From Thermococcus sp. AM4 (GTDB lineage Archaea > Methanobacteriota_B > Thermococci > Thermococcales > Thermococcaceae): a DNA stretch of 64,000 nt. Below the pieces are notes generated by a model that searched no databases, had not been told where the DNA came from, and saw only the letters and a list, made by a program, of their open reading frames with translations. Numbering within the stretch: position 1 is the stretch's first letter; every line of letters begins with the position of its first letter. This document shows, one piece after another, positions 1 through 64,000 of this stretch. The stretch is taken from positions 248,001-312,000 of the forward strand of contig NC_016051.1 in the NCBI RefSeq assembly GCF_000151205.2, in the 5' to 3' direction. The translations under genes and the position numbers were made by a program.

Positions 1-1398
1 AATGTAACCACTCCAAATTGGCAATTCCCACTCTACTGTATGTATAATTGAGAACCAAATAATCCACATAATCCGCCAGTGATAGACCGTCCACCAGTAA
101 ACGATCAGCACGTTGGTTATAGCCAGTGCAATTACTGGTAGATACTTCGAAATATTTTTTGCTCGATTGGTAAGTTTAAGAACCGGATAGACAAACATAA
201 GAATAGTCACAAGATAGAATGTAAAATCTACCAACTTTTCGAGTTCTCCCCAATAGCTAAGTTCTATGAAAATTTTAAACACCGTAAGGAAAGTTAGAAT
301 GGAAAAATATCCAAGCACGATGTTTTTTCTGTTTGGTGTGTCCTTAGACAGCACAAAGAGGAAAACTGGGGGCAGTAGTGTCATAAAACTCCCGAAAAGG
401 ATTGTCATTGCAGTGTACCAGTTCCATTCTTTGGGCATGAAGAAAACATTAATAATGAAAAAAAGTGGAAAAATAAGGGTAGTGTACTTTATTCTGGAGT
501 TGCGCACTAGAGTAACGGAGAAGACAGGCATCATCATTAGAGCGAGTGTAATTCCTAGTGCAATCTTACTCACAGAGTAACAGTATAAATAAGATGGGGT
601 TACTAACGTAATATCGGCTTTATTCGGTCCTTGAGCTACGAAGAAAACAAGAACCAAGAAAGAAACCCCAAAGAGTACCAACAGAATCTCAGTGGTGAAT
701 TTTAAAGCTTTCCAGTGGAGAATTTCTTCAATCATCGGCAATTCCCAAGCCAAAAACATCAAAGAAAATAACAAGAGTCTCCCCCAATCCAGCCACACAT
801 GCTCTTTCCATGTGATAATAATAGCGAGCACTTGAAAAACCAAAGCGAAGACAGCCAAAAGGAGCGCGGCGATTCTTCTGGCTTTTGACCCTATTTCTAA
901 CATGTAACACGCCACAAAACCAAATGCACCAATGAAAAACGCAATAGAGAGAAATGCAACAGAAAAATAATCTACAAAGTACAATGGGTGCCAATATTGT
1001 AACGATGGTGAATGCAGATCGCCAAAAAGTACTGCACTAAGTACTTTAAGCCTGATTAAGTTTATATGATGGGGATTGTAATAACCCTTGGCTACCTGAT
1101 AGGCTTGGTACCATCTGTAAACGACCAGCACGTTGATTATGGCCAGTGAGGTTACTGGTAGATACTTCGAAACGTTTTTTGCTCTATTGGTGAGCTTGAG
1201 GATTGGAAAGAGGAACATTAGGATAATTGTCAGGTAGAACGCAAATATCATCCAAGTTATGCCCTGACTTTTGAATTCCTCGAAAATTTCAAGCACCGTA
1301 AGGAAAATTAGGACGAAAAAGTATCCAAGGGTGACGTTTTTCCGGTCCATCTTTATTCCTCCATTTGGACGCTTTGTCTCTTGAACTTCTCTACCCAT
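1..1398 (-). CDS. Polytopic membrane protein, C-terminus beyond the window edge, with internal duplication
   Basis: The frame is open without a stop from the ATG at 1398 to the left edge (466 codons, partial). It is strongly hydrophobic with many predicted membrane helices. Two starts are possible: ATG 1398 (site GGAGGG) and in-frame ATG 1350 (site GGAGGA), both well spaced; I chose the longer. About 80 residues after the second Met recur about 338 residues later, sharing blocks such as LKLTNRAKN and SKYLPV, so the protein looks built from two related halves. The stretch is visibly AT-richer than the rest of the window, which suggests recent acquisition. I do not recognise the family; polysaccharide or glycan membrane enzymes would be possible but nothing catalytic is visible. 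Confidence 0.75.
   Translation of the reverse strand, partial: MGREVQETKRPNGGIKMDRKNVTLGYFFVLIFLTVLEIFEEFKSQGITWMIFAFYLTIILMFLFPILKLTNRAKNVSKYLPVTSLAIINVLVVYRWYQAYQVAKGYYNPHHINLIRLKVLSAVLFGDLHSPSLQYWHPLYFVDYFSVAFLSIAFFIGAFGFVACYMLEIGSKARRIAALLLAVFALVFQVLAIIITWKEHVWLDWGRLLLFSLMFLAWELPMIEEILHWKALKFTTEILLVLFGVSFLVLVFFVAQGPNKADITLVTPSYLYCYSVSKIALGITLALMMMPVFSVTLVRNSRIKYTTLIFPLFFIINVFFMPKEWNWYTAMTILFGSFMTLLPPVFLFVLSKDTPNRKNIVLGYFSILTFLTVFKIFIELSYWGELEKLVDFTFYLVTILMFVYPVLKLTNRAKNISKYLPVIALAITNVLIVYWWTVYHWRIMWIIWFSIIHTVEWELPIWSGYI
91..333 (-). repeat. Second copy of internal duplication in the membrane protein gene
   Basis: This stretch repeats 1111-1347 at DNA level, for example the shared blocks around GGTAGATACTTCGAAA (near 137 and 1157). 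The offset is 1014 nt at one end and 1020 nt at the other, because this copy carries two extra codons. It is in frame, so it encodes a second related half of one protein. Confidence 0.75.
1111..1347 (-). repeat. First copy of internal duplication in the membrane protein gene
   Basis: Counterpart of 91-333, covering the N-terminal membrane helices from the Asp-Arg-Lys-Asn block to the VLVVYRW block. Similarity stops after that, where the two halves diverge. Confidence 0.75.
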
Positions 1399-1623
1399 CT
1401 TTCTCCCTCCTTATCATCTTGGAACTACAATCGATGATAGGATGAGCGTTATGAACAGTGCCGCCTTATTCACAACCACCACCCAAACTTACCATGACGT
1501 TTAAAAACATAAGAGATTTTCGATCGACTCAGCGTCATCCCCAGCACTTTTAACATACCTCCCAATTTTTAGGTTTCTTTTCGTTCATACACTCCAACGT
1601 GCCATCTCAAAAAGTTCAAGAAA
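1399..1623. other. Intergenic gap of 225 bp
   Basis: Between two minus-strand genes. On the minus strand a TATA-like TTTTTAAA lies at about 1500-1507, roughly 100 nt above the membrane protein start. No RNA structure or short gene was recognised. The gap also ends block A, so a terminator for it may lie here, but none is obvious. Confidence 0.4.
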
Positions 1624-2769
1624 TTATTCTCCAAACTCCTCCGCCCACTTCTCGTATTTCTCGATGTTTTTCCGCGTCAGCGGGCTCTTAATTCTCCTAA
1701 AAGATGTCTCAAAATCCTCCATTTCAAGGGGCCTGACCTTCAGCCTGAGATCCTTGACTTCCATGCTCGAGAGCCTTTCCAGGTCGGCGAGCTCTGGATT
1801 GACGTCTTCGAGCATGTGATGAATGGCCATGCTACACAGGTTGGCTATCTCCCTGCCCGAGTACAGCCGTCTAACGCTCTCCTCAGCTATGACATTGAGG
1901 TCAAGCTTTGAGATGTCCAGCCCCCGGGTGTGTATCTTCACGATTTCCCTGGCGGCTTCTTTGTCCGGTAGGGGCACGTATATCCTCAGCGGAAACCTGC
2001 TGAGTAAAGCCTCATCTAAGTCCCACGGCGTGTTCGTCGATGCCAGTGTGAGAACGAACTTTTCTTCCCCTCCCTTGAAGCCGTCTATCTCTGCCAGAAG
2101 AGTGGCCAGAGTCCTCCGGGTCGCCTCATGGACGTTCTCCCTTTTTAGGCTCAATGCATCAACCTCATCGATGAAAATTATGCTCGGTGCTTTTTCTTTT
2201 GCAATCCCATAGAGGGCGCTTATCAGTTTCGATGACTCACCGTAGTATTTACTCAGAACGTCGCTGGCCTTGACGTTGAAGAACGTCGCCTTCAGGCTTC
2301 CCGCGGCTGCACTCGCTAGGAGGGTCTTCCCCGTCCCCGGCGGGCCGAAGAGCAGGATGCCCCTCCAGGGCTTTATTGCTTCAGGCTTCTTCGCGAAGGC
2401 GAGCGCGACGTTTTGGGCCAGAAGCTTTTTCACCTCGTAGAGTCCACCGATGTCCTTCCACGTGACGGCCGATTTTGATATGAGCCCCTCAACGTAGGAA
2501 CGGTACTCATCTTCGAGGCCCGTCCGCTGAACGTTGCCAGGGGATGCCGTGCTTGGAGGCTTTGATTTAATCTCTTTAGCAGCCCTCTCCCAGCTCTCCG
2601 CCTTTTCCAGGTAGAACTCCCTCTTCCCCGGGACTTTCTCGGCGAGAACCCTGAGGATCCGGGCGCACTTGAGGGCGTATTCCCTCGCGGCCTCAAAATG
2701 GCCCCGCCCGAGGGCCCTTTCGTACTCCCTTTTGCACTCCTCAAAAAGGGATAGGTAGAGGGACTGCAT
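1624..2769 (-). CDS. Vps4/CdvC-like AAA ATPase with MIT-like N-terminus
   Basis: 381 aa. Residues about 1-75 form a small three-helix, Ala- and Tyr-rich region resembling an MIT domain. The AAA module follows a short linker, with Walker A GPPGTGKT near residue 140, Walker B IIFIDEVDAL near 196, a sensor stretch ASTNTPWDLDEALLSRF, and a C-terminal helix KYEKWAEEFG like that of Vps4-type ATPases. Known Vps4/CdvC enzymes pull ESCRT-III filaments apart through MIT contacts. The gene follows the Snf7-like gene at 2771 by one base, which suggests translational coupling, and it is a clear paralogue of 11080-12285. Start ATG with AGGGG site. The AAA assignment is firm; the membrane-remodelling role is inferred from domain order and neighbours. 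Confidence 0.88.
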   Translation of the reverse strand: MQSLYLSLFEECKREYERALGRGHFEAAREYALKCARILRVLAEKVPGKREFYLEKAESWERAAKEIKSKPPSTASPGNVQRTGLEDEYRSYVEGLISKSAVTWKDIGGLYEVKKLLAQNVALAFAKKPEAIKPWRGILLFGPPGTGKTLLASAAAGSLKATFFNVKASDVLSKYYGESSKLISALYGIAKEKAPSIIFIDEVDALSLKRENVHEATRRTLATLLAEIDGFKGGEEKFVLTLASTNTPWDLDEALLSRFPLRIYVPLPDKEAAREIVKIHTRGLDISKLDLNVIAEESVRRLYSGREIANLCSMAIHHMLEDVNPELADLERLSSMEVKDLRLKVRPLEMEDFETSFRRIKSPLTRKNIEKYEKWAEEFGE

Positions 2770-2770
2770 G

Positions 2771-3337
2771 TCAACCCCTCATCGCATCTTCGATCTGCTT
2801 CAGCCTGCTCTTTGGCTCGAGATCAGAAGACGCCGAGGCTTCAAACAGTGCCGTTGCCTCCTCCACAGTCTCGGCGTCAAAGTCTCCCGTCAGGATGCTC
2901 TCGCTCGTCAGGTCGAGCATCGTGCTCAAAGCCTCATCCAAACCTTCAACCTTCGTCATGGCCTTCTCGAACTCCACCTGCATCTTTGCTATGTCCTCCG
3001 CCCCGGGCCCCTCCGCTATGCTCTCCACGATGTCCCTGCTGAACTGGATGAAGTTGGCAGAGACCTTTACGAGCTCCCTCTGGATTTCCGCCTCCTCCAT
3101 GAGGAGGAGCAGCCTCTTCGCCTGTTTTATCCTCTCCTCAAGCGCGAGGTACTTCATTGCGCTCCGCTTTAGGAGAGCCTCGTCACCGAGTTTCGCCGCC
3201 TCCTTTCCCTGGAGGAAGACCTTCCTTTTCAGGGCTTCGAGGTTGTTGATGTACTGTTTGAGGGCCATTTTGGCCTTCCTCATCCTGACCTTGCGCTCGA
3301 TCTCCTTTTCCTCTTTGGACTTCCAGAACCGAACCAC
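2771..3337 (-). CDS. ESCRT-III/Snf7-like coiled-coil protein
   Basis: 188 aa. It opens with a basic segment holding aromatic residues (VRFWKSKEEKE), continues as a long basic coiled coil to about residue 110, and becomes acidic toward the end. This is the charge layout of Snf7/CHMP proteins. The last residues, with SRLKQIEDAMRG, resemble a MIM-type helix that MIT domains bind. It sits directly before a Vps4-like ATPase and directly after a receptor kinase, all tightly packed. Start is a GTG at 3337, overlapped by the ribosome site inside the end of the kinase gene. No enzymatic motif is visible. Alternative: an unrelated coiled-coil protein; a structure or profile comparison would decide. Confidence 0.65.
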   Translation of the reverse strand: MVRFWKSKEEKEIERKVRMRKAKMALKQYINNLEALKRKVFLQGKEAAKLGDEALLKRSAMKYLALEERIKQAKRLLLLMEEAEIQRELVKVSANFIQFSRDIVESIAEGPGAEDIAKMQVEFEKAMTKVEGLDEALSTMLDLTSESILTGDFDAETVEEATALFEASASSDLEPKSRLKQIEDAMRG

Positions 3338-3341
3338 GCTA

Positions 3342-6300
3342 TCACGCCCCGTTCTCCCTCTTTATGTTGTGAACCAAAACCTTAAGCCTTTCTATGAGGT
3401 CGTCGCTCAAGGGGAGGTTCTCTTTGATGAGAAGCTCCACCGTGCTTATCGCGTTGGTAAGATCGGCAAGGTTCTGAACCGTGTAGAACTTGAGGTCGTT
3501 GAGGGTGTTCAAAAGCTCGGCCTTTCTGTTGAGCTCTGCGTAAGCCAAAGCCAGCCTGCCGAGGGTTTCGACCACGAGCCTTCTGTTCCTGAGGGCCTCT
3601 TCCGGAGTGGTGCTCCGTTTGAGGGCCTGAATGCTCTTTGAGAGGGTCTTCTTCAGCTCCTCAACCTCCTTCTCCAGCTCGGCCCTCTTCCTCTCGATCT
3701 CCTCAAGTCTTTCGAGGTCCCTCAGGAACTCGTCAACGGACTGGTAGCGATCCTCCTTCCTCTTTGCCAAAAGCTTCTCGAAGATACCGTCGTACTTGGC
3801 AAGAGCGGGGTTGATCTTCGAGGGCGGCGTGAAGCGGTAGCTTTCATCGGTTATCTTGCCGAAGACCTCCTCGTAGGTGTAGCCCTCGAAGGGCAGTTTG
3901 CCGGTTAAGAGTTCGTAGAATGTAACGCCCAATTGCCAGATGTCCGTTCTATGGTCTGTGTGCCCGTACTTGCCCGGCATCAGGTGTTCGGGAGAAGCAT
4001 AGAGCGGCGTGTAGCCGAGGACGCTCCTGCTTGAGCTCATTGTCCCGAGCTTCGCCAGCCCCCAGTCGGTTATCTTGGGTGTTAGGTCGGCTTTGAGAAG
4101 GACGTTGAGCGGTTTGAGATCACGGTGATAGATGCCCTTTGAGTGCGCGTGCCTGAGTCCCTCGGCGATGCCCCTGATGAGCTTTAGGGCAATCTTTTCG
4201 TCTACAGGCTTGGGGTAACCTCCGAGATCCCTGACGGTTTTTCCATTAACCTTCACGCCCTCGACGTACTCCATCTCAAGGTACGGGATGGGGAGTATGT
4301 CCACGTCGTAGAGTTTGACAATGTTCGGGTGATCAAGGTGGAGCCAGGTTGAGACCTCTTTGATGAAGGTTTTGCTGGTTCTCTCGTCTATGCGCGGGAT
4401 TTTCAGGGCGACGATTTTACCGTCTTTCTTCTTCTTGGCTTTGAATACTTTGGCGAAGCCTCCTTCGCCTATGAATTCGAGGGGTTCATATTTATCCAAG
4501 AGCGCAGACGGGAAGCCGGGGATGGGTGATTCCTTCCGTGGGACTGGCTTTGAACTTCCTTCTGTTCCATCTCTTTCTTGTTTTTCTGCTGTTTCTTTTG
4601 TCTCTTTTGGAGGTTTCTCAGGTTTCTTCCTCACGGCTTTTGCTGCTATGCCGCCGATGAGGATGAGGCCGATAAAGGCTCCTGCAAGGTAGAGGGGGTT
4701 AAGTTTTGATCCTCCTGAGGTTTGGGCTGGTAAAGTTTCTGAACTGGAGGCAGGAGGAATCGTTGTAGTGGTAGTTGTTGGTGTCGAGCTTGTGGTGGTA
4801 GTGGTTGTTGTTGAACCGGTAGTGGTCGTAGTTGTAGTGCTTGACGTGGTTGTAGTTCCTGAGGTTGTGGTGCTTGAAGTTGGTGGAGAGATGAGTACGA
4901 GGGAAGCACTCAACGTTTTCTTTTCTCCTGCCGTGATGGTTACGATTTTCGTATACTCCTTGTAACCGTCCTTTTTGATCTTCACTTCATGCTCGCCTGG
5001 AGAAAGCTTGTAATCGGTTATGGGGGTCTCGCCGATGGAGTTACCGTCAACGTAAACTTCTGCACCAGAGGGGGAGGAGTCAACACTCAGATAACCATAT
5101 GCTGGCTTTAAGGTCGCCGAGATAGCTTTTGTTTTCCCGGGGGAGATGGTTGTTGTCGTTGTGTAGTCCTGATAACCGTTCAGGGTGAGCCTTATTGTAT
5201 AACTCCCGGGTTCGAGTTCTAAAGTCAATGGAGTCACGCCCTTGTAAGTGCCGTTGATGTAAACTTCAGCCCCACTGGGCTGGCTGGTGATTTTTAGCGT
5301 TCCAGGAAGGAGTGTTAGGGTTGCCTTCACACTGGCGGTTTCACCGGGTTTGATGGTCACGCTCTTTACGAACGGCTGATAACCACTCTTCTCCACTTTC
5401 ACCTCGTGCTCGCCAGTGGGGAGTTTGTAATCCTCCAAGGGTGTTTCTCCGATGTAATTCCCATCAACGTAGACTTTAGCGCCTGAGGGTTCTGACGTGA
5501 CGCTCAAAAATCCGAATTTCGGAGTTAGCGTTATTGATAGGCTCTTAACATCTCCCGGCGAGAGGGTTACAGTTTCAGTGTAATCCTTGTAATCTTGCCT
5601 GGAGAGTTTTATCGAATAAGAGCCGGCCATTAAATCAAGAGTCAAGGGTGTTTCACCCTTGTAAGTACCGTTAACGTAAACACTCGCTCCAGATGGGTCA
5701 GATTCAATAGTTAAGTGTGCATAATTTGGATTTAGGGTAATGTTTAGTGTTTTAGTCTCGTTTGGCTGGAGGGTGATGGTTGTTGAGTAATCGTAGTATC
5801 CATATTTGGTGAGTTTTATCGAGTAAGTCCCCGGCTGGAGTTCGTAGTTTGAGAGGGGGGTCGTGCCGGCGTAAGTTCCGTTGATGTAAACTTTGGCTCC
5901 TGGCGGGTTTGAGTTAATCGTTAAATGCGCTGGAAGGAGTGTTAGATTGACGTTGAGGGTCGTCTCCTCTCCGGGTTTTATCGTCACGGTTGTGGTGTAG
6001 TCTGTATAGTTTTCTTTTTTGAGCGTGACCTCGTAGGTTCCTACTGATAGGTTCGTGGTGAGTGGGGTTGTTCCGGCGTAGGTTCCGTTAATGTAAACTT
6101 CAGCTCCAAGGGGATTTGTGGTGACGCTGAGGGTTCCGATGGAGATGTATTGAGTCTTCACTGTAGGATTCCACGGGTTGAAATAGGCATAGGTGGTTTG
6201 CACGTTTGCGTTGGTATCTTGAACTGTCGCGCTGGAATCACTCACCTGAACACTCGGAGTGGTAATCCGTGCATTGTAATTCCCGCAGAGGTTGCAGTAG

Positions 6301-7400
6301 AGCAGGTTTCCATCCGGCGGGAGACGGAGAACCCAAACGTCATAACCACCAGCGCCGAAGCTCCAAGTTTCACCTGCGGCAATAATATCCCCGTTTTCTG
6401 CAATGGCAACCGCGTTGGCCCGATCATAATCGCTTCCGCCGTAGGTTTTTTGCCATTTGATGTTTCCGTTCTCGTCAAGCCTAAGAACCCAAAAGTCATA
6501 ATCGCCAGCGCCAAAGCTGTTAGTGTAGCCAGCCACTATAATGTCCCCGTTTGGCGCGATAGCAACCGCGCGAGCCTCATCCCCCCAGCTCCCGCCGTAA
6601 GTCTTCTGCCATTTTACGTTCCCATTCTCGTCCAGGCGAAGAACCCAAACGTCGCCACCATAACCGCCAGTAACGATTATATCCCCGTTTTCAGCTATTG
6701 CAACCGCGTTGCCATTAATATTTTTTGTCCAGATTACGTTTCCGTTCGCATCAAGTCGCATCGTAAAAGAACCCGTGACAACAATATCTCCGTTCTCAGC
6801 GAGAGCAACCGCAGAAGCCCCACTTCCTCCGTATGTTTTTTGCCATTTCACGTTTCCCTCGCTGTCAAGCCTGAGAACCCAAATGCCTCCAGCACCGAAG
6901 CTGTAAGTTCTTCCAGCCACGACGATGTTCCCGTTGGGAGCTATAGCAACGGCGTGGGCGCCATCAATATGACTTCCTCCGTATGTTTTTTGCCATTTCA
7001 CGTTACCATTCTCGTCCAAACGAAGAACCCAAACATCACTACTAGCGCCGAAGCTGTCAGTGTAACCAGCTACTATAATGTCCCCGTTCTCTGCAATGGC
7101 AACCGCGAAAGCCACGTCTCCCCTACTTCCGCCGTAAGTCTTTGCCCATTCCACGTTACCCTCAGACGAAAGCTTCATTACAAGGACATCGTCGCTACCA
7201 GCTCCATTTGAATCAGTGGAACCCACAGCGATAATGCTCCCATCCGGTAGAACCTTAACGTCATTGATAACGTCATCACCGCTACCGCCATAGCTCTTGA
7301 CCCAGTAAACCTGACTCCCATCGGCTTTAATCCCGGGGGCACTGACTCCCAACAGGGCAACCGCGATCAGCAGGACCAGCGCAACTGGGAGTTTCCTCAT
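3342..7400 (-). CDS. Surface receptor Ser/Thr kinase: SBBP propeller, six PEGA domains, one TM, Hanks kinase
   Basis: 1352 aa. Order: signal peptide (1-26); about seven beta-propeller repeats (to about 375) with the recurring WQKTYGG and DVWVLRLD blocks; a CxxC plus short repeated motif; six PEGA domains (about 420-833) with the SGAEVYVNG type core; a Thr-rich, probably glycosylated stalk (about 836-886); one TM helix (about 900-922); a cytosolic Hanks kinase (about 969-1220) with GEGGF loop, VALKIP lysine, HRDLKPLN (catalytic Asp1094) and DWG instead of DFG; then a coiled coil and the helical tail shared by the kinases here. The N-terminus should be outside the cell and the kinase inside. 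Likely ligand: a cell-wall or extracellular polymer, since PEGA domains are surface modules; unproven. Start ATG with GGGGGTGGTGG site. Confidence 0.9.
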   Translation of the reverse strand: MRKLPVALVLLIAVALLGVSAPGIKADGSQVYWVKSYGGSGDDVINDVKVLPDGSIIAVGSTDSNGAGSDDVLVMKLSSEGNVEWAKTYGGSRGDVAFAVAIAENGDIIVAGYTDSFGASSDVWVLRLDENGNVKWQKTYGGSHIDGAHAVAIAPNGNIVVAGRTYSFGAGGIWVLRLDSEGNVKWQKTYGGSGASAVALAENGDIVVTGSFTMRLDANGNVIWTKNINGNAVAIAENGDIIVTGGYGGDVWVLRLDENGNVKWQKTYGGSWGDEARAVAIAPNGDIIVAGYTNSFGAGDYDFWVLRLDENGNIKWQKTYGGSDYDRANAVAIAENGDIIAAGETWSFGAGGYDVWVLRLPPDGNLLYCNLCGNYNARITTPSVQVSDSSATVQDTNANVQTTYAYFNPWNPTVKTQYISIGTLSVTTNPLGAEVYINGTYAGTTPLTTNLSVGTYEVTLKKENYTDYTTTVTIKPGEETTLNVNLTLLPAHLTINSNPPGAKVYINGTYAGTTPLSNYELQPGTYSIKLTKYGYYDYSTTITLQPNETKTLNITLNPNYAHLTIESDPSGASVYVNGTYKGETPLTLDLMAGSYSIKLSRQDYKDYTETVTLSPGDVKSLSITLTPKFGFLSVTSEPSGAKVYVDGNYIGETPLEDYKLPTGEHEVKVEKSGYQPFVKSVTIKPGETASVKATLTLLPGTLKITSQPSGAEVYINGTYKGVTPLTLELEPGSYTIRLTLNGYQDYTTTTTISPGKTKAISATLKPAYGYLSVDSSPSGAEVYVDGNSIGETPITDYKLSPGEHEVKIKKDGYKEYTKIVTITAGEKKTLSASLVLISPPTSSTTTSGTTTTSSTTTTTTTGSTTTTTTTSSTPTTTTTTIPPASSSETLPAQTSGGSKLNPLYLAGAFIGLILIGGIAAKAVRKKPEKPPKETKETAEKQERDGTEGSSKPVPRKESPIPGFPSALLDKYEPLEFIGEGGFAKVFKAKKKKDGKIVALKIPRIDERTSKTFIKEVSTWLHLDHPNIVKLYDVDILPIPYLEMEYVEGVKVNGKTVRDLGGYPKPVDEKIALKLIRGIAEGLRHAHSKGIYHRDLKPLNVLLKADLTPKITDWGLAKLGTMSSSRSVLGYTPLYASPEHLMPGKYGHTDHRTDIWQLGVTFYELLTGKLPFEGYTYEEVFGKITDESYRFTPPSKINPALAKYDGIFEKLLAKRKEDRYQSVDEFLRDLERLEEIERKRAELEKEVEELKKTLSKSIQALKRSTTPEEALRNRRLVVETLGRLALAYAELNRKAELLNTLNDLKFYTVQNLADLTNAISTVELLIKENLPLSDDLIERLKVLVHNIKRENGA

Positions 7401-7454
7401 ACCACCACCCCCTGACTACTGTCATGGAGGATAATAAAGCAAAAGCGAAAATGC

Positions 7455-10400
7455 TCATTCCTCCGAATTTTCAGGATTTGCGGTTTCGGTGGCTGCCTGT
7501 CCGGGGTTCAGGATGGAGTCTATCTCCCTGAGGATGGCCTCCTTGAGCTTCTGGTATTCCCTCCTCTTCTCCTCAATGGCGTTGATCTGGGTCAGAACCT
7601 CCTTCCTAATGCGCTGGAGCTCACTTCTGTTCTTTTTCCTGTACTCACGGTTTGCCGATTCCAGGAGGGATTCAAGCGCTTTCCTGTTCTCCTCGGCTTC
7701 CTCAGGGATGAGGCCGGCGAGGGCCGCGTTCACCGTTGCCACAATGCTCCTGTGGAGTCCTCTAAGGCGCTGTCTTCTCACGAGGAGTGCCCCAAGGATT
7801 ATCAGCAACAGCAGAACAACCCCAGCCGCACCGTAGACGACGTAGTTGTTGATCGACGGGAACGGGTCCTCATCATTGGGAATACCATCTCCGTCAACGT
7901 CGCGGGCCTTCTCCGCCGCTTTTAGTGCGAGCGACTTCGCCCCGTTGAAGTCTCCGCTCCGCAGTTTTCCAAGCGCCTCGTTCAGGATTTTCTCTGCTTC
8001 GGAGGGATCAAGCCCTAAGGACTTTGCGGAGTCTATTGCCTTCCTCGCCTGATCGATATCGGTCAGTACCTCGTTGCACCTCTTTTCTCTCTCGCTGAGC
8101 ATACCCTCGGCGTTCTGGAGTTCCTCCTTTGATGCGTTGAAGTTCCCCACTTTGAGGGACTCAAGGGCCCTGGTCAGGCTCTCCTCAACGTCCGAAACGG
8201 GGCAGCCCTTCCCCTTCATGTCCTCTGCCTTGGAGAGAACGCTTTCTATGTCCCCCTTTATTGAGGTGCCATCATCTCTGCATCTTTCAATCTCATCAAG
8301 GGCCTTCATCGCAAGGTTGAGGGCCTCCCTGTAATTCCCTTCATTGAAGCGTTCCACCGCCAGTTTTAACGTGGAGTTTCCGAGGGGACATCCGATACCG
8401 TCTTTCTGAAGGGATGTGAGGTTTGCGGTAGCTCTCTCAATAACGTTCTTTGAGTAGGTTTTCTCAACTTCCCCGAGCTCTTCCAGTATTGAGAGTGCCG
8501 CGTTCCTGGCCTTTACCGCGTTGGTTACTGCGTCAGGGTAGTTTCCTTCGTTGTACAGGGTTCTGGCGGAATCGAGCTCTGATACGGCTAGCTGGAGTTT
8601 GTTCCTTTCTTTATCCACGGGGAAGCCGAGCTTCTCGAGCGTTGATAGTGTTTTTGACACGTTTTCTATAGTCTCGTTGGCGAGATCGATCGCGTTTTTG
8701 GCCTCGGTCTTGTGGCTCTCTATCGTATCCCGTGCCATGTTCAGCGCCTGTTTGGCCAGGTTGGAGGCCTCAAGGTACAGACCCCTCTTAAGTTTCTCAA
8801 CGGCCTCACTTAGGAGGTTCTTCGCGTTCCCAACGTCGAGTCCGTGCTTCACAGCCCATGTTATGGTCTCGTTGGCCTCGGCTATGCTGTTAAGGGCTTC
8901 TTCCCTGTACGACTTGAGCTTATCGTTGAGTGATGATACCACGGCCTCAGCCTTCGTCCTCGCGTTCTCGGCCTTTGTTATGGCGTCGGTGTACCTGCCA
9001 GCGTTGTAGAGATCTACGGCCGTTCTGAGGATTTCCTTGGCCTCATTGAGCGTATCCTCGTACGTTTTGGTATCAATGCCTGCGTCCTTGGCCGAGGAGA
9101 TCAGGCCTTCAGCCTTGGCGATTGACTGGTTCGCCGCGTTTATCGATTCTGTGGCATGAGTCCTAACCTGAGCGACCGTGTTCAAACAGCTTTCCTTGGC
9201 CTTTTGGGCATACTCCTTTGCCTGCTCGTATTCACCGTTGTTGAAGGCTGCCTTTGCCTGACTCAGTAATGAATACGCCTCAGAGACATCTATCCCCTTT
9301 TCAACGGTTTCGTTTATTGTAACTTCAGCGTCCCGAATCGCGGCCGCTGCCTCCGCCCTTAGGGCTGCGAGTTCAGCCTCTTGCTTGGCTCTATTTGCCT
9401 CTTGGGCCGCCCGTTCCGCCAGTTCTCTGGCCTTTGTGTAGTTTCCGCTGTTGAAGGCTTCCCTTGCCTGGTTTAGGAGATCCTCGGCGGGGGTTGTGTT
9501 CGCTCCCGCTGCCTTGGCCGCTTTTATCATCTCCGTTGCGTTTTCTATGGCAACAGACGCGTTGTATCTCTCGATGAGATTCATCGCTATGTTCTTTGCC
9601 TCTTTGGCATTCTGCTCTGCCGCGGGGTAGTACTCCTTCGTGTAGTTCTCAAGGGCCTTCGAGAGAAGCGACTCCGCCCTTGAGGTGTTGAGACCGAGGT
9701 TTCTGGCCTGGCTTATGGTTTCGTTGGCGTCCTCAATCGCGCTCCATGCGTCCGTCCTCGCCTTGGAAATTGCCTCCTGAGCCAGGCTGTATGCCTGGTC
9801 CGCATGGTCCTTCGCAGCGGAGTACAGACCGGAAGAGTACTCACTTTTTGCAACGTTGAGCATGTTCTCTGCGTCGGTCACGTTTATCCCGTGATCCGCG
9901 GCGTATGTTATGAGGTTCTCCGCCCGCTGAATGGCGTTTTCGGCGTCCACCTTCATCTGGATCTCTTCGATCGGGTTCATGTAATACACTTTGTCCGCAC
10001 CTATGACGACGTTTCCGGTTTCCCTGGCGAGGGCCATGTCCCACACTCTTGAACCGAGGGTGTTTGCCCAGATTCTGTTTCCGTCTGAGTCAAAGAGGGC
10101 AACGAGTCCACGCTGCGTTCCTGCAATGGCGTATTTCCCATCAGGAGTCAGCAGCACTTTGGTAACGCCGCCGCTGTTGAGGTTCTTCTCCCACAGTAGC
10201 TTCCCGGCCTTGTTCAGCTTGTAAACGTGGCCGTTCCAGTTCCCCGCGAAAACTTCACTTCCGTCTGAGGTTATCGCCACAGTCCCAACGTCGTTCCCGG
10301 TGTAGTATGTCCACAGGAGACCTCCGGATCTCGTGAACAGGTATACGTAATCGGAGTATGAACCAACGGCGATGTACTCCGCATTGCTCGAGAGGGCGAT

Positions 10401-11078
10401 GTCCTTAACCTCTCCCGGGAGCACGCGCGACCACAATAAGGTTCCGTCCGTCTTCAGGAGGTAGAGCTTACCGTCCTGCGTTCCGGCGGCCACGTAATCG
10501 CCCGATATCTCCACGTCGAGAACACCCGCGTTCGATGGTATGCCCCCTCCTGATGGGTACCTCCACAGCAGCTCCCCTGTTCTACCGTCGAACATGTACA
10601 CCGAAGCGTCGCGGGAACCCGCGGCCACGTACCTTCCATCGTCAGACACCGCGACGCTCCACACCTCCCACTTGGTTGTGCCTTTCCAGAGGAGCTCTCC
10701 GTTCCTGTTGAAGGCGTAGACGTTGTGATCCACCGAACCAGCGACGACCATCGACCCGTCGGGTGTGATGGCGACGTCACTTATTGCGTCCCCGGCTCTG
10801 AAGCTCCACAGGGCCGACCCGTTGCCGTCGAGAAGATAAACATCGTTTCCAGAACCCACCACGACGTACTTTCCATCCGGGGTAGTGGCGACGGCCGAGA
10901 CGGATGAGGGACTCGGCCACTGCCATGATTCATTTTCAGGACTGTCTCCATTAGTGATATACTCGCCACTTACATTGTACATGCTCACCCTGTAGTCTCC
11001 AGAATTTTGAGCCTTAACTGGATGTGGGGAGAGGAGACTCAGCAGTAGAAAAACGAGAAGAAGAGTGGAGTACCTCAT
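7455..11078 (-). CDS. One-pass surface receptor-like protein: PQQ-type propeller and long helical repeats
   Basis: 1207 aa. The ATG at 11078 begins a clear signal peptide (about 1-24), so I prefer it to an earlier in-frame start. Residues about 45-372 are a propeller of the PQQ/WD-like kind (repeats with SDVAITPDG, VYAFNRNG, LLW). Then come about a dozen 50-55-residue helical repeats (about 380-1055) with the pattern AI..A...I......G.D...AE.LL..A. A calcium-loop-like DVDGDGIPNDEDPFP precedes one TM helix (about 1076-1100) and a cytosolic charged coiled coil with two long helices. There is no enzyme domain. Its start lies next to the stop of the Vps4-like gene (11080). It may be a sensor or scaffold that feeds the kinases; this is inference from position. 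Confidence 0.8.
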   Translation of the reverse strand: MRYSTLLLVFLLLSLLSPHPVKAQNSGDYRVSMYNVSGEYITNGDSPENESWQWPSPSSVSAVATTPDGKYVVVGSGNDVYLLDGNGSALWSFRAGDAISDVAITPDGSMVVAGSVDHNVYAFNRNGELLWKGTTKWEVWSVAVSDDGRYVAAGSRDASVYMFDGRTGELLWRYPSGGGIPSNAGVLDVEISGDYVAAGTQDGKLYLLKTDGTLLWSRVLPGEVKDIALSSNAEYIAVGSYSDYVYLFTRSGGLLWTYYTGNDVGTVAITSDGSEVFAGNWNGHVYKLNKAGKLLWEKNLNSGGVTKVLLTPDGKYAIAGTQRGLVALFDSDGNRIWANTLGSRVWDMALARETGNVVIGADKVYYMNPIEEIQMKVDAENAIQRAENLITYAADHGINVTDAENMLNVAKSEYSSGLYSAAKDHADQAYSLAQEAISKARTDAWSAIEDANETISQARNLGLNTSRAESLLSKALENYTKEYYPAAEQNAKEAKNIAMNLIERYNASVAIENATEMIKAAKAAGANTTPAEDLLNQAREAFNSGNYTKARELAERAAQEANRAKQEAELAALRAEAAAAIRDAEVTINETVEKGIDVSEAYSLLSQAKAAFNNGEYEQAKEYAQKAKESCLNTVAQVRTHATESINAANQSIAKAEGLISSAKDAGIDTKTYEDTLNEAKEILRTAVDLYNAGRYTDAITKAENARTKAEAVVSSLNDKLKSYREEALNSIAEANETITWAVKHGLDVGNAKNLLSEAVEKLKRGLYLEASNLAKQALNMARDTIESHKTEAKNAIDLANETIENVSKTLSTLEKLGFPVDKERNKLQLAVSELDSARTLYNEGNYPDAVTNAVKARNAALSILEELGEVEKTYSKNVIERATANLTSLQKDGIGCPLGNSTLKLAVERFNEGNYREALNLAMKALDEIERCRDDGTSIKGDIESVLSKAEDMKGKGCPVSDVEESLTRALESLKVGNFNASKEELQNAEGMLSEREKRCNEVLTDIDQARKAIDSAKSLGLDPSEAEKILNEALGKLRSGDFNGAKSLALKAAEKARDVDGDGIPNDEDPFPSINNYVVYGAAGVVLLLLIILGALLVRRQRLRGLHRSIVATVNAALAGLIPEEAEENRKALESLLESANREYRKKNRSELQRIRKEVLTQINAIEEKRREYQKLKEAILREIDSILNPGQAATETANPENSEE

Positions 11079-11079
11079 A

Positions 11080-12285
11080 TCACCATCCCCCAAACTCCTC
11101 CGCCCACTTCTCATAGCGCTCGATGTCCTTCCGCGTCAGCGGGCTTTTGATCTTCTTGAAAGCGGCCTCGAAGTCCCTCATCTCAAGCGGTCTTGTCCTC
11201 AGCGAGCGCCTCCTGAGCTTCTCGTAGGGCAGTTCCGCCAGCTTGTGGAGGTCCGGGTTCTCCTCGCGGATCATGTTCCATACCGCCTCCTGGCAGAGGT
11301 TCTTGATGTCCCTTCCGGAGTAGAGCCTTCTGACGCTCTCCTCCGCTATGGCATCGAGGTCGAGCCGGCTTATGTCGAGCCCGCGTGTATTGATCTTGAT
11401 GATCTCCTTCGTGGCTTTCTTGTCGGGCAGGGGAACATAGATCCTCCTCGGAAACCTCGACAGTACGGCCTCGTCGAGATCCCAGGGCGTGTTGGTTGCC
11501 GCCAGCGTCAGGACGAGTACATCACTTCCCTTGTCCTGGAAGCCGTCGAGTTCAGTCAGCAGGGTGGAGAGCATCCTCCTGCTCGCTTCACTCTGATCGC
11601 CGGAGCGCTTCGTCGTCAGCGCGTCTATCTCGTCCATGAAGACTATGCTCGGCGCCCTCTCCCGCGCCACCTCGTAGAGGGCCGAGATTATCTTGGTGGA
11701 CTCGCCGAAGTACTTGCTCAGAACGTTGCTGGCCTTAACTGAGAAGAAGGTCGCGTTCAGGCTTCCGGCGGCGGCGCTCGCGAGGAGAGTCTTACCGGTT
11801 CCAGGCGGACCGAAGAGCAGAATACCCTTCCAGGGCTGGATGGACTGGGGCCTCTGAAGGGCCGAGATGACGACGGTCTCCATTATCAGCCTTTTCACCT
11901 CATCAAGCCCACCGATGTCGCTCCACTTGACCTTCGACCTTGCGATGAGGTTCTCCACGTAGCGCTTGAACTGGTCTTCCTCGTCCACGCTCGCCTCACT
12001 TCCTCCTTTGCCGCCTTTCCCGCCTTCCTTCACCGGCTTGTGTTTCCTCTTCGCCCCGTAGCGGCCCTCCTCGACCTCCTTCGCTATCACCTCCCACTTC
12101 TTCGCCTTCTTCAGGTAGCTCTCGCAGTTGAACTCGTCGTACTTCGAGAGCTGCTTCAGTATCCTCGCGCACTCAAGGGCCTTCTTCCGGGCGGTTTCCT
12201 TATCCCCTTTCTTTATGGCATCCTCAAACTCCCTCTTGGCCTTCCTAAACGCTGACAGCAGGGGTCCGGACAGATCGACGGGCAT
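11080..12285 (-). CDS. Vps4/CdvC-like AAA ATPase with MIT-like N-terminus (second copy)
   Basis: 401 aa from the ATG at 12285, which has a GGAGGTG site; a longer frame to 12351 would overlap the upstream kinase and lacks support. It has an MIT-like three-helix region (1-75), a Lys/Gly-rich linker, Walker A GPPGTGKT near residue 157, Walker B IVFMDEIDAL near 215, the TNTPWDLDEAVLSRF stretch and a C-terminal KYEKWAEEFG helix. It matches the 1624-2769 protein nearly residue for residue through the AAA core and C-terminus but has a longer linker. It sits between a cytosolic kinase and the receptor-like gene. Partners are expected to be the Snf7-like proteins of this locus. Confidence 0.88.
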   Translation of the reverse strand: MPVDLSGPLLSAFRKAKREFEDAIKKGDKETARKKALECARILKQLSKYDEFNCESYLKKAKKWEVIAKEVEEGRYGAKRKHKPVKEGGKGGKGGSEASVDEEDQFKRYVENLIARSKVKWSDIGGLDEVKRLIMETVVISALQRPQSIQPWKGILLFGPPGTGKTLLASAAAGSLNATFFSVKASNVLSKYFGESTKIISALYEVARERAPSIVFMDEIDALTTKRSGDQSEASRRMLSTLLTELDGFQDKGSDVLVLTLAATNTPWDLDEAVLSRFPRRIYVPLPDKKATKEIIKINTRGLDISRLDLDAIAEESVRRLYSGRDIKNLCQEAVWNMIREENPDLHKLAELPYEKLRRRSLRTRPLEMRDFEAAFKKIKSPLTRKDIERYEKWAEEFGGW

Positions 12286-12337
12286 CTCAAACACCTCCTT
12301 CGTCAGGGCTTTTAGCTTATTTGAGCGGCTTATTCCA

Positions 12338-15205
12338 CTAAATCTGCTCAAAGCCCAGGCCCACCTTGTGCGCTATTACCTCGGCCTTCGCGAGGAGTTC
12401 CTCGCCTGCGAAGTTCAGCCCCTCCTCAAGGCGGACCTTTATCTGCTCCGCTAAAGCTTCCACGTCCCCGCTGAGCTCTCCTCGCGCGTAGAACTTCAGA
12501 TCGCTCGCGTACTTGTAGGCTTCCCTGAGGTTGCCCATCTTGAGGAACATCAACATCAGCTTGCCCGCGTAGAAAGCCGCCCTTGGGGCGTCGTTTAGGG
12601 TTATTGAGCGCTTCAACGCCTCTTTATAGCGCACGCCGAGGTAGGTCGCCAGCTCGAACTGGAGCTCGGCAACTGACTGGTAGCGCTCCTCCATGTCCTT
12701 TCGGAGGCAGGTGAGGATGATGTGCTCGACGTCTTTGGCCTCCGGATTGAGCTCGCCCGGCGGGATTGGCTCGTCGGTGGCTATCCTCGAGACGACCTCA
12801 ATCAGGTCGTCGCCCTCGAACGGCAGCCTTCCGGTGACGAGCTGGTAGAATATTACTCCTAACTGCCAGATGTCGCTCCTGTGGTCGGGCTTTCCAAAAC
12901 GGCGCGAGGTCTGTTCAGGAGAGGCGTAGAATGGAGTGAAGCTGGCCAGGGTTGTTGAATGGGTCTCGGCCATGGCCTTGCTCAGTCCCCAGTCGGAGAT
13001 TTTTGGTGTGCCGTTCTTGAGGAGAATGTTTGAGGGCTTTAAATCGCGGTGGATTATGCCCCTGCTGTGGGCGTACTTCAGGCCTTCCGTTATGTTGAAG
13101 ACGATGTATGAGGCGACATCAACGGGTAAAGGCTTGGGGAGCTTTTCAAGTGAAGATTCGCAGTACTCCATCTCGAGGAATGGAATCGGGAGAATGTTGG
13201 CATCGTAGAGGCGAACTATGTTCGGATGCTTCAGGTGGAGCCAGTTGGTTATCTCTCTGAGGAACGCCCTTCCGGTGTTCTCGTCGAGGCTGAGCGGGAT
13301 TTTGACGGCGACTATCTTTCCGTCCTTTCTCTTTGCCTTGTAAACCCTTGCGAAGCCGCCCTTTCCTATCAGCTCGACGTCGGTGTATCTGTAGGCCAGC
13401 TGGGGCGGGAAGTCGGCAGGAAGCTGAACTCCAGCGGGGGAAGGTGTTGGAGTTGGGGTGATTGGCTGGGGTGTCGGCGTGGCCGGGGTGACGGGTGTTG
13501 GTGGTGTGGCATAGGCTTGAGCCGTCCTCTCTGCGACCTCAACTGGAATGACCTTTTCAGTTTCAAGCTCGATGCCGTCCGCGATGGCTTTGATTTTAAT
13601 ACGGAAGTCGAAGTTGCCGGCGTACTTCGGCGTTACGGCGAGGCTCTTAGAGACCTTTTGGCCTTTCTTCAGCTCGGGGAATTCCAAAGTTGTGGTTTCG
13701 AGGTCGAGGAAGTCGTTGGCTGAGAGGTCAAGGGTGAGTTTTAGGGATTTGGCAAAGTCGTTTTTTGCAGTGAGCTTGAGGATTGAATCAACGCCTTCGA
13801 CGAGCCCCGGAACCGAGAGGGTGAGGGAGTTTTGAACGTTTTGTTTGAGGGGTTCCAAATCGAGGTAGTACTGGACATTGGGGGTTACGTTGAGGGATTT
13901 AACGACGGCTTTTGAGTCCATGACGATAAGAGAGACCTTCTTGGTGCGCCACTCTTTTCGTTTTTTCATCTCTTTCTTTGTTCGTTTGAAGATTGTTCCA
14001 ACTTTAACTTCAACTTCGTATTCCACTTCAACCTGATACTTACTGACACCGCTCAGGACTTCACAGTGGGTGTTGTGAATTTGGACATTAGTGTCCATTA
14101 CTTGAGCGTCAGAATTACCACAAAAGTCACACTCAGGCAGGTTTCCGTCCGGCGGAAGCCGAAGAATCCAAACGTCACCATAACCAGCGCCGAAGCTTTT
14201 AGTCCAGCCTGCTACGATAATGTCACCGTTCGGTGCAATGGCAACCGCGTGAGCCTCATCCCCGTTACTCCCGCCGTAGGTTTTCTGCCATTTCACGTTA
14301 CCATTCTCATCCAAACGAAGAACCCAAACGTCACTCCTACCAGCGCCGAAGCTGGTAGTGCCTCCAACCACGATGATGTCGCCGTTAGGAGCTATTGCAA
14401 TCGCTTTAGCCTTATCGTACCATTCTCCTCCGTAGGTTTTCTGCCATTTCACATTACCATTAGCATCAAGCCTGAGAACCCAAGCATCATCTTTGCCAGC
14501 GCCGAAGCTGTCAGTCCAGCCGGCCACGATGATGTCGCCGTTAGGAGCCAAAGCGAGAGCATACGCCTCATCCCACTTAGAGCCACCGTAGGTTTTCTGC
14601 CACTTAACGTTACCATTATTATCCAACCGAAGCACCCAAACATCATACTCACCAGCGCCGAAGCTTTTAGTCCAGCCTGCTACAATAATGTCCCCGTTTG
14701 GGGCAATGGCAACCGCGTAAGCCTCATCATAATCGCTTCCGCCGTAGGTCTTCTGCCACTTCACGTTACCGTTGGAATCCAACCTAAGAATCCAGGCATC
14801 CCAACCACCGGCGCCAAAGTGATCAGTATAACCGGCAACTATAATGTCTCCGTTCGGAGCAATGGCAACCGCCTCAGCATGATCGGTGTAGCCTCTCCCG
14901 TAGGTTTTCTGCCACTTAACGTTACCATTATTATCCAACCGAAGAACCCAAACGCTGCCGGCAGCGCCGAAGCTTTCAGTGTAGCCTGTTACTATTATGT
15001 CCCCGTTTGGGGCAATCTTCACATCATTGAACCAATCATTTTTGTCCCCACCGTACGTCTTGAACCATTTCACGTTCCCGTCCTTGTCAAGCCGAGCCAC
15101 GAAGCCGTCTCCTTCCCTTTCCCCAACAACAATAATGTCCCCGTCCATATCAACAGCCACAGCCTTAGCTTCGCCCGGCCCGTACGTCTTGGCCCAGTAC
15201 GACAT
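12338..15205 (-). CDS. Cytosolic SBBP-propeller Ser/Thr kinase
   Basis: 955 aa. There is no signal peptide and no TM helix, so the propeller (about 1-352, seven WQKTYGG-type repeats) should be inside the cell, unlike its secreted relatives. A CDFC motif and short repeated motif follow, then a CARDB-like beta domain (about 435-561), a Pro/Thr linker (565-592), and the kinase (about 603-850) with GKGGF loop, VAVKIP lysine, HRDLKPSN (Asp721) and DWG. It ends with the shared helical tail. The ATG at 15205 overlaps the TGA of the nucleotidyltransferase gene by one base, with a GGAGGTGG site. A TTG one codon upstream is a less likely start. Confidence 0.88.
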   Translation of the reverse strand: MSYWAKTYGPGEAKAVAVDMDGDIIVVGEREGDGFVARLDKDGNVKWFKTYGGDKNDWFNDVKIAPNGDIIVTGYTESFGAAGSVWVLRLDNNGNVKWQKTYGRGYTDHAEAVAIAPNGDIIVAGYTDHFGAGGWDAWILRLDSNGNVKWQKTYGGSDYDEAYAVAIAPNGDIIVAGWTKSFGAGEYDVWVLRLDNNGNVKWQKTYGGSKWDEAYALALAPNGDIIVAGWTDSFGAGKDDAWVLRLDANGNVKWQKTYGGEWYDKAKAIAIAPNGDIIVVGGTTSFGAGRSDVWVLRLDENGNVKWQKTYGGSNGDEAHAVAIAPNGDIIVAGWTKSFGAGYGDVWILRLPPDGNLPECDFCGNSDAQVMDTNVQIHNTHCEVLSGVSKYQVEVEYEVEVKVGTIFKRTKKEMKKRKEWRTKKVSLIVMDSKAVVKSLNVTPNVQYYLDLEPLKQNVQNSLTLSVPGLVEGVDSILKLTAKNDFAKSLKLTLDLSANDFLDLETTTLEFPELKKGQKVSKSLAVTPKYAGNFDFRIKIKAIADGIELETEKVIPVEVAERTAQAYATPPTPVTPATPTPQPITPTPTPSPAGVQLPADFPPQLAYRYTDVELIGKGGFARVYKAKRKDGKIVAVKIPLSLDENTGRAFLREITNWLHLKHPNIVRLYDANILPIPFLEMEYCESSLEKLPKPLPVDVASYIVFNITEGLKYAHSRGIIHRDLKPSNILLKNGTPKISDWGLSKAMAETHSTTLASFTPFYASPEQTSRRFGKPDHRSDIWQLGVIFYQLVTGRLPFEGDDLIEVVSRIATDEPIPPGELNPEAKDVEHIILTCLRKDMEERYQSVAELQFELATYLGVRYKEALKRSITLNDAPRAAFYAGKLMLMFLKMGNLREAYKYASDLKFYARGELSGDVEALAEQIKVRLEEGLNFAGEELLAKAEVIAHKVGLGFEQI

Positions 15206-15972
15206 CAAACCACCTCCAGCCCAAGGGCCTCTTTAATCTCGTCAATCCTCATGAGAAGGCCTTCCCTATCAAAGGGAAGACCGACGTGGTTCATGATGAC
15301 GGTTGCAACGTCCATAAGCTCCCTGCTTTCCCCTGAAAAGAACCTCTCAACGTGCTCGAATGAGAACGGCTTAACCCTGTAAAGCTCCTTAAATACATCG
15401 AATTTCAGCTCTGGAGCGCCCATTAATAGCGAGTACAGGTCAACCATGTCCTTCCAGTGTTTCTCCCTCTTCTCGTCTGGATATGCGGGGTTGGAGTATA
15501 TGTCGAGCTTTAGAACTATGAGCGCTTCAGGGAGAACCATGTTAAGGTCTCCGGAGAGAGCCTCAAACTTGAAGGTTTCGAGGGAATAGTACTGCTTTTC
15601 AAATATCGGCCCAACGTAGGGACTCTCGAAGCTCAGCTCGCTCGGCTTCCTGTCAAAGAGCAAATCAACGTTAAGTCTCTCTTCAAGGAAAGGAAGCTCT
15701 TCATCTCTAATTGCCTTGAAGTACCTAAAGCCCGAACTTTGATAGCCAAGCTCCCTTAGCCTTGAATCAACTCTCTTGAAGTCCTCCAGCCTAACGAGGA
15801 AGTCCACGTCAATCGAGGGAACTCCTGTTAAGCCCCACTTGGTGACCCAGTGATAAACCCCCCATCCCCCAGCAAGCAGAATGTTCAATCCCTTGGCTAT
15901 ACTGAGCATGTCCTCTATCGAAGCCCTGATTAGGGGACTGCTGGGGTTTCTCAAGGTTTTAATCTCCTCCAT
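15205..15972 (-). CDS. AbiEii-like nucleotidyltransferase (probable toxin)
   Basis: 255 aa. The N-terminal half has the polymerase-beta nucleotidyltransferase signature: LAGGWGVYHW followed about 15 residues later by DVDFLV. AbiEii toxins of type IV toxin-antitoxin pairs share this GG...DxD layout and a helical C-terminus. It overlaps the upstream winged-helix gene by 14 bases and its stop overlaps the kinase start, so it is co-translated with both. Family membership is read from motifs; toxicity is inferred from the pair. It could instead be a housekeeping nucleotidyltransferase recruited to this locus. Confidence 0.7.
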   Translation of the reverse strand: MEEIKTLRNPSSPLIRASIEDMLSIAKGLNILLAGGWGVYHWVTKWGLTGVPSIDVDFLVRLEDFKRVDSRLRELGYQSSGFRYFKAIRDEELPFLEERLNVDLLFDRKPSELSFESPYVGPIFEKQYYSLETFKFEALSGDLNMVLPEALIVLKLDIYSNPAYPDEKREKHWKDMVDLYSLLMGAPELKFDVFKELYRVKPFSFEHVERFFSGESRELMDVATVIMNHVGLPFDREGLLMRIDEIKEALGLEVV

Positions 15973-16522
15973 CCCTTACAACCTCCTCAAACACCTCATC
16001 GAACAGCCGCGTGTACATGCCCTGGGCGAGCAAATCTGCCAAAACCATCCCCCAGGGCGGCACCCTAAACCTCCCCACGGCCTTTGCAAAGCGGAAGGCA
16101 AAGTCGTCGTAGGCGTAAACCGAGAGGACGTAGCCCCTCCCCAACCTCATTTCCAGAGCCTCTTCCGGCGTTTTTACGTACGCTATCCCTCCCGCCGGGC
16201 TGAGAACCTTCCCAATTGCCCAGAGGGCGGCGGAACCAGAGAGCAGGACGTCGGGAGAGGGCATAATCTTCACCCTAACCGGCTTAACCCTCTCGAATAT
16301 CCTCCTCTTGTCCTCGGCCCAGAGCATCACGAAGGCTTTCCTGTCGAGGATTTCAACGGTTCCGGCGTTGTTCACCACCACTCCCTGCTCCTCAAGCCTC
16401 CTGACCTCGCGGTGAACGTAGGGATACTTCAGCTCCGTAACCCGCGAAAGCTCCGCTACCCTAACCTTCCCGAGTTCCCAGAGCGCTATGTATATCCTCT
16501 CCCTCCTCGTCGGCGGACGCAT
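15959..16522 (-). CDS. AbiEi-like winged-helix antitoxin/regulator
   Basis: 187 aa from ATG 16522; an in-frame GTG at 16534 is possible. The N-terminal 75 residues form a winged helix (RRERIYIALWELGKVRVAEL, then a recognition helix YPYVHREVRRLEE). The C-terminal region is mixed alpha/beta and resembles the sensing part of AbiEi-type antitoxins. It precedes and overlaps the nucleotidyltransferase gene, the usual AbiE order. A TATA box at 16552-16558 puts the transcript start only a few bases above the ATG. It probably represses the promoter of block A, so it could gate the downstream kinase and ESCRT-like genes; that is inference. Confidence 0.65.
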   Translation of the reverse strand: MRPPTRRERIYIALWELGKVRVAELSRVTELKYPYVHREVRRLEEQGVVVNNAGTVEILDRKAFVMLWAEDKRRIFERVKPVRVKIMPSPDVLLSGSAALWAIGKVLSPAGGIAYVKTPEEALEMRLGRGYVLSVYAYDDFAFRFAKAVGRFRVPPWGMVLADLLAQGMYTRLFDEVFEEVVRDGGD

Positions 16523-16551
16523 CTCAACCACCACAACAAATATAACAAAAC

Positions 16552-16558
16552 TTTTTAA
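16552..16558 (-). promoter_or_regulatory. TATA box for the AbiE-like/kinase block A
   Basis: On the minus strand it reads TTAAAAA, about 33 nt above the ATG at 16522. Archaeal transcription starts about 25-27 nt below the TATA centre, which gives a nearly leaderless mRNA. It is the only clear promoter found at the head of block A; genes down to 1624 follow with small gaps. Confidence 0.5.
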
Positions 16559-16684
16559 GAGATTTGTTAGTTTTGCTATGGCTAGTTTTTGAGTCCCTCT
16601 GCCCTACCCGTGGAGACCCTCCCCACGTCAGCGTTCCGATGGCGTTCAGATCCCGCATCCAGCCCCTTGCCATACGAACCACCC

Positions 16685-16707
16685 AAACGTTTCACGATGA
16701 AACGTTT
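16685..16707. repeat. Perfect 10-bp inverted repeat with 3-nt centre
   Basis: AAACGTTTCA, CGA, then TGAAACGTTT. It lies 10 nt beyond the stop of the AlbA_2 gene (16717) and about 130 nt above the TATA box of block A. ATGTTT units follow it at 16712-16737. It could be a 3-prime hairpin for the AlbA_2 transcript or a binding site for a dimeric regulator. No poly-T tract supports a classical terminator. Confidence 0.6.
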
Positions 16708-16716
16708 ATGAAATGT

Positions 16717-18057
16717 TTATGATATGTTTGAAATGTTTAGCTCGTACCTGACGCTCCTCCCGGTTCCGCCCATTCTCTTGAGTATCCCTTTTTCAACGAG
16801 GTCTTTCAAATCTCTGGCCGCTGTAACCGGCGAAACTTCAAACATCTCCCTGTACTCCCTGTTCGTTATGCTTCCCTTCTCCTTCACGTAGAGAACGGCC
16901 TTAACCTGCCTCTCGTTGAGCCCAAGCTCCCTCAGCCTCTCCTCGGTCAGCCAGTCCCTGTAAAAGACCACCTGAAAGCCCCCGAAGGCCTCCTTAAACT
17001 CTGGCCTCGGCAGTTTGGCCTTCTCAAATGCCCTCAGAATCCTCAGCGTTCCGCTGCCCCACTTCTCAACGTAGCCGGCAAGATGGAAAACCTCGGCGAT
17101 GAGCCTGTTCCTCGGCTTCGATGGGTGCTCGCGGTAGAGGTCTTCCTCGGTCAGACCGATGGGAAGACCGCCGGGGTTCCAGAAGATTATCCTTTCGTCG
17201 AGAATCTTTATCTGCACCTCCTCGGGCATCCTGTAGTCCCTGTGCATCACGGCGTTTACCACTGCCTCTCTCATGGCCTCAAGGGGATAGTCCCAGATCT
17301 CTTCCCTCACCAGCCCCCTTATCACGTACCTTCTGCTCATGTGCTTCTTTATCGCGCTCACCGCTCCCTCGACCTGCTCGAAGAGGTTTCCTTCAACGTC
17401 AACCGAGTCGAGGATTTCGCTGCCCTTAAACCTTCCAACCCTCACCTTCGCCTGCGGGAAGAACCACTGGGGGTCTCTGCCGAAGAGCAGAATCAACGCC
17501 CTCGTAACCTTCCCGTCCCTAATCGGCCTGAGCTTTTTGAGAACCTCAATCTCGTCGTCGCTCGGCAGGTTCGCCCTTCTGATGAACTCTCTCACCTTAT
17601 CCAAATCAACGTCGTCGAGCGTGGCATCAACCGGATAGGCATCCCAGCTCAGCCCGACGCTCTCCTCGAACAGCTCCGAGATTTCCTTTGGGGTGAGCTT
17701 TCTGTTCGAGTTGCCAACCCTCCTGTAGGCTCTGCCCTTCACCATCACGGGCTTCACGGGATGCTCATCAACCTCTATCACTATCACGTCCTTACCGCCG
17801 CACCTCTCGACCCTGAGCCTCGGTATAACCTCCGGTTCGGTGTTCTGGGCTATCTCGTTGGCGAGCTTCGATAGCGTTTCCTTTCCAAGCTGAACGCCCA
17901 TCACTTTCTTATCTTTATCGCGGACGCCGATGATTATCACGCCGCCGTGAGTGTTGGCGAACGCCGAGACCGTCTCCAGTATGCGCTTTACGTCGATGTT
18001 TTCCTTGAACTCGACCCGCTCATTTTCTCCCGGTTTTATAAGCTTGCACACGTTCAT
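16717..18057 (-). CDS. Schlafen AlbA_2-domain regulator with winged helix
   Basis: 446 aa. The N-terminal AlbA_2 domain shows ENERVEFKENID and the block AFANTHGGVIIIGVRDK. A central region with MREAVVNAVMHRDY and WNPGGLP matches the ATPase-like HATPase_c_4 part of this family, and the C-terminus is a winged helix (SPVTAARDLKDLVEKGIL). Such proteins are annotated as predicted transcriptional regulators or helicase-related proteins; DNA binding is expected. The ATG overlaps the stop of the tandem kinase gene (ATGA), so it is the last gene of block B and translationally coupled to it. Confidence 0.85.
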   Translation of the reverse strand: MNVCKLIKPGENERVEFKENIDVKRILETVSAFANTHGGVIIIGVRDKDKKVMGVQLGKETLSKLANEIAQNTEPEVIPRLRVERCGGKDVIVIEVDEHPVKPVMVKGRAYRRVGNSNRKLTPKEISELFEESVGLSWDAYPVDATLDDVDLDKVREFIRRANLPSDDEIEVLKKLRPIRDGKVTRALILLFGRDPQWFFPQAKVRVGRFKGSEILDSVDVEGNLFEQVEGAVSAIKKHMSRRYVIRGLVREEIWDYPLEAMREAVVNAVMHRDYRMPEEVQIKILDERIIFWNPGGLPIGLTEEDLYREHPSKPRNRLIAEVFHLAGYVEKWGSGTLRILRAFEKAKLPRPEFKEAFGGFQVVFYRDWLTEERLRELGLNERQVKAVLYVKEKGSITNREYREMFEVSPVTAARDLKDLVEKGILKRMGGTGRSVRYELNISNIS

Positions 18058-21000
18058 TTCGACAGCGCCTCCCCCTCAATCCTCAGCACAAGCGCCCTTA
18101 CCTTCTCTTCAACCTCCGGGCCTATTGGAATGCCCTCTTTGAGAAGAAGCTCCACCTGGGCTATCGCACTCAGCAAATCGTCGAGGTTCTCGCGGGTGTA
18201 GAACTTTAGATCGTCCAGCGCCGCCAGAAGCTCCGCCTTGTCGTTCAGCTTGGCACTTAGAATGGCAATCTTCACGGTTTTGCGAATGCTCTCAATCCTC
18301 AACCTTTCAAACTCTTCACGTGAGCGGCTTTTCTTCATGGCTAAGCTCGTCTTCCTAAGCTCCTCTTTCTCCCTCTCCAGCTCTGTTAGGGATTCCAGAG
18401 CGGACAGAAACTCCTCAACGCTCTGATAGCGCTCTTCCTTCCTCTTCGCTAGGAGCTTTTCAAAGACTCCGTCAAACCTCTTGAGCCCCGGCTTGAGCTC
18501 GGAAATGGGCTTTGGCTTTGCGTAGAGGATTTTACCGACGAGGGCACCGGGAGAAGTTGCCCTATACGGGAGTTCGCCTGTCAAGAACTCATAGAGAATT
18601 AGACCAAGCTGGTAGATGTCAGTCCTGTGGTCCGGCTCCCCGAAGGTCTCCTCGTCAAGCTGTTCGGGAGCGGCGTAGAGCGGGGAGTAGCCGTAGTGCC
18701 TGCTCAGCGAGCTCCTCGCGCTTATCTTCGCCAGTCCCCAGTCCGTTATCTTGGGCGTCAGGTCGGCTTTGAGAAGGACGTTGAGCGGTTTGAGATCGAG
18801 GTGGTAGATGCCCTTTGAGTGAGCGTGGGCTAATCCCCTGGCAATGTCCGTGATGAGCTTTAAAGCGGTCTTCTCATCAACGGGCTTTGGATACTTCTCA
18901 AGGTCTCTGACGAGCTTCCCATCAACCTCAACGCCCTCGATGAACTCCATCTCAAGGTACGGAACCGGCAGAATGTCTGCCCTGTAAAGTCTTACTATGT
19001 TCTCGTGGTTAAGGTTGTACCATGCAGCAACCTCCTTGATGAACAGCCCGCTGGTCTTCTCGTCTATTCTGGGTATCTTGAGGGCAACGATTTTGCCGTC
19101 CTCTTTTCTGCGAGCTTTGAAAACTTTTGCAAAGCCGCCTTCACCGAGGAACTCAAGGGGCTCATAGCGTGAGAGAAGGGCAGAGGGGAAGCCTTCCACC
19201 GTCTTGGTCTCTTTTGCTGGCTTTGATTTTATGGCTTCATCAAGTTTAGCCTTGACCTCCGGCTTCTCAGCTCTAGCTTCGGGAAGAGATTGAGCAAATG
19301 CCTCTGCAACCCTCTCCGGCACCTCAATCTCCGGGATTACGGCCTTCTTTATCCAGTCGAGAATTTCTATGAGCCACTCTGATGGGATAATGCCGCTCTC
19401 TCCCGGCCCACGGGAGACTATGTTCCGCGTCACGAAGAGGTTTTCGCCCTCGATGATGTCCTTGAAGGGATGAACTGTGATTTCGTCGGGAAGGGGTTGG
19501 ATGAAGTCAATACTGCTCAGCTCTTTGTCCAGCTCTTCCAGCGCCGACTTCAGACCGGCTTCGTCCATAACCATGGCCTTCACGATGTAGCAGCGATTGT
19601 TGATGAGGTAGCCGGGGCAGGGTTTTTTGATCGATTTTTGTTTCTGTGGGTGTATTACTTCTGTTTCTTTAATACCTTCTACCTCGATTCTTTTTGGGAC
19701 ATTCTCTAGATCCTTTAACAGCTCGTTCACGTTTTTGTATCCAAGTCTTATTTTGTGGGTTATTATTTCGGCTTTTTCTATTATTTCAGGCGGTATTGTC
19801 AAACCATCTTTGAGCCTGAATTTGATTTGCTCGACAAGTTTTTCCACTTCTTGCTTTAACTCGCCCCTTGTATAAAAAACTAAATCACTCGCGTACTTGT
19901 AAGCCTCACGAGCATTGTTCGTCTTCAAGTTAATCAGCAAGAGCTCAGTAAGGTAGAAAGTAATCCTCCCGACATCACCCTTGCTCTTTCTCAAGCTTTC
20001 AGAGTAAGTCAAGTTCAAAATCCTCGCAAGGTCACGCTGAAGCTCTTCAACACTCTGATACCTCTTACTCTTATCCTTCTCAAGCATCTTCATTATGATT
20101 GGCTCAACTTTCTTTGCCTTGGGATTAATTTGGCTTGGTGATGTTGGCTTTTTGCTCAGAATCCCGTGCAGAACTTCACTCAATGAACCCTCAAAGGGTA
20201 ACCTGCCAGTAACCAGTTCATAGAAGATTACTCCAAGCTGCCAAATGTCCGTTCTCTCATCGATCGAGCCAAATCTTCTGTTTATCTGCTCTGGTGCGGC
20301 ATAGAGTGGCGTGAAGGAAGTGATTGTGGAGTCGCTTTCTGTGACGACCTTGCTGAGTCCCCAGTCACTTATCTTTGGAGTTCCATCCTTGAGAAGAATG
20401 TTGCTGGGCTTTAAATTACCATGAATTATACCTTTCGAGTGAGCGTACTTTAAGCCCTCGGCAATGTTAAAGACGATGTAGGAAGCTACCTCAACGGGTA
20501 AAGGCTTGGGGAGCTTTTCGAGAGAGCTTTCGCAGTACTCCATCTCAAAGAACGGGATTGGAAGGATGTTGTAGTCATAAACCCTGACGATGTTCGGATG
20601 CTTGAGCTTAGTCCAGTTCCCTATCTCACGAAGGAAGGACTTTCCGGTTGTCGGGTCAAGGCTTATTGGGATTTTTACAGCCACTACTTTGCCGTCCTTT
20701 CTCTTTGCCTTATACACGCGAGCAAAACCACCCTCGCCAAGGAATTCTAGCGACTCATAGCGGAAGAGAAGGGCCGATGAAATGTTGTCCTCGACTTCAA
20801 CCTTTCTGGCTGAAGGGGAGAGGGAGAGCCTCCCTTCAGGCTCCCACTCGCAGAGGATTTTGACCTTTGGAATCGCCGTTCTGATGGTGGCGGTTGTGTT
20901 GGTGATTTTGACGTATTCCTTGCGGAAGAATCCGGGCTTGAGCGGCGGAACGGTTACCTTGCATTTTGTGTTCTTGACGACAGCGTTGGTGTCCATGACT

Positions 21001-22166
21001 ATTGCGTTCGAGTCTTGGCAGAGCTTACAGCTGGGCAGGTTTCCATCTGGTGGAAGGCGGAGAATCCAAACATCGTCACCGAAGCTCCGAGTGTAGCCAG
21101 CCACTATAATATCTCCGTTCTCAGCTATTGTAACCGCATTGGCCTCATCGTAATCGCTTCCCCCATAGGTTTTCTGCCAGATTACATTACCATTCTCATC
21201 AAGCCTAAGAACCCAAACATTACCCTTTCCAGCTCCAAAGCTTCCGGTGTGACCTGCTATGATTATATCATTATTTGGAGCTAAAGCAATAGCATTAGCT
21301 ACATCATAATTGTTTCCTCCGTATGTTTTTTGCCATTTCACATTACCATTCTCATCTAGGCAAAGAACCCAACTATCCCATTTTCCAGCTCCAAAGCTTC
21401 CGGTGTGACCTGCCACAATAATGTCTCCGCTAGGAGTAACAACAGCCATAGAAGCCTCGTCTTGATTACCCCCGCCATATGTTTTTTGCCATTTTATGTT
21501 CCCATTACTATTCAGCCTGAGAATCCATGCATCCAATGTTTTAGCCCCAAAGCTGTAAGTGTATCCTATCACAATGAGGTCTCCATTTGGAGCTAACACA
21601 ATGGAATTAGCAAAGTCATCTTTATTCCCACCAAAAGTCTTCTGCCACTTAATGTTTCCTTCGCTATCAAGCCTGAGAACCCATATATCACAATTCCATC
21701 CAGTACTAAAGCTCCAAGTATAACCAGCTACAATAATGTCCTCGTTCTCAGCTATTGTAACCGCATTGGCCTCATCGTAATCGCTTCCTCCATAGGTCTT
21801 CTGCCATTTTACGTTGCCATTCTCATCAAACCTAAGAACCCAAACGTCACTTTTTCCAGCGCCGAAGCTCTCAGTGGAGCCAACAATAATAATGTCTCCA
21901 TTTAGAGCTATCTTCACATCGTTAAACTTATCATCCTTGCTTCCCCCTAGAATCCTCACCCACTTTACGTTCCCCTCTTTATCAAGCCTTGCCACAAGCC
22001 CGTTGCTCTTAGTGTTTTCCTTTTTCGGCTTAATGCTCCCGGCAACCACTATATCCCCATTCGGCATCAGCGCAACGGCCTTAGCTTCAGCTTCCATCCC
22101 CTCAAACTCATACGCCTTAATCCAGTACTTCCTATCGGCGGTCTCCGAGATTGTGACGGGCTTCAT
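18054..22166 (-). CDS. Propeller protein with tandem pseudokinase and kinase domains
   Basis: 1370 aa, no signal peptide or TM. Order: SBBP propeller (about 1-375); CKLC and short repeated motif; kinase-like domain 1 (about 465-725); the shared helical tail; an insert holding a CPGYLINNRCYIV motif; kinase domain 2 (about 998-1255); the shared tail again. Domain 1 has the GEGGF loop, VAVKIP lysine and DWG, but HRD is replaced by His582-Gly583-Asn584, so the catalytic base is missing and it is predicted inactive. Domain 2 keeps the catalytic Asp (H1122-L-D1124) but lacks the Arg, a non-RD kinase. The start ATG has GGAGGG directly beside it and overlaps the TGA of an upstream remnant frame, so the start is less certain. 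Pseudokinase control of the partner domain is inferred. Confidence 0.88.
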   Translation of the reverse strand: MKPVTISETADRKYWIKAYEFEGMEAEAKAVALMPNGDIVVAGSIKPKKENTKSNGLVARLDKEGNVKWVRILGGSKDDKFNDVKIALNGDIIIVGSTESFGAGKSDVWVLRFDENGNVKWQKTYGGSDYDEANAVTIAENEDIIVAGYTWSFSTGWNCDIWVLRLDSEGNIKWQKTFGGNKDDFANSIVLAPNGDLIVIGYTYSFGAKTLDAWILRLNSNGNIKWQKTYGGGNQDEASMAVVTPSGDIIVAGHTGSFGAGKWDSWVLCLDENGNVKWQKTYGGNNYDVANAIALAPNNDIIIAGHTGSFGAGKGNVWVLRLDENGNVIWQKTYGGSDYDEANAVTIAENGDIIVAGYTRSFGDDVWILRLPPDGNLPSCKLCQDSNAIVMDTNAVVKNTKCKVTVPPLKPGFFRKEYVKITNTTATIRTAIPKVKILCEWEPEGRLSLSPSARKVEVEDNISSALLFRYESLEFLGEGGFARVYKAKRKDGKVVAVKIPISLDPTTGKSFLREIGNWTKLKHPNIVRVYDYNILPIPFFEMEYCESSLEKLPKPLPVEVASYIVFNIAEGLKYAHSKGIIHGNLKPSNILLKDGTPKISDWGLSKVVTESDSTITSFTPLYAAPEQINRRFGSIDERTDIWQLGVIFYELVTGRLPFEGSLSEVLHGILSKKPTSPSQINPKAKKVEPIIMKMLEKDKSKRYQSVEELQRDLARILNLTYSESLRKSKGDVGRITFYLTELLLINLKTNNAREAYKYASDLVFYTRGELKQEVEKLVEQIKFRLKDGLTIPPEIIEKAEIITHKIRLGYKNVNELLKDLENVPKRIEVEGIKETEVIHPQKQKSIKKPCPGYLINNRCYIVKAMVMDEAGLKSALEELDKELSSIDFIQPLPDEITVHPFKDIIEGENLFVTRNIVSRGPGESGIIPSEWLIEILDWIKKAVIPEIEVPERVAEAFAQSLPEARAEKPEVKAKLDEAIKSKPAKETKTVEGFPSALLSRYEPLEFLGEGGFAKVFKARRKEDGKIVALKIPRIDEKTSGLFIKEVAAWYNLNHENIVRLYRADILPVPYLEMEFIEGVEVDGKLVRDLEKYPKPVDEKTALKLITDIARGLAHAHSKGIYHLDLKPLNVLLKADLTPKITDWGLAKISARSSLSRHYGYSPLYAAPEQLDEETFGEPDHRTDIYQLGLILYEFLTGELPYRATSPGALVGKILYAKPKPISELKPGLKRFDGVFEKLLAKRKEERYQSVEEFLSALESLTELEREKEELRKTSLAMKKSRSREEFERLRIESIRKTVKIAILSAKLNDKAELLAALDDLKFYTRENLDDLLSAIAQVELLLKEGIPIGPEVEEKVRALVLRIEGEALSK

Positions 22167-22390
22167 CCCTCCGACCCCCTAACGAGCCTTTCCAAATCCG
22201 CCAAATCCATCATCTCCCCGGTTTTGTCCCCGATCTTCTTGGCGATGAGCGTGAAATTTCCAAATGATGTAGACAAAGTATAATACTTTTCCTACAGCGT
22301 CTCATCTTCAACCAGCACCACCCCCAACCTTTCGGCGGCCTTCCTGGCTTTTTCCGTGAAACTGTAGAAAGAACTGAGAGCCTGCGGGTG
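22163..22390 (-). pseudogene. Remnant frame with one in-frame stop, ending at the tandem kinase start
   Basis: Reading the minus strand from about 22390, one frame gives a protein-like stretch with FTEKARKAAERLGVVLVED, then a TAG, then continues in the same frame with FTLIAKKIGDKTGEMM and ends at a TGA that overlaps the kinase ATG. The first part resembles the C-terminus of Mrr-like restriction nucleases, but the match is too short to be sure. A decayed gene is the simplest reading. The last 16 codons (from the ATG at about 22213) could also act as a short coupled leader for the kinase gene. Confidence 0.4.
22275..22289. promoter_or_regulatory. 15-nt palindrome AAAGTATAATACTTT
   Basis: A perfect palindrome around one central base, lying inside the remnant region about 110 nt above the tandem kinase start. 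Its GTATnATAC core is the same as in the 39429-39445 palindrome. It may be a TATA element, an operator, or chance in an AT-rich spot. Confidence 0.35.
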
Positions 22391-22417
22391 TGCATTACAG
22401 TTTTATGCGTTACTGTT

Positions 22418-24034
22418 TTATGTGCTGAGGTCATGCACGAGCACCTCCACGCGCTCAATCAGCTCTTCGGGAATCGGAAGCCCCTCTTGGAGCCGGATTT
22501 CAAGCTCTTCAATGAGCCTTTCAAGTTCCTTCCTCGCTTCTCCTCTCGCGTACCTTCTCATTTCGAGGGCGCATTTGAGGGCCTCTTTCGTATCGTTGAG
22601 CTTCATGTGGAGGAGGAGCAGCTGACCCGCGTAGTAGGCCGAGCGTGAGAAATCAACGCTTTTCCTGAGCTTCTCGCGGTATCTGCCGCCTAAAAGATCT
22701 GCCAGGTCCTTTTGGAGCTCCTTGACCGATTGATAGCGCTCCTCCTTCCTCTTTCTGAGGCACCGTAGTATTACCGGCTCGAGGGGCTTTGCGTCGGGGT
22801 TCAGCTCGCTCGGCGGCACTGGGTCTTCCATCGTGATTTTCCCGGCTATCTCGACGAAGTCCTCGCCGTCGAAGGGAAGCCTTCCGGTGACGAGTTCGTA
22901 CATGAGAACACCGAGCTGCCATATATCGGTCCTCTCGTCGGTTTTTCCGAAGCGTTTGCTTATCTGCTCCGGAGCCGCGTAGAGGGGTGTAAACGACGTT
23001 GTCGTTGAGCTGCTCTCCGTTACGACCTTGCTCAGTCCCCAGTCGCTTATTTTGGGAACGCCCTTCTTGAGCAGAACGTTGCTCGGCTTCAGATCACGGT
23101 GGACTATGCCCCTTGAGTGTGCGTACTTCAACCCCTCGCAGATTCCGAAGGCAATTTCCGCAACCTTCTCCCAGTGAAGGGGTTTCTCCAGTCTCGCGAG
23201 CGAGCCCTCGCAGTACTCCATCTCTAAATACGGGATTGGAACGATGTTTGCGTCGTAGAGCTCCACGATGTTCCTGTGTTTCAGTCCGCTCCAGATTGAT
23301 ACCTCGCGCAGGAACGTTTTTCCAGCCTGCTCGGTTAGATGGTGGGGGATCTTGAGGGCGACGATCTTACCGTCCTCTTTTCTGGCCTTGAAAACCCTCG
23401 CGAAGCCACCCTCTCCTATCGGCTCGACCTCTGAGTAGCGGGAGAAGAGTGCCCGCAGATCCGGGACGACGTAGCCCTCTCCCCCTTCTATCGGGACTTC
23501 ACGGGCCTTTCTCCTCACCTTCACGCTCTTTTCCGTCTCGACCCCGATCACGACGGGAACCCTGACCCTTGTACTCCCGGATCTCACCTCAAGGTCCACC
23601 GTGAGCGTTCCCCCGCTCCTTGGAGTGAACCTGACGAAGGAGTACTCCATCTCTCCCGGCCCCAGCGAGAACCTCAGCCGGGCCGGGAAAACCTCGCCGT
23701 ACCCTTTGAGGCGTTCGAGGTTGATCTCAACGTCTATTCTCCTGGAGGAGCTGTTTCTAAAGCCCACCTTGAGCTTCCCCTCGTTTCCGGCCCTGAGCCC
23801 GCGAGCCTCGAATATCAGGCCCCTTCTCAGCAGGGCCGGAAGGGTGACGGCGGATAGAACGTCCTCGACCGGGGAAAAGCCGGATCTCTCAAGCTCCCGG
23901 ATGATCTCGCGGATGAGCGGCATAAAGATGAAGATCGAGATGAGTAAGCCTAACTCCTTCAGGAGGTACACGAGGAAAATGGAAATGAGGAGGCGACGGA
24001 GGAAGTCTTCTCCAAGGTTTTGTTTTTGTGGCAT
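22418..24034 (-). CDS. Membrane-anchored Ser/Thr kinase
   Basis: 538 aa from the ATG at 24034 (GGGGG site); an upstream TTG frame to 24067 is less likely. The N-terminus (about 13-44) is hydrophobic and can span the membrane once or twice. Residues about 80-165 look like a beta-sandwich of the CARDB/Ig type, and the kinase runs from about 197 to 440 with GEGGF loop, VALKIP lysine, HRDLKPSN (Asp314), DWG and a Ser/Thr-rich activation segment ESSSTTTSFTPLY. The shared helical tail closes it. It lacks a propeller. It lies 57 nt downstream of the PP2C gene, suggesting joint expression of kinase and phosphatase. Confidence 0.88.
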   Translation of the reverse strand: MPQKQNLGEDFLRRLLISIFLVYLLKELGLLISIFIFMPLIREIIRELERSGFSPVEDVLSAVTLPALLRRGLIFEARGLRAGNEGKLKVGFRNSSSRRIDVEINLERLKGYGEVFPARLRFSLGPGEMEYSFVRFTPRSGGTLTVDLEVRSGSTRVRVPVVIGVETEKSVKVRRKAREVPIEGGEGYVVPDLRALFSRYSEVEPIGEGGFARVFKARKEDGKIVALKIPHHLTEQAGKTFLREVSIWSGLKHRNIVELYDANIVPIPYLEMEYCEGSLARLEKPLHWEKVAEIAFGICEGLKYAHSRGIVHRDLKPSNVLLKKGVPKISDWGLSKVVTESSSTTTSFTPLYAAPEQISKRFGKTDERTDIWQLGVLMYELVTGRLPFDGEDFVEIAGKITMEDPVPPSELNPDAKPLEPVILRCLRKRKEERYQSVKELQKDLADLLGGRYREKLRKSVDFSRSAYYAGQLLLLHMKLNDTKEALKCALEMRRYARGEARKELERLIEELEIRLQEGLPIPEELIERVEVLVHDLST

Positions 24035-24091
24035 GTGGTTCCCCCACTGAACTGTAAGGATAAACAAAAAAAGAAATCAGTGGATTGCACT

Positions 24092-26683
24092 TCATCTTTT
24101 GAGTCTTGGATGTTTATAAAGCACGACAGTGATGTTGTCCGTGCTACCGAAGCTGTAAGCCTTTTCTATTAGCGTCTGCACGGCTTCTTCTAGCGATGGA
24201 GAAGTAACAACGGTTTTTGCTATCTCCTCGTCTGTCAAAACGTCACTGAGACCGTCCGAGCATAGTAGAAGGTAGTCTCCCTCCTTCAGTTGAATTGTGT
24301 TGATATCCCCTGGATCGATTCTTATTTCTGGGGAGATCCCTATGGCTTTTGTTAAAACGTTCTTCTGGGGGTGTACCCTCGCCTCGGCTTCGGTAATTTC
24401 TCCTCTGTCCACGAGCTCTTGAACAAATGAATGATCCTTGGTCAGCCGTTTGATCGTTCCATCTTTTTTGATCAGGTAGGTTCTGCTGTCTCCAATATTT
24501 CCAATAGTTGCGTTATTTCCCCTGATGATTGCGGCCGTTAGCGTTGTCCCCATGTTGTATCTCTCCGGGTGATCCGGATCGTGGCCCATAATGTATATCT
24601 CATCGTTGGCCTTTTTGATGGCCTCTTTCAGAATCTTTTCTGGATTCTCAGCCTTATTGCGCTCTAAGGTTTTCTCCAAAATTTCAATGGCCTTTCTGCT
24701 GGCGACCTCTCCTGCGAGGTGTCCACCCATTCCATCGGCAACTGCAAGGAGGATATTACCGCCAATTTTCTTGGCGATGTAGTAGTCCTCGTTATTGTCT
24801 CTCCTTCCAATGTAGCTTTTGGCTGCAACGTGCTTCTTAAACTCTTCGTCTGTGAGGCTAAATGTTGTCTCGTAGGCCGCGATTATTGAGTTTAGCTTGG
24901 CAGCCTTGACGCTGAATGTGTCCCGTATCCTCGTTGGCGTCACGTAGTCCCCCCTCCTAAAGCTGGAGACCGCCCGGGAATAGAGTTGTTGCATTTCGTT
25001 TAGCAATCCGTATACTGTGGGGGAATCTGTTATCCCCAACTGTTTTGCTTTTTTCTGTAAATCCCTTAGGATTTCACCCATTATCTTCACGGCCTCTTCC
25101 GCAGCCTTTATCCTGGCTTTCTGCTGTCTCTGTTGTTTGTAATTGTAGTATACTTCCGGCCCGAACCATGCTGCGGCCAAAAGTACCAGTATTCCCAGTA
25201 GAACTAAGATTACAATTTTCAGAATTGACGTCCAGTTAATCCCCCCAGAATGCTTGGCGGAAGTAGTAGAACCGGTCATGTTTCCGGCTGTTGAGTTCGT
25301 TGTCGTGGCGTTCATGGACGGTTTTGTAGTTATCGGAGTTGTTGTAGTTGTGGTGTTTATGCTGGTAGTCGTGGTTGTGGTAGTCGTTGTCCCTCCCGGG
25401 AAGGGAGTGGGTGAACCTGAGAAGGTCATACTCAGCACATCATCAAGTTTCTCGGTAACAGAAGGGTAGTTTTTCTCCATTATGCGCCAGGTCAGCTGCT
25501 TTAGCTCTTCTCTGATTGTCCGGTTCTCTGTTTCCGCGGCAAGTTTATTTAAAGAATCCGCCGTGGTATTCCAGAACCGTTCCAGCATCAGCTGGCTTAA
25601 TGTCAAGTTGCCCCCTTTTATCCCGTTGAGGGCCTCGTTGAAATAGCCCTCCAGAATTGTCATGTTGAGTTTGAGGTTGTTCTGGTATTTTTCGAGTATT
25701 GAGAGGGTTCTGTTCGCCAGTTTGATATTTTCTTGTAGGGAGATGCATTGCTCAAGCTCATCTTTGGTCCTGTTAATCTCCCGTATCCTGCTGATCACTA
25801 AACTCCGGTTATTACTATTCATGACTTCTCGGATGTCTATGGTCAGGAGGGGTTTGATGTACGGACAGGAAGATTTAATTTTGCCGTTGAGGTTCTCTAT
25901 TTTTTCGTTGATCAAGCTAAGTAGTTGTTTCTGCTCTGCGATTACATCGTTGAAAGCCCTAGTTATATCTCCGGACTTAATGAGTCCGTCTATCTCTTTC
26001 AGCTGGTTTATGAACTTCTCACTTTCGTTCTTTGATAGAAGCCCAGAACTTGCTTTTAATACCATGTCTATGAATGTCTCCTTGGTTTTTATCCTCCTAA
26101 TTTTGTCAACTCTTTGAATGCACGAATTTAGTTCATTTCTAATGTCCTGGATCTTCGAGTTGAGTGAAGCGAGTTGTTTTAATGTTTCGTTAACTTCCGT
26201 AACGTTATAGAACGTTTTAGGTAAATCTGCAAGCTTTTCTGTTTCGTTTTGGATCTCTTTCATGACACTAGAACATTCCATGGAGTAATTCAATGCCTTC
26301 TCTTTCAGTGTTGAGAGGCTTTCATTCAATGCTCTCACTTTCGAGTTTATGATACTGGTTATGCTGTTCCATACCGAGGAAATCGTTTCATTGGCGAGGG
26401 TGACGTTTCCTTGTGTCAGGAGTATCCTGGCCCTGAGGGTTTCGTTGCGAAGCTTTTCGATTTCAGTTATATTGAATTCAAGTGTGGGTGAATAGTTCTC
26501 AAGCAGTATCAGGCTTAAGTTTGCTTCCGAGATGCTTTGGTTTACCTTCAAGGCGAGATCTCCAGAGGAGGCAGGGGCAGCAACCGCTGGTGTGGACGGT
26601 ACCAGACTGGAGATGACCAAGAAGATAAAAAACCATGTCCAGTTCTGCTTAAGATTTTCCGCATCTTTTTTCAGTATCCTCAT
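24092..26683 (-). CDS. One-pass PP2C-type Ser/Thr protein phosphatase with extracellular helical sensor
   Basis: 863 aa. Signal peptide (about 1-36), then a mostly helical extracellular region (to about 425) with many N-x-S/T glycosylation sites, a Thr-rich stalk (about 428-475), one TM helix (about 484-506), a cytosolic helical linker and a C-terminal PP2C domain (about 615-855). PP2C motifs are all present: RRDNNEDYY, VADGMGGH, GTTLTAAII, IGDSRTYL, LLCSDGLSD and STDNITVV, including the metal-binding aspartates. PP2C enzymes remove phosphate from Ser/Thr, so this is the natural opponent of the kinases around it. It sits between two kinase genes. Start ATG with a GGGGGTG site. Confidence 0.92.
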   Translation of the reverse strand: MRILKKDAENLKQNWTWFFIFLVISSLVPSTPAVAAPASSGDLALKVNQSISEANLSLILLENYSPTLEFNITEIEKLRNETLRARILLTQGNVTLANETISSVWNSITSIINSKVRALNESLSTLKEKALNYSMECSSVMKEIQNETEKLADLPKTFYNVTEVNETLKQLASLNSKIQDIRNELNSCIQRVDKIRRIKTKETFIDMVLKASSGLLSKNESEKFINQLKEIDGLIKSGDITRAFNDVIAEQKQLLSLINEKIENLNGKIKSSCPYIKPLLTIDIREVMNSNNRSLVISRIREINRTKDELEQCISLQENIKLANRTLSILEKYQNNLKLNMTILEGYFNEALNGIKGGNLTLSQLMLERFWNTTADSLNKLAAETENRTIREELKQLTWRIMEKNYPSVTEKLDDVLSMTFSGSPTPFPGGTTTTTTTTTSINTTTTTTPITTKPSMNATTTNSTAGNMTGSTTSAKHSGGINWTSILKIVILVLLGILVLLAAAWFGPEVYYNYKQQRQQKARIKAAEEAVKIMGEILRDLQKKAKQLGITDSPTVYGLLNEMQQLYSRAVSSFRRGDYVTPTRIRDTFSVKAAKLNSIIAAYETTFSLTDEEFKKHVAAKSYIGRRDNNEDYYIAKKIGGNILLAVADGMGGHLAGEVASRKAIEILEKTLERNKAENPEKILKEAIKKANDEIYIMGHDPDHPERYNMGTTLTAAIIRGNNATIGNIGDSRTYLIKKDGTIKRLTKDHSFVQELVDRGEITEAEARVHPQKNVLTKAIGISPEIRIDPGDINTIQLKEGDYLLLCSDGLSDVLTDEEIAKTVVTSPSLEEAVQTLIEKAYSFGSTDNITVVLYKHPRLKR

Positions 26684-26698
26684 CTTTTGGCACCCCCT

Positions 26699-28666
26699 TT
26701 ATACCCACCTCTTGAGTATCAGCTTGGCTTCCTTAAGAGTCTCCTCTGAAGGCTTGGCCTCCATCTCTGCCATCGTTTTCAACTGTTCCATCAGGTTTTT
26801 GATCGATGGATCCCCTGTCTCAAGGTGCAGCTCTTCAAGCTCTTTCACTATGTCAGCGAATTCCTCGGTGATGTTCTTTGCTGATCCTTCAATAACTGTG
26901 GTCAGTCTGAGCATAACGTTTTCAGCGATAATCCTAACACGCTCCCTCGTCCCCAAGCTCGCCTTTATTCTCACCCCCATTTTGATGAGGACGTCCTTTA
27001 TGTCATTCTGGAGTTCCTTAACTGTCTGGTAGCGTTTTTCTGGATCCTTTTCAAGCATTTTCATGACGATATCGTCGAAGGGCAGTGACTTGGGGTTGTG
27101 GTGGGATGGGGGAACGGGATTCTCGTTGAGTATCTTGTGCATAATGGTACCCTCGTAATCAGCGCTGAACGGGTGAATGCCCGTTAGGAGCTCGTAGAAT
27201 ACTATGCCCAGCTGGAAAATATCGCTCCTCGCGTCCAGATTCTCTGGGTTGACTATCTGTTCTGGGGATGAGTAGAGTATGGTCTTGTGCCTGACCAGCG
27301 AAGACTTTCTCGTGGCCCGGGATGCCAGTCTCGCCAGTCCCCAGTCTCCCAGCTTTACCCTTTCAATGGAGCCAAAGAACAGCATGTTGCTTGGCTTTAT
27401 GTCTCTGTGAATTACGCCGTTGGAGTGAGCGTGGTGGAGTGCCCTGCTGACCTCAAATATTATTCTGCCCGCAATCACGGGTTCCAATGGCTTCCGCACG
27501 TCATCTATGTTGCCGCTTGCGAGTTCCATTTCAAGATATCCCAGTCTCGGGTCGGCTCTGTAAACTTTGACGATGTTTTCATGGTTCAGTTTCTGTGCTG
27601 CTGCAAACTCACGCATAAACGATGATGTTGATTCCTTGTCGAGATACTTCAACACCTTTAGGGCTATCCGCTGACCTCTCGGATTTTTAGCTTCATAGAC
27701 GTAGGAGAATGCACCCTCACCGATGAGCCGCGTTATTACGTACTTCTCTTTGATCTGCTCCAAGCGGGTCTCGAAGTTTATGGAGTGGTCGAAGAACTCC
27801 TCTTCAATGCTTTCCTCGGTTACCTTAAAGCTCTCCTTGCTCGGGATGCGCAGTTTCCAGCCGTTGGGGGCTTCACCGCTGTACAGAAGTTCTTCAATTC
27901 CACGGAGGTCTTCATTACATGCTTTCAGGAGTTCGCCGATCATGCCAACTTCTTCCTCGAGCTGGTACTTCTTGGCGGTGGTGAGAAGGTTCTCGAGTAT
28001 TTGTTTGGCCTTTTCGAAGGCTTTCTTGGCCGAATACCAGTTTTCCTCCCTGAACTTTGATGCGGCATCGGTCATGAGGTCTACAACACCTTGGAGCTGG
28101 AGGCGGATTATCTTCTTGTGTGCCGTTAAAATTGCATCAAATCTGTCGTCCTCCATGGGGACTTCTGCTCTTTCAAGTTCTTTGAGCGCATCCCATAGCT
28201 CCTTCTCGGTTTTTGCATCTTTTATCTTTTTGAATATCATTCTGAAGTTGGCTATGTTGCGAAGATTTCTTGTGGTTTCAAGTGTGTTCTGTAGTTTTCT
28301 GGCTCTTTCTCCGTTCTCTTCTTCTTTTATAGATACAATTTCAATTGCCTCTAAGTATCTGGTTATTGCCTCGTCAAATTTCGCAATGGCATCTTTGAAC
28401 TTTTTTGATCTGAGAAGCTTTTCCCCATCGTGCCTTAACTTTAGAGCATTGCTAAGGATAAACTCCGGATCTGGAGCAACGTGGTAGAAAGCCTCTCTGG
28501 CGAGTTTAAGCGCGCGCTCCGTATCATCGAGCTGAAGGGCGGCTTTTATGTCCTCAAGGTATTTTTTTGAGGTTTCTGGATCTGAACCCGGAAGGTCAAG
28601 CCGCATATAGCGGGCTATTCTGGGAAGGTATTTCTCCACCTCTTTCAGCTGTCCCAAACTTGCCAT
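26699..28666 (-). CDS. Soluble Ser/Thr kinase with N-terminal helical repeat region
   Basis: 655 aa. Residues about 1-300 are helical, with TPR- or MIT-like pairs (for example LLRSKKFKDAIAKFDEA and FREENWYSAKKAFEKAK). The kinase (about 308-565) has GEGAF loop, IALKVL lysine, HRDIKPSN (Asp422) and DWG. It is the most divergent kinase of the set and lacks the propeller, TM and the typical shared tail; about 90 helical residues follow instead. It precedes the PP2C gene by 15 nt. ATG with a GGAGGGG site. The helical region may dock onto the coiled-coil proteins encoded just upstream; this is speculation. Confidence 0.88.
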   Translation of the reverse strand: MASLGQLKEVEKYLPRIARYMRLDLPGSDPETSKKYLEDIKAALQLDDTERALKLAREAFYHVAPDPEFILSNALKLRHDGEKLLRSKKFKDAIAKFDEAITRYLEAIEIVSIKEEENGERARKLQNTLETTRNLRNIANFRMIFKKIKDAKTEKELWDALKELERAEVPMEDDRFDAILTAHKKIIRLQLQGVVDLMTDAASKFREENWYSAKKAFEKAKQILENLLTTAKKYQLEEEVGMIGELLKACNEDLRGIEELLYSGEAPNGWKLRIPSKESFKVTEESIEEEFFDHSINFETRLEQIKEKYVITRLIGEGAFSYVYEAKNPRGQRIALKVLKYLDKESTSSFMREFAAAQKLNHENIVKVYRADPRLGYLEMELASGNIDDVRKPLEPVIAGRIIFEVSRALHHAHSNGVIHRDIKPSNMLFFGSIERVKLGDWGLARLASRATRKSSLVRHKTILYSSPEQIVNPENLDARSDIFQLGIVFYELLTGIHPFSADYEGTIMHKILNENPVPPSHHNPKSLPFDDIVMKMLEKDPEKRYQTVKELQNDIKDVLIKMGVRIKASLGTRERVRIIAENVMLRLTTVIEGSAKNITEEFADIVKELEELHLETGDPSIKNLMEQLKTMAEMEAKPSEETLKEAKLILKRWV

Positions 28667-28688
28667 TCATATCCCCTCCATATAAAAA

Positions 28689-29201
28689 TTAACCTTCACG
28701 ATTTTCACCTCCTCCCGAGGCTTCTATCTTGGGAGCGGAGCCTATGCTTAGTATGTTGGTTATCTGGTTAATAACCTCTTCCTTTGTTGTATTGTACTTG
28801 GAATATATTTCCTTTACCATGGAAACATATTGAGATAGCTCCTCTCGTATCTGCGATATTTTTTCCTTATCCTTACTCCAATACGCATTGTCAAGCTCGG
28901 CACGAAGTTCCCTCAGTTTTGTGAGAACTTCCTTGGTTTCCTCGATAAAGACGGATTTTTCGGCTTCTTTAATGAGTTTTATTGATTCAAGATAGCTTGC
29001 CTTTAGAGCCCTTCTCTGGTTAAGCCTCAATCCAATTCCGCCAAGTCCAATAAGTAGTAGTACTACACCTATCAATGGAAATTCCGAATTTTCTGAATTG
29101 AGATCGGACTGGGCAGATACAGTTGGCAATTTAAATCCAAATGTCAAGATCATTGCTCCTAGAAGGATAATCGATATCATTGCTATAATCTTTCTTCTCA
29201 T
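28689..29201 (-). CDS. Small two-helix membrane protein with cytosolic coiled coil
   Basis: 170 aa from ATG 29201; a longer frame to 29270 has no better site. A signal-peptide-like helix (about 4-28) is followed by a short polar stretch, a second TM helix (about 43-60), and a charged helical region of about 90 residues with heptad character. No family was recognised. It lies between a Snf7-like gene and the soluble kinase and is probably co-transcribed with them. It could be a membrane adaptor for the coiled-coil proteins; that is only a guess from layout. Confidence 0.7.
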   Translation of the reverse strand: MRRKIIAMISIILLGAMILTFGFKLPTVSAQSDLNSENSEFPLIGVVLLLIGLGGIGLRLNQRRALKASYLESIKLIKEAEKSVFIEETKEVLTKLRELRAELDNAYWSKDKEKISQIREELSQYVSMVKEIYSKYNTTKEEVINQITNILSIGSAPKIEASGGGENREG

Positions 29202-29282
29202 GCTCTCACCGCCAACTCCGAAGATGTTTAGCTGATTTAATATGGGGCTTATTTCAAATCTCCTCTTCAAGAGAAATAAAGA

Positions 29283-29897
29283 TCAAAACTCCTCCATCCA
29301 CTCCTCCTTTTTCTTCTCGCGCTCCTCCCCCGTCACCTTCTCGGCCGCGACCTCTGGCTCAAGTTCACCCTCTTTGACCGCATGGATGGTCTTCATGATC
29401 TCCGCTAATTCTTCGTCCTCCTCGAACTCAACGCCCGCCCCGATCGTCTGGTCGGTCATACCGAGCATCTGGTTGAGGTTCTCGTTGAAGTTCTGGGCGT
29501 CGAGCTGCATCTCCGCCAGGTGCCTTTCGAGTTCCTCAGGGGACATGTTCCTAAGCAGGTCCCAGGTCGGTGTTCCCTTCAGTAAGGCCTCGTTCTCCTT
29601 GATTATCGCGAGGTTGCTGACCAGCATGAGCTGTTTGTTCAGTTGCATGTGCGTCTTCTGGAGGTTCTGCTTGCGTCTGTTGAGGGTCTTGATCTTGGTC
29701 GCTATCGTGAGTTCCTCACTCTTGGTTCTGGCTCTCTTTGCCTGTTCGAAAAGCCGGGCTATCTCGCGGTCTATCGCGGCTATTTCCTCCTCAATCTTTT
29801 GGATCTGGTATTCCAGCTTTATCCTGCTCTCGTTGAGCTTGCCAAGGGGTATGTCGAGGGGGTTCTTCTTTCCAAAAAATCTGGAGAAGAAACTCAT
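29283..29897 (-). CDS. ESCRT-III/Snf7-like protein
   Basis: 204 aa. The N-terminus MSFFSRFFGKKN is short, amphipathic and basic, much like the start of CHMP/Snf7 proteins that dips into membranes. A long basic helical hairpin follows (about 18-95), then helices about 100-150, and an acidic C-terminal third ending in charged helices. It is a paralogue of the next protein (29894-30493), sharing the pattern of LVxNLxIIK, a Trp-Leu pair and PEELE near the middle. No MIM motif is certain. ATG with GAGGAGTT site; its start overlaps the upstream stop (ATGA). Filament formation on membranes is inferred, not shown. Confidence 0.65.
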   Translation of the reverse strand: MSFFSRFFGKKNPLDIPLGKLNESRIKLEYQIQKIEEEIAAIDREIARLFEQAKRARTKSEELTIATKIKTLNRRKQNLQKTHMQLNKQLMLVSNLAIIKENEALLKGTPTWDLLRNMSPEELERHLAEMQLDAQNFNENLNQMLGMTDQTIGAGVEFEEDEELAEIMKTIHAVKEGELEPEVAAEKVTGEEREKKKEEWMEEF

Positions 29898-30493
29898 AAC
29901 TCCTCTTCCTCCTCAATGCCCCTGTCGAGCGAAACGACTTTCTCCGCGACTTCCTCTACGTCGGCCTCCCCTGCCTCGACCTGGCTCCAGGCCTTCATGA
30001 GCTCCCTCTCGGTCTCGTCTTCGCCCTCCTCGAACTCCGCTATCTCCATCTCGAAGACCCTATTGAGACCCTCGACCATCTCGTCGAACTCCTTGCCGTC
30101 GAGGTTGATCTTTATGAGCGCCTGCTCAAGCTGCTCGGGCTCCACCTTGCTGAGCTTCTCCCAGAGGCCGACCTTCCTGAGCTCCTTTTCGTACTTCTTG
30201 ACGATGATGAGGTTCTTCACGAGGGTGTACTGCTTCTGGGCCATTGTGAAGTCCTTGAGCTTGAGCTTCTGCTCCATGTCGAGGCTCTTGATCTCCTGAG
30301 CCAGCATCTTCTTCTTGAGCTTGTCCGCCCCGATGCCCTCCTGGAAGAGCTGCTTCTTTTTCTTCTCGATCTGGTTGAGGTCCTTCTTAAGGCGCTCAAG
30401 CCTGTTCTTCAGCCGTATCTCCTCTGCCTGGAGTTCCCTAAGGGAGAGCTTCTCGATAGTGTTTTTCCTTCCAAACATGTCCCGGATTCTCAT
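29894..30493 (-). CDS. ESCRT-III/Snf7-like protein (paralogue)
   Basis: 199 aa from ATG 30493, which has a GGAGGTG site; a frame to 30598 exists but is not supported. The N-terminus MRIRDMFGRKN is again short and basic, followed by a Lys-rich coiled coil (about 15-95), a conserved KNLIIVKKYE and GLWEKLSK block, and a strongly acidic end. Stops overlap: its TGA overlaps the ATG of 29897, and its ATG lies next to the stop of the small gene upstream (30495). Two different Snf7-like subunits encoded side by side fit a hetero-filament, as known ESCRT-III proteins form, but this is inference. Confidence 0.65.
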   Translation of the reverse strand: MRIRDMFGRKNTIEKLSLRELQAEEIRLKNRLERLKKDLNQIEKKKKQLFQEGIGADKLKKKMLAQEIKSLDMEQKLKLKDFTMAQKQYTLVKNLIIVKKYEKELRKVGLWEKLSKVEPEQLEQALIKINLDGKEFDEMVEGLNRVFEMEIAEFEEGEDETERELMKAWSQVEAGEADVEEVAEKVVSLDRGIEEEEEL

Positions 30494-30494
30494 T

Positions 30495-30770
30495 TCAAAC
30501 ACCTCCATGAGCGTTAGGGTGAAAAACGAAAGCTTCACCCGGCGAGGAGTTCCTCCTTGCGGCCCGTTCGAGGGGCTCGAAGTCGAGGTACTCTTCAACA
30601 GTTCTCTCGACGAAGTTCAGCCTCCTCTCCTCGTCCCTGCTCTGGATCACCTCTCCCCTGCTCACAACCCTGTACCGGAAGGCGGGCGGCGTGTCGTTCA
30701 GTATCCTGAAGTCCGGGTGCTTTTCGAGGGCTCTCCTGAGCCTTTCCTTAACCTCGATGACGCTCGGCAT
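30495..30770 (-). CDS. Small protein of unknown function in the Snf7-like operon
   Basis: 91 aa from ATG 30770 (AGGGG site); an in-frame GTG at 30788 is possible. The first 30 residues are helical, then a strand-like FRYRVVSRGEVI, another helix and a flexible, Pro- and His-containing tail. No family recognised. Packed one base from the next gene, so it should be a component or chaperone of the same assembly. Confidence 0.65.
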   Translation of the reverse strand: MPSVIEVKERLRRALEKHPDFRILNDTPPAFRYRVVSRGEVIQSRDEERRLNFVERTVEEYLDFEPLERAARRNSSPGEAFVFHPNAHGGV

Positions 30771-30789
30771 GCTCAAAACCCCTTTCACC

Positions 30790-32616
30790 TCAGAGGAACC
30801 CCTCCTTCACGAGGACGTAGCCGACCCCCTCGATGAACTTCGTGAGGTAGCCCTTCTCGTTCCTGAGCTCCTGGAAGGCCCTTTTCACAAGGTCCTCGGC
30901 GAAGTGCTCAACGGCCTCCTCAAGCCTGACGTAGCCCCTCTCCAGAATTCTGCCCTCAAGGAACTCCTTGACCTTGGCGAGGAGCTCTTCATCGCGCTCA
31001 AGGCGGAGCATCGGTTCGAAGGCTTTGGCGTACTCGTCGTGCGGGTTGTAGATCAGCTCCCCGCTTTCGAGGTCGAGCAGGGCCAACGAGACGTTCTCGG
31101 AGATGAAGTTCCTGTGGAACTCGTTCGAGTTGATGTAGTTCGCGATTCTCTTCTCGAAGCCAGTCGGGGACGCAACGAGGAGGACGACGCGGCCGTTCTT
31201 GGCTTCCCTCTTCGCGTCCACGAGGAGGGCGTTGATGTCCGCCAGTTCGAGCGGATCGGTGTCGAAGCCGACATCGGCGTAGCGCTCCGGCCTTCCGTAG
31301 AAGCGCGCCCTGACTGTTATTTCCTCCTTCTTGCCGAGGAGCTTCTTCTCCCTCAGCCTGACGACGACCTCGGTGTTGTCCGGGAGGTTCTTGATGTCCC
31401 TCTCGCTCAGCTTTCCTTCGTAGCGCCCCTTGTCGAAGGTCGCCCTCTCCTCAACGGCCTCGACCTTGAACGTCCTCCCGAGGAGCTTTACCTCATCCTT
31501 GAACTTGGCCAGCATTCTGCCCGTGAAGTTCATCTCCAGCATCTTGGCCTCGTCGACCTTCACGAAGCGCGAGCCCTTCTCGACCTTTCCGGCGAGCTCC
31601 ATTACCTCCCTGATCCGCCTCGAAACCTCGTCCTCCTTCTCCTTCAGTTCGAGCTCCTTCCTGCGGAGCTCCATCTCCTTCTGCCTGAGTTCGAGCTCTC
31701 TTCTCCGTATCTCCTCCTCCATGGCCTTAACGCTCGCCATCATCTCCTCCTGCATCCTGGCCAGCTCTTCCTCAAGGGTTCTCCTCGCTTCCTCGTCCTT
31801 CATCCTGCTGATCTCCTCGATGAGCCTCGCCTTCTCCTCCTCGAACTGCCTCCTGAGTTCCTCTTTCTCTCTCTTCAGTCTCTCGATTTCCTCGGCCTTT
31901 GCGCTCTCTATCTTCCTCCTTATTTCCTCTTTCTCCCTCTCGAGGTTGCCCCTGAGCTCTTCAAGCTGTCTCCTCAGGTTCTCCACCTGACGCCTGTAGG
32001 TTTTCTCAACAGCTTCAGTCCTCTCGTCCTCCATCATGAGGTAATCTCTCATCCAGTCGAAGCGCTCGATCGCCTCGCCGAGGGCGGCGTTTACCTTGCC
32101 CCTGTAGGAGTCCCACTTGGATTTAAGGAAGGACCTCAGCGCCAGCCTGACCTTTGGATCCCTGAGGAACTCGTCTATCCACCTGTCCACGCCCCGGTAA
32201 TAGTCCCTCAGAAGGTTCAGGACGTTGGTGTCCCTGTGCATTATCATCTTCATGATGTCTTCCTTTGTGTAGATTTCGAAGACGTTGTAGCTGAGAACCC
32301 TCTCAACCGCGTCGAGCTCCTTGTCCTTGTACCTCCTGCTGGCCGGAAGGTAGGTTTCCCCGTTTTCTCTGAAGGCCCAGGCGAGTATCGCCAGGGCCCC
32401 CTCGAACTTGGCCTGAAAGTGTCTGTCGAGGTCTTTGAGAAAGTCGCCGCATTCTCCGTCAAGATAACGGTCGTAGTTTTCCTTTATCTGCCTCCAGAGC
32501 CTTTCCCTTCTCCCGTAGTCCTCGGTTGCGATGTCCAGCCCTTCCTTCAGAACCCTCTCCGCCGGGCGGAGCAGTTCCTTAACGCAGTCAGTCCTTCCTT
32601 CCTCGAACAGCCCCAT
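30790..32616 (-). CDS. Large coiled-coil protein of unknown function
   Basis: 608 aa from ATG 32616 (GGTGG site overlapping the upstream stop). Three parts: an N-terminal helical domain (about 1-200), a continuous charged coiled coil (about 205-345, rich in EEIRRRELEL-type heptads), and a C-terminal mixed domain (about 350-608) with a VVLLVASPTGFEKRI stretch and an end that looks like a winged helix or four-helix element. It is not one of the known SMC or Rad50 families: no Walker motifs are present. In this place it may serve as a scaffold or tether for the Snf7-like proteins. Function unknown. Confidence 0.72.
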   Translation of the reverse strand: MGLFEEGRTDCVKELLRPAERVLKEGLDIATEDYGRRERLWRQIKENYDRYLDGECGDFLKDLDRHFQAKFEGALAILAWAFRENGETYLPASRRYKDKELDAVERVLSYNVFEIYTKEDIMKMIMHRDTNVLNLLRDYYRGVDRWIDEFLRDPKVRLALRSFLKSKWDSYRGKVNAALGEAIERFDWMRDYLMMEDERTEAVEKTYRRQVENLRRQLEELRGNLEREKEEIRRKIESAKAEEIERLKREKEELRRQFEEEKARLIEEISRMKDEEARRTLEEELARMQEEMMASVKAMEEEIRRRELELRQKEMELRRKELELKEKEDEVSRRIREVMELAGKVEKGSRFVKVDEAKMLEMNFTGRMLAKFKDEVKLLGRTFKVEAVEERATFDKGRYEGKLSERDIKNLPDNTEVVVRLREKKLLGKKEEITVRARFYGRPERYADVGFDTDPLELADINALLVDAKREAKNGRVVLLVASPTGFEKRIANYINSNEFHRNFISENVSLALLDLESGELIYNPHDEYAKAFEPMLRLERDEELLAKVKEFLEGRILERGYVRLEEAVEHFAEDLVKRAFQELRNEKGYLTKFIEGVGYVLVKEGFL

Positions 32617-32617
32617 C

Positions 32618-33133
32618 TCAACCACCCGCGAACAGCCTCATTTCCTCATCTATCCTATCTGCCAAAAGATCAACAACATCTCCATACCCCTCGATCTCGA
32701 AAAGCACAAATGTTCTTCCCCCATTTTGGATCCTGAGCCTTATTGTCCCCCTGCCTTTTCGGGTGTAGACGCTGTACGTCTTCTCTTCCCCGCTCGATTC
32801 CACCTGGGTCGCGTTCATCTTGGAGAGCAGGTAGTCTAAGAAGCGCTCAACGACCTTCGGTTCCTCCTCTATGGTGTATTCAAGCCTTCTCTTCCTCGCC
32901 TTCACGGTCTTCCTTACCTCTTTTGCCTCGTAGACTTCAACTTTCTCCTCGGCGTTCCCTTCGAGCCTTGAGAAGAGCTCCTCAAGGAAACCCTGGGCTT
33001 CGTCGGTTTCAATGTAGAAGACCATGCCCTTTGGCTTTTTGACGGTGGCCTTAGATGACCATTTGTCGAGGAGGTAGTCGATGCGCTTCCTCTCGGCGTC
33101 GTTATCGTACGCGACAAAGAGGATGTATCCCAT
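32618..33133 (-). CDS. Protein of unknown function, first gene of block B
   Basis: 171 aa from ATG 33133. The first 75 residues alternate strands and helices (GYILFVAYDND, then FYIETDEAQGFLEEL), suggesting a small alpha/beta fold. The second half is another mixed domain ending with a helix (DVVDLLADRIDEEM). No family recognised. A TATA box at 33165-33172 gives a leader of about 10 nt, so it heads the operon with the coiled-coil and Snf7-like genes. Confidence 0.68.
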   Translation of the reverse strand: MGYILFVAYDNDAERKRIDYLLDKWSSKATVKKPKGMVFYIETDEAQGFLEELFSRLEGNAEEKVEVYEAKEVRKTVKARKRRLEYTIEEEPKVVERFLDYLLSKMNATQVESSGEEKTYSVYTRKGRGTIRLRIQNGGRTFVLFEIEGYGDVVDLLADRIDEEMRLFAGG

Positions 33134-33164
33134 ACGCACCACTGCCACTTATTTGTTGTTCATC

Positions 33165-33172
33165 CTATTTAA
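33165..33172 (-). promoter_or_regulatory. TATA box of block B
   Basis: Minus-strand TTTAAATA, about 35 nt above the ATG at 33133. Spacing fits archaeal promoters with a very short leader. No other strong promoter was found until 22290, so it may drive much of block B. Confidence 0.5.
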
Positions 33173-33179
33173 ACTTTTC

Positions 33180-33468
33180 TCCATTTTGGAGATATTTGGT
33201 TGTGGGCTTTTGGCACTATATCTGGATTTCGCCAAAGCCCTTCCGCCATGACGAGCGGGTTAGGTTCCTGAGTATTATGGCGTTAGAGAATAAATGGTTT
33301 TTGCTTTCCGCCGGTTGAATCAGTCCTTCCGGGACATTTTAACTCGAAATCGAGCGGAGATGTTCAATAAAGTATCAACAAAGTACGGGAGATCCACATG
33401 GTTAAAAATCTGCCAAAAACGTTGCGATTTTTAATTAACTCGAAGGAGTAAAAAACGGGAGTGAGGGC
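33180..33468. other. Intergenic gap of about 290 bp between two minus-strand units
   Basis: It separates the end of the large receptor kinase (33469) from the block B promoter. It is AT-rich. A C-box-like ATGACGA and a CTGA near 33248-33271 were examined and not accepted as a guide RNA. No gene, terminator or repeat was recognised with confidence. Confidence 0.4.
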
Positions 33469-36400
33469 TCAGGGCTTTCCGAAGCCGAGCCTGATCCTGT
33501 GGATTATTATCCCGGCCTTCTCGACAAGCTCGGGCGGAACCTCAAGGCCCTCCTCAAGCCTGAACCTGATCTGATCCGCGAGCCTCTGGACCTCATCCCT
33601 CAGCTCACCGCCAACGTAAAACGCTAAATCGCTCGCGTACTTGTAGGCTTCTCCCGCGTTGTTCGTCTTCAGGTTGATGAGGAGGAGCTCCGTGAGGTAA
33701 TAAACCGCCCTCCTCCTGTCGCCGAGGGTCTTGCTCTTCCTCAGGCTCTCGGAATATGTCATGTTGAGAACCCTCGCGAGGTCGCGCTGGAGTTCCTCCA
33801 CCGACTGGTAGCGATCCTCCTTCCTCTTGGCGAGCATTTTCATGATGATCTGCTCAACCTCCTTGGCCGCGGGGTTAATCTGGCCCGGCGGAACCGGATC
33901 GTCCCTGAGGATGCCCATCATAACCTGACTGAGCGAGCCCTCGAACGGGAGCCTTCCAGTTACGAGCTCGTAGAAGATCACCCCGAGCTGCCAGATGTCG
34001 GTCCTCTCGTCCGTGTGGCCGTACTTCTTATCGATCTGCTCCGGGGCGGCGTAGAAGGGGGTAAAGCTCGTCGTTGTCGTCGCGCTCATGCTCTCCTCAA
34101 GAACCTTGCTCAATCCCCAGTCGCTAATCTTCGGCAGGCCATTCTTCAGGAGGACGTTGCTCGGCTTTAGGTCGCGGTGAACGATCTTCTTGGAGTGTGC
34201 GTACTTGAGACCTTCGGCGATGTTGAAGACGATCAGCGAAGCTTCATCAACCGGCAGGGGCTTCCGGAGTTTTGCGAGGGAGCCCTCGCAGTACTCCATC
34301 TCCAGATAGGGAACCGGGATGACGTTCACGTCGTAGAGCTCGACGATGTTGGGATGCTTTAAGTGGAGCCAGTTGGTTATCTCGCGCACGAACGCCCTTC
34401 CAATAGCCGGGTCGAGGGTCTTCGGGATCTTGAGGGCGACGACTTTACCGTCCTTGCGCTTGGCCTTGTAAACCCTCGCGAAGCCGCCCTCTCCAATGTA
34501 CTGGAAGTCGGAGTAGAGCTCTTGGAGTGCTTCAACCGGGTTGAGGATGGGCGTGCTCGTTAACGGCGTTGGGGTTCTCGCGGAGACCCTGGCGGTCCTG
34601 CTCACCCTCACCGGGAAGGTGTGGGAGAGCGAGCCCTTCTCCGATTCGACCTTCATCGTGAAGTCGAAGTCGCCGAGGAACTTGGGCTTAACCGTCACGC
34701 TCTCGCCTATCGTCTTGCCGGGCCTTATCCTCGGGAACTCTACTCTTTCCTCGCTCAGCTCGAAGTAGTCGGTGTTCTCGCTCAGATCGACGGTTAAGCT
34801 CAGCGGATCCGAGAACTTGTTCGTCACTATTATCGAGACCTCGTTCTCGGCCTTATGGAGCATTTCCTCCGGAACGGTGATCCTGACGCTCTCCCTGAGG
34901 AGTTCGAGCTTCCTCTTCTCTTCGAGCTTTGAGAGGCGATCCCTTATGGCCTCTTCGCCCTCGCCTATTGCCTGCGCTATCTCAAGCGCCTCGGTGTAGA
35001 GTTTCTGGGCCCTCGTGAGGTCGTTCTCTTCGAGGGCCCCGTCCCCCTGCGAGACGAGGTTGTCCATGCGCGTCCGGAGGGAGTCGAGGAGCGACTCCAC
35101 CTCCTCCGCCCTTCCGAGGGCTGGAGCAAGGACCATCGCCTCGTTGAGGACCGAGACGGCCTCGCCGTAGGATCTCCTCTCGATGAGCTCTTTCGCCTTG
35201 TTTATGAGTTCTGAAAGCTTTTCAAGGTCTCTGGCGAGCTCTTTCTGGGCTTTCACCCTGTCAATTCTCTCTTTGATCTCTTTCTCCTTTCCGAGGAGTT
35301 CGGCCAGGGGCATGGCCTTCAGGTATGTGGAGACAGCCCGGTCGTATTGCCCGCTTGAGGCCAGTGCATCCCCCTCCTCAAGGAACTTAGAGATCACCGA
35401 GTTCACCGCGTTGTTGAGCTCCTTCTTGAGGGAGGGGTGCGAGTTTGCTATCCTGAGGGCTTTCCTGTACTTTCCTTTTGCCTCCTCAACCATTCCCCGG
35501 GCGGTTAAGTTCTCGATTTGGGCTGTTATCTCTTTGAGTTGTTTTTCGAGCTTGAGGAGGAGGTTTTCTTCGATCCTGCGGGCGCGCTTCTCCATTCCCG
35601 CCCCGGTCAGTGCCTTTTTGAGCCGGTTCAGGTTTTCTAACGCCTCCTCCGGCTTTTCTCCGGCCATTGCGAGGAGGAGTTCCTCGGCCTCGTCGAGGGT
35701 ACTCGTGAGGTTCGCCCTGATCTCGGCCTCTTTTTCGGGTGAGGTCTTTCTGGCCACCGGGAGGGCTTCCGCGAGGGCTATGGCCTTTTCAACTGGGTCG
35801 AGGGTTTCCGCCCTGGTGAGAAGTCTTTCGAGGTCGTTTTCCCTTGGCGCTGGTTTCTGGGGTTTTGGTTTTCCGCCTCTGGTTTTAGCAGCGACGCCGC
35901 CGATTAGGAGGAGTCCGATGACGGCGGCGATGTAGAGGGGGTTGAAGCCTGAACTGTTGGAGGTTTGGGCTGGAGAAGTTTCCGAGCTGGGGGCGGGGGG
36001 AGTTGTGGTTGTAGTAGTTGTTGGGTTTGTGGTGCTCGATGTGGCTGTGATTCCCGAGGTTGTTGTGGTGCTTGAGGTTGGTGGGGGTAGGAGTACGAGA
36101 GAAGCGCTTAACGTTGTTGTCTTGCCAGCTGTAATGGTTACGGTTTTTGTGTACTCCTCGTAACCGTTCTTTTTGATTTTCACTTCATGCTCGCCCGGAG
36201 AAAGCTTGTAATTGGTTATGGGGGTTTCACCAGCGTAAGAGCCATCGATGTAAACCTCTGCTCCAGAAGGATCACTCTCAATGCTCAAATAACCGTAGGC
36301 TGGCTTTAGGGTCGCTGAGATTGTTTTGGTTTCTCCGGGTGAAAGGGTTATTGTCGTCGTGTAATCCTCGTAATCGTCCTTGGTGAGTTTTATTGTGTAT

Positions 36401-38055
36401 GTTTTGGGAGTCAGGTTGAGGATTAAGGGTGTTGTTCCGGCGTAGGCGCCGTTAATGTAGACTTTGGCTCCTGAGGGGTTGGAGGTTATTTTCAGCATTC
36501 CCGGCTCTTTTGAGAGCGTCACCTCAAGCTTCTCAGTTTTGCCCGGTTCGATAGTTACCGTTGTTTTGTAATCCCGGTAATCGTCCTTAGTGAGCTTTAC
36601 GGTGTAAGTTCCCGGCGTTAGGTCAAGGGTTAGCGGTGTTTTCCCTTTATAATCCCCATCAACGTAGACCTTCGCTCCAGAGGGATCTGAGGTAACTTCG
36701 AGCGTTCCCGTCCCCCACAGCGTTGTTACCTGAGCGTTCGTGTCGGTGATTACGGCGTTAGTGTCGTGTATTTCGGTGTCGCTTTCTTTCACCTCAGCGT
36801 CCGTTGATTCCACTTGAGCGTTTGTATTCTTAACTTGGGCGTTTGAATCTTGGCAAAAGTCACAGTTGGGCAGGTTTCCGTCCGGCGGGAGGCGGAGAAC
36901 CCAAACGTTATCCCAGCCAGCGCCGAGGCTATCAGTGTAGCCTGCCACAATAATGTCCCCGTTTGGAGCTATGGCAACAGCGGTAGCCCAATCCCAACCA
37001 TCCTCACCGTAGGTTTTCTGCCATTTAACATTACCATTCTTGTCCAAACGAAGAACCCAAACGTCAAAACTCCCAGCGCCGAAGCTTTTAGTCCAGCCAG
37101 CGACAATAATATCCCCGTTCTCTGCAACGGCAACTGCATGAGCCACATCACTCTCGCTCCCGCCGTATGTTTTCTGCCATTTCACATTACCATTCTCATC
37201 AAGCCTAAGAACCCAAACGTCTTTATTGCCAGCGCCGAAGCTTTTAGTTTCTCCAGCTACAATAATGTCCCCGTTTGGGGCAATGGCAATCGCGTAAGCC
37301 TCATCCCAATCACTCCCGCCGTAAGTCTTCTGCCATTTCACGTTACCATTAGCATCAAGCCTGAGAACCCAAACGTCTTCTCTACCAGCGCCGAAGCTGA
37401 AAGTGTAACCTGCCACAATAATGTCCCCGTTTGGGGCAACGGCAACCGCATTAGCCCACTCCAAATCGCTCCCGCCGTAGGTTTTTTGCCATTTCACGTT
37501 ACCATTCTCGTCTAGGCGAAGAACCCAAACGTCATAATAACCAGCGCCGAAGCTATCAGTGTAGCCTGCCACAATAATGTCCCCGTTTGGGGCAATGGCA
37601 ATCGCGTAAGCCTCATCCCAATCACTCCCGCCGTAAGTCTTCTGCCATTTCACGTTACCATTAGCATCAAGCCTGAGAACCCAAACGTCCCTACCACCAG
37701 CGCCGAAGCTTTCAGTTCTTCCAGCCACGATAATGTCCCCGTTTGGGGCAACGGCAACCGCATTAGCCCACTCCAAATCGCTCCCGCCGTAGGTTTTTTG
37801 CCATTTCACGTTACCATTCTCGTCCAAGCGAAGAACCCAAACGTCATAATAACCAGCGCCGAAGCTTTCAGTCCAGCCTGCCACAATAATGTCCCCGTTT
37901 GGAGCTAAGGCAACCGCAGTAGCTTCATCATGGTTAAAGCCGCCATAACTCTTAACCCACCACGGCCCGCCATCACTCGCTTTAACCACGGGAGAACTCA
38001 CTCCAAGGAGGGCCGTTAGGAGCAGAAGGATAAGAAACAGCGACCCCTTATTCAC
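33469..38055 (-). CDS. Surface receptor Ser/Thr kinase: SBBP propeller, three PEGA domains, TM, helical and CARDB-like parts, kinase
   Basis: 1528 aa. Signal peptide (1-26); seven propeller repeats (about 27-400); CDFC followed by six or so 7-residue repeats of DTNAxV type; three PEGA domains (about 445-655); Thr-rich stalk (about 660-700); one TM (about 704-724); a cytosolic TPR-like helical region (about 735-1065); a CARDB-like beta domain (about 1070-1165); kinase (about 1182-1440) with GEGGF, VALKIP, HRDLKPSN (Asp1295), DWG and the Ser/Thr-rich ESMSATTTTSFTPFY; the shared tail. It is the largest of the set and combines the outside of the 3342 protein with the inside of the 12338 protein. 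Start GTG with GGGTGGTG site. It follows the 38074 ATPase gene by 18 nt. Confidence 0.9.
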   Translation of the reverse strand: MNKGSLFLILLLLTALLGVSSPVVKASDGGPWWVKSYGGFNHDEATAVALAPNGDIIVAGWTESFGAGYYDVWVLRLDENGNVKWQKTYGGSDLEWANAVAVAPNGDIIVAGRTESFGAGGRDVWVLRLDANGNVKWQKTYGGSDWDEAYAIAIAPNGDIIVAGYTDSFGAGYYDVWVLRLDENGNVKWQKTYGGSDLEWANAVAVAPNGDIIVAGYTFSFGAGREDVWVLRLDANGNVKWQKTYGGSDWDEAYAIAIAPNGDIIVAGETKSFGAGNKDVWVLRLDENGNVKWQKTYGGSESDVAHAVAVAENGDIIVAGWTKSFGAGSFDVWVLRLDKNGNVKWQKTYGEDGWDWATAVAIAPNGDIIVAGYTDSLGAGWDNVWVLRLPPDGNLPNCDFCQDSNAQVKNTNAQVESTDAEVKESDTEIHDTNAVITDTNAQVTTLWGTGTLEVTSDPSGAKVYVDGDYKGKTPLTLDLTPGTYTVKLTKDDYRDYKTTVTIEPGKTEKLEVTLSKEPGMLKITSNPSGAKVYINGAYAGTTPLILNLTPKTYTIKLTKDDYEDYTTTITLSPGETKTISATLKPAYGYLSIESDPSGAEVYIDGSYAGETPITNYKLSPGEHEVKIKKNGYEEYTKTVTITAGKTTTLSASLVLLPPPTSSTTTTSGITATSSTTNPTTTTTTTPPAPSSETSPAQTSNSSGFNPLYIAAVIGLLLIGGVAAKTRGGKPKPQKPAPRENDLERLLTRAETLDPVEKAIALAEALPVARKTSPEKEAEIRANLTSTLDEAEELLLAMAGEKPEEALENLNRLKKALTGAGMEKRARRIEENLLLKLEKQLKEITAQIENLTARGMVEEAKGKYRKALRIANSHPSLKKELNNAVNSVISKFLEEGDALASSGQYDRAVSTYLKAMPLAELLGKEKEIKERIDRVKAQKELARDLEKLSELINKAKELIERRSYGEAVSVLNEAMVLAPALGRAEEVESLLDSLRTRMDNLVSQGDGALEENDLTRAQKLYTEALEIAQAIGEGEEAIRDRLSKLEEKRKLELLRESVRITVPEEMLHKAENEVSIIVTNKFSDPLSLTVDLSENTDYFELSEERVEFPRIRPGKTIGESVTVKPKFLGDFDFTMKVESEKGSLSHTFPVRVSRTARVSARTPTPLTSTPILNPVEALQELYSDFQYIGEGGFARVYKAKRKDGKVVALKIPKTLDPAIGRAFVREITNWLHLKHPNIVELYDVNVIPVPYLEMEYCEGSLAKLRKPLPVDEASLIVFNIAEGLKYAHSKKIVHRDLKPSNVLLKNGLPKISDWGLSKVLEESMSATTTTSFTPFYAAPEQIDKKYGHTDERTDIWQLGVIFYELVTGRLPFEGSLSQVMMGILRDDPVPPGQINPAAKEVEQIIMKMLAKRKEDRYQSVEELQRDLARVLNMTYSESLRKSKTLGDRRRAVYYLTELLLINLKTNNAGEAYKYASDLAFYVGGELRDEVQRLADQIRFRLEEGLEVPPELVEKAGIIIHRIRLGFGKP
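37261..37884 (-). repeat. Two near-identical 312-nt direct repeats (two propeller blades each)
   Basis: Units 37261-37572 and 37573-37884 align base for base without gaps and differ only at a few sites, mainly around the blade tips (for example near 37376 and 37688). Each encodes two blades of the propeller. Near-identity in such a repeat implies a recent duplication or ongoing gene conversion. Confidence 0.9.
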
Positions 38056-38073
38056 AGCACACCACCCGGCCTA

Positions 38074-39417
38074 CTACGGCACTTCAGGATAAGAGGTTTT
38101 CGGCTTCCTGATGATGTCCTCAAGATCGCTTAGGTCGTAAACCCCTGCCGGCTTCCTCCCCCTTATCCCCCTCGCCACGAGGTAGAGGTGGATTCTCTTT
38201 TTCGTCCCGAGAGCCTTTGCCTTCTCCCTCAACCACTCAAGCTCTCTCCTTGCTTCTTTTCCGCTCAGCGTCTCCCACTTGACCTCGAAGAGCGCTATAT
38301 CTTCCCTCCCAACCGCCACAACGTCTATCTCGAAGGAGTCCCTTCCCTTCTCCCTGCCCTTGAACCTGCCCCAGACCTTGCCTGTCGAGAGCACTTCGAA
38401 GGGAACCATCCTCGGAGCCAAGAGCTCCACGAGGGACTCGAACTTCCTGCCGATGTAGGAGTTGAACTCCCCCCGGTCGAACCTCAGTTCGCCGCGCTCA
38501 AGCTTCGAGTAGTTTCTCCAGAGGAAGCGGAACCAGAACTCGACGAGGCTCTGAACTATGTAGTACCGGTTCCTCCCCCTGCCGAAGGCGTCCTTCCTCT
38601 TGGTTACCAGCTCGTAGTCCCGCTCAAGCGAGTGCAGGTACTTGGTCAGGCTCGTGCTCTTGACTGAGAGGTGCGACGCTATCTCCCCGAGGGTGTGCTT
38701 CCCCTCGCTCATTGCCTGAAGGATGCTGAAGTAAGTCCTGTATTCCTTTCCTAACTCCTCCTTGAGCATCATCATTACCTCTGGGAACATTGGATATGGC
38801 TCCTCGAAGAAGAGCATTCTGATGAAGTCCTCAACCGGGAGGCGGAAGCGCTCAAGCGTCTCGTAGTACTTTGGCAGGCCGCCGAAGACAGACCACATCA
38901 CCACGGCGTCTTCGATGCCGTAGCCTAAATCCTTCATAATCTCTAAAACCGTCCCGAAGTCCAGTTCCCTGAGCTTTATTACGAAGTCGAACCTCCCGTA
39001 GAGGGGGCTTGAGTAGTCCTCGATGAGCTTCTTGCTCATGGCTATGAGTGAGCCGGTGACGACGAGCTTGGCCTCGCGGTATTTGTCGAGGAGCCTCTGG
39101 AGGTCGTAGAGGAAAGAGGGGTTCACCTTGAGAACGTTCTGGAGCTCGTCTATGAAGACCGTTTCTCCCTCTCTCAGGAGGAACTCCACTATCTCCTTCA
39201 TCGAGGTCAGCTCTGGAATGTAGCGCCTCTCCCTTACCTCCTCAATCCAGTCACGGCATATCAAGGCCTCGCTCTTCTCAGCCGGGACGAAGAGCGTTAT
39301 CGGGTTTAGGGCTTCCTCAACAAGCCTCGTTTTGCCCACCCGTCTCCTGCCTATGATCGCTATTCTCTTCGCCTTTCTCAGGAGTTCAATCTCGCGCTCC
39401 CTGTCGTAGAACCTCAT
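38074..39417 (-). CDS. Archaeal P-loop ATPase with winged helix and DUF234 nuclease-like C-terminus
   Basis: 447 aa. Walker A IIGRRRVGKT (about 21-30), Walker B TVFIDELQN (about 99-107), a sensor VVTGS, a winged helix (about 235-280, GEIASHLSVKSTSLTKYL), then a DUF234-type region with FEIDVVAVGREDIALFEVKWE-like nuclease residues (Asp, Glu, Lys). This family is widespread in archaea and is suspected to act in mobile-element or stress contexts. ATG lies just below a perfect palindrome and a TATA box, so expression is probably autoregulated. The receptor kinase gene follows within 18 nt and is likely co-transcribed. Confidence 0.85.
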   Translation of the reverse strand: MRFYDREREIELLRKAKRIAIIGRRRVGKTRLVEEALNPITLFVPAEKSEALICRDWIEEVRERRYIPELTSMKEIVEFLLREGETVFIDELQNVLKVNPSFLYDLQRLLDKYREAKLVVTGSLIAMSKKLIEDYSSPLYGRFDFVIKLRELDFGTVLEIMKDLGYGIEDAVVMWSVFGGLPKYYETLERFRLPVEDFIRMLFFEEPYPMFPEVMMMLKEELGKEYRTYFSILQAMSEGKHTLGEIASHLSVKSTSLTKYLHSLERDYELVTKRKDAFGRGRNRYYIVQSLVEFWFRFLWRNYSKLERGELRFDRGEFNSYIGRKFESLVELLAPRMVPFEVLSTGKVWGRFKGREKGRDSFEIDVVAVGREDIALFEVKWETLSGKEARRELEWLREKAKALGTKKRIHLYLVARGIRGRKPAGVYDLSDLEDIIRKPKTSYPEVP

Positions 39418-39428
39418 AGTTATACCCC

Positions 39429-39445
39429 ACAGGTATTATACCTGT
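39429..39445. promoter_or_regulatory. Perfect palindrome ACAGGTATTATACCTGT, probable operator
   Basis: 17 nt, symmetric around one base, 12 nt above the ATG of the 38074 ATPase. A further half site (CAGGTAT) follows at 39446-39452 and overlaps the minus-strand TATA (TTTTTATACC). A protein bound here would cover the transcription start, so repression is expected. Confidence 0.6.
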
Positions 39446-39494
39446 CAGGTATAAAAAGGTTTTGAGTTTCATGCACTTGCCGGTCAAGAACCGA

Positions 39495-39598
39495 CAAGGG
39501 TTTATAAACAGGTGGCGATCGTCATTCGGCAAGACTTTATAAACCCTTGCCGAACGGCGTTCCGCAAGGTATATAAACCACGGGGCGTACGTGATCTC
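39495..39598 (+). repeat. Three tandem 35-nt promoter-like repeats with a 14-bp inverted repeat
   Basis: Units begin with CAAG at 39495, 39530 and 39565, exactly 35 nt apart, and each carries a TATA element (TTTATAAA, TTTATAAA, TATATAA). The first two also form a perfect inverted repeat: CAAGGGTTTATAAA (39495-39508) against TTTATAAACCCTTG (39536-39549). The last TATA (39570-39576) is about 25 nt above ATG 39599, fitting a leaderless mRNA. Confidence 0.65.
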
Positions 39599-40807
39599 AT
39601 GGTTGATCTCGAAGAGTACAACCCCTGGTGGGTGCACGAGGAAGACCCCGACGTCGAGGAGTGGATAGACTTAGAGTACCGCTACGTCCCCTCGTGGATA
39701 AATGACCTCTCGCTCGAACCCTTCTCGGTGAACTTCCTCGTCGGGCCGAGAAGGGTCGGCAAAACCCTCGGGGTGAAGCTCCTCATAAAAGAGCTCCTCC
39801 GTGAGAGGGAGAACCCCTACGAAATCTTCTACTTCGACTGCACGATGCTCGACGACCAGAACGACTTATCAGAGGTCCTCAGGGAGTACCTGAAGCTCAG
39901 AGACGCCAAGGGGATAAAGGGCTCCCTCATATTCCTCGACGAGGTGACCTCGGTCAGGAACTGGTGGAAGGCGATAATAGACCTGATAAACAGAAAAAAG
40001 CTCATGAACGACGTCGTCACCGTTATGGGCTCCGTCTCCGTCAACCTCGACCGGGCGGTTGGCCGTTTCGCCGGCAGGAGGGGTAACGGGAGGATCCTTG
40101 AGGTAATGCCCCTCGGCTTCAGGGATTACTACAAGCTGGTTGCAGGCGTTGAGGACTACTTCGACGGGAAGGGCCGGGACGCCTTCGAAAGCTACCTCCA
40201 GACCGGCGGCTACGCCGCTTACCTGAACAGGAGAATCAGGAAGGGTGACATAGTCGGCTCGCTAAAGGCCGACCTGAGGAGCCTGGAGAAGGAGAAAGAC
40301 CCCGAGATAGCGAGGGAGATACTGGGGGCCATCATATCCAAGGCACCCAGCCCGCTCTCGTACCGCGAGATCGGTGAGGAAGCCGGAGTCAACAGGGACA
40401 CCGTGAGGAGCTACGTTTCCGTTCTTTCCGAGCTCAAAGTGCTCTTGGAAATTCCCTTCTCCCAGTGGGGAAGGGAAGTCGTCCCGAAGAAGAACAGGAA
40501 GTTCGCCATCAGGGACCCGCTGATGGCGAGGGCCTTCGCCGAGTGGAGCAGGGTTAGGATCGAGGACTCGGTGCTCTACGAGTGGGTCGTTCAGGAGCAC
40601 CTCTACCGGAAGTTCAGGGAGGTTTATTACTTCAGAACCGGCGAATACGAGATCGACGCCGTTGTTCCTGGGATGAGGGTCGAGGTGAAGTCCGGGAAAA
40701 AGAGCGGCAGGTATCCAAAGGACGTCATCGTGCTCGGCGGGAGAGACGTTCCCCGCTTCCTCTACGGCATAGATTACAGCCCCATCATCGAGTACGAGAA
40801 CGTTTAA
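39599..40807 (+). CDS. AAA_14/DUF4143-type P-loop ATPase
   Basis: 402 aa from ATG 39599, chosen because the best TATA box lies 25 nt above it; a frame open to 39512 runs through the promoter repeats. Walker A FLVGPRRVGKT (about 44-54), Walker B SLIFLDEVTS (about 104-113), a sensor TVMGS, a winged helix (REIGEEAGVNRDTVRSYV), and the DUF4143 C-terminus with DAVVPGMRVEVKSGKK, a PD-(D/E)xK-like ExK. Members occur in many archaea with unknown biological role. It is divergent from the related 38074 ATPase, with both promoters rich in repeats. Confidence 0.85.
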   Translation: MVDLEEYNPWWVHEEDPDVEEWIDLEYRYVPSWINDLSLEPFSVNFLVGPRRVGKTLGVKLLIKELLRERENPYEIFYFDCTMLDDQNDLSEVLREYLKLRDAKGIKGSLIFLDEVTSVRNWWKAIIDLINRKKLMNDVVTVMGSVSVNLDRAVGRFAGRRGNGRILEVMPLGFRDYYKLVAGVEDYFDGKGRDAFESYLQTGGYAAYLNRRIRKGDIVGSLKADLRSLEKEKDPEIAREILGAIISKAPSPLSYREIGEEAGVNRDTVRSYVSVLSELKVLLEIPFSQWGREVVPKKNRKFAIRDPLMARAFAEWSRVRIEDSVLYEWVVQEHLYRKFREVYYFRTGEYEIDAVVPGMRVEVKSGKKSGRYPKDVIVLGGRDVPRFLYGIDYSPIIEYENV

Positions 40808-40813
40808 GGGAAC

Positions 40814-41980
40814 TTATCTCGCGTGAATCTCCACTATGTCCCCATCTTCAAGCACGTGGTCGGCACCAACCCTCTGGCCGGGGAACTTGACGCTCTTGCC
40901 CCAGACCCTTGCATAGCGGAAGTTCTTGGCGAAGTCCTTGTGAATCCTCTCGGCCAGGTCCATAACGGTGGAGCCCTTCTTGAGGGCGACCGGCGGGTAA
41001 GCCGGCTCCTCGCCGGGGCTCTTGGTGAAGACGCGGATGATTCCGGCCAAATCGTAGAGCTCGTCCTTCAGCTTGTCGAGGTTTATGCCCTTCTTCGCCG
41101 ATATCGGGATTATCTTGAAGCGGTCGCCGTAGGCCTTGACGAGCCTCTCGTAGTTCTCCTTACTGCCGGGAGCGTCGCCCTTGTTGGCTATGATTATGGC
41201 CCTCCTCCAGACGAGGCTCTCATCTATGGCATCGGCGAACTCTTCAAGCGTTACGGGCTCCTTGACCGTTATCTCAGCCGAGTGTATGCGCTCCTCGCGG
41301 AGCATCTTCATAACTTCCTGAATGTCGCCCTTTATGTTCTCCTGGCCGTTGATGACGATTCCGCCCATCGCTGTTCTCTTGATTTCGACCCTCGGCTTCC
41401 TCTTGTTGACCTTTATTCCGGCCCTCTCGAACTCCCTCAAAAGAATCTCCATCTGCTTGACCGGGTCCTGGGAGAGGTCAACGACTATCGCTATGGCATC
41501 GGCGTTCCTTATGACGCTTAAAAGCTGTGGGCCCATTCCTTTACCCAGAGCGGCGCCCTCAACGAGGCCGGGAACCTCAACGAGCTGGATTTGAACGTCC
41601 TTGTGGTGCATCATTCCCGGAATCGGCTGAACGGTTGTGAAGGCGTAATCTGCAACGTCCGCATCGACGTTTGTTAAAGCCTTGAGGAGGGAGCTCTTGC
41701 CGACGTTTGGCAAGCCAGCTAAAACTATCTGCGCCGCGCCCTCTTTCCTGATGGCCATCGAGGGCCCGCCACCGCCCTTCCTCATCTGCCTCTGCTTCTC
41801 CAGTTCCTTCCTGAGCTCCGCTAACTTGCGCTTTATCTGGAGGCGGAGCTTTTCAGTCCCCTTGTGCTTTGGCACGGTAGCGTACATCTTTTCAAGGGCT
41901 CGAATCTTCTCGGGAATTGTCTTTGCGTTCCTGTATTCCTCCTCCGCGGCAAGGTACTCCGCTGTTACGTTCGTTGGCAT
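40814..41980 (-). CDS. DRG-family GTPase with TGS domain
   Basis: 388 aa from ATG 41980, which has GGAGGGG just above; longer frames are unsupported. A basic N-terminal helical region is followed by the Obg/DRG G domain: G1 GLPNVGKSS, G3 VEVPGLVEGA in place of DxxG context, G4 NKGD, with a DRG-type insertion, and a C-terminal TGS domain (VMDLAERIHKDFAKNFRYARVWG). DRG GTPases bind ribosomes and are conserved across archaea and eukaryotes. TATA at 42013-42022. Divergent from the Lrp gene. Confidence 0.95.
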   Translation of the reverse strand: MPTNVTAEYLAAEEEYRNAKTIPEKIRALEKMYATVPKHKGTEKLRLQIKRKLAELRKELEKQRQMRKGGGGPSMAIRKEGAAQIVLAGLPNVGKSSLLKALTNVDADVADYAFTTVQPIPGMMHHKDVQIQLVEVPGLVEGAALGKGMGPQLLSVIRNADAIAIVVDLSQDPVKQMEILLREFERAGIKVNKRKPRVEIKRTAMGGIVINGQENIKGDIQEVMKMLREERIHSAEITVKEPVTLEEFADAIDESLVWRRAIIIANKGDAPGSKENYERLVKAYGDRFKIIPISAKKGINLDKLKDELYDLAGIIRVFTKSPGEEPAYPPVALKKGSTVMDLAERIHKDFAKNFRYARVWGKSVKFPGQRVGADHVLEDGDIVEIHAR

Positions 41981-42012
41981 CCTACCCCTCCCGGGATTAT
42001 GGGAGGGGGCGG

Positions 42013-42022
42013 TTTTATAAAA
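42013..42022 (-). promoter_or_regulatory. TATA box of the DRG GTPase gene
   Basis: Minus-strand TTTTATAAAA, about 35 nt above ATG 41980. Back to back with the Lrp promoter 25 nt away, so one regulator could affect both. Confidence 0.5.
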
Positions 42023-42046
42023 GTATGGCCTTTCGATGATCGGCAA

Positions 42047-42056
42047 CTTTATATAG
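42047..42056 (+). promoter_or_regulatory. TATA box of the Lrp/AsnC gene
   Basis: CTTTATATAG, about 35 nt above ATG 42087. Lrp-type genes are often autoregulated and the tight divergent layout allows that here. Confidence 0.5.
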
Positions 42057-42086
42057 CCTTTCGAAAATTTTTTAGGGGTGGTCCCT

Positions 42087-42557
42087 ATGCGCGGCAGGAT
42101 GGATGAGATAGACCGGAAGATACTCATGATCCTGCAGAAGAACAGCCGGTCTTCCCTCAGGGAGATCTCCAAGGAGGTTGGCCTCGCGGAATCGACCGTT
42201 TACGAGAGGATCAAGAAGATGAGGGAGCGGGGGATAATCAGACGCTTTACGGTTCTTCTGAATCCCGAAGCGCTCGGCCTGGGGATGCTCGCCTTCGTTC
42301 TGATAAAGACGAAGGCCGGAATGTACGCCAAAGTTGCCGAAGAGCTCAGCAAGTACCCCAAGATAGTCGAGGTTTACGAAACGACCGGTGATTACGACAT
42401 GATAGTTAAAATAAGGGCCAAGGACAGCGATGAGCTCAACCGCTTCCTCGATGCGATAGGTGATATAGAGGGCGTTGAATCGACCCATACAATGGTCGTC
42501 CTCGAGGTTCACAAGGAGAGCAGCGAGCTGCCGATCGAGGAGTCCGCAACCTTTTAA
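42087..42557 (+). CDS. Lrp/AsnC-family transcriptional regulator
   Basis: 156 aa from ATG 42087 with GGGGTGG above it. N-terminal helix-turn-helix (IDRKILMILQKNSRSSLREI and LAESTVYERIKKM), then the RAM/ligand domain (about 70-145) with the GDYDMIVKI block. Family members bind amino acids or related metabolites and form octamers. The length is usual for the family. The target is unknown; the divergent DRG gene and its own promoter are likely. Confidence 0.95.
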   Translation: MRGRMDEIDRKILMILQKNSRSSLREISKEVGLAESTVYERIKKMRERGIIRRFTVLLNPEALGLGMLAFVLIKTKAGMYAKVAEELSKYPKIVEVYETTGDYDMIVKIRAKDSDELNRFLDAIGDIEGVESTHTMVVLEVHKESSELPIEESATF

Positions 42558-42608
42558 ACCGCTGACCGTAATCTATTCCGCCGACGGCGAGGGTACAATC
42601 CCTCGCAC

Positions 42609-42736
42609 GGGCTCGGTCAACCCGCCTCCGCGAGGTGGTCGGGTTCGATGAGCGGAGCGTGCTCACGCCGAGCCCACAGGGCCGGGAGCATCCACCCGCG
42701 TGAGCGGTGAACGCGGGCCTCTGTGCCCGGCCCACA
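42609..42736 (+). ncRNA. Two-hairpin archaeal H/ACA guide RNA
   Basis: Hairpin 1: lower stem GGGCTCGG (42609-42616) with CCGAGCCC (42668-42675), followed at once by ACA (42676-42678). Its upper stem CTCCGC/GCGGAG encloses GA and TGA placed as in a K-turn. Hairpin 2: GGGCCGGG (42679-42686) with CCCGGCCC (42726-42733), then ACA (42734-42736); upper stem CCCGCG/CGCGGG closed by the K-loop TGAGCGGTGAA. Upper stem to ACA is 16 nt in hairpin 2, as known archaeal H/ACA RNAs need. A TATA-like TTTTAAA at 42552-42558 would start the RNA near 42580, adding a small 5-prime hairpin (42587-42606). Such RNAs guide pseudouridine formation in rRNA with Cbf5, L7Ae, Nop10 and Gar1. Targets not resolved. Confidence 0.85.
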
Positions 42737-42879
42737 CTCAGGCCATCTTTCGAGAAATCCTCCGAGAATTGAAAACCTCTTCAGAAAACCGCTGCCTTTT
42801 CTCAATCCCTTTCATAAAAGCCCTTAACTCCGCAAGCCTTTTAAGGGTCATGAAGCAAAAATTTCATAGGGGTGAATAC

Positions 42880-43212
42880 ATGGCTGCAAGGGACGAGGTC
42901 TACGAGAAGCTTGAGGGCCTGCTGAAGAGCCTCGGTTTCAAAAAGACCGAACTCAGGGTGTACAGGCTTTTGCTTGAGAAGAAGAGGCCCATGAGGATCA
43001 CGGAGATACAGAGGGAGCTGGGCCTCAGCGAGCGCTCGGTCAGGGAACACGTCCTCAGCCTCTACCGGAAGGGGGTCCTCAAGAGAACCCTGATCGAACA
43101 GGGCTGGCTCGGGTACGTCTATACCGCCGCCTCTCCAAAAGAACTCATAGAGCGCATTAAGGAGGGCATAATGCAGCGGATAAACGAAATAGAGAAGGAG
43201 ATCTCAGACTAA
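42880..43212 (+). CDS. Winged-helix transcriptional regulator (TrmB/ArsR-like)
   Basis: 110 aa from ATG 42880 (GGGGTGA site). A helical start is followed by a winged helix (TEIQRELGLSERSVREHVLS, KGVLKRTLIEQ) and a long C-terminal helix suited to dimer formation. TATA CCTTTTAAGG at about 42837-42846; between it and the ATG an imperfect inverted repeat (ATGAA, then TTCAT) could be its own operator. Its stop overlaps the end of the convergent M28 peptidase gene by four bases. Confidence 0.85.
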   Translation: MAARDEVYEKLEGLLKSLGFKKTELRVYRLLLEKKRPMRITEIQRELGLSERSVREHVLSLYRKGVLKRTLIEQGWLGYVYTAASPKELIERIKEGIMQRINEIEKEISD

Positions 43213-44906
43213 GCTTTCTCCACGATTCCCGTTTCAAAGAGTATCCCCATAAGCCTTTCCAGCTTCTCTCCGTCGATCTCGCCGTATTCCTCCCGGAGGG
43301 CTTTGTAGGCCTTCTCCTCGGGCAGTTTCTCCCCGAGCATCACGAGTTCGTGAAGGGGAGTTATGATCTTCCTGTACTCGGTAAGCCTCTCGAACTCCTC
43401 TGAGAGGGGAGCGCTCCTGCTCCTTATGAACTCAGCGGAGATCCTGCCGCGGACGCTCCACCTGAGCCAGGGCTTCTCCTCGAAGTCGTGGCCGAGTTCT
43501 ATACCGAGGAAGCCCGAATCCCTCGCGAGCCCCTTCATTACTAATCTCTCGGCCACCTCGGTTTCCCTCTCCATCGCCAGCTCTCCTAAGTACTTCATCG
43601 CGTAGCCCCTCGCGAAGCGCTGGAGGTCGCTTTTCTCACCCTTGGCCAGGAAGAGAACGGCCGAGAGGACGCCCCGCCCGATTACATCGAGCGTCTCCCT
43701 GCTTATCTTCTCGGGGCTGTCCTCGCTGGAGTGGTAGAAGCGGTCCGGCCACGTTATTGGCATCACCGAGGGAACGCCGAAGAAGTTGAAGACGTCGTGG
43801 TCGCTCCCCATCTCGTAGGGGTAGGCCTTCATCGGGAGCAGGGGCATTGGAGAGCCCGAAAAGCTCCTTCCCCCTCTCATGTTCGCAAGGGAAAGCGAGG
43901 CCTCGAGCACTCCAGACAGGATCGAGAAGTTCGAGAGGGGCGTTCTAACGACCATCACCGTCGAGCCCGAGCGGTCAACGCTTCCGCCGACCATGTCGAG
44001 GTTTATGACGGCGTAGTAGTCTTCCACCCTCGCGTGTTTCTCAAGGAAAGCCTGTGTGCCGTAGTACTCGGGGATCCAGAGGAAGGCGAAGCCAAAGCGG
44101 AAGGAATCGTTCCAGAGGCGGCTCAAAATCCTCGCGAGTTCTATTAGCATTGCGCTTCCGGAGGCGTTGTCGTTGGCGCCGGGCTTTGGATGGCAGATGT
44201 GGGCCGTGAACAGTACGTAAGGCGGCTCCCCTATCTCGGCGTAGAGTATCGGTAGGGTCTCCCTCTCCTTGGCCTCGGCATCAACGCGGAACCGTACCTT
44301 AGGGGATTTCCCGGAGAGGTGCTTTCCTATCGCCTCCTCCGCCCACGTTTCCGGAACGGCCAGGGCAGGAATCCTGGCCCACTCGAGGTCGTCCTTCGAG
44401 AGGAACAGGCCTATGTACGGGAGAGCCTCCCCGGTTCCCTTCCTGTAGGCGAGAAACGCCGCCGCCCCGCTCTCGTTGGCTCGTTTGTAGGCCTTCCTCC
44501 AGTTTTTCCCGACGAGAACAACCTTCCCCTCAGCCCTTTCCCAGTCCTCTTCCCGGATTATCGGCAGGATCTCGCCCTCTCCTTCTCCAGGGGGACTGTG
44601 GGCCATGGCCACGAGGGGCGTCTTTGATGAGTCCAGTCTCTTTCCACCGAACTCGATCTCTGCCCCAACGAGATCCCACGCTATCGGGGATCTAAGGGTT
44701 AGGTACCAGCTCTCTCCGTCGTATTTCTCGCGGATGAGCCGGCCTGAAACTCCCCACGCGGACAGCTCCTCCTCGATGTACTTAACTGCCTCAACGAGCT
44801 CTTTCGAGCCCTGTATCCTGTGGAACTGGCTTATCTCAACGATGTCGTGAAGAACCCGCTCGGAGCTCAAAACTTCAGACTCCTTGAGGAACGGCTTAAT
44901 TCCCAT
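43209..44906 (-). CDS. M28-family zinc aminopeptidase with PA-like insert
   Basis: 565 aa. N-terminal region with a PA-like insert (about 80-215), then the M28 catalytic part: HICHPKPGANDNASG (zinc-binding His and Asp), IPEYYGT (Glu region), NLDMVGG (Asp) and GSDHDVF (His). A helical C-terminal region of about 130 residues follows. No signal peptide, so it acts in the cytoplasm, presumably on peptides. Start ATG with GGGAGGAATGAGG site. It follows the small unknown gene by three bases, in one unit with the KaiC-like gene. Confidence 0.85.
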   Translation of the reverse strand: MGIKPFLKESEVLSSERVLHDIVEISQFHRIQGSKELVEAVKYIEEELSAWGVSGRLIREKYDGESWYLTLRSPIAWDLVGAEIEFGGKRLDSSKTPLVAMAHSPPGEGEGEILPIIREEDWERAEGKVVLVGKNWRKAYKRANESGAAAFLAYRKGTGEALPYIGLFLSKDDLEWARIPALAVPETWAEEAIGKHLSGKSPKVRFRVDAEAKERETLPILYAEIGEPPYVLFTAHICHPKPGANDNASGSAMLIELARILSRLWNDSFRFGFAFLWIPEYYGTQAFLEKHARVEDYYAVINLDMVGGSVDRSGSTVMVVRTPLSNFSILSGVLEASLSLANMRGGRSFSGSPMPLLPMKAYPYEMGSDHDVFNFFGVPSVMPITWPDRFYHSSEDSPEKISRETLDVIGRGVLSAVLFLAKGEKSDLQRFARGYAMKYLGELAMERETEVAERLVMKGLARDSGFLGIELGHDFEEKPWLRWSVRGRISAEFIRSRSAPLSEEFERLTEYRKIITPLHELVMLGEKLPEEKAYKALREEYGEIDGEKLERLMGILFETGIVEKA

Positions 44907-44909
44907 ACC

Positions 44910-45332
44910 TCATTCCTCCCCCAGCTTGAGCATCCTCGGTATTTCGAGGTGTTTGAGCGTGTCCAAAAACTCCGGGGGAAGTATGAGCCGGGTCGTCTGG
45001 AGGAAGCGGGCGAACTCCACCTCGAGCGGCTCCCCTTCCTCCTCCGCTTCCATCACCTCGACCCTGGGCTTAACTTCCTCCTCTGTTAGCTTACCCTTCT
45101 CGATGAGGCCGAGGTTTATCTCCTCCTGCCTCCTGTTCGAGCCCTCCAGCTTTCCCCTGTTGTAGGCGCTCTTGACGAGATCGTAAACCCCGAGCTCCTT
45201 TGCCCTGCGGTAGATCTCCTCTTTCCTGTCCCTCACCCAGGAGATCCACTCACTGTGCCCCCGGTAACCGATGAAGTAGCCGAACTCGTAGGCCTCCTGC
45301 AGGAGCTTTCTTATCTCCGCCTTCTTCCCCAT
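44910..45332 (-). CDS. Conserved-looking small protein of unknown function
   Basis: 140 aa, helical, with an aromatic N-terminal block (EFGYFIGYRGHSEWISWV) and a charged middle. No family recognised. It lies between the KaiC-like ATPase and the M28 peptidase genes with gaps under 10 nt, so it belongs to their operon. GGTAG site just above the ATG. Confidence 0.75.
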   Translation of the reverse strand: MGKKAEIRKLLQEAYEFGYFIGYRGHSEWISWVRDRKEEIYRRAKELGVYDLVKSAYNRGKLEGSNRRQEEINLGLIEKGKLTEEEVKPRVEVMEAEEEGEPLEVEFARFLQTTRLILPPEFLDTLKHLEIPRMLKLGEE

Positions 45333-45341
45333 GCTACCACC

Positions 45342-46055
45342 TCAGAACGGCGCCTCGTTGTACACCTTTATTCCCTCGTCCGTGAAGCGTATCCTCTTGA
45401 GGTTGCTGTCGTGGGGGACGCCCCTCATCTTCAGCACCTGCATCGCCCTGACCATCTGGTAGTTGCGCATGAAGTGGTGGATCACGAGGACGCCGTCCAC
45501 TAGGTAGTGCTCATCGGTGTACCTCTCGCCCTGGAGCATCTCTGAGGTTATCAGCGTTGTCGTTTCGAGCTCCTGGAGGGCCCTTATGAACCTCCCCAGG
45601 GCCCAGCGCTTGTTTTCAGGATCCTTGACGAGGTGCTCCATCGAGGTGAACGAGTCGATGACGGCCCTCTTTATTCCCTCTTCGCTTATTATCTGGAGGA
45701 TGCTGTTGAAGAGCTCGTTCCAGGTCAGGCGGTACTCCGTTCTGAGGAGGATCCGGCCCAGGTCGTGGAAGGTTATTGTCTTCGACTTGACGTAGCCGAG
45801 CAGACCGAAGTTGTACCTCAGCATGTCCTGGAGGATCACCCTCGGGTCCTCGACCAGGGACACGAAAACGCCTTTCTCACCGTTTCTTGCACCCTCAACT
45901 AAGAACTGAACTCCCATCGTAGTCTTTCCGCTGCCGGGAGGGCCGGTTATCAGGTAAACCCTTCCCGGGAGAAAACCGCCGCCTATTATCTCGTCGAGGC
46001 CCGGCACTCCAGAGGGAACGCGATCGAGGCTCTTGAGAATCTCACCCACGTACAA
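45342..46055 (-). CDS. Single-domain KaiC-like RecA-fold ATPase
   Basis: 237 aa. Walker A ITGPPGSGKT (about 36-45), Walker B-like AVIDSFTSM, and the KaiC-type start SGVPGLDEIIGGGFLPG. Such single-KaiC proteins are abundant in Thermococcales; roles are mostly unknown, some tied to signalling or archaellum control. Start is a TTG at 46055 with GGTGA six bases above; a GTG at 46049 is an alternative. A TATA at about 46088-46097 supports this place as the operon head. Confidence 0.88.
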   Translation of the reverse strand: MYVGEILKSLDRVPSGVPGLDEIIGGGFLPGRVYLITGPPGSGKTTMGVQFLVEGARNGEKGVFVSLVEDPRVILQDMLRYNFGLLGYVKSKTITFHDLGRILLRTEYRLTWNELFNSILQIISEEGIKRAVIDSFTSMEHLVKDPENKRWALGRFIRALQELETTTLITSEMLQGERYTDEHYLVDGVLVIHHFMRNYQMVRAMQVLKMRGVPHDSNLKRIRFTDEGIKVYNEAPF

Positions 46056-46151
46056 TTCACGTCACCGGTTTGAGATACGCACTCCACGTATTTAAGCTTA
46101 AGCTCCGCTCGGTTTATAACGCCAAGCCCGGAAAGGGTAGGGGGTGAGGGA

Positions 46152-46781
46152 ATGCCGGTCAGGTTGATAGCCTTCGACCTCGAGGGAACGCTCGTGAAAT
46201 CGGTCTCGGGATGGGTGGAGCTCCACAAACGCTTCGGCACGTGGGAAAAGGGCCGCGAGTACGCCGAGATGTTCTTCAGGGGTGAGATCGACTACCCCAC
46301 GTGGGCGGACCTCGACGCCTCCCTCTGGCGGGGGCGGAGACGGGAGGAGATAATGGAGTGGGTGGAGAGCGTTGAGTACATGGACGGGGCCTTTGAGCTG
46401 ATCGAGTTCCTCAGGGAAAGGAACTTCAGGATAGCGATACTGAGCAGCGGGCTCATGTGCCTGGCCGAGAAGGTGGGGAGGGAACTCGGGGTCGATTACG
46501 TCTTTGCCAACGAGCTTGAGTTCGACGAAAACGGCGTAATAACCGGAAGGGTGAGGCCGCACGTTGATTTCCAGGGCAAGGGGAGAATACTGCGCGAGCT
46601 CAGGGAAAAGCTGAGGCCAGAGCTCACCGTTGCGGTCGGGGACGGCTACAACGACCTGTCGATGTTCCGCGAGGCCGACGTGAGCATAGCGATAAACCCC
46701 CACGAGGGCGTTGAGGGTGACCACGTGGTCGAGAGCCTGCACGAGGTCAGGGAGATAATAGAGGGCCTGCTCGAGGAGTGA
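46152..46781 (+). CDS. HAD-superfamily phosphatase, phosphoserine phosphatase-like
   Basis: 209 aa. Motif I is FDLEGTL, with Glu where most HAD phosphatases have Asp; motif II LSSG; motif III Lys in QGKGRIL; motif IV VGDGYNDLSM. The SerB-like layout with a helical cap (about 20-75) fits a small-molecule phosphatase. Whether phosphoserine is the substrate is not settled by sequence. GGGGGTGAGG site; TATA at about 46112-46121. The promoter is divergent from the KaiC-like gene. Confidence 0.9.
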   Translation: MPVRLIAFDLEGTLVKSVSGWVELHKRFGTWEKGREYAEMFFRGEIDYPTWADLDASLWRGRRREEIMEWVESVEYMDGAFELIEFLRERNFRIAILSSGLMCLAEKVGRELGVDYVFANELEFDENGVITGRVRPHVDFQGKGRILRELREKLRPELTVAVGDGYNDLSMFREADVSIAINPHEGVEGDHVVESLHEVREIIEGLLEE

Positions 46782-46809
46782 ATTTTTTAAGGCCAAGCCC
46801 CAATCCCCG

Positions 46810-46871
46810 TCGGGCCCGGCTGCCCGCCCTCTCCGCTGAGGAGTGATGCGGGGGTTCCGGTCGGGCCTACA
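46810..46871 (+). ncRNA. Single-hairpin H/ACA guide RNA
   Basis: Lower stem GGGCCCGG (46812-46819) pairs with TCGGGCCT (46861-46868, two G-U pairs), followed at once by ACA (46869-46871). The upper stem TCTCCGC (46830-46836)/GCGGGGG (46848-46854) is closed by the K-loop TGAGGAGTGAT, which has the same layout as TGAGCGGTGAA in the 42.7-kb RNA. Upper stem to ACA is 14 nt, the required spacing. A TATA-like TTTTTTAA at about 46783-46790 would place the start at the foot of the stem. Targets not resolved. Confidence 0.82.
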
Positions 46872-46928
46872 GGGGATGATGACCTTTTGCTTTGCCGAGC
46901 GGTGACGATCACGCCCTTCCCTGACCCC
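46872..46928 (+). ncRNA. C/D-box guide RNA directly after the H/ACA RNA
   Basis: Terminal stem GGGG (46872-46875)/CCCC (46925-46928). C box ATGATGA (46876-46882, perfect), D-prime-like CCGA (46895-46898), C-prime GTGACGA (46902-46908, one mismatch) and D box CTGA (46921-46924). Guides are 46883-46894 and 46909-46920, each 12 nt, as in archaeal box C/D RNAs that direct 2-prime-O-methylation with fibrillarin, Nop5 and L7Ae. The RNA begins at the base after the H/ACA box and ends at the convergent peptidase stop codon. Confidence 0.85.
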
Positions 46929-48148
46929 TAAAGTCCGGCCGTCTTCAGCACTAGCCACCAGAACACGTCGCCCCAGAAGAACGCTATCAGGAAGCCGATG
47001 AAGATGCTCGGGGCGAAGGGCATGGCCTTTTTCCTGAGGAACCTGTTCTCGATCTTTCCTTCCTCAACGAGTTTCCTCAGCCTTTCAATCTGCTCCCTGG
47101 AGAGCCCCTCGGCCGTCGGGGACGCTATAACCTCCTCTCCGGCGGGGGAGGTGAGGGCCCCCAAGTTGCCCTCCTTCAGGGCCCTAGAGAGCAGCTCCAA
47201 AAAGCCCGACCGGTCTCGCTTAACCTCGCCGTTCTCGAGGTAAATGGTCTCGCCGAGGATGTCCCACTCCCTGAGCTCCTCAACGGTCACCTCCTCAACG
47301 AGGGCCTCCTCGCGGAGAACCTTGACGATCGAGAAGAAGACTTTGAAGAGGTAGAGAACCACGAGGAGCTTGAGGAAGCTGTAAACTGCATCGGCCCCGA
47401 TGAGGTAGGTGAGGTAGGCGAAGGAAACCAGACCGAGGGCATCGCCGACGCGCCGGTACTTTCCAAAGGCTATCAGGAGAACCACCGTTATGAGGTAGCG
47501 CACGGGGGATGGAACGCTCATCCCGGCCTTCTGGAGGAGGACCGAAACCCCTATTCCGGCCATGAGCCAGAGGGCGACTTCAACGGACAGGTTGGCCTTC
47601 TCAAAGAGAACCTGTTTGAGTTTCTCCGTCTTTCTCCTCGCTATCAGTACGCCCAGGGCGTAGACGAAGAGGAACGGGAACACCGCGAGGATGCTGTTGA
47701 AGAGTATCGCGATCGGATAGAGTGGATACCTGACTTCGTAAGGTGCCACAACGCCCGCGTAATGGAGAGGGTACGGTAGGAGGGCTGAAAATCCGGCCAG
47801 AACGAGAACGTCGCCCGATGCCCATGCCCCGGCGTAGTAGAGTATCAGACCGAGGATCAGGCCAACGAAAAAGCCTATTATCCCTGCCAGCGCCAGCAGG
47901 ACATCGCCCGATCTAATCCCCAGGTACAGGTAGAGGAGTATTCCAACCTCAACGGCCGGAACCGGGATCCTGGTTAGGATGGGGTTCAACGGGACTTCTT
48001 CCTCTTCCTCAAGCCCCTTGAGCCTCTCGATCAGGGCTAAGAGGGGAAAAACGTGGTTGTCGAAGATGAAACCGGTCTTGAGGTCGGTGTAAGATGTTAG
48101 AAGACCCGCCAGTGACCCAACTAACAGAACGAGGAAGTCCGCGTTCAT
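46928..48148 (-). CDS. Archaeal prepilin peptidase (A24 family)
   Basis: 406 aa with many membrane helices. The two catalytic aspartates of the family appear as TSYTDLKTG (about residue 22) and WASGD (about 113). It is longer than typical PibD/FlaK enzymes, with a soluble charged region (about 285-375) before the last helices. The enzyme cuts class III signal peptides of pilins and archaellins. The pilin-like gene 48164-48328 lies just upstream in the same orientation, a likely substrate. ATG with GGAGGT site. Confidence 0.9.
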
Positions 48149-48163
48149 GCCTTTACCTCCGGA

Positions 48164-48328
48164 TCAGAGGTCTTCCAGAACGTTCTCGCGAACGGCCTTT
48201 GCGTAGCTCGAAACCGTCTGCTGGAGCTGCTTCGTCGTGTTGAGCACGGTTCTAAGGGCTATCGCCACGAGTATCAGCGCGGCCGCGAGCATGAACAGGT
48301 ATTCCAGAGCGGTCTGGGCTCTCCTCAT
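48164..48328 (-). CDS. Tiny type IV pilin-like protein with class III signal peptide
   Basis: 54 aa: a basic MRR start, then [10 protein letters not shown] and a hydrophobic helix to about residue 26, and a short polar tail of about 28 residues. The pattern (charged head, Gln-Thr-x-x-Glu-Tyr) is the archaeal class III prepilin motif. GGAGG lies seven bases above the ATG. It sits 15 nt before the prepilin peptidase gene. Being short, it is probably a minor pilin or initiator rather than a full filament subunit. Confidence 0.85.
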
Positions 48329-48400
48329 ACTCTCGCCTCCACTTCTATTTCGGGATCATTAGATTTAAAAGTTTCCCCGAAACTCTTTCCGGGGGCAAAG

Positions 48401-48739
48401 ATGAAAGTTTACAGACTGTTCGTTCGCGATGAGTACCTCGACTTCATAAAGTCCGGGGAGAAGAGGATAGAGGTTCGCGTTGCCTACCCTCAGCTCAGGA
48501 AGATCCAGCCCGGGGACAAGATAATCTTCAACGACTCCGTTCCTGCCGTTGTTACCGAGGTCAAGCGCTACGAGACCTTTCGACAGGTTCTCCGGCAGGA
48601 GCCGATAAAGAAAATCTTTCCCGACGAGCCGAGCTTCGAGAGGGCGGTAAAGAGGTTCCACAACCTCTACCCCAAGTGGAAGGAGAACCGCTACGGCGTC
48701 ATAGCCATAAAGTTCAAGCTCATCGGTGAGGGGCGATGA
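48401..48739 (+). CDS. ASCH-domain protein
   Basis: 112 aa, one ASCH domain: [20 protein letters not shown] gives the family start, followed by [11 protein letters not shown] and a VVTEVKRY strand. ASCH domains are PUA-related and bind RNA; some hydrolyse modified nucleosides. TATA at about 48361-48371. Its stop overlaps the next ATG (ATGA), so two ASCH proteins are co-translated. Confidence 0.9.
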
Positions 48740-49305
48740 GGCACCTCGAGTTCGATGGTCGCTATGCTGATGCGATACTGAAGGGGAAGAAGAGGGCGAC
48801 CGTCAGGCTGGGTAGGAAGCCGAACCTCAGGGAAGGCGACACCGTCCTAATCCACGCCGGTGGCTACGCCCTCGGAAAGGCCGTAATCGAGAGGGTCGAG
48901 AGCAAAACGGTGAAGGAGCTCACCGACGAGGATGCCTTCCTCGACGGCTTTTCCAGCAGGGAGGAGCTTATTAGGGCTTTGAAGGAGCACTACAAGTACG
49001 TGAACGACGACTCCAAGGCCCACGTTATAGTCTTCCGCCTCGTGGAGAAGTTTGACAAACCGGTTATGAGCTCGGACTACGCCTACGAGGGCAACCTGCC
49101 GGTCGAGATAGCCGAGAAGGCGTTAAAGTACCTCGACCTGCCAGAGGAAGATAGGAAGCTGATAGAGCTTTTCCTCAAAACCGGGAGCCTTAGGAAAGCC
49201 GCCTACAGGCTTGGCGGCCTGAACAAGCGCTACCTGATAAGGGACGCGCTGAGAAGGGCCTACGAGGAGCTCAAAAAGAAGGGCATCATGGGGCCGAGGG
49301 TTTAG
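48736..49305 (+). CDS. ASCH-domain protein with helical C-terminus
   Basis: 189 aa. ASCH domain (about 1-105; [19 protein letters not shown] and [10 protein letters not shown]), then a helical region of 70 residues ([19 protein letters not shown]) that may bind nucleic acid through a helix-turn-helix. Coupled to the preceding ASCH gene. An RNA-binding or RNA-modifying role is a family-level inference. Confidence 0.88.
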
Positions 49306-49688
49306 AGGGACAGCCGCTCCCCTATGAGCCTCAGCAGTTCCCCCAGGGCCAGGCCGAGGGCTTCCTTGCCCCGGTAAGGGTGCAGAACGTCCTCGGTAAA
49401 GCTGGCCTTCAGAACCTCAACGGCCTCTTCTATCGTGAACGCTCCCTCCAGCCACGCGTACGCTATTATCGCCTCCGCTATGTCGCCCCTTCCGTGTTTG
49501 TCGGTTCTCGGAGGGACGAGGTGCCGCAGCTTGGCCCGCTCTATCGCTATCGCCAGGGAAGCGTTCGGAACCCTTCCTCCGGTTGGCCGGCCCGTGAACT
49601 CGCTCAGGGCTAGGGAGTAGATGAGGTTGACGAGGGAATCGCCGAGCGTTGCGAGGCCCTTATCAGTGAAGTCACGCCGGTATTCCAT
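49302..49688 (-). CDS. RNase III-fold protein
   Basis: 128 aa. TLGDSLVNLIYSLAL and DKHGRGDIAEAIIAYAWLEG resemble the two helices carrying acidic residues in RNase III domains. No double-stranded-RNA-binding domain is present, as in mini-RNase III. Catalysis is plausible but not certain because some acidic positions differ. It overlaps the convergent ASCH gene by four bases. Confidence 0.7.
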   Translation of the reverse strand: MEYRRDFTDKGLATLGDSLVNLIYSLALSEFTGRPTGGRVPNASLAIAIERAKLRHLVPPRTDKHGRGDIAEAIIAYAWLEGAFTIEEAVEVLKASFTEDVLHPYRGKEALGLALGELLRLIGERLSL

Positions 49689-49694
49689 TTGCCT

Positions 49695-50729
49695 TCACCC
49701 GAAGAAAGCCTTCATATGCCATAGCCCAGTGTAGTGAATCGTTATGAGCAGGAATATCACGACGGGGATAAAAAGGTAAGTCTTCCGCCCAAGTTTCTCC
49801 CCAAGGACGCACCATGATGGAAACGCTGGAAGGAGGAGTCTTGAGGCACTGACGGAGGGGATTCCAGTAATGAGGTACTCCAGCAGTATTGTAGGGGCGG
49901 AGAGTAGGGCCTCCTGAAATCTCTTTTCCCAGATTAACAGAAGAAGACCTATTGTGTACGGGATAACAAAAATCCAGTGGAACACCAGCCATCTGAATCC
50001 CGTCAGCTTGAAGTCGTCTATGTGCCAGTTCTGGTTTGAGAACCAGCTGTCAAGGAGCCATTTTGCCTGTTTTATCGGCCCCGCGAGTTCTGAGCCCCAT
50101 CCCTTTTCTAGAGAAAAATACACGAAGGGACTGCCTGCTTTTAGAGTGAAGAAGATTGCTATCACCAGTCCAGAGGCTGCAACGGGGGCGACAACCTTGA
50201 TCATTTCCCTAAGGGGCTTTCTATCCATTAAGAAGGCCGGGAATAGAAGCACCATGGAATATTTCGTCAATATGGATAGCCCAAGCACAGCACCCGCGGC
50301 TATAGAATTTCTGTCTTTTAGCAAGTACGCAAGGATCGCAAATGTAAGGGCCATTGATTCACTGTAGGGTGCAGTCGTGAAGAGCACGTAGGCTGGGTTA
50401 AGGGCAAAGAATATCGCAGGTTTCAGACCATACTTCCTTAGGATAAGTAATGGGGGCCAGATGCTGAAGAAGTTCGCCACGATGAAAGCTGCCTTCCAAG
50501 TTGCCATTCCGATTGAGCTCACCAATCTTACCGAGAGGGGGAATGCCGGGGCAAAAACGAGCTGGTAATCCTCTTGGTATCCAGATTTAGCCAGGCGTAT
50601 AAAATGTTCTCCATCCCACCTCATACAGAACTTCTCAATTTTAAAGTCCGCTGCATGAAGAAGTACGAGCTTGGATATGAGAACTATAACAATGATGATG
50701 GCAATGTCTCTCCAACGTAAATTGACCAT
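49695..50729 (-). CDS. GT-C-type membrane glycosyltransferase, PIG-V-like
   Basis: 344 aa from ATG 50729 (GGTGA site). About nine membrane helices. A first-loop WDGEHFIRLAKSGY block resembles the WD-x-x-H motif of PIG-V and related GT-C mannosyltransferases, which use lipid-linked sugars outside the membrane. The gene is AT-richer than its neighbours, a sign of transfer. The exact sugar and acceptor are unknown. It is followed within seven bases by the RNase III-fold gene. Confidence 0.65.
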   Translation of the reverse strand: MVNLRWRDIAIIIVIVLISKLVLLHAADFKIEKFCMRWDGEHFIRLAKSGYQEDYQLVFAPAFPLSVRLVSSIGMATWKAAFIVANFFSIWPPLLILRKYGLKPAIFFALNPAYVLFTTAPYSESMALTFAILAYLLKDRNSIAAGAVLGLSILTKYSMVLLFPAFLMDRKPLREMIKVVAPVAASGLVIAIFFTLKAGSPFVYFSLEKGWGSELAGPIKQAKWLLDSWFSNQNWHIDDFKLTGFRWLVFHWIFVIPYTIGLLLLIWEKRFQEALLSAPTILLEYLITGIPSVSASRLLLPAFPSWCVLGEKLGRKTYLFIPVVIFLLITIHYTGLWHMKAFFG

Positions 50730-50798
50730 GATTCTCACCGCTAGAAGGAACAATGAGAAAGTTAAAAATTTTTCTATTCCGCTTCATAAGAGGAGGTA

Positions 50799-51095
50799 TC
50801 ACCCTCCCTGCTCTCCAATCGCGGATTTCCACGCTTCGAGTACCGCCCTGGCCCTGTCAAAGATCCTCTGGGCGGCCTTTTCGAGCGCCTCCTCCGGGCT
50901 CTCCTTTCCGTCGGTCACGATCTTGAAGCGCGGCTTTCTGGCCATGAGGATCGGGTGGTCTATCGAGTAGGCCGCGAACTTGACGTGCTCGTCCTCGTGA
51001 AGGGTTTCAACCAGAAGGTTCGCGAAGGTGTGGTCTTCCCCCTCAAGGTAGAACTCGAAGGTGTTACCTTCCCTCTTGATGACCTCAATCTTCAT
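50799..51095 (-). CDS. rpoL: RNA polymerase subunit L (Rpb11-like)
   Basis: 98 aa from ATG 51095 (GGGGTGA site). The [21 protein letters not shown] block and the AAYSIDHPI stretch are typical of the L/Rpb11 subunit, which dimerises with subunit D in polymerase assembly. The order csl4, DUF2067, rpoL, with overlaps of a few bases, is a known archaeal information-processing cluster. Confidence 0.96.
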
Positions 51096-51720
51096 CAGCA
51101 TCACCCCTGAGATGCTTTAATACCTCCTCCAGAGCCTGCTCCTTGTTCTTCACCAGTTCGTATTTAAACTTATCCTCCTTCCATTCCGCCACTCCGAGAT
51201 CAACGAGCAGCTCAAGAACCTCCTCAGGCTCCATATCGAACGCAACCGAGACGGGAAGGACCACCTCCCTGATCTGCCTCGTTGTCTGAAGGGCTATCTC
51301 CGACAGTGCCAGGCCCAGCCTGCGCACGAGCTCAACGATCTCGTTCCAGGGCAAAGAGGTAACCAGTTCCCCCTTGGCCTCGTCGAGTTCCGCCTTCTCC
51401 CCGAGAAGCTCCAGGGTTTTGAGTATGACCGGTAGGGACACGCTCGTTCCCGCCTCGCGGAACACGTCGTCCGGGGAGTAGTGGTAGAGGCCGCGCCTGT
51501 CCGGATAGAGCTTTGCCTTCACCCTGTTGTGTATGGCCCTGATTTTGGCTATCGCCTCCCTGATCTCGTCCTTTGTTCCCTGCACGTTCACCTTAATGGA
51601 GTCGAGCTTGCCGTGGACGTAGATGAAGGCCGGAAGGGAAAGCCTCTGCAGTTCCTTCATGAACTCCTCCTTCTCGAGCTCGCTTTTCACGTGTATCGTT
51701 ATGACGCGCTTTGCCCTCAT
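51085..51720 (-). CDS. DUF2067 family protein
   Basis: 211 aa. N-terminal alpha/beta part with [19 protein letters not shown], resembling a KH- or RNA-binding-type fold, and a helical C-terminus. It sits between csl4 and rpoL and overlaps rpoL by 11 nt, pointing to an RNA-linked role. The specific function is unknown. Confidence 0.85.
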
Positions 51721-52308
51721 TCAGATCACCATCTTGCGGTAAAGCGTTGACAGTTTTCTCGTCTCGACGTTGCCGCACTTGGGACAGATGAGCTTGTCGC
51801 CGCGCCTTATGAGCGGTGTCCTGCAGCGCGAGCAGAAAGCGTAAACCACGCCGAGCTCGGGGGCCCGCGTCGTTAGCTGGATCGGGCTCTTCTCGTTCGA
51901 GATGACCCTCGCCCGGACTATGTCCCCCACCTTGAACTCTTTGCCCATGTCCTCGACGAAGCCGTTCTTCACCTGCGAGACGTGTATCCCCGCGAGCTTG
52001 GACGTTGCTATCTCCCTGCTCCCCTTCCCCTCGATCCTGAGGAGCTGGACTATAACGACCTGCGGCTTTACCTCAAGAACCTGCGCCAGAACGGTGTCTC
52101 CAACCTCCGGAAGCGGCGGCGTGTCGGTCACGGGTTCAACGCTTATCTCCATCCGCTCCCTGTTTATCCTGACCTTCCCCGCCCGGGTTGCGATGAGGTT
52201 TCCGTTCTCCTCCTTAACCCCCTCACCGGGCAGGTACTCCTCGATTACACCCAGATAATCCCCCGGGAGAACAAGCTCTCCTTCTTTGGCCGGTTTTTTA
52301 GCTTCCAT
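51721..52308 (-). CDS. csl4: Exosome subunit Csl4
   Basis: 195 aa. N-terminal domain with GDYLGVIEEYLPGEG, an S1 RNA-binding domain (about 70-150, with GIHVSQVKNGFVED), and a C-terminal zinc ribbon, CSRC and CPKC. This is the normal Csl4 layout; it caps the archaeal RNA exosome together with Rrp4 and helps recruit DnaG. It starts the csl4-DUF2067-rpoL unit. Confidence 0.96.
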   Translation of the reverse strand: MEAKKPAKEGELVLPGDYLGVIEEYLPGEGVKEENGNLIATRAGKVRINRERMEISVEPVTDTPPLPEVGDTVLAQVLEVKPQVVIVQLLRIEGKGSREIATSKLAGIHVSQVKNGFVEDMGKEFKVGDIVRARVISNEKSPIQLTTRAPELGVVYAFCSRCRTPLIRRGDKLICPKCGNVETRKLSTLYRKMVI

Positions 52309-52396
52309 TCCCCCACCTCCGTTGGAATTCCCCCAAAGATCTTTTAAGTCTTTGCCAGCCCGATAACCTTAAATCGTCCCCCGCCAATTAGAGATC

Positions 52397-53038
52397 ATGT
52401 TCGGATCCCATGAGCTGAAAACCCAGTTCATAAAGGTTCACGGGATAAAGATTCACCTGCTCGAGGATGGCGAGTTCGTAAGGTACCGGAGGGGGGAGGT
52501 AACGAGGGCTATTAAAAGAACCCCCGGCGGCAGGATAACCCTTCTTCCGGCCCCGGCGACCGGTTACGGGGTTGGACTTCTGATGATCCGCCTTAAGAGT
52601 CCCCTCGTCGTCCCCCCCGGCGAGAGAGTTGAGGGCTACGTCAGCGCCCCGGTCGAGCTCGACGTCCGCGTGGGGGGCCTCTCTATAGACCGGTTCTCCT
52701 TGACCCGGGAGAAGTACGCCCTCTACGGCACGATAGAGACCGGGGCGATAGCCCGCTACTGGATCTCGGACTTCTCGGAAAAAGAACCCGAAAGCGTTTG
52801 CGTTGCCAAATTGAGCGTTGTGAACGTTTCCACCGACTGGAAGGCCATAGACAAAGTAGTTTTTCCGATAAACGGCAGCACAATGTACTATCGGGGGGAT
52901 AGAGCTTACTACCCCCTCATCACAGTCAAGCTCGGTAACGGCTTTCCTGAGATTGACAACACCGGCAGGGCCCCGGAGGATAACCTCGTACGGGTTGGAA
53001 AGCTGAAGGACTTTCCAGACTTCCTCATGAGGTGGTGA
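52397..53038 (+). CDS. DUF432 family protein
   Basis: 213 aa, mostly beta strands, with the PLVVPPGERVEGYVSAPVEL and TREKYALYGTIETG regions found in DUF432. It overlaps or abuts the MscS gene, a frequent archaeal pairing, so a link to channel function or cell-envelope stress is likely but unproven. Confidence 0.8.
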   Translation: MFGSHELKTQFIKVHGIKIHLLEDGEFVRYRRGEVTRAIKRTPGGRITLLPAPATGYGVGLLMIRLKSPLVVPPGERVEGYVSAPVELDVRVGGLSIDRFSLTREKYALYGTIETGAIARYWISDFSEKEPESVCVAKLSVVNVSTDWKAIDKVVFPINGSTMYYRGDRAYYPLITVKLGNGFPEIDNTGRAPEDNLVRVGKLKDFPDFLMRW

Positions 53039-53040
53039 CC

Positions 53041-54135
53041 GTGTTCTCGAACCTCAGCAACGCGACCAACATAACGATAAGCCTCGGTCCGACGAAGATA
53101 ACCATAAGCCTCTGGTCCGCCTTCGAGGCCGTGCTGATACTGGCCATAGGTTTCGTTATCGCGAGGATCCTGCGGCACCGCATAGTTGAGCTCTCCTCCA
53201 GCGTGAAGCACGTGTGGATAATCAACGAGGACACCGCCAGAACCGTTCACAACATGGTGGTTCTTATAGCGCTCTTCTACGCCCTCAAAGTCCTGGGACT
53301 GCTCAATTACAAGGTCGGCGGTTCATCGATCAGCGATATCCTCACCTCCTTCGTGGTCTTCTACTCTGTCTACGTTCTGGCGAAGAAGTCCAAGGATTAC
53401 CTAATCATGCACGCCGTCCCCTCTGAGCTCCCGGAGATCCAGATAAAGGCCAAGATCCTCTACTACACCCTCATAACCATAGCCTTCTTCATAGCCCTCA
53501 ACATAGCCGGGCTGAGCGGCAGGCTCACCACGATAATAGCGGCCGCTGGAATTACGGGTATCGTCCTCGGTTTTGCATCTCAAACGGTCATAGCGAACTT
53601 CATTTCCGGCCTCTTCCTTTACTCAGACAAGCCTTTGAAGATAGGCCAGGCCATACGGCTCGACATGGGGGGCACTGTAGTCGAGGGCGTCGTGGAGGAC
53701 ATAAGGATACTCTCAACGAGGATACGGCAGTGGGACGGAACCCTCGTGAGGGTCCCGAACGAGAAGCTCTTCAACAGCAACATAATAAACCTCCAGAAGT
53801 TCCCGGTCAGGAGGGTGGACATCGTCGTCGGCATCGCCTACAAGGAGGACACTTCGAGGGCGATAGAGGTCATCAGACAAACCCTGGACGGAATGCCGCT
53901 CGTTCTGGCCGAGCCGGAGCCCTGGATTTACGTTACGGATCTCGGCGACAGCAGCGTGAACATCTCGGTCAGGGCGTGGGTCCCGAGCGAGAGGTGGTTC
54001 GACGTCCGGAACGAGATCGTCGAGAGGATAAAGCGCGCGCTCGACGAGGCGGGAATAGAGATACCCTTCCCGCAGAGGGTCAACTGGTTCCCCGAGCCCA
54101 TACGGATAAAGCTCGAAGAAGGGGAGGAACGCTGA
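53041..54135 (+). CDS. MscS-type mechanosensitive channel
   Basis: 364 aa. Four N-terminal membrane helices, the MscS pore helix (LTTIIAAAGITGIVLGFASQ), and the beta domain with VRVPNEKLFNSNIINL, then the cytosolic C-terminus. Opens under membrane tension to release osmolytes. GTG codons at 53032, 53035 and 53041 are all possible starts; I chose 53041 because GAGGTGGTGA lies above it. Confidence 0.92.
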   Translation: MFSNLSNATNITISLGPTKITISLWSAFEAVLILAIGFVIARILRHRIVELSSSVKHVWIINEDTARTVHNMVVLIALFYALKVLGLLNYKVGGSSISDILTSFVVFYSVYVLAKKSKDYLIMHAVPSELPEIQIKAKILYYTLITIAFFIALNIAGLSGRLTTIIAAAGITGIVLGFASQTVIANFISGLFLYSDKPLKIGQAIRLDMGGTVVEGVVEDIRILSTRIRQWDGTLVRVPNEKLFNSNIINLQKFPVRRVDIVVGIAYKEDTSRAIEVIRQTLDGMPLVLAEPEPWIYVTDLGDSSVNISVRAWVPSERWFDVRNEIVERIKRALDEAGIEIPFPQRVNWFPEPIRIKLEEGEER

Positions 54136-54219
54136 GCCAATTTCCTTCTTTTGGGCAGGCTTTATAAGCCCAGGGGAAAACTTTTAGTAATTTGCGTCCA
54201 GCTATGGGTGGTGGTAGGA

Positions 54220-56100
54220 ATGAGAATGCTTCTGATACACGCCGACTACCTCGAGTACGAGGTCAGGGATAAGGCCTTGAAGAACCCCGAGCCGATAAGC
54301 GACGAGCAGAAGAAGGGCAGGCTCGACGAAGTTTTAGCGGTTTTCATAAGCGTTGAGAAAGTTGACGAGGCAAACCCCGACGAGGTCGTCGAGAAGGCCA
54401 TAGCCGAGATAGAGGACGTTGCGAAGCAGGTCAAGGCCGAGAGGATATTCGTTTACCCCTTCGCCCACCTCAGCAGCGAGCTTGCGAAGCCGGGCGTCGC
54501 CCTTGAGATACTCAAGAAGATAGAGGAGAAGCTCCGCGAGAGGGGCTACGAGGTCAAGCGCGCTCCCTTCGGCTACTACAAGGCCTTCAAGCTGAGCTGC
54601 AAGGGACACCCATTAGCTGAGCTCAGCAGGACCATAGTCCCTGAGGAGGGCGTTTCAAAGGAGGAGCGCAACATAGCCCTCGAGAAGGAGGAGAAGGAGC
54701 TCGTCAGCTACTGGTACATTCTCACCCCCGAGGGAGAGCTCATAGAGGCTGATAAATTCGACTTCACCGGTCACGAGAACCTGAGGAAGTTCGTCAGCTA
54801 TGAGATACACAAGAACAGGATAGCTGACAAGGAGCCCCCGCACGTCAAGCTCATGCTGGAGCACGAGCTCGTTGACTACGAGCCGGGAAGCGACGGCGGA
54901 AACCTCAGGTATTATCCAAAGGGACGCCTTATAAAGGGCCTCCTCGAGCAGTACGTCACCGAGAAGGTCGTCGAGTACGGCGCTATGGAGGTCGAGACCC
55001 CGATTATGTACGACTTCGAGCACCCAGCTCTGGAGAAGTACCTCAACCGCTTCCCCGCGAGGCAGTACATCGTCAAGAGCGGTGACAAGAAGTTCTTCCT
55101 CCGCTTCGCGGCCTGCTTTGGCCAGTTCCTCATCAAGAAGGACGCGATAATCAGCTACCGCCACCTTCCGCTCAGAATGTACGAGCTCACCCGCTACTCC
55201 TTCAGGCGCGAGAAGAGCGGCGAGCTTTCCGGCCTCAGACGCCTCAGGGCCTTCACGATGCCCGATATGCACACCGTTGCCAAGGATCTCAAGCAGGCGA
55301 TGGACGAGTTCAAGAAGCAGTACAAGCTCAGCATGGAGGTTCTCAGGGGCGTTGGACTCACCCCGGATGACTACGAGGTTGCCATAAGGTTCACCCGCGA
55401 CTTCTGGGAGGAGAACAGGGATTTCATCGTTGAATTGGCCAAGATAATCGGCAAGCCTGTCTTGATAGAGATGTGGGACCAGAGGTTCTTCTACTTCATC
55501 CTCAAGTTCGAGTTCAACTTCGTTGACAACCTCGACAAGGCGGCCGCTCTGAGCACCGTCCAGATTGACGTGGAAAATGCGGAGCGCTTCGGCATAACCT
55601 ACTACGACGAAGAAGGCAAGGAGCGCTACCCGCTCATACTCCACTGCTCGCCGAGCGGAGCCATCGAGCGCGTTATGTACGCAATCCTCGAGAAGCAGGC
55701 CAAGCTCCAGGCCCAGGGCAAGAAACCGGCCTTCCCGCTCTGGCTCAGCCCGATACAGGTTAGAGTGATTCCCGTCAGCGATGACGTCATGGACTACGCG
55801 CTCTACGTGGCAGGAAAGCTCGAAGGGGCGAAAATAAGGGTGGACGTTGACGACACTAACGACAGGCTCAACAAGAAGATAAGGAAGGCCGAGAAGGAGT
55901 GGATTCCCTACATCATAGTCGTCGGCAAGAACGAGAAGGAGCAGAACACAGTAACGGTCAGGAGGAGGGAGGACGGCAAACAGCTTGAGATGCAGTTGGA
56001 GGACCTTATCAGGGAAATCCGGCAGAAGACCGAGGGCTTCCCCTACAAGCCGAGGCCCCTGCCGCTTCTTCTCAGCAGAAGGCCCAAGTTCAGGGGCTGA
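54220..56100 (+). CDS. thrS: Threonyl-tRNA synthetase, archaeal type
   Basis: 626 aa from ATG 54220 (GGTGGTAGGA site). N-terminal archaeal editing domain (about 1-145; [15 protein letters not shown]), which removes mischarged serine, then the class II catalytic core with motif 2 around [20 protein letters not shown] and motif 3 near [12 protein letters not shown], and a C-terminal anticodon-binding domain (about 510-610). All expected parts are present. Confidence 0.97.
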
Positions 56101-56842
56101 AACTTTCGATTTTTCTTATTCCAAACCTCTCCCTTCCCGTCTTTCCAGTCTTGATAAGGAGGTACTCCTCCGGCCTGAAGTCACGGATCGGGGCCTTCAG
56201 GAAGTAGAGATGCTCCTCTATCCGGTTTCTCCCGATGAAGACCTTTGAGAGGAGAACGTAATCGCTCAGCTCGACGACCCATGCGGTGAAGCTCTTGGAG
56301 ACTGTATCCCTGTTCAAAGAAACCACCATGAAACTTTCAACTGGAATCTTGGAGTAGTGCGCTAGGACCTGGCCGAACATTTTGACTGTTGGCTCTTCGC
56401 CCGCTATCTGTGTGACGCCGTGTAGGGAGTAGACGATGCGGAGCAGCCGCTTTCCTTGAGCCCGGGGGATTATTCTCTCCCGGTATATTCGGAAGATCTT
56501 CGGGTTGAGGGTTTCCGGGTCAACTGAATCAAGGTAGAAAACGTTCTTTCTGTCACTTCTCAACCCGTAGCGGGATCCAAAGACGTCGATGATGAAGAGC
56601 CTGTCCTCGTTGAGGCTTTCTTCGGCGTTTAGACCAGCCAGCTTGAGGTCCCGGAGGAGGTACTCAACGGGCCGGATGTAGTTGGTGATAACCACGGCCC
56701 AGTCGCGCTCAACGAACTCCTTGGCCATGACGAAGGGGAGCTCCCAGACGTTTGAGTACGTCTCGTAGATGATCGCGAGGGTGGAACCCGGCATGAAGTT
56801 CTTCATGAAGTGCTCCAGGGGGAACTCTCCCCCTTCACTCAT
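56090..56842 (-). CDS. DUF257 family protein (Thermococcales KaiC-like relative)
   Basis: 250 aa from ATG 56842 (GGGGGTG site). Block [20 protein letters not shown] and a central [12 protein letters not shown] strand recall RecA-fold proteins, but no Walker A is visible. DUF257 is largely confined to Thermococcales. Function unknown. It overlaps the convergent thrS end by 11 nt. Confidence 0.75.
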
Positions 56843-56928
56843 AGGCACCCCCACTTGAATGTTAGTCCTTTCATCCTAAAAAGATTTTGAATATGTGGCC
56901 AAAACGATAGAAAGAAATGGCAATCCGT

Positions 56929-57546
56929 TCAGGTCATGAGCATATTCTCGATTATCTTTATGGCCTCTGCTATTCTCCTGTCCGGCCGCTCGTCGTCCTT
57001 CGGTATTTCAAGGTTTATGACCAGCCTCTCGTCCCGCTCGTCTTCGAGGTCGTAAACCTCCAGCTCTTCAACCTCAACGTCCCCGAAGACGCTCTGGATC
57101 TCGGGGCCGAGGATCTTGCCCTCGTTGCCGTACACCTCAACCCTCACGACGTTGTCCGTTGTGGAGACGACGACCACTATCTCGTACTCGCCAACGCGCT
57201 TTATGAAGCGCAGGGCGTTACCGTAGCCTATGACCTCCTCCTTAAACCCCATCTGGAGCATTGTGCTCCTTATTGAAGCTGTTTTAACCTTAATCCGGTT
57301 CATAATCCTCTCGCGAAGCTTGGCGCTCTCCTCAAGGGCCTTCTTAATACCCTCTCCCGCTCTCTCAACCGGTCCCTCCCAGATGCCAACTATCTTTATC
57401 CCAGAAGAGGTCGGCCTGAACTCCAGCCGGAGGGAATCGACGTCAAAATCGCGTATGTCCTCTACCCTGAGCTCGCCGAGGGTCATTATGTCGAACTCTA
57501 TCCTCGCGGTGCCCCCGAAGGCCCTTCCTCTGAACTTCAAGCCCAT
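56929..57546 (-). CDS. Uncharacterised protein, probably conserved in Thermococcales
   Basis: 205 aa from ATG 57546. Mixed beta and alpha; an N-terminal GGTARIEFDIMTLGELRVED region and a charged helix (about 65-95). No family recognised with certainty and no catalytic motif seen. It stands alone, 75 nt after the DUF257 start. Confidence 0.75.
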   Translation of the reverse strand: MGLKFRGRAFGGTARIEFDIMTLGELRVEDIRDFDVDSLRLEFRPTSSGIKIVGIWEGPVERAGEGIKKALEESAKLRERIMNRIKVKTASIRSTMLQMGFKEEVIGYGNALRFIKRVGEYEIVVVVSTTDNVVRVEVYGNEGKILGPEIQSVFGDVEVEELEVYDLEDERDERLVINLEIPKDDERPDRRIAEAIKIIENMLMT

Positions 57547-57705
57547 CACCACTCACGGCTCACGGCCATTCCTTTAAAAACCTTCCTCTGCCCCACTCAG
57601 ATCTCGATGTATTTACGGATTATCCTCTAGTTTTGTGAAATTTTTCCAAAATTTTCGGTGAAAATTGAAGGAACAACGGGAAACCATCGGGGTCATCAAA
57701 AACGT

Positions 57706-58371
57706 TCAGCCTAACCAGCTTCTCTCCCTGTACCGGCCCCTGCTCTCTATCTCCTCTATCTTCTCCTCGATTTCCTTCCTCGCTCCATCGCCGAGCACAT
57801 CCCCATAGCCCTCGAGAACAGCCTTAAAGCCCTCCTCGAACCAGGTGTAGTGCGTGCTCTCCATTGCCCTCTTGAGGAGGTGAAGATCAACGCCCCTCGC
57901 CTCGAGCGTCGAATCGAAGTCCGCTAAGCCGAAATCTATGAGGTAGACCCTTCCGTCGCGGAGGATCATGTTGCTCGTTGTCAAATCGCCGTGAACGATG
58001 CCGGCCTTGTGGAGCCTGCCTATCTGTCTTCCGATTTCCCGGCAAAGTTTCAATCTCTCCTCCATCGGAACGCTTTCAAGGTGCTCCTTCAGGCGTTTTC
58101 CCTCTATGAACTCCATCACTATTACCATGTCGCGCAGGTTGACCTCGTAGACGTACGGGCAGTTCACGCCGAACTCCTTGGCCCTGTGGAGGATCCGGGC
58201 TTCCCTGACGGTCCGTTCCTTTCTCAGCCTAATGTCTATCTCCGGAATTCTGTACCTCTTCGGGATTCGATGCTTCACAATTACCTTCTCCCTCAGCAGG
58301 TCAACGCCAAATACCTCTTCAAAGCTCCCCTCGTAGATTCTCGCCTCGGCACCCTGTGCTATGAGCTTCAT
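57706..58371 (-). CDS. bud32: Bud32/PRPK, KEOPS-complex kinase
   Basis: 221 aa. Compact kinase fold: AQGAEARIYEG in place of a Gly loop, VIVKHRIPKRYR lysine, HGDLTTSNMI catalytic loop (Asp), DFGLAD metal-binding motif, and the basic C-terminal tail. With Kae1 it acts in tRNA t6A formation. It keeps a normal DFG, unlike the DWG of the Hanks kinases in this window. Divergent from the thermosome gene. Confidence 0.95.
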   Translation of the reverse strand: MKLIAQGAEARIYEGSFEEVFGVDLLREKVIVKHRIPKRYRIPEIDIRLRKERTVREARILHRAKEFGVNCPYVYEVNLRDMVIVMEFIEGKRLKEHLESVPMEERLKLCREIGRQIGRLHKAGIVHGDLTTSNMILRDGRVYLIDFGLADFDSTLEARGVDLHLLKRAMESTHYTWFEEGFKAVLEGYGDVLGDGARKEIEEKIEEIESRGRYRERSWLG

Positions 58372-58485
58372 TCCACCACCGCTTTTAGCTCTCGGTCGGG
58401 GTTTTAGCCCTTTCCATAATCACTCCAGCTTTTTTCTGTCGATTGACCAAAATTAAACTGAAAATTTGAACAATTTGAACCAAAA

Positions 58486-58495
58486 GTTTATATAG
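58486..58495 (+). promoter_or_regulatory. TATA box of the thermosome gene
   Basis: GTTTATATAG, about 55-60 nt above ATG 58549, giving a leader near 30 nt. Heat-shock operators may be nearby but no site was recognised. Confidence 0.55.
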
Positions 58496-58548
58496 AGCAC
58501 TGACGAACTGATCCCGCAAAAAGGTAAAAGGTTTGGAGGAATGTCAAA

Positions 58549-60198
58549 ATGAGCATGAGCGGACAGCCCGTTATAATACTCCCGGAGGGAACCCAGAGGT
58601 ACGTTGGAAAGGACGCCCAGAGGCTGAACATCCTCGCCGCGAGGATTGTCGCCGAGACGGTTAGAACAACCCTCGGCCCAAAGGGAATGGACAAGATGCT
58701 GGTTGACAGCCTTGGAGACATCGTCATCACCAACGACGGTGCCACCATTCTCGACAAGATCGACCTTCAGCACCCTGCCGCCAAGATGATGGTTGAGGTC
58801 GCCAAAACCCAGGACAAGGAGGCCGGTGACGGAACTACCACCGCCGTCGTTATTGCCGGCGAGCTTCTGAAGAAGGCTGAAGAGTTGCTTGACCAGAACA
58901 TTCACCCGAGCATAATCGTCAAGGGCTACACCATGGCGGCCGAGAAGGCCCAGGAGATACTCGACGAGATAGCCATCAAGGTCAATCCGGACGATGAGGA
59001 GACCCTCCTCAAGATAGCCGGCACCTCAATCACCGGAAAGAGCGCCGAGGCCCACCGCGAGCTCTTGGCTAAGCTCGCCGTTCAGGCGGTTATGCAGGTC
59101 GCCGAGAAGGAGGACGGAAAGTACAAGGTCGACATCGACAACATCAAGATAGAGAAGAAGCCCGGCGAGAGCGTTGACGAGAGCGAGCTCATTCGCGGTG
59201 TCGTCATCGACAAGGAGGTCGTTCACCCGAGGATGCCAAGGCGCGTTGAAAACGCCAAGATCGCCCTCATCGGCGACGCCCTCGAGGTCAAGAAGACCGA
59301 GACCGATGCGAAGATAAACATCACCAGCCCGGACCAGCTCTTCGAGTTCATCGAGCAGGAGGAGAAGATGCTCAAGGAGATGGTCGATGCCATAGCCGCA
59401 ACCGGGGCCAACGTCGTCTTCGTCCAGAAGGGCATCGACGACCTGGCCCAGCACTACCTGGCCAAGTACGGCATAATGGCCGTTCGCAGGGTCAAGAAGA
59501 GCGACATGGAGAAGCTCGCCAAGGCCACCGGCGCCAAGATAGTCACCAACGTTAAGGACTTGACTCCTGAGGACCTTGGTGAGGCCGAGCTCGTCGAGCA
59601 GAGGAAAGTGGCTGGAGAGAACATGATCTTCGTCGAGGGCTGCAAGAACCCGAAGGCGGTAACCATACTCATCAGGGGCGGTACTGAGCACGTGGTTGAC
59701 GAGGTCGAGAGGGCGCTTGAAGACGCCATCAAGGTCGTCAAGGACGTCATGGAGGACGGTGCGATACTCCCGGCCGGCGGTGCTCCTGAAATCGAGCTCA
59801 GCATCAGGCTCGACGAGTTCGCCAAGCAGGTCGGAGGTAAGGAGGCTCTGGCCATTGAGGCCTTTGCGGAGGCCCTCAAGATAATCCCGAAGACCCTCGC
59901 CGAGAACGCCGGACTCGATCCGGTTGACATTATGGTCAAGGTCATCAGTGAGCACAAGAACAAGGGCCTCGGAATCGGCATAGACGTCTTCGAGGGCAAG
60001 CCTGCGGACATGCTTGAGAAGGGTATCATCGCCCCGCTCCGCGTCCCGAAGCAGGCCATCAAGAGCGCCAGCGAAGCTGCCATAATGATACTCAGAATCG
60101 ACGACGTCATCGCCGCCAAGCCCAGCAAGTCCGAGGGAGGACAGGCCGGCGGAATGGGCGGTATGGGTGGAATGGGCGGCATGGACATGGGCATGTGA
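58549..60198 (+). CDS. ths: Thermosome subunit (group II chaperonin)
   Basis: 549 aa. [20 protein letters not shown] and GDGTTTAVV near the N-terminus, and the C-terminal Gly-Gly-Met repeats of archaeal thermosomes. Folds proteins in an ATP-driven double ring. GGAGGAATG site nine bases above the ATG. HtpX follows 73 nt later in the same orientation, a protein-quality pair. Confidence 0.98.
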
Positions 60199-60270
60199 GG
60201 CCCTTTTCTACCCAATTTTGACCAAAAGGTTTTATTTTCCACTTCTTCCACTGTCTTTGGGGTGAGAGCT

Positions 60271-61143
60271 ATGGGACTTGAGATGTGGCTCAGAACCGGT
60301 TTGCTCATGGCGATCCTCACGGGTCTGCTGATGGGGATAGGCTACGTCTTCGGCGGGCCAAACGTTGCGTTCATGATGTTCCTCTTCGCAATGATCTTCA
60401 ACTTCATCACCTACTGGTACAGCGACAAAATCGTGCTTAGCTGGTACAACGCGAGGATAGTCGATGAAACAGAGGCGCCGGAGCTCTACGCGATTGTGAG
60501 AAACCTCGCCGAGAGGGCCGGCCTTCCGATGCCCAGGATAGCGATAATCCCGACCGAGACGCCGAACGCCTTCGCCACAGGAAGGAATCCGAAGCACGCG
60601 GTCGTCGCCGTAACTAGGGGGCTTTTGAGGATCCTCGACAGGGACGAGCTTGAGGGCGTTCTCGGCCACGAGCTGACCCACATCAAAAACAGGGACATAC
60701 TCATCGGAACCATCGCGGCCGCGATGGCCGGAGCGATAATTCAGCTCGCCTACTGGGCGCGGTGGATAGCGATATTCGGCTCCTACGACGACAGGGACGG
60801 CGACAACATCCTTGCGGCGATTCTCATAGCGATACTCGCGCCGATAGCGGCGATGCTGATTCAGGCAGCGATAAGCCGTTCGAGGGAGTTCTTAGCGGAC
60901 GAAGGGGGCGCGAAGCTCAGCGGAAAGCCCTGGGCCCTGGCAAGGGCTCTCCTCAAGATTGAGCAGGCCGTTCGCTACAGACCGATGCGCGAGGGCAACC
61001 CGGCAACGGCCCACATGTTCATAATCAACCCCTTCAGGGGAATGAGCATAGCCAGCCTCTTCTCAACGCACCCGCCGACGGAGGCGAGGATCGAGAGGCT
61101 CAGGAAGCTCGCGGAGGAGATGGGCTACGTCCCCAACTTTTGA
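60271..61143 (+). CDS. htpX: HtpX-type membrane zinc metalloprotease
   Basis: 290 aa from ATG 60271 (GGGGTGAG site). Two N-terminal TM helices, GHELTHIKN (HExxH zinc site, about 133), two further helices, then EFLADEGGA with the third ligand. Degrades faulty membrane proteins under stress. Location next to the thermosome supports that role. Confidence 0.95.
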
Positions 61144-61175
61144 TTTCTCCCTTACGTTTTTGTGTCGAATAATAA

Positions 61176-61209
61176 CACAATTAGGTAAAGCTTCAATTAA
61201 ACAATTGTG
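61176..61209. terminator. Inverted repeat between convergent genes
   Basis: CACAATT (61176-61182) against AATTGTG (61203-61209), 20-nt spacer, between the ends of htpX and the ABC ATPase gene. A shared terminator is possible but the hairpin is AT-rich and weak. Confidence 0.3.
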
Positions 61210-61224
61210 CAAATGTGAAAAAGG

Positions 61225-62298
61225 TCAGGAAAGCCTCACGAGCACACCGTGGGTTATCCTCAGGTAAACTTTGCTCCCCTCCGGGTGGATTTTCGTCGCT
61301 TTGGTCTGCACCCTTATCGTCTCCCCCTCGACCTCAACGAGGTAGTCGACTATGTCCCCGAGGAATGTTGCCCTCTTTACCGTCCCCTCAACGGTGTTAT
61401 CGGCCGGACTTTCGAGGAGGTCTATTTCGGAGGGCCTCACGACGAAGATCAGCTTCCCGTCTTTCTTCAGCGGTGGGGCGCAGATAACCCTCACCCTGCC
61501 CCCGAAGAGCACCACCTCGGCCCTCTCTTCCTCGATCCGGGCCTCGTCAAACTCCAGGAAATTGGCCAGTCCGATGAAGCCCGCAACGAACGCGTCGGCC
61601 GGCCTCTTGTAGATCTCCCACGGTGAGCCGGTCTGGTGTATTACACCGCTGCTCATGACCGCTATCCTGTCGCTCATTGCCATTGCCTCCGCCTGGTCGT
61701 GCGTAACGTAAACTATTGTAATGCCGATCTTCCTCTGGAGTTCCTTTATCTCAAAGCGCATTTCCTCCCTCAACTTGGCGTCCAGGTTGCTCAGGGGTTC
61801 GTCGAGCAGCATGACCTCCGGTTCCATGACGAGGGCCCTCGCGAGGGCGACGCGCTGCTGCTGGCCGCCGGACAGCTGGTGGGGATAGCGGTTCTCAAAA
61901 CCGCTCAGCCGAACCATCTCGAGGGCGTGTTTGACCCTCTTCTCTATCTCCTCCTTTGGCAGCTTTCTGATCTTCAACGGATACGCGACGTTGTCGAACA
62001 CCGTCATGTGGGGCCAGACCGCGTAGTTCTGAAAAACCATCCCTATGTTTCGCTTTTCAGGTGGCACAAAGACCCCCTTGGCCGGTGAGGACACGAGTTT
62101 GTCCCCTATGTAGATCTCCCCGTCTGTGGGCTCCTCCAGGCCGGCTATCATCCTGAGCGTCGTGGTTTTTCCGCAGCCGCTCGGCCCGAGGAGCGTCATG
62201 AATTCCCCATCCTTAATATCGAGGTTTATCCCCTTAACGGCGGTAACCTCTCCGAACTTTTTAACCAGATTAACAAGCCGTATTCCCGCCAATTTCAC
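61225..62298 (-). CDS. ABC importer ATPase, Fbp/Afu/Pot type
   Basis: 357 aa. Walker A GPSGCGKTT, Q loop FQNYAVWP, signature LSGGQQQR, Walker B VMLLDEPLSN, His loop THDQAEAM, and a TOBE regulatory domain at the C-terminus. Of the class energising iron(III), thiamine, sugar or polyamine importers. GTG start with AGGGGG site; the frame overlaps the permease stop by four bases. Confidence 0.93.
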   Translation of the reverse strand: MKLAGIRLVNLVKKFGEVTAVKGINLDIKDGEFMTLLGPSGCGKTTTLRMIAGLEEPTDGEIYIGDKLVSSPAKGVFVPPEKRNIGMVFQNYAVWPHMTVFDNVAYPLKIRKLPKEEIEKRVKHALEMVRLSGFENRYPHQLSGGQQQRVALARALVMEPEVMLLDEPLSNLDAKLREEMRFEIKELQRKIGITIVYVTHDQAEAMAMSDRIAVMSSGVIHQTGSPWEIYKRPADAFVAGFIGLANFLEFDEARIEEERAEVVLFGGRVRVICAPPLKKDGKLIFVVRPSEIDLLESPADNTVEGTVKRATFLGDIVDYLVEVEGETIRVQTKATKIHPEGSKVYLRITHGVLVRLS

Positions 62299-63953
62299 AA
62301 CCCCCTTGCCCCCATTTTTCCCGTGATCCTGTTAACCGCGAGCTGGACCAGAATGACGACCACCGCGACAACGGCTGAGAGGGCGTATGCCGCGGTGTAC
62401 TGGCCCTCCTCCATGAGGTTGTAGGTGGCCACGCCTATGGTCGGGTGGTTCGGTGGGTAGATTATGATCGAGACCGTCAGTTCGCTCAGGGTGGGCATGA
62501 AGACCAGTATCCAGGCCGCTATGAGGCCGGGCTTGATGAGGGGCAGGACTATGTTCTTCATCGTCGTGAGCCAGTTCGCTCCGCACATCAGCGAGGCTTC
62601 CTCGAGGGTTTTGTCTATCTGGAGCAGAGAACCCACCGTTGTCCTGACGCCGTAGGAGAGGTAGCGGATGAAGTAGGCGAAGGGTATGATCCACAGCGTG
62701 TTGAAGATGGGCGTCTTAATGAAGGCGAGGATTATGGCCACGCCGACCACGGTTCCGGGAAGGGCGTAGGGAACCGAGGAGAGCCAGTCCATGAAGAGGC
62801 GGCCCTTCACGTTGGTTTTCACGATCATGTACGCTAACAGGGCCCCGAAGAGCGTAACTATCGTTGAGGCCGTGAATGCCGAGAAAACGCTGGTTTTCAG
62901 CGCCGCGGTTGTGGTTTCATCTTCGAGCAGAACGAACTTGAAGTTGTTGAGGGTGAACGACGAGAGGCTGGTGAGGGGTGAGTATAGGTTCTTGAGGAAC
63001 GCGCTGAAGAACAGCGAGAGCAGGGGAATCACGGAAGTCAGGGCCAGGAACAGGAAAACAAAAAGTGCCACAAGCCCCTTACGCCGGCCGAGAGCTATAA
63101 CCGCTGGACGCACGGTCTTTCCTGTGAGGGTTGTGTACCTCTTCCGCCCGAAGGATCTCTTCTGGATGAGGAGGGCAAACCCGGTTATGATGACGAGTAT
63201 CAGGGAATAAGCTATGGCGCGGTCTATGTCTGGGATCGAGAGCGTGCTGTAAATCCTCGTTGTCAGGACGTAATACCTGGCCCTATCCCCTATGAGTGCA
63301 GGGATGCCGAAGTTCGCACACGTGGCTACGAAAGCCAACAGGGCCCCCGAGGCAATGCTGGGCATGACCAGTGGTATGGTAACGTCCTTCGCGACTTTGA
63401 AGGGGCCCGAACCGCTCATCCTCGCCGCCTCTTCGAGCGATGGATCCATCTGCTCAAGGGCCGCCGCCACCGTGAGGAAAACGTACACGTAGAACTTGAG
63501 CGTCATGACGAGAACGAGGCCGGGGAAGGAGTATATGTTGACCAAGTTACCGCTTCCCCCCAGCCCGTTCCAGATCCGGTTTATGTAGCCCACGTATGGA
63601 GCCGCCAGCTGGATCCAGGCTATGGCGCTGACGTAGGGCGGCAGGATGAAGGGCAGAACCGCGAGGAAGCGAACAACCTTTCTCCCGGGCAGGTTCGTCC
63701 TGACGACCAGGAAGGCCAGCGGGACGCCTATGATGACCGCGAAGAACGTGACTATCACGGCGAGTTTGACGGTGTTGAAGGTGTAGACCCACGTGTTGGG
63801 GTCGGAGGCGATGACTTTGTAGGCGTAGCCGAAGCCCCTCTCGCCGAAGAGGCTCTTGTATATCAGCACCGCGAGGGGATACGCTATCGTGATCAGAAGA
63901 ACCAGGAGGGACAGCAGCCACATGGCCTGGGTGAACGTTATCTTCCTCTCCAT
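62295..63953 (-). CDS. ABC importer permease, two fused six-helix domains (FbpB/ThiP type)
   Basis: 552 aa from ATG 63953 (GGAGGGGGC site). Two transmembrane halves, each with an EAA loop (EEAARMSGSGPFKVAKDV and EEASLMCGANWLTTMKNI), the double-permease design of iron(III) or thiamine importers. Coupled to the ATPase gene. A binding-protein gene is expected to the right. Confidence 0.93.
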   Translation of the reverse strand: MERKITFTQAMWLLSLLVLLITIAYPLAVLIYKSLFGERGFGYAYKVIASDPNTWVYTFNTVKLAVIVTFFAVIIGVPLAFLVVRTNLPGRKVVRFLAVLPFILPPYVSAIAWIQLAAPYVGYINRIWNGLGGSGNLVNIYSFPGLVLVMTLKFYVYVFLTVAAALEQMDPSLEEAARMSGSGPFKVAKDVTIPLVMPSIASGALLAFVATCANFGIPALIGDRARYYVLTTRIYSTLSIPDIDRAIAYSLILVIITGFALLIQKRSFGRKRYTTLTGKTVRPAVIALGRRKGLVALFVFLFLALTSVIPLLSLFFSAFLKNLYSPLTSLSSFTLNNFKFVLLEDETTTAALKTSVFSAFTASTIVTLFGALLAYMIVKTNVKGRLFMDWLSSVPYALPGTVVGVAIILAFIKTPIFNTLWIIPFAYFIRYLSYGVRTTVGSLLQIDKTLEEASLMCGANWLTTMKNIVLPLIKPGLIAAWILVFMPTLSELTVSIIIYPPNHPTIGVATYNLMEEGQYTAAYALSAVVAVVVILVQLAVNRITGKMGARGL

Positions 63954-63983
63954 TTTAGCCCCCTCCAAGAAAGAAAAAGGAGA

Positions 63984-64000
63984 TCAGCCCATGATCTGGG
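63984..64000 (-). CDS. End of an upstream gene, perhaps the substrate-binding protein
   Basis: Only the last codons (Gln-Ile-Met-Gly, then TGA) are inside the window. Identity is inferred solely from the usual importer gene order. Confidence 0.3.

Follow-up and report, generated by a model that had tools for sequence, protein, structure and literature searches.

The analysis of a 64,000-nt stretch of the Thermococcus sp. AM4 genome (hereafter, the window) outlined what is probably an ESCRT system of the euryarchaeal 'Main clade', in which the protein SnfA would act as an ESCRT-III subunit with a tail captured by MIT domains, undergoing remodelling by an AAA ATPase and switching by kinases and a phosphatase, in the service of sorting or budding. 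The SnfA gene and its immediate neighbor, which encodes the ATPase VpsA, comprise the following features:

1624..2769, minus strand: VpsA, an ATPase with MIT, AAA and Vps4_C domains, paralogous to VpsB and lineage-specific (Pfam, MIT model, tree)
2572..2766, minus strand: MIT domain of VpsA, with helices at residues 2-22, 25-45 and 47-66 (predicted fold, PDB matches)
2771..3337, minus strand: SnfA, predicted ESCRT-III (Snf7/CdvB-like) subunit of 188 aa (Pfam Snf7, AlphaFold2, Foldseek)
2774..2824, minus strand: candidate MIM1-like motif of SnfA, residues 172-188, DLEPKSRLKQIEDAMRG (alignment, regional pN/pS, motif frequency)

The SnfA reading frame opens with a GTG codon, and in the alignment its relatives start at the same residue with either ATG or GTG. 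The protein presents a net charge of +13 over residues 1-80 and of -16 over residues 81-188, in agreement with the 188-residue protein with a basic coil and an acidic tail described in the first-pass annotation of this DNA. The pN/pS of the SnfA core (about 0.08-0.11, rough values given that synonymous sites are near saturation) reveals strong purifying selection, and SnfA is therefore a real gene. A single base separates its TGA stop codon from the ATG of VpsA, as had been noted from the sequence, and this junction is not particular to the window: a VpsA-like reading frame lies 1-2 nt after SnfA in 11 Thermococcales loci, identified in a survey in which L014, L016, L021, L025 and L030 were drawn in the wrong orientation; the SnfA alignments were built on coordinates put right for this. 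No Vps4 gene lies directly 3' of SnfA in the remaining Thermococcales loci examined, and the SnfA-VpsA coupling is therefore lineage-specific.

VpsA matches the Pfam AAA (1.4e-37) and Vps4_C (9.9e-8; 32.3 bits versus a cut-off of 21.3) families, both above cut-off, and phylogenetic analysis identifies it as a monophyletic paralogue. Its first 66 residues form three predicted helices with the MIT domain of Sulfolobus solfataricus Vps4 (2v6y) as best PDB match (rmsd 1.6) and a Z of 10.8 against 2w2u, an archaeal ESCRT-III/AAA complex entry. The MIT-like start that had been proposed for this ATPase is hence borne out at the level of predicted fold. The Pfam MIT profile yields weak matches in the VpsA family (three of 18 relatives, best E 0.034), and a profile search of the MIT segment against PDB sequences returned only unrelated helical proteins.

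Family profiles, predicted fold, synteny and the literature support the assignment of SnfA to the ESCRT-III (Snf7) family. All 30 Thermococcales relatives of SnfA match Pfam Snf7 (best E 4.5e-6), as does a relative from Geoglobus (E 1.2e-4). In a search of the complete genome, a single contig of 2.09 Mb, SnfA and its putative paralogue SnfB were the best two Snf7 matches (E 0.006-0.007), with the third two orders of magnitude weaker (E 0.65); the same type of search yields E-values of 5e-11 to 0.01 in 26 Nitrososphaeria genomes for the matches taken as their CdvBs. The AlphaFold2 model of SnfA (pLDDT 82.8) encompasses helices at residues 8-50, 53-107, 113-150, 155-169 and 175-187, the last of low confidence, and the first four reproduce the long alpha1-alpha2/3 hairpin followed by alpha4 and alpha5. 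Speaking against the assignment, a Nitrososphaeria CdvB profile detected SnfB but not SnfA. The hhalign comparisons of SnfA with SnfB, SnfC or Nitrososphaeria CdvB were uninformative, and profile searches against PDB sequences with the SnfA or SnfC alignments returned no matches. The predicted helix order of SnfA, its basic core and acidic tail, the short conserved helix at its extreme C-terminus and its MIT-AAA partner resemble those of Asgard and eukaryotic Vps2/24/46 (CHMP1-3) proteins and Vps4, although sequence identity to the former is low.

The MIM1 motif has the consensus (D/E)xxLxxRLxxL(K/R) at the C-terminus. The SnfA tail presents the related motif (D/E)xxPxxRLKxIExxM, with a core (RLKxIExxM) kept in nearly all relatives, including three from another phylum. 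Positions 178, 179, 182, 183 and 186 are 88-97% conserved in the SnfA alignment, versus 35-75% for most neighboring positions, and the pN/pS of the motif (0.18) falls between those of the linker (0.34) and the core (about 0.1), values that are again rough because synonymous sites approach saturation. The motif is present in the relatives from the other phylum at 51-59% protein identity; those three, from the Halobacteriota, carry an isoleucine at its first hydrophobic position. A relaxed pattern derived from MIM1, applied to the C-termini of a test set of 551 reading frames of at least 200 aa, recovered the SnfA proteins and one unrelated reading frame. In the Thermococcales copy of genome G089, SnfA is frameshifted ahead of the tail and the motif can still be read in another frame. 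The last two SnfA codons (AGG GGT, R187-G188) resemble a Shine-Dalgarno site for VpsA, and the conservation of these two residues in VpsA-coupled genomes was accordingly discarded as evidence for a MIM.

The MIM-like C-terminal helix anticipated by the first-pass annotation thus stands as a conserved, selected and predicted-helical motif, but its agreement with MIM1 is imperfect. The D/E, R and L positions of the consensus are matched and the last L position is hydrophobic, whereas P175 replaces L and E183 replaces K/R, so that the Asgard and eukaryotic consensus is confronted with DxxPxxRLxxIE in SnfA. From the sequence, the tail may be read as a loose MIM1 or, equally possibly, in an alternative register defined by L179, I182 and M186. 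Published work reports that crenarchaeal CdvBs use MIM2 and lack MIM1 and that their Asgard homologues carry MIM1, which has been treated as an Asgard-eukaryote trait (PMC7240154); among the Cdv proteins of Euryarchaeota, a 2022 survey described none with an interaction motif (PMC8970359). Given the reported lack of MIM1 in crenarchaeal CdvBs and of any motif in that survey, the SnfA tail is a potentially new element: it may represent a MIM1-like tail outside Asgard archaea and eukaryotes, located on an accessory third subunit that in some genomes has acquired a Vps4 of its own.

A different role for this helix, in which SnfA is an ESCRT-III subunit whose C-terminus folds back onto the core in auto-inhibition or binds another cluster protein instead of MIT, is possible but rather doubtful. 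A predicted helix following an acidic linker is also what closed ESCRT-III presents, the MIM1 match is imperfect, and the motif is retained where SnfA does not adjoin a Vps4 gene; the genomes in question, however, still carry VpsB in the same operon. Furthermore, a stand-alone relative in a Nitrosothermus MAG (L100, 9968-10522; 58% identity) has kept the core and lost the tail, as expected of a tail that binds a partner. None of the cluster genes was found in the 12 kb read around this copy, and SnfA occurs in only one of 120 genomes of the class Nitrososphaeria, suggesting that this orphan was probably transferred or reflects contamination.

Capture of the SnfA tail by MIT domains would take place in the context of a larger locus. 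SnfA and VpsA define one end of a cluster of roughly 31 kb, in which many genes overlap or abut, that also contains SnfB, SnfC, VpsB, Ser/Thr kinases, a PP2C phosphatase, a coiled-coil protein and a small 176-aa protein:

3342..7400, minus strand: membrane Ser/Thr kinase that carries propeller and PEGA repeats and lies 4 nt upstream of SnfA (Pfam; TM segments)
11080..12285, minus strand: VpsB, the MIT-AAA-Vps4_C ATPase that the cluster conserves (Vps4_C 2.1e-8; synteny survey)
12338..15208, minus strand: propeller-Ser/Thr kinase (Pfam)
18054..22166, minus strand: protein with two Ser/Thr kinase domains (Pfam)
22418..24067, minus strand: Ser/Thr kinase with one TM segment, of the type retained in the minimal operon (Pkinase 8.8e-49; synteny)
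24092..26683, minus strand: PP2C Ser/Thr phosphatase with TM segments (Pfam PP2C 7.2e-23; TM prediction)
26699..28666, minus strand: Ser/Thr kinase (Pfam)
29283..29897, minus strand: SnfB, second ESCRT-III-like subunit, with hydrophobic N-terminus MSFFSRFFGKKNP (Snf7 profile, CdvB profile)
29894..30493, minus strand: SnfC, third ESCRT-III-like subunit, SnfB paralogue (~30% identity to SnfB, hhalign probability 98.7)
30790..32625, minus strand: coiled-coil protein, probably of the arCOG09748 type (coiled coil and C-terminal winged helix; arCOG inferred from the published description), kept in the cluster, with the layout given in the text of PMC10936438
32618..33148, minus strand: 176-aa protein, probably of the arCOG08177 type (Cas2-like and TBP-like; arCOG inferred from description and position), kept in the cluster

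SnfB is the best match of the CdvB profile among 1284 reading frames, and 23 of 30 SnfB relatives match Snf7 (best E 2.3e-4); a profile search with SnfB against PDB sequences returned only unrelated helical proteins, and SnfC did not match Pfam Snf7. The two genes (29283-30493) lie in tandem and overlap, and their products, which have no obvious MIM1, share a conserved C-terminal element (xVxxGExxxExxxxK). In a genome lacking SnfA (G020), SnfB and a portion of the coiled-coil gene seem to form a single in-frame fusion (L087, 9331-11322), probably what a deletion has left of the cluster.

Six kinase genes fall within about 35 kb of the window (3342-7400, 12338-15208, 18054-22166, 22418-24067, 26699-28666 and 33469-38055), and in several of them propeller or PEGA sensor parts are repeated. 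Such an expansion is unusual next to the one-kinase operon of relatives. The cluster also encloses genes for a nucleotidyltransferase, an HTH protein and an AlbA_2/Schlafen protein (15205-18057). The nucleotidyltransferase and HTH pair adjoins VpsB in L096 as well, and might constitute a toxin-antitoxin-type insert. L096 derives from a MAG labelled Archaeoglobus and was set aside, its cluster being 76-80% identical to those of Thermococcales and likely a mis-binned contig or contamination.

The comparative analysis identified SnfA in 30 of 94 Thermococcales genomes and SnfB in 39, with the system present in about 40% of them. A compact version (L073-L076) encompasses the 176-aa protein, the coiled-coil protein, SnfC, SnfB, a kinase, VpsB, PP2C and SnfA, and nearly the same gene set was detected in a genome (L138) from the phylum of Geoglobus (Halobacteriota). 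Another genome of that phylum (L136) presents only the 176-aa and coiled-coil types, SnfA and an AAA ATPase with its first Met ~22 nt after SnfA, and others contain SnfB, SnfC and VpsB in the absence of SnfA. These variants, with and without SnfA, indicate an accessory role for SnfA as third subunit, with VpsB as the constant motor, and VpsB must also act without the SnfA tail in the genomes devoid of it. The initial suggestion that SnfA and its neighbor repeat the ESCRT-III/Vps4 partnership is supported as to the two identities by profiles, folds, synteny and the literature, and needs amending as to the unit: what is conserved is a multi-gene cluster, not a two-gene pair, and its constant Vps4 is VpsB (11080-12285).

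The 'Main clade' euryarchaeal ESCRT system was reportedly first noted by Makarova et al. in 2010. In the main text of their 2024 paper, Makarova et al. describe it in Thermococcales and other lineages as composed of Vps4, ESCRT-III, arCOG09748 (helical, with coiled coil and winged helix), arCOG08177 (Cas2-like and TBP-like), membrane kinases and a phosphatase (PMC10936438). The window likewise contains MIT-Vps4, ESCRT-III, a coiled-coil protein, a 176-aa protein, membrane Ser/Thr kinases and a phosphatase, and all four 'Main clade' gene kinds are present and syntenic at the locus, with arCOG numbers that derive from the published descriptions and not from profile assignment. The layout of the cluster fits the published description, and this kind of system is already known. 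It departs from the published account in that the text of that paper does not mention MIM motifs or describe three ESCRT-III paralogues or a second Vps4 beside SnfA (PMC10936438). With CdvB and CdvC of Sulfolobus the Thermococcus proteins share the ESCRT-III fold, the MIT fold and gene proximity, but the cluster adds kinases and a phosphatase and the SnfA tail loosely resembles MIM1, where crenarchaeal CdvB reportedly uses MIM2.

The patchy distribution of the cluster could be taken to indicate an anti-phage or stress system, with kinases and an ESCRT-like effector, instead of a sorting machine, yet this appears improbable. The kinase profiles do overlap those of defence kinases (PD-T4-6 and MAD6 among them), but these matches span only the generic kinase domain. 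A PADLOC search identified no ESCRT-related defence match, with SnfA, SnfB and SnfC all lacking PADLOC matches, and the published context, as given in the text of the 2024 paper, suggests sorting or vesicle formation for such systems (PMC10936438).

It is very unlikely that SnfA is simply a basic coiled-coil protein, BAR-like or a generic hairpin, that owes its ESCRT-III likeness to general helical composition. Two observations would be compatible with this: taken alone, the window SnfA scores below the curated Snf7 cut-off (E 0.0039, 17.3 bits versus 27.3), as many archaeal CdvBs do, and VIA-align, while superposing its model on CHMP2A-CHMP3 (rmsd 2.1 over 107 aa) and on Snf7, ranks BAR domains and dynein at similar or higher Z, with helical bundles scoring alike there. 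Against it, shuffled and reversed SnfA controls did not match Snf7, which is the sole Pfam family common to all SnfA relatives, and SnfA is located in an ESCRT cluster. Moreover, the best eight Foldseek matches of the model in PDB are all S. islandicus CdvB or CdvB2, with a probability of 0.97-1.00 (versus 0.80 for BAR), though at weak E-values (0.04). A role in cell division as in Sulfolobus, suggested by homology to CdvB and CdvC, is likewise very unlikely, since FtsZ-family genes are found in 94 of 94 Thermococcales genomes, most of them without SnfA or SnfB, and a system confined to about two fifths of the order is probably not the division machine.

For SnfA as a 'Main clade' ESCRT-III subunit, the basic helical hairpin would most likely polymerise on the inner face of the membrane, alone or with SnfB and SnfC. 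The MIT domain of VpsB would then capture the acidic region and C-terminal helix, as would that of the co-translated VpsA in genomes that have it, allowing the AAA hexamer to extract subunits and remodel the polymer. The membrane-bound kinases and the PP2C phosphatase would probably switch assembly or cargo choice, and the system as a whole probably serves in sorting or budding at the cell surface, not in cell division. A review cites an unpublished result that would count against this reading, whereby single deletions of Vps4 homologues in T. kodakarensis left vesicles unaffected (PMC10117752).

The locus contradicts the statement in a 2021 review that Thermococcales are devoid of ESCRT-III (PMC10117752), in agreement with Makarova et al. 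2024 (PMC10936438), and provides a testable counter-example to motif-less euryarchaeal Cdv proteins (PMC8970359) and to MIM1 as an Asgard-eukaryote feature (PMC7240154). It is plausible, albeit still tentative, that SnfA bears a genuine MIM1 binding an archaeal MIT domain outside Asgard archaea and eukaryotes, in which case the MIM1-MIT pairing would predate Asgard archaea or have arisen independently, and that the duplicated Vps4 operates as a dedicated, co-translated motor in some Thermococcus. The Thermococcales include cultivated, genetically tractable members, making direct tests of kinase-controlled, non-division ESCRT systems possible.

Follow-up and report, generated by a model that had tools for sequence, protein, structure and literature searches.

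The window analyzed here, 64,000 nucleotides of the complete 2.09-Mb genome of Thermococcus sp. AM4 (NC_016051.1, positions 248,001 to 312,000), harbors a tandem-kinase gene on the minus strand (18054-22166), whose frame is open over 1370 residues and in which Pfam recognized two Pkinase stretches. From the N to the C terminus, the protein comprises a delta-60 propeller, kinase domain 1 with a helical, putatively PCI-like tail, a linker, and kinase domain 2 with a second helical tail (Table 1), and the residue numbers given in an earlier sequence-only reading of this locus are all exact. The tail of domain 1 is called PCI-like by analogy with the small C-terminal PCI-like domain ascribed to the STKs of Main-clade ESCRT loci (PMC10936438). 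Neither a signal peptide nor a TM segment was detected in the tandem-kinase protein, in which no 19-residue window exceeds KD 1.7, and the neighboring PEGA kinases differ from it in having a signal peptide or hydrophobic segment. The AF2 model of domain 1 is a complete bilobal kinase, with pLDDT mostly at 75-97 except in the activation loop. The model of the tandem contains two full kinase folds with a pTM of 0.45, which gives no reliable arrangement of, or interface between, domains 1 and 2, and a fold search with it returned generic kinases with PknB at the top.

Table 1. Parts of the tandem-kinase protein and associated genes, in window coordinates.
Feature	Positions	Strand	Basis
N-terminal beta-propeller, delta-60/DUF5122 repeats, residues 1-405	20952..22166	-	Pfam DUF5122 40 bits; NCBIfam delta_60_rpt 97.8 bits
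Kinase domain 1, predicted pseudokinase, residues 466-735	19962..20771	-	Pkinase HMM; AF2 fold; conserved-position comparison
HGN 582-584 replacing HRD, codons CAT GGT AAT	20415..20423	-	Sequence
Helical tail of domain 1, residues 736-846	19629..19961	-	Alignment with paralogues; helices in AF2 model
Linker, residues 847-996, common to the G052 homologue without domain 1	19179..19628	-	Pairwise alignment; mostly low model confidence
Kinase domain 2, predicted active non-RD, residues 997-1282	18321..19178	-	Pkinase HMM; 0 departures at 49 near-invariant positions
HLD 1122-1124, catalytic Asp kept, Arg replaced	18795..18803	-	Sequence; common to domain-2 clade
Helical tail of domain 2, residues 1283-1370	18057..18320	-	Helices in AF2 model
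Vps4/CdvC-like AAA ATPase	11080..12351	-	Pfam AAA and Vps4_C above cut-off; CdvC model 205.8 bits, below equivalog cut-off 650
Second Vps4-like AAA gene	1624-2769		Sequence-model matches
Weak Snf7 match	2771-3337	-	Pfam; beside AAA 1624-2769
PP2C phosphatase with TM segments	24092..26683	-	Pfam PP2C 82 bits
Probable ESCRT-III-like coiled-coil protein	29283..29897	-	Pfam Snf7 E=0.006, below cut-off

Several kinases share the cluster of the window with these AAA, Snf7-like and PP2C genes. The probable ESCRT-III-like protein is 68-94% identical in 20 loci, in which it adjoins kinases and AAA genes. Solved structures searched with a profile built from the Snf7-like proteins included no ESCRT-III match, so the ESCRT-III identity rests on the weak Pfam match, the neighborhood and the literature, with context and literature counting for more than sequence. 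Makarova et al. (2024; PMC10936438) describe “Main” euryarchaeal ESCRT loci, including those of Thermococcales, that carry STK and phosphatase genes. The tandem-kinase gene has the company expected of a Main-clade ESCRT-associated STK, namely a Vps4_C AAA gene, a weak Snf7-like protein and a PP2C, and its locus belongs to the kinase-associated ESCRT/Vps4 clusters known from Thermococcales. In addition, the window contains a conserved set of four proteins (29283-33148), most of which have no clear Pfam assignment. This set is found repeatedly in the company of kinases throughout Thermococcus and fits the Main ESCRT systems of that account.

The end of the tandem gene overlaps by 4 bases with a gene for an AlbA_2/Schlafen-type regulator with HATPase_c_4 and HTH (16717-18057, minus strand), which suggests coupled translation; copies of this regulator, 84-89% identical, occur in genomes G044 and G019. 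In G019, a close relative, a near-identical cluster (L112, G019:C1:909900-929800) is without the tandem kinase in that slot, which is filled instead by an ATPase like that at 38074-39417 of the window. A Thermococcales-like kinase/ESCRT cluster was also observed in a MAG labelled Archaeoglobus (L016, JACDNU010000045.1), indicative of either mis-binning or transfer.

Catalytic motifs and the rarity of HGN

Domain 1 contains the motifs GEGGFARV, VAVK498, FLRE514, H582-G-N584-LKPSN589, D601WG and APEQ, and domain 2 contains GEGGFAKV, VALK, FIKE(V), H1122-L-D1124-LKPLN, DWG (1142-1144) and APEQ. The sequence-only reading had reported HGN instead of HRD at 582-584, with the lysine, Glu and DWG of domain 1 kept, and HLD at 1122-1124 of domain 2, all of which is exact. 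Lys498, Glu514 (FLREI), the catalytic-loop Lys, Asn589 and DWG (601-603) are retained in domain 1, and among 49 near-invariant alignment positions (at least 95% conserved in 94 other related kinase domains) it departs at one, the catalytic Asp, and domain 2 at none. A pseudokinase is defined in sequence terms by loss of at least one of the beta3 Lys, HRD Asp and DFG Asp; domain 1 falls under this definition through the replacement of the HRD Asp by Asn584, with Lys498 and Asp601 kept. Domain 2 possesses all the sequence hallmarks of a Hanks-type Ser/Thr kinase (Gly loop, beta3 Lys, alpha-C Glu, HxD Asp, DxG and APE) and is non-RD, in that the residue preceding its catalytic Asp is not Arg. The earlier claim of a pseudokinase preceding an intact non-RD kinase is therefore supported as a prediction, with only the catalytic Asp lost from domain 1 and domain 2 intact. 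HLD was rejected as a special trait of domain 2, since it is usual in the domain-2 clade (15 HLD and 1 HND among 125 domains); in Sulfolobus islandicus, every ePK has been described as non-RD (PMC5682000).

Of 125 distinct kinase domains from Thermococcaceae, 107 have HRD in the catalytic loop, 15 HLD, 1 HND and 2 HGN. The two HGN domains come from different species, and each stands first in a tandem-kinase ORF. If two HxN domains are placed randomly among 125 domains that include three tandem first positions, the chance of both landing in such positions is 3/7750 (~4e-4). When 94 Thermococcaceae genomes were scanned in full at the DNA level for HxN-hydrophobic-KPxN, 7 matches were obtained, of which only those in the window gene and the tandem gene of genome G055 lie in a recognized kinase domain; the HxD version of the pattern gave more than 150 matches. 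A stricter HGN pattern matched in 2 of 115 genomes from the phylum, again those of the window and G055. HGN in the second species is encoded by different codons (CATGGTAAT versus CATGGGAAC), on which ground a sequencing error or lone mutation was rejected; error is also unlikely because two codons have changed relative to HRD. A short Bud32-like kinase elsewhere in the window (57706-58371, minus strand) contains HGDLTTSN, the HGD of which is distinct from the HGN of domain 1.

Related tandems and the position of domain 1

Three tandem-kinase ORFs were found, that of the window and those of G055 (locus L014, 7911-10361) and G045 (locus L013, 9086-11266), and in all three a damaged first domain precedes an intact second one. 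The first domain of G055 combines HGN with a broken Gly loop and the loss of Gly and Leu after DW (9 of the 49 conserved positions changed), and that of G045 keeps HRD and has the Gly loop GDDDLTKV, changes in the alpha-C region and LTPSN (7 of 49 changed). The sequence-only reading had looked to conservation of HGN in orthologues; HGN does recur in the tandem of G055. In the third tandem, however, HRD is present and the damage lies at other positions, which means that degeneracy of the first domain, and not HGN itself, is what is conserved. None of the kinase loci compared, which represent part of the family's loci, contains a tandem whose domains are both intact.

In the tree, the nearest kin of domain 1 are other Thermococcus kinases. 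Constraining the two HGN domains together raised the log-likelihood by 9.2 in the first set (p-AU 0.716) and lowered it by 6.6 in a reduced set (p-AU 0.315), and constraining all three first domains together gave a p-AU of 0.112. Because the first-domain branches are long (window 0.31, G055 1.02, G045 0.71; median 0.053), the tree is not strong evidence for or against a single tandem origin. The idea that the three first domains form the longest branches proved wrong for the window domain, which ranks joint sixth of 97.

A homologue in G052 (locus L067) is 65-85% identical to the window protein over residues 1-446, depending on the block, and 77.5% identical over 847-1366; pairwise alignment revealed that it is without exactly residues 447-846, which correspond to domain 1 and its tail. 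Other members of the domain-2 clade have various modules ahead of the kinase, including a propeller (L073), PEGA repeats (L077 and L078), a macro domain combined with either PEGA repeats (L076) or a PQQ-type propeller (L080) and, in L069, L070, L071 and L075, a domain without Pfam identification. The absence of domain 1 from the G052 homologue and the presence of modules at that place in other clade members indicate that the pseudokinase occupies an input-module position, and no other observation made here argues as well for a regulatory role. The G052 homologue (L067:5211-8153, G052:C123) has an in-frame TAG just past the APE of its kinase, which may reflect a pseudogene, an error or readthrough.

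Comparison with known pseudokinase–kinase systems

Pairing of a pseudokinase with a kinase is best known from the JAKs. The JH2 domain of JAKs also reads HGN (PMC6287396, PMC2754085), which makes the comparison with JAK stronger than the sequence-only reading, which had drawn it from domain order, knew. As in JAK1-3 and TYK2, an HGN pseudokinase lies N-terminal to an intact kinase, with input domains further ahead (PMC6287396, PMC2754085, PMC8141879), and the JAK-like order is supported in this respect. Unlike JAK, however, the tandem protein has no FERM or SH2 domain, Pfam showing only propeller repeats and kinase domains; both of its kinase domains are of the Ser/Thr-type Hanks family, kin to archaeal paralogues and PknB, whereas JAKs are tyrosine kinases; and its pseudokinase motif is DWG, in contrast to DPG in JAK. 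When domain 1 was compared by sequence with solved structures, PknB was nearest and no JAK occurred among the best 60. Since its nearest relatives are Thermococcus kinases and bacterial PknB, the likeness to JAK is convergent, as the earlier suggestion of an origin independent of JAK had implied. Among the best 50 structural matches of the AF2 tandem, TYK2 JH2-JH1 (4oli) was the only one spanning both domains, with a TMt of 0.39 and an rmsd of 18 from a low-pTM model, and this alignment gives no support for a JAK-like packing of the modelled domains.

The pseudokinase–kinase tandem is already known in prokaryotes: the bacterial defense proteins PglW of type 2 BREX and DndF contain NERD, then a pseudokinase, then a kinase (PMC12839542). 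They resemble the window protein in placing a prokaryotic pseudokinase directly ahead of an active S/T/Y kinase within one multidomain protein. In contrast to them, the tandem protein has no NERD (no Pfam hit) or iSTAND module, and its gene lies in an ESCRT/Vps4 cluster, which is neither BREX nor Dnd. With a score of 93.7 bits for the PglW model, over the kinase part, against a cut-off of 990, the protein falls outside PglW. Like Main-clade ESCRT STKs, it couples a kinase to a small helical C-terminal domain and is linked to Vps4, ESCRT-III and a phosphatase, but those STKs are described, in the available part of the source, as single-kinase and typically membrane-associated (PMC10936438), whereas the tandem protein combines two kinase domains and is without TM segments. 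The ActPs2 bacterial pseudokinases likewise have Asn for the catalytic Asp of HRD (PMC12599244), but they also have Arg for the beta3 Lys and often a deleted DFG, both of which domain 1 keeps. As far as the literature compared shows, an archaeal, ESCRT-linked tandem with recurrent first-domain degeneration is new, and a mention in a life-wide pseudokinase survey is possible.

Proposed mechanism and alternatives

We propose, as a reading with about an even chance of being correct, that the protein is a cytoplasmic signaling kinase of the ESCRT cluster, in which an ATP-binding pseudokinase in the input position would switch kinase 2 in a manner like JAK JH2-JH1, with a relation to JAK limited to the kinase fold. 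The propeller would bind a ligand or partner. Domain 1, with ATP-site residues kept and Asn for the base, would probably bind ATP and Mg without efficient phosphotransfer, and may contact kinase 2 directly, switching its activity according to nucleotide or partner state, which would amount to the allosteric control suggested in the sequence-only reading. Kinase 2, being non-RD, is not expected to be gated by an activation-loop phosphate; from its gene neighborhood, it may phosphorylate targets of the ESCRT/Vps4 cluster, with the neighboring PP2C phosphatase in opposition. HLD kinases lie within a few kb of AAA and ESCRT-III-like genes in most of the loci compared, with some overlaps of 9 bases. 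Several observations count against the proposed switch: the distance between the window kinase and the AAA gene, ~5.7 kb, exceeds that in most relatives; the survey contains only three tandem genes, and a pseudokinase is missing from the majority of kinase 2 relatives; the AF2 tandem supports no interface between its domains; and the G019 cluster is without the tandem.

Domain 1 may instead be a decaying passenger, a paralogous kinase recombined into the protein that is losing its function and has no regulatory role, which we consider unlikely. The long first-domain branches, the differences in lesions between tandems and the patchy occurrence would all fit such decay. The insert is also A+T-richer than kinase 2 (GC 0.46 for domain 1, 0.375 for its tail and 0.535 for kinase 2), consistent with either a separate history or relaxed drift. 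In the window domain 1, however, only one near-invariant site is lesioned, the frame is open and the protein sequence is strongly constrained, HGN is common to two species, and even the most diverged first domain retains the Lys-Glu pair and its frame. In comparisons of domain 1 with its nearest relatives, synonymous sites are saturated and 18-20% of nonsynonymous sites differ (33% between the two HGN domains), so its protein sequence has been under selection for most of its history; this estimate spans the periods before and after the HGN change together, and the saturation precludes an exact dN/dS.

Somewhat less probable still is that domain 1 is a low-activity atypical kinase whose regulation of kinase 2 works through phosphorylation of kinase 2 itself or of the linker. 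JAK2 JH2 keeps weak activity with HGN and autophosphorylates S523 and Y570 (PMC4718504), and all the other residues in question (Lys, Glu, the catalytic-loop Lys and Asn, and DWG) are kept in domain 1, but JAK1 and TYK2 JH2 are inactive with the same change (PMC4718504), and in S. islandicus ePKs whose corresponding Asp was replaced (by Asn or Ala, and by Glu in one kinase), autophosphorylation was lost in every case but one (PMC5682000). A docking or oligomerization scaffold formed by domain 1 and its helical tail, with nucleotide binding irrelevant, would account for the retention of the tail in the window and G055 tandems and agrees with the oligomerization or wH-protein binding proposed for the PCI-like domain in PMC10936438, but it is improbable given the intact ATP site of the window domain, which a pure scaffold would not need.

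If the proposed regulatory switch is real, a pseudokinase–kinase pairing arose in archaea with the same catalytic-loop change as in JAK, which would point to loss of the catalytic base, with the ATP site preserved, as a favored route to a switch, and a regulated kinase would be added to the poorly understood ESCRT/Vps4 systems of Thermococcales. A broader and rather doubtful possibility is that Thermococcales evolved their own JAK-like switch, perhaps more than once, with the first domain of ESCRT-cluster tandems repeatedly becoming a nucleotide-sensing pseudokinase that controls a non-RD kinase and converging on HGN. The system is small and should be thermostable, and as the window gene and the G052 homologue are natural versions with and without the pseudokinase, its contribution to the kinase is directly testable.

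Two kinds of N-terminal fusion were also observed among the HLD kinases. A well-conserved N-terminal domain of ~200 residues (KINWSFNRWKGFDWEAFRRR...), without a Pfam match, is fused to the kinase in L069:8533-10473, L070:9544-11502, L071:7098-9080 and L075:8811-10817. In L076:4780-8598 and L080:8379-12308, the macro domain lies directly ahead of the kinase, which suggests sensing of ADP-ribose or a related nucleotide.

Follow-up and report, generated by a model that had tools for sequence, protein, structure and literature searches.

Between two convergent genes of Thermococcus sp. AM4, a box H/ACA and a box C/D guide RNA follow each other on the same strand. This locus raises the question of whether the two RNAs are separate genes or the products of one promoter, and whether RNA made jointly is then cut between them. 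In the window, by which we mean the whole 64,000-nucleotide stretch of DNA analysed, the gap between the HAD-like hydrolase gene and the A24-type peptidase gene is occupied by a TATA-like element and the guide pair. The features are as follows:

46152-46781 (+): HAD-like hydrolase gene, upstream (PF00702 / PF12710); its stop codon adjoins the TATA element
46783-46790 (+): single TATA element TTTTTTAA, from the sequence and the conserved A+T peak
46812-46871 (+): H/ACA guide RNA, ortholog of Pab21 (RF00065 match, covariation, model R1 78.1 bits)
46812-46868 (+): H/ACA hairpin proper, read from the sequence
46869-46871 (+): box ACA, end of the H/ACA RNA, read from the sequence
46872-46928 (+): box C/D guide RNA, snoR9 (RF00065 match, model R2 65.0 bits; contig positions 294872-294928)
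46872-46875 (+): GGGG, 5' strand of the C/D terminal stem, read from the sequence
46876-46882 (+): box C, ATGATGA, read from the sequence
46883-46894 (+): 12-nt D' guide CCTTTTGCTTTG, its core CTTTTGCTTT complementary to own 23S 204-213
46895-46898 (+): box D', CCGA, read from the sequence
46902-46908 (+): box C', GTGACGA, read from the sequence
46909-46920 (+): 12-nt D guide TCACGCCCTTCC, its core CACGCCCTTC complementary to own 23S 52-61
46921-46924 (+): box D, CTGA, read from the sequence
46925-46928 (+): CCCC, 3' strand of the C/D terminal stem, read from the sequence
46928-48148 (-): archaeal peptidase A24-type gene, convergent (PF06819, ORF list); its stop triplet at 46928-46930 shares the last C/D base
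42580-42747 (+): HgcF / Pab35, three-hairpin H/ACA guide (RF00058, 154.5 bits)

The head-to-tail contact reported in the initial annotation is exact to the base: ACA ends at 46871 and the C/D RNA begins at 46872, and no nucleotide separates ACA from the C/D terminal stem. Both RNA classes had been named correctly, as the boxes are legible in the sequence and a single Rfam family spans both halves. Using cmscan, we obtained a match to RF00065 (snoR9) at 46812-46938 (+) with 106.8 bits, above the gathering score of 90, and an E value of 6.3e-24. The match is full length (model positions 1-128 of 128) and includes the H/ACA half, although Rfam types this family as C/D only. The tandem in the window represents the Pab21 + snoR9 unit in Thermococcus. 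In P. abyssi, the transcript annotated as snoR9 (230,449-575(-), 127 nt) reportedly begins with Pab21 (PMC4652768), and these coordinates denote the same place as match G004 in the present search. At this P. abyssi ortholog locus (L006), a second, divergent C/D RNA (snoPyro_CD, RF00095) was observed at 1685-1742 (+), about 60 bases upstream of the pair. The H/ACA-C/D tandem arrangement is already documented in Thermococcales, whereas we found no description in the open-access literature of its history of loss and inversion, which is apparently a new detail.

Separate covariance models were used for the two halves, R1 for the H/ACA RNA and R2 for the C/D RNA, in 94 Thermococcales genomes. A strong H/ACA RNA (at least 50 bits with R1) was detected in 62 genomes and the C/D RNA in 85. 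This retention, together with covariation in the hairpin, shows that the tandem did not arise by chance. Among 28 distinct H/ACA sequences, 96.9% of the hairpin cells were paired, and both-side changes numbered 37 compared with 12.6 in shuffles, with 0 of 500 shuffles reaching as high a value; slid controls all collapsed. The helices backed by covariation comprise nine pairs in the lower stem and six in the upper stem. The RNA has the features of an H/ACA sRNA, namely a lower stem, an internal pocket, an upper stem with an apical K-turn/K-loop, and an ACA located ~14-16 nt past the pocket. The pseudouridylation-pocket strands in the window are GCCCGCC and UUCC, and the ACA and the pocket bases UUCC and GCC were invariant in the 28 distinct sequences, even though these pocket bases are unpaired in the hairpin. 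In the C/D half, boxes C, D', C' and D with guides of 10-12 nt were present and conserved in 24 distinct sequences. Its terminal stem was paired in 81% of cells, with two-sided changes at three pairs, and sliding controls scored nearly as high. An insert of ~11-18 nt, mostly a GC-rich hairpin, was observed between D' and C' at nine loci (L052, L053, L056, L057, L060-L062, L088 and L089); here the short K-loop is extended to a longer stem, and boxes and guides are unchanged.

We searched the rRNAs for target sites, counting an exact 10-bp core as a guide-target match for the nearly invariant C/D guides. The sole exact rRNA match of the D' guide core CTTTTGCTTT was own 23S 204-213 (0.011 expected in shuffled rRNA), and that of the D guide core CACGCCCTTC was own 23S 52-61 (0.027 expected). 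The former core was found in 83/83 C/D sequences compared and the latter was identical in 82/83; bases outside the D core varied freely, while the cores stayed constant. The initial annotation had looked to target matches of the two 12-nt guides. This expectation held for the conserved 10-nt cores, which match one site each, but not for the full 12-nt guides, whose best rRNA site was not set apart from that of shuffled guides when mismatches and G-U pairs were allowed. According to the N+5 rule, the C/D guides are predicted to direct 2'-O-methylation of G207 and G55 of 23S (own numbering). For the H/ACA pocket, the core UUCC + CCGCC had its sole exact match at own 16S 864-874 (0.028 expected in shuffled rRNA), and the pocket-complementary pattern GGAA-UU-GGCGGG occurred at a single site, own 16S 864-875 (0.017 expected). 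Within GGAAUUGGCGGG, the first U (own 16S U868) is the predicted pseudouridine; we take it to be E. coli position 920. The residue following this predicted site is a U, in agreement with the U reported to follow the target U of Pab21 (PMC3726423). The H/ACA guide may be weak, because substrate modification by Pab21 RNPs in vitro stayed <50% (PMC3726423).

The base composition upstream of each RNA points to a single promoter. In 61 distinct linked upstream sequences, A+T content reached 0.97 at -27/-26 before the H/ACA RNA, within a conserved peak from -27 to -25. The corresponding region before the C/D RNA (-25 to -28; 47 distinct linked sequences) lies inside the GC-rich hairpin and contains no A+T run. 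On this profile, a promoter of the C/D RNA's own at linked loci was rejected, and the earlier statement that no second promoter fits between the two RNAs is borne out. At loci lacking the H/ACA RNA, an A+T peak of 0.88-1.00 was found upstream of the C/D RNA, between -28 and -25, indicating that the spacing from the element to the leading RNA is preserved, whether this is the H/ACA or the C/D RNA. Two C/D-only loci (L077 and L081) showed no clear TATA run by the pattern used, and at two others (L088 and L089) the C/D RNA directly follows the peptidase stop codon. Judging by these exceptions, the C/D RNA can probably also be made by read-through.

The orientation of the cassette provided further evidence. 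It runs with the peptidase gene at 64 loci and with the HAD gene at 10, always between the same two convergent genes; these 10 inverted loci are the window (46783-46928), L039, L040, L041, L044, L055, L077, L079, L081 and L082. Six of them, including the window, retain an intact pair with the element in place, so the promoter, the H/ACA RNA and the C/D RNA moved together; the remaining four are C/D-only. Most of the inverted loci group as a single clade when a tree is built from the two flanking proteins; G093 and possibly G001 stand apart. All 62 intact H/ACA copies abut a C/D RNA. The joint transcript considered in the initial annotation is thus well supported, because the A+T peak moves to the C/D RNA when the H/ACA RNA is absent and because the cassette flips as a unit; the single promoter-like peak, the linkage and the report on the P. 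abyssi ortholog (PMC4652768) add to this support. From these sequence comparisons, we conclude with a probability of roughly 0.88 that the tandem represents two rRNA-modification guides that share a promoter and are transcribed as a single primary RNA.

The two halves differ in their retention. The C/D RNA lacked an intact H/ACA partner in 23 of the 85 genomes, with the H/ACA RNA absent in 19 and visibly decayed or half-deleted in four, and no H/ACA RNA without a C/D RNA was found among the 94 Thermococcales genomes. Loss of box sequences in relatives, which the initial annotation had named as evidence against the tandem, was therefore confined to the H/ACA half in these 23 genomes, whereas the C/D boxes and guides stayed. 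According to the flanking-protein tree, loss or decay of the H/ACA RNA happened independently no fewer than five times in the recent past (G041/G067, G054/G064, G056, G066 and G091/G092), and most of these genomes have close relatives with an intact pair. G056, whose H/ACA RNA is decayed, can be set beside the intact G060, and the C/D-only G041/G067 beside the intact G020/G072. The C/D-only state was also found in groups g4 and g2, which we take to be the T. litoralis-like and the Palaeococcus-like group, respectively. Four loci (L117 in G055, L118 in G050, L119 in G034 and L122 in G063) lack the entire cassette, and the convergent genes are almost in contact; no other copy of the C/D RNA was found in these four genomes. 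Nor was the C/D RNA detected in 17 genomes of other families of the same phylum.

Relocation of the H/ACA RNA in genomes lacking it at the locus was considered and rejected, since the weak R1 matches inspected in G050, G054 and G064 were HgcF hairpins. The weak match in G093, the sole representative of genus g6 in the sample, was likewise rejected: it is a different two-hairpin H/ACA RNA without the UUCC pocket (G093:C6:14298-14355 (-), locus L083/L093), and it has a zero-spacer ACA joint of its own. A pattern search of genome contigs returned mostly Thermococcus MAGs already sampled. Three pattern matches in unrelated bacterial records were dismissed as chance, as the neighbouring genes were absent.

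We then considered whether the primary RNA is cut. The initial annotation had held that processing right at the boundary would be needed. As stated, this is unsupported, because HgcF in the same window joins its second and third hairpins at ACA without a spacer (42676-42679) and because three-unit archaeal H/ACA sRNAs linked by ACA have been described as single RNAs (PMC3726423). By analogy with this class of single multi-hairpin RNAs, the direct contact of ACA with the C/D stem would be compatible with an uncut composite guide, a molecule of ~117 nt on which an H/ACA RNP and a C/D RNP sit together, as on the eukaryotic U85-type scaRNAs. The annotation of the P. abyssi RNA as one 127-nt transcript (PMC4652768) fits such a molecule, and two adjacent protected RNPs would leave exonucleases no free RNA to trim. 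On the other hand, the halves are genetically separable, as the 23 genomes with a C/D RNA and an absent or decayed H/ACA RNA indicate, and the spacing of ACA and box C is not fixed (3-7 nt). Moreover, the ends of C/D RNAs are reportedly set by RNP protection with almost any flanks (Tripp et al., reviewed in PMC7994747). We therefore regard the uncut composite as a serious but minority possibility, and at least partial separation near the ACA / terminal-stem joint as fairly likely.

The recurrent loss of the H/ACA half with retention of the C/D half, together with the weak activity of Pab21 RNPs in vitro (PMC3726423), might suggest that the hairpin is mainly a leader that stabilises the C/D RNA from its 5' side, with marginal guide function. 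A mere leader, however, would not need the unpaired pocket bases UUCC and GCC, which are invariant and match one rRNA site, and we consider this explanation improbable. Less probable still is a chance contact of two independent genes with separate start sites: both halves are complete guide RNAs in themselves, and 19 genomes have the C/D RNA alone, but the A+T-rich element that C/D-only genomes have before this RNA is missing there at linked loci, and the element and both RNAs stay together through inversions.

Under the reading of one promoter and one primary RNA, the start site would coincide with the first base of the H/ACA hairpin or lie very close to it, ~25 nt past TTTTTTAA, as the position and conservation of this element suggest. 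The H/ACA part would associate with L7Ae, Cbf5, Nop10 and Gar1 to form the predicted pseudouridine at own 16S U868, and the C/D part with L7Ae, Nop5 and fibrillarin to methylate the predicted 23S residues G55 and G207. The two particles most likely assemble independently on the nascent RNA, and general nucleases may then part at least some of the RNA near the joint. In this view, the C/D half is under strong selection, and the H/ACA half rides ahead of it as a losable element. Closely related Thermococcus with the pair intact, the H/ACA RNA decayed, the C/D RNA alone, or the cassette inverted or deleted constitute a natural experiment. Comparing these states would test directly whether guide RNAs that are joined have to be cut apart, and what causes one of the two to be retained while the other disappears.

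Several known systems resemble this arrangement in part. In archaeal dicistronic C/D transcripts and tRNA-C/D fusions (Tripp et al., PMC7994747), a promoterless C/D RNA likewise lies behind another structured RNA, but that RNA is either a tRNA or a further C/D RNA. In the tRNA fusions, moreover, the 5' end of the C/D RNA is created when the tRNA 3' end is processed, a step without parallel in the tandem. HgcF / Pab35 (RF00058) shares the head-to-tail joining of guide modules at ACA with zero spacer; its modules, however, are all H/ACA, with no C/D module. The closest likeness is to Pab21 + snoR9 of P. abyssi, in which an H/ACA hairpin is directly followed by a C/D RNA with the same boxes and guide cores, and one transcript is reported, although the Pyrococcus copies lie outside the peptidase/HAD gene pair, in another neighbourhood. 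That the Thermococcales Pab21-snoR9 RNA stays uncut and acts as a single particle guiding pseudouridylation and 2'-O-methylation of rRNA alike, as an archaeal counterpart and possible early form of composite scaRNAs, is an idea we offer with some doubt. U85-type composite scaRNAs combine an H/ACA and a C/D domain in one RNA, as the tandem would, but their domains are nested and their target is spliceosomal RNA, whereas the domains of the tandem follow one another and its predicted targets are rRNAs.
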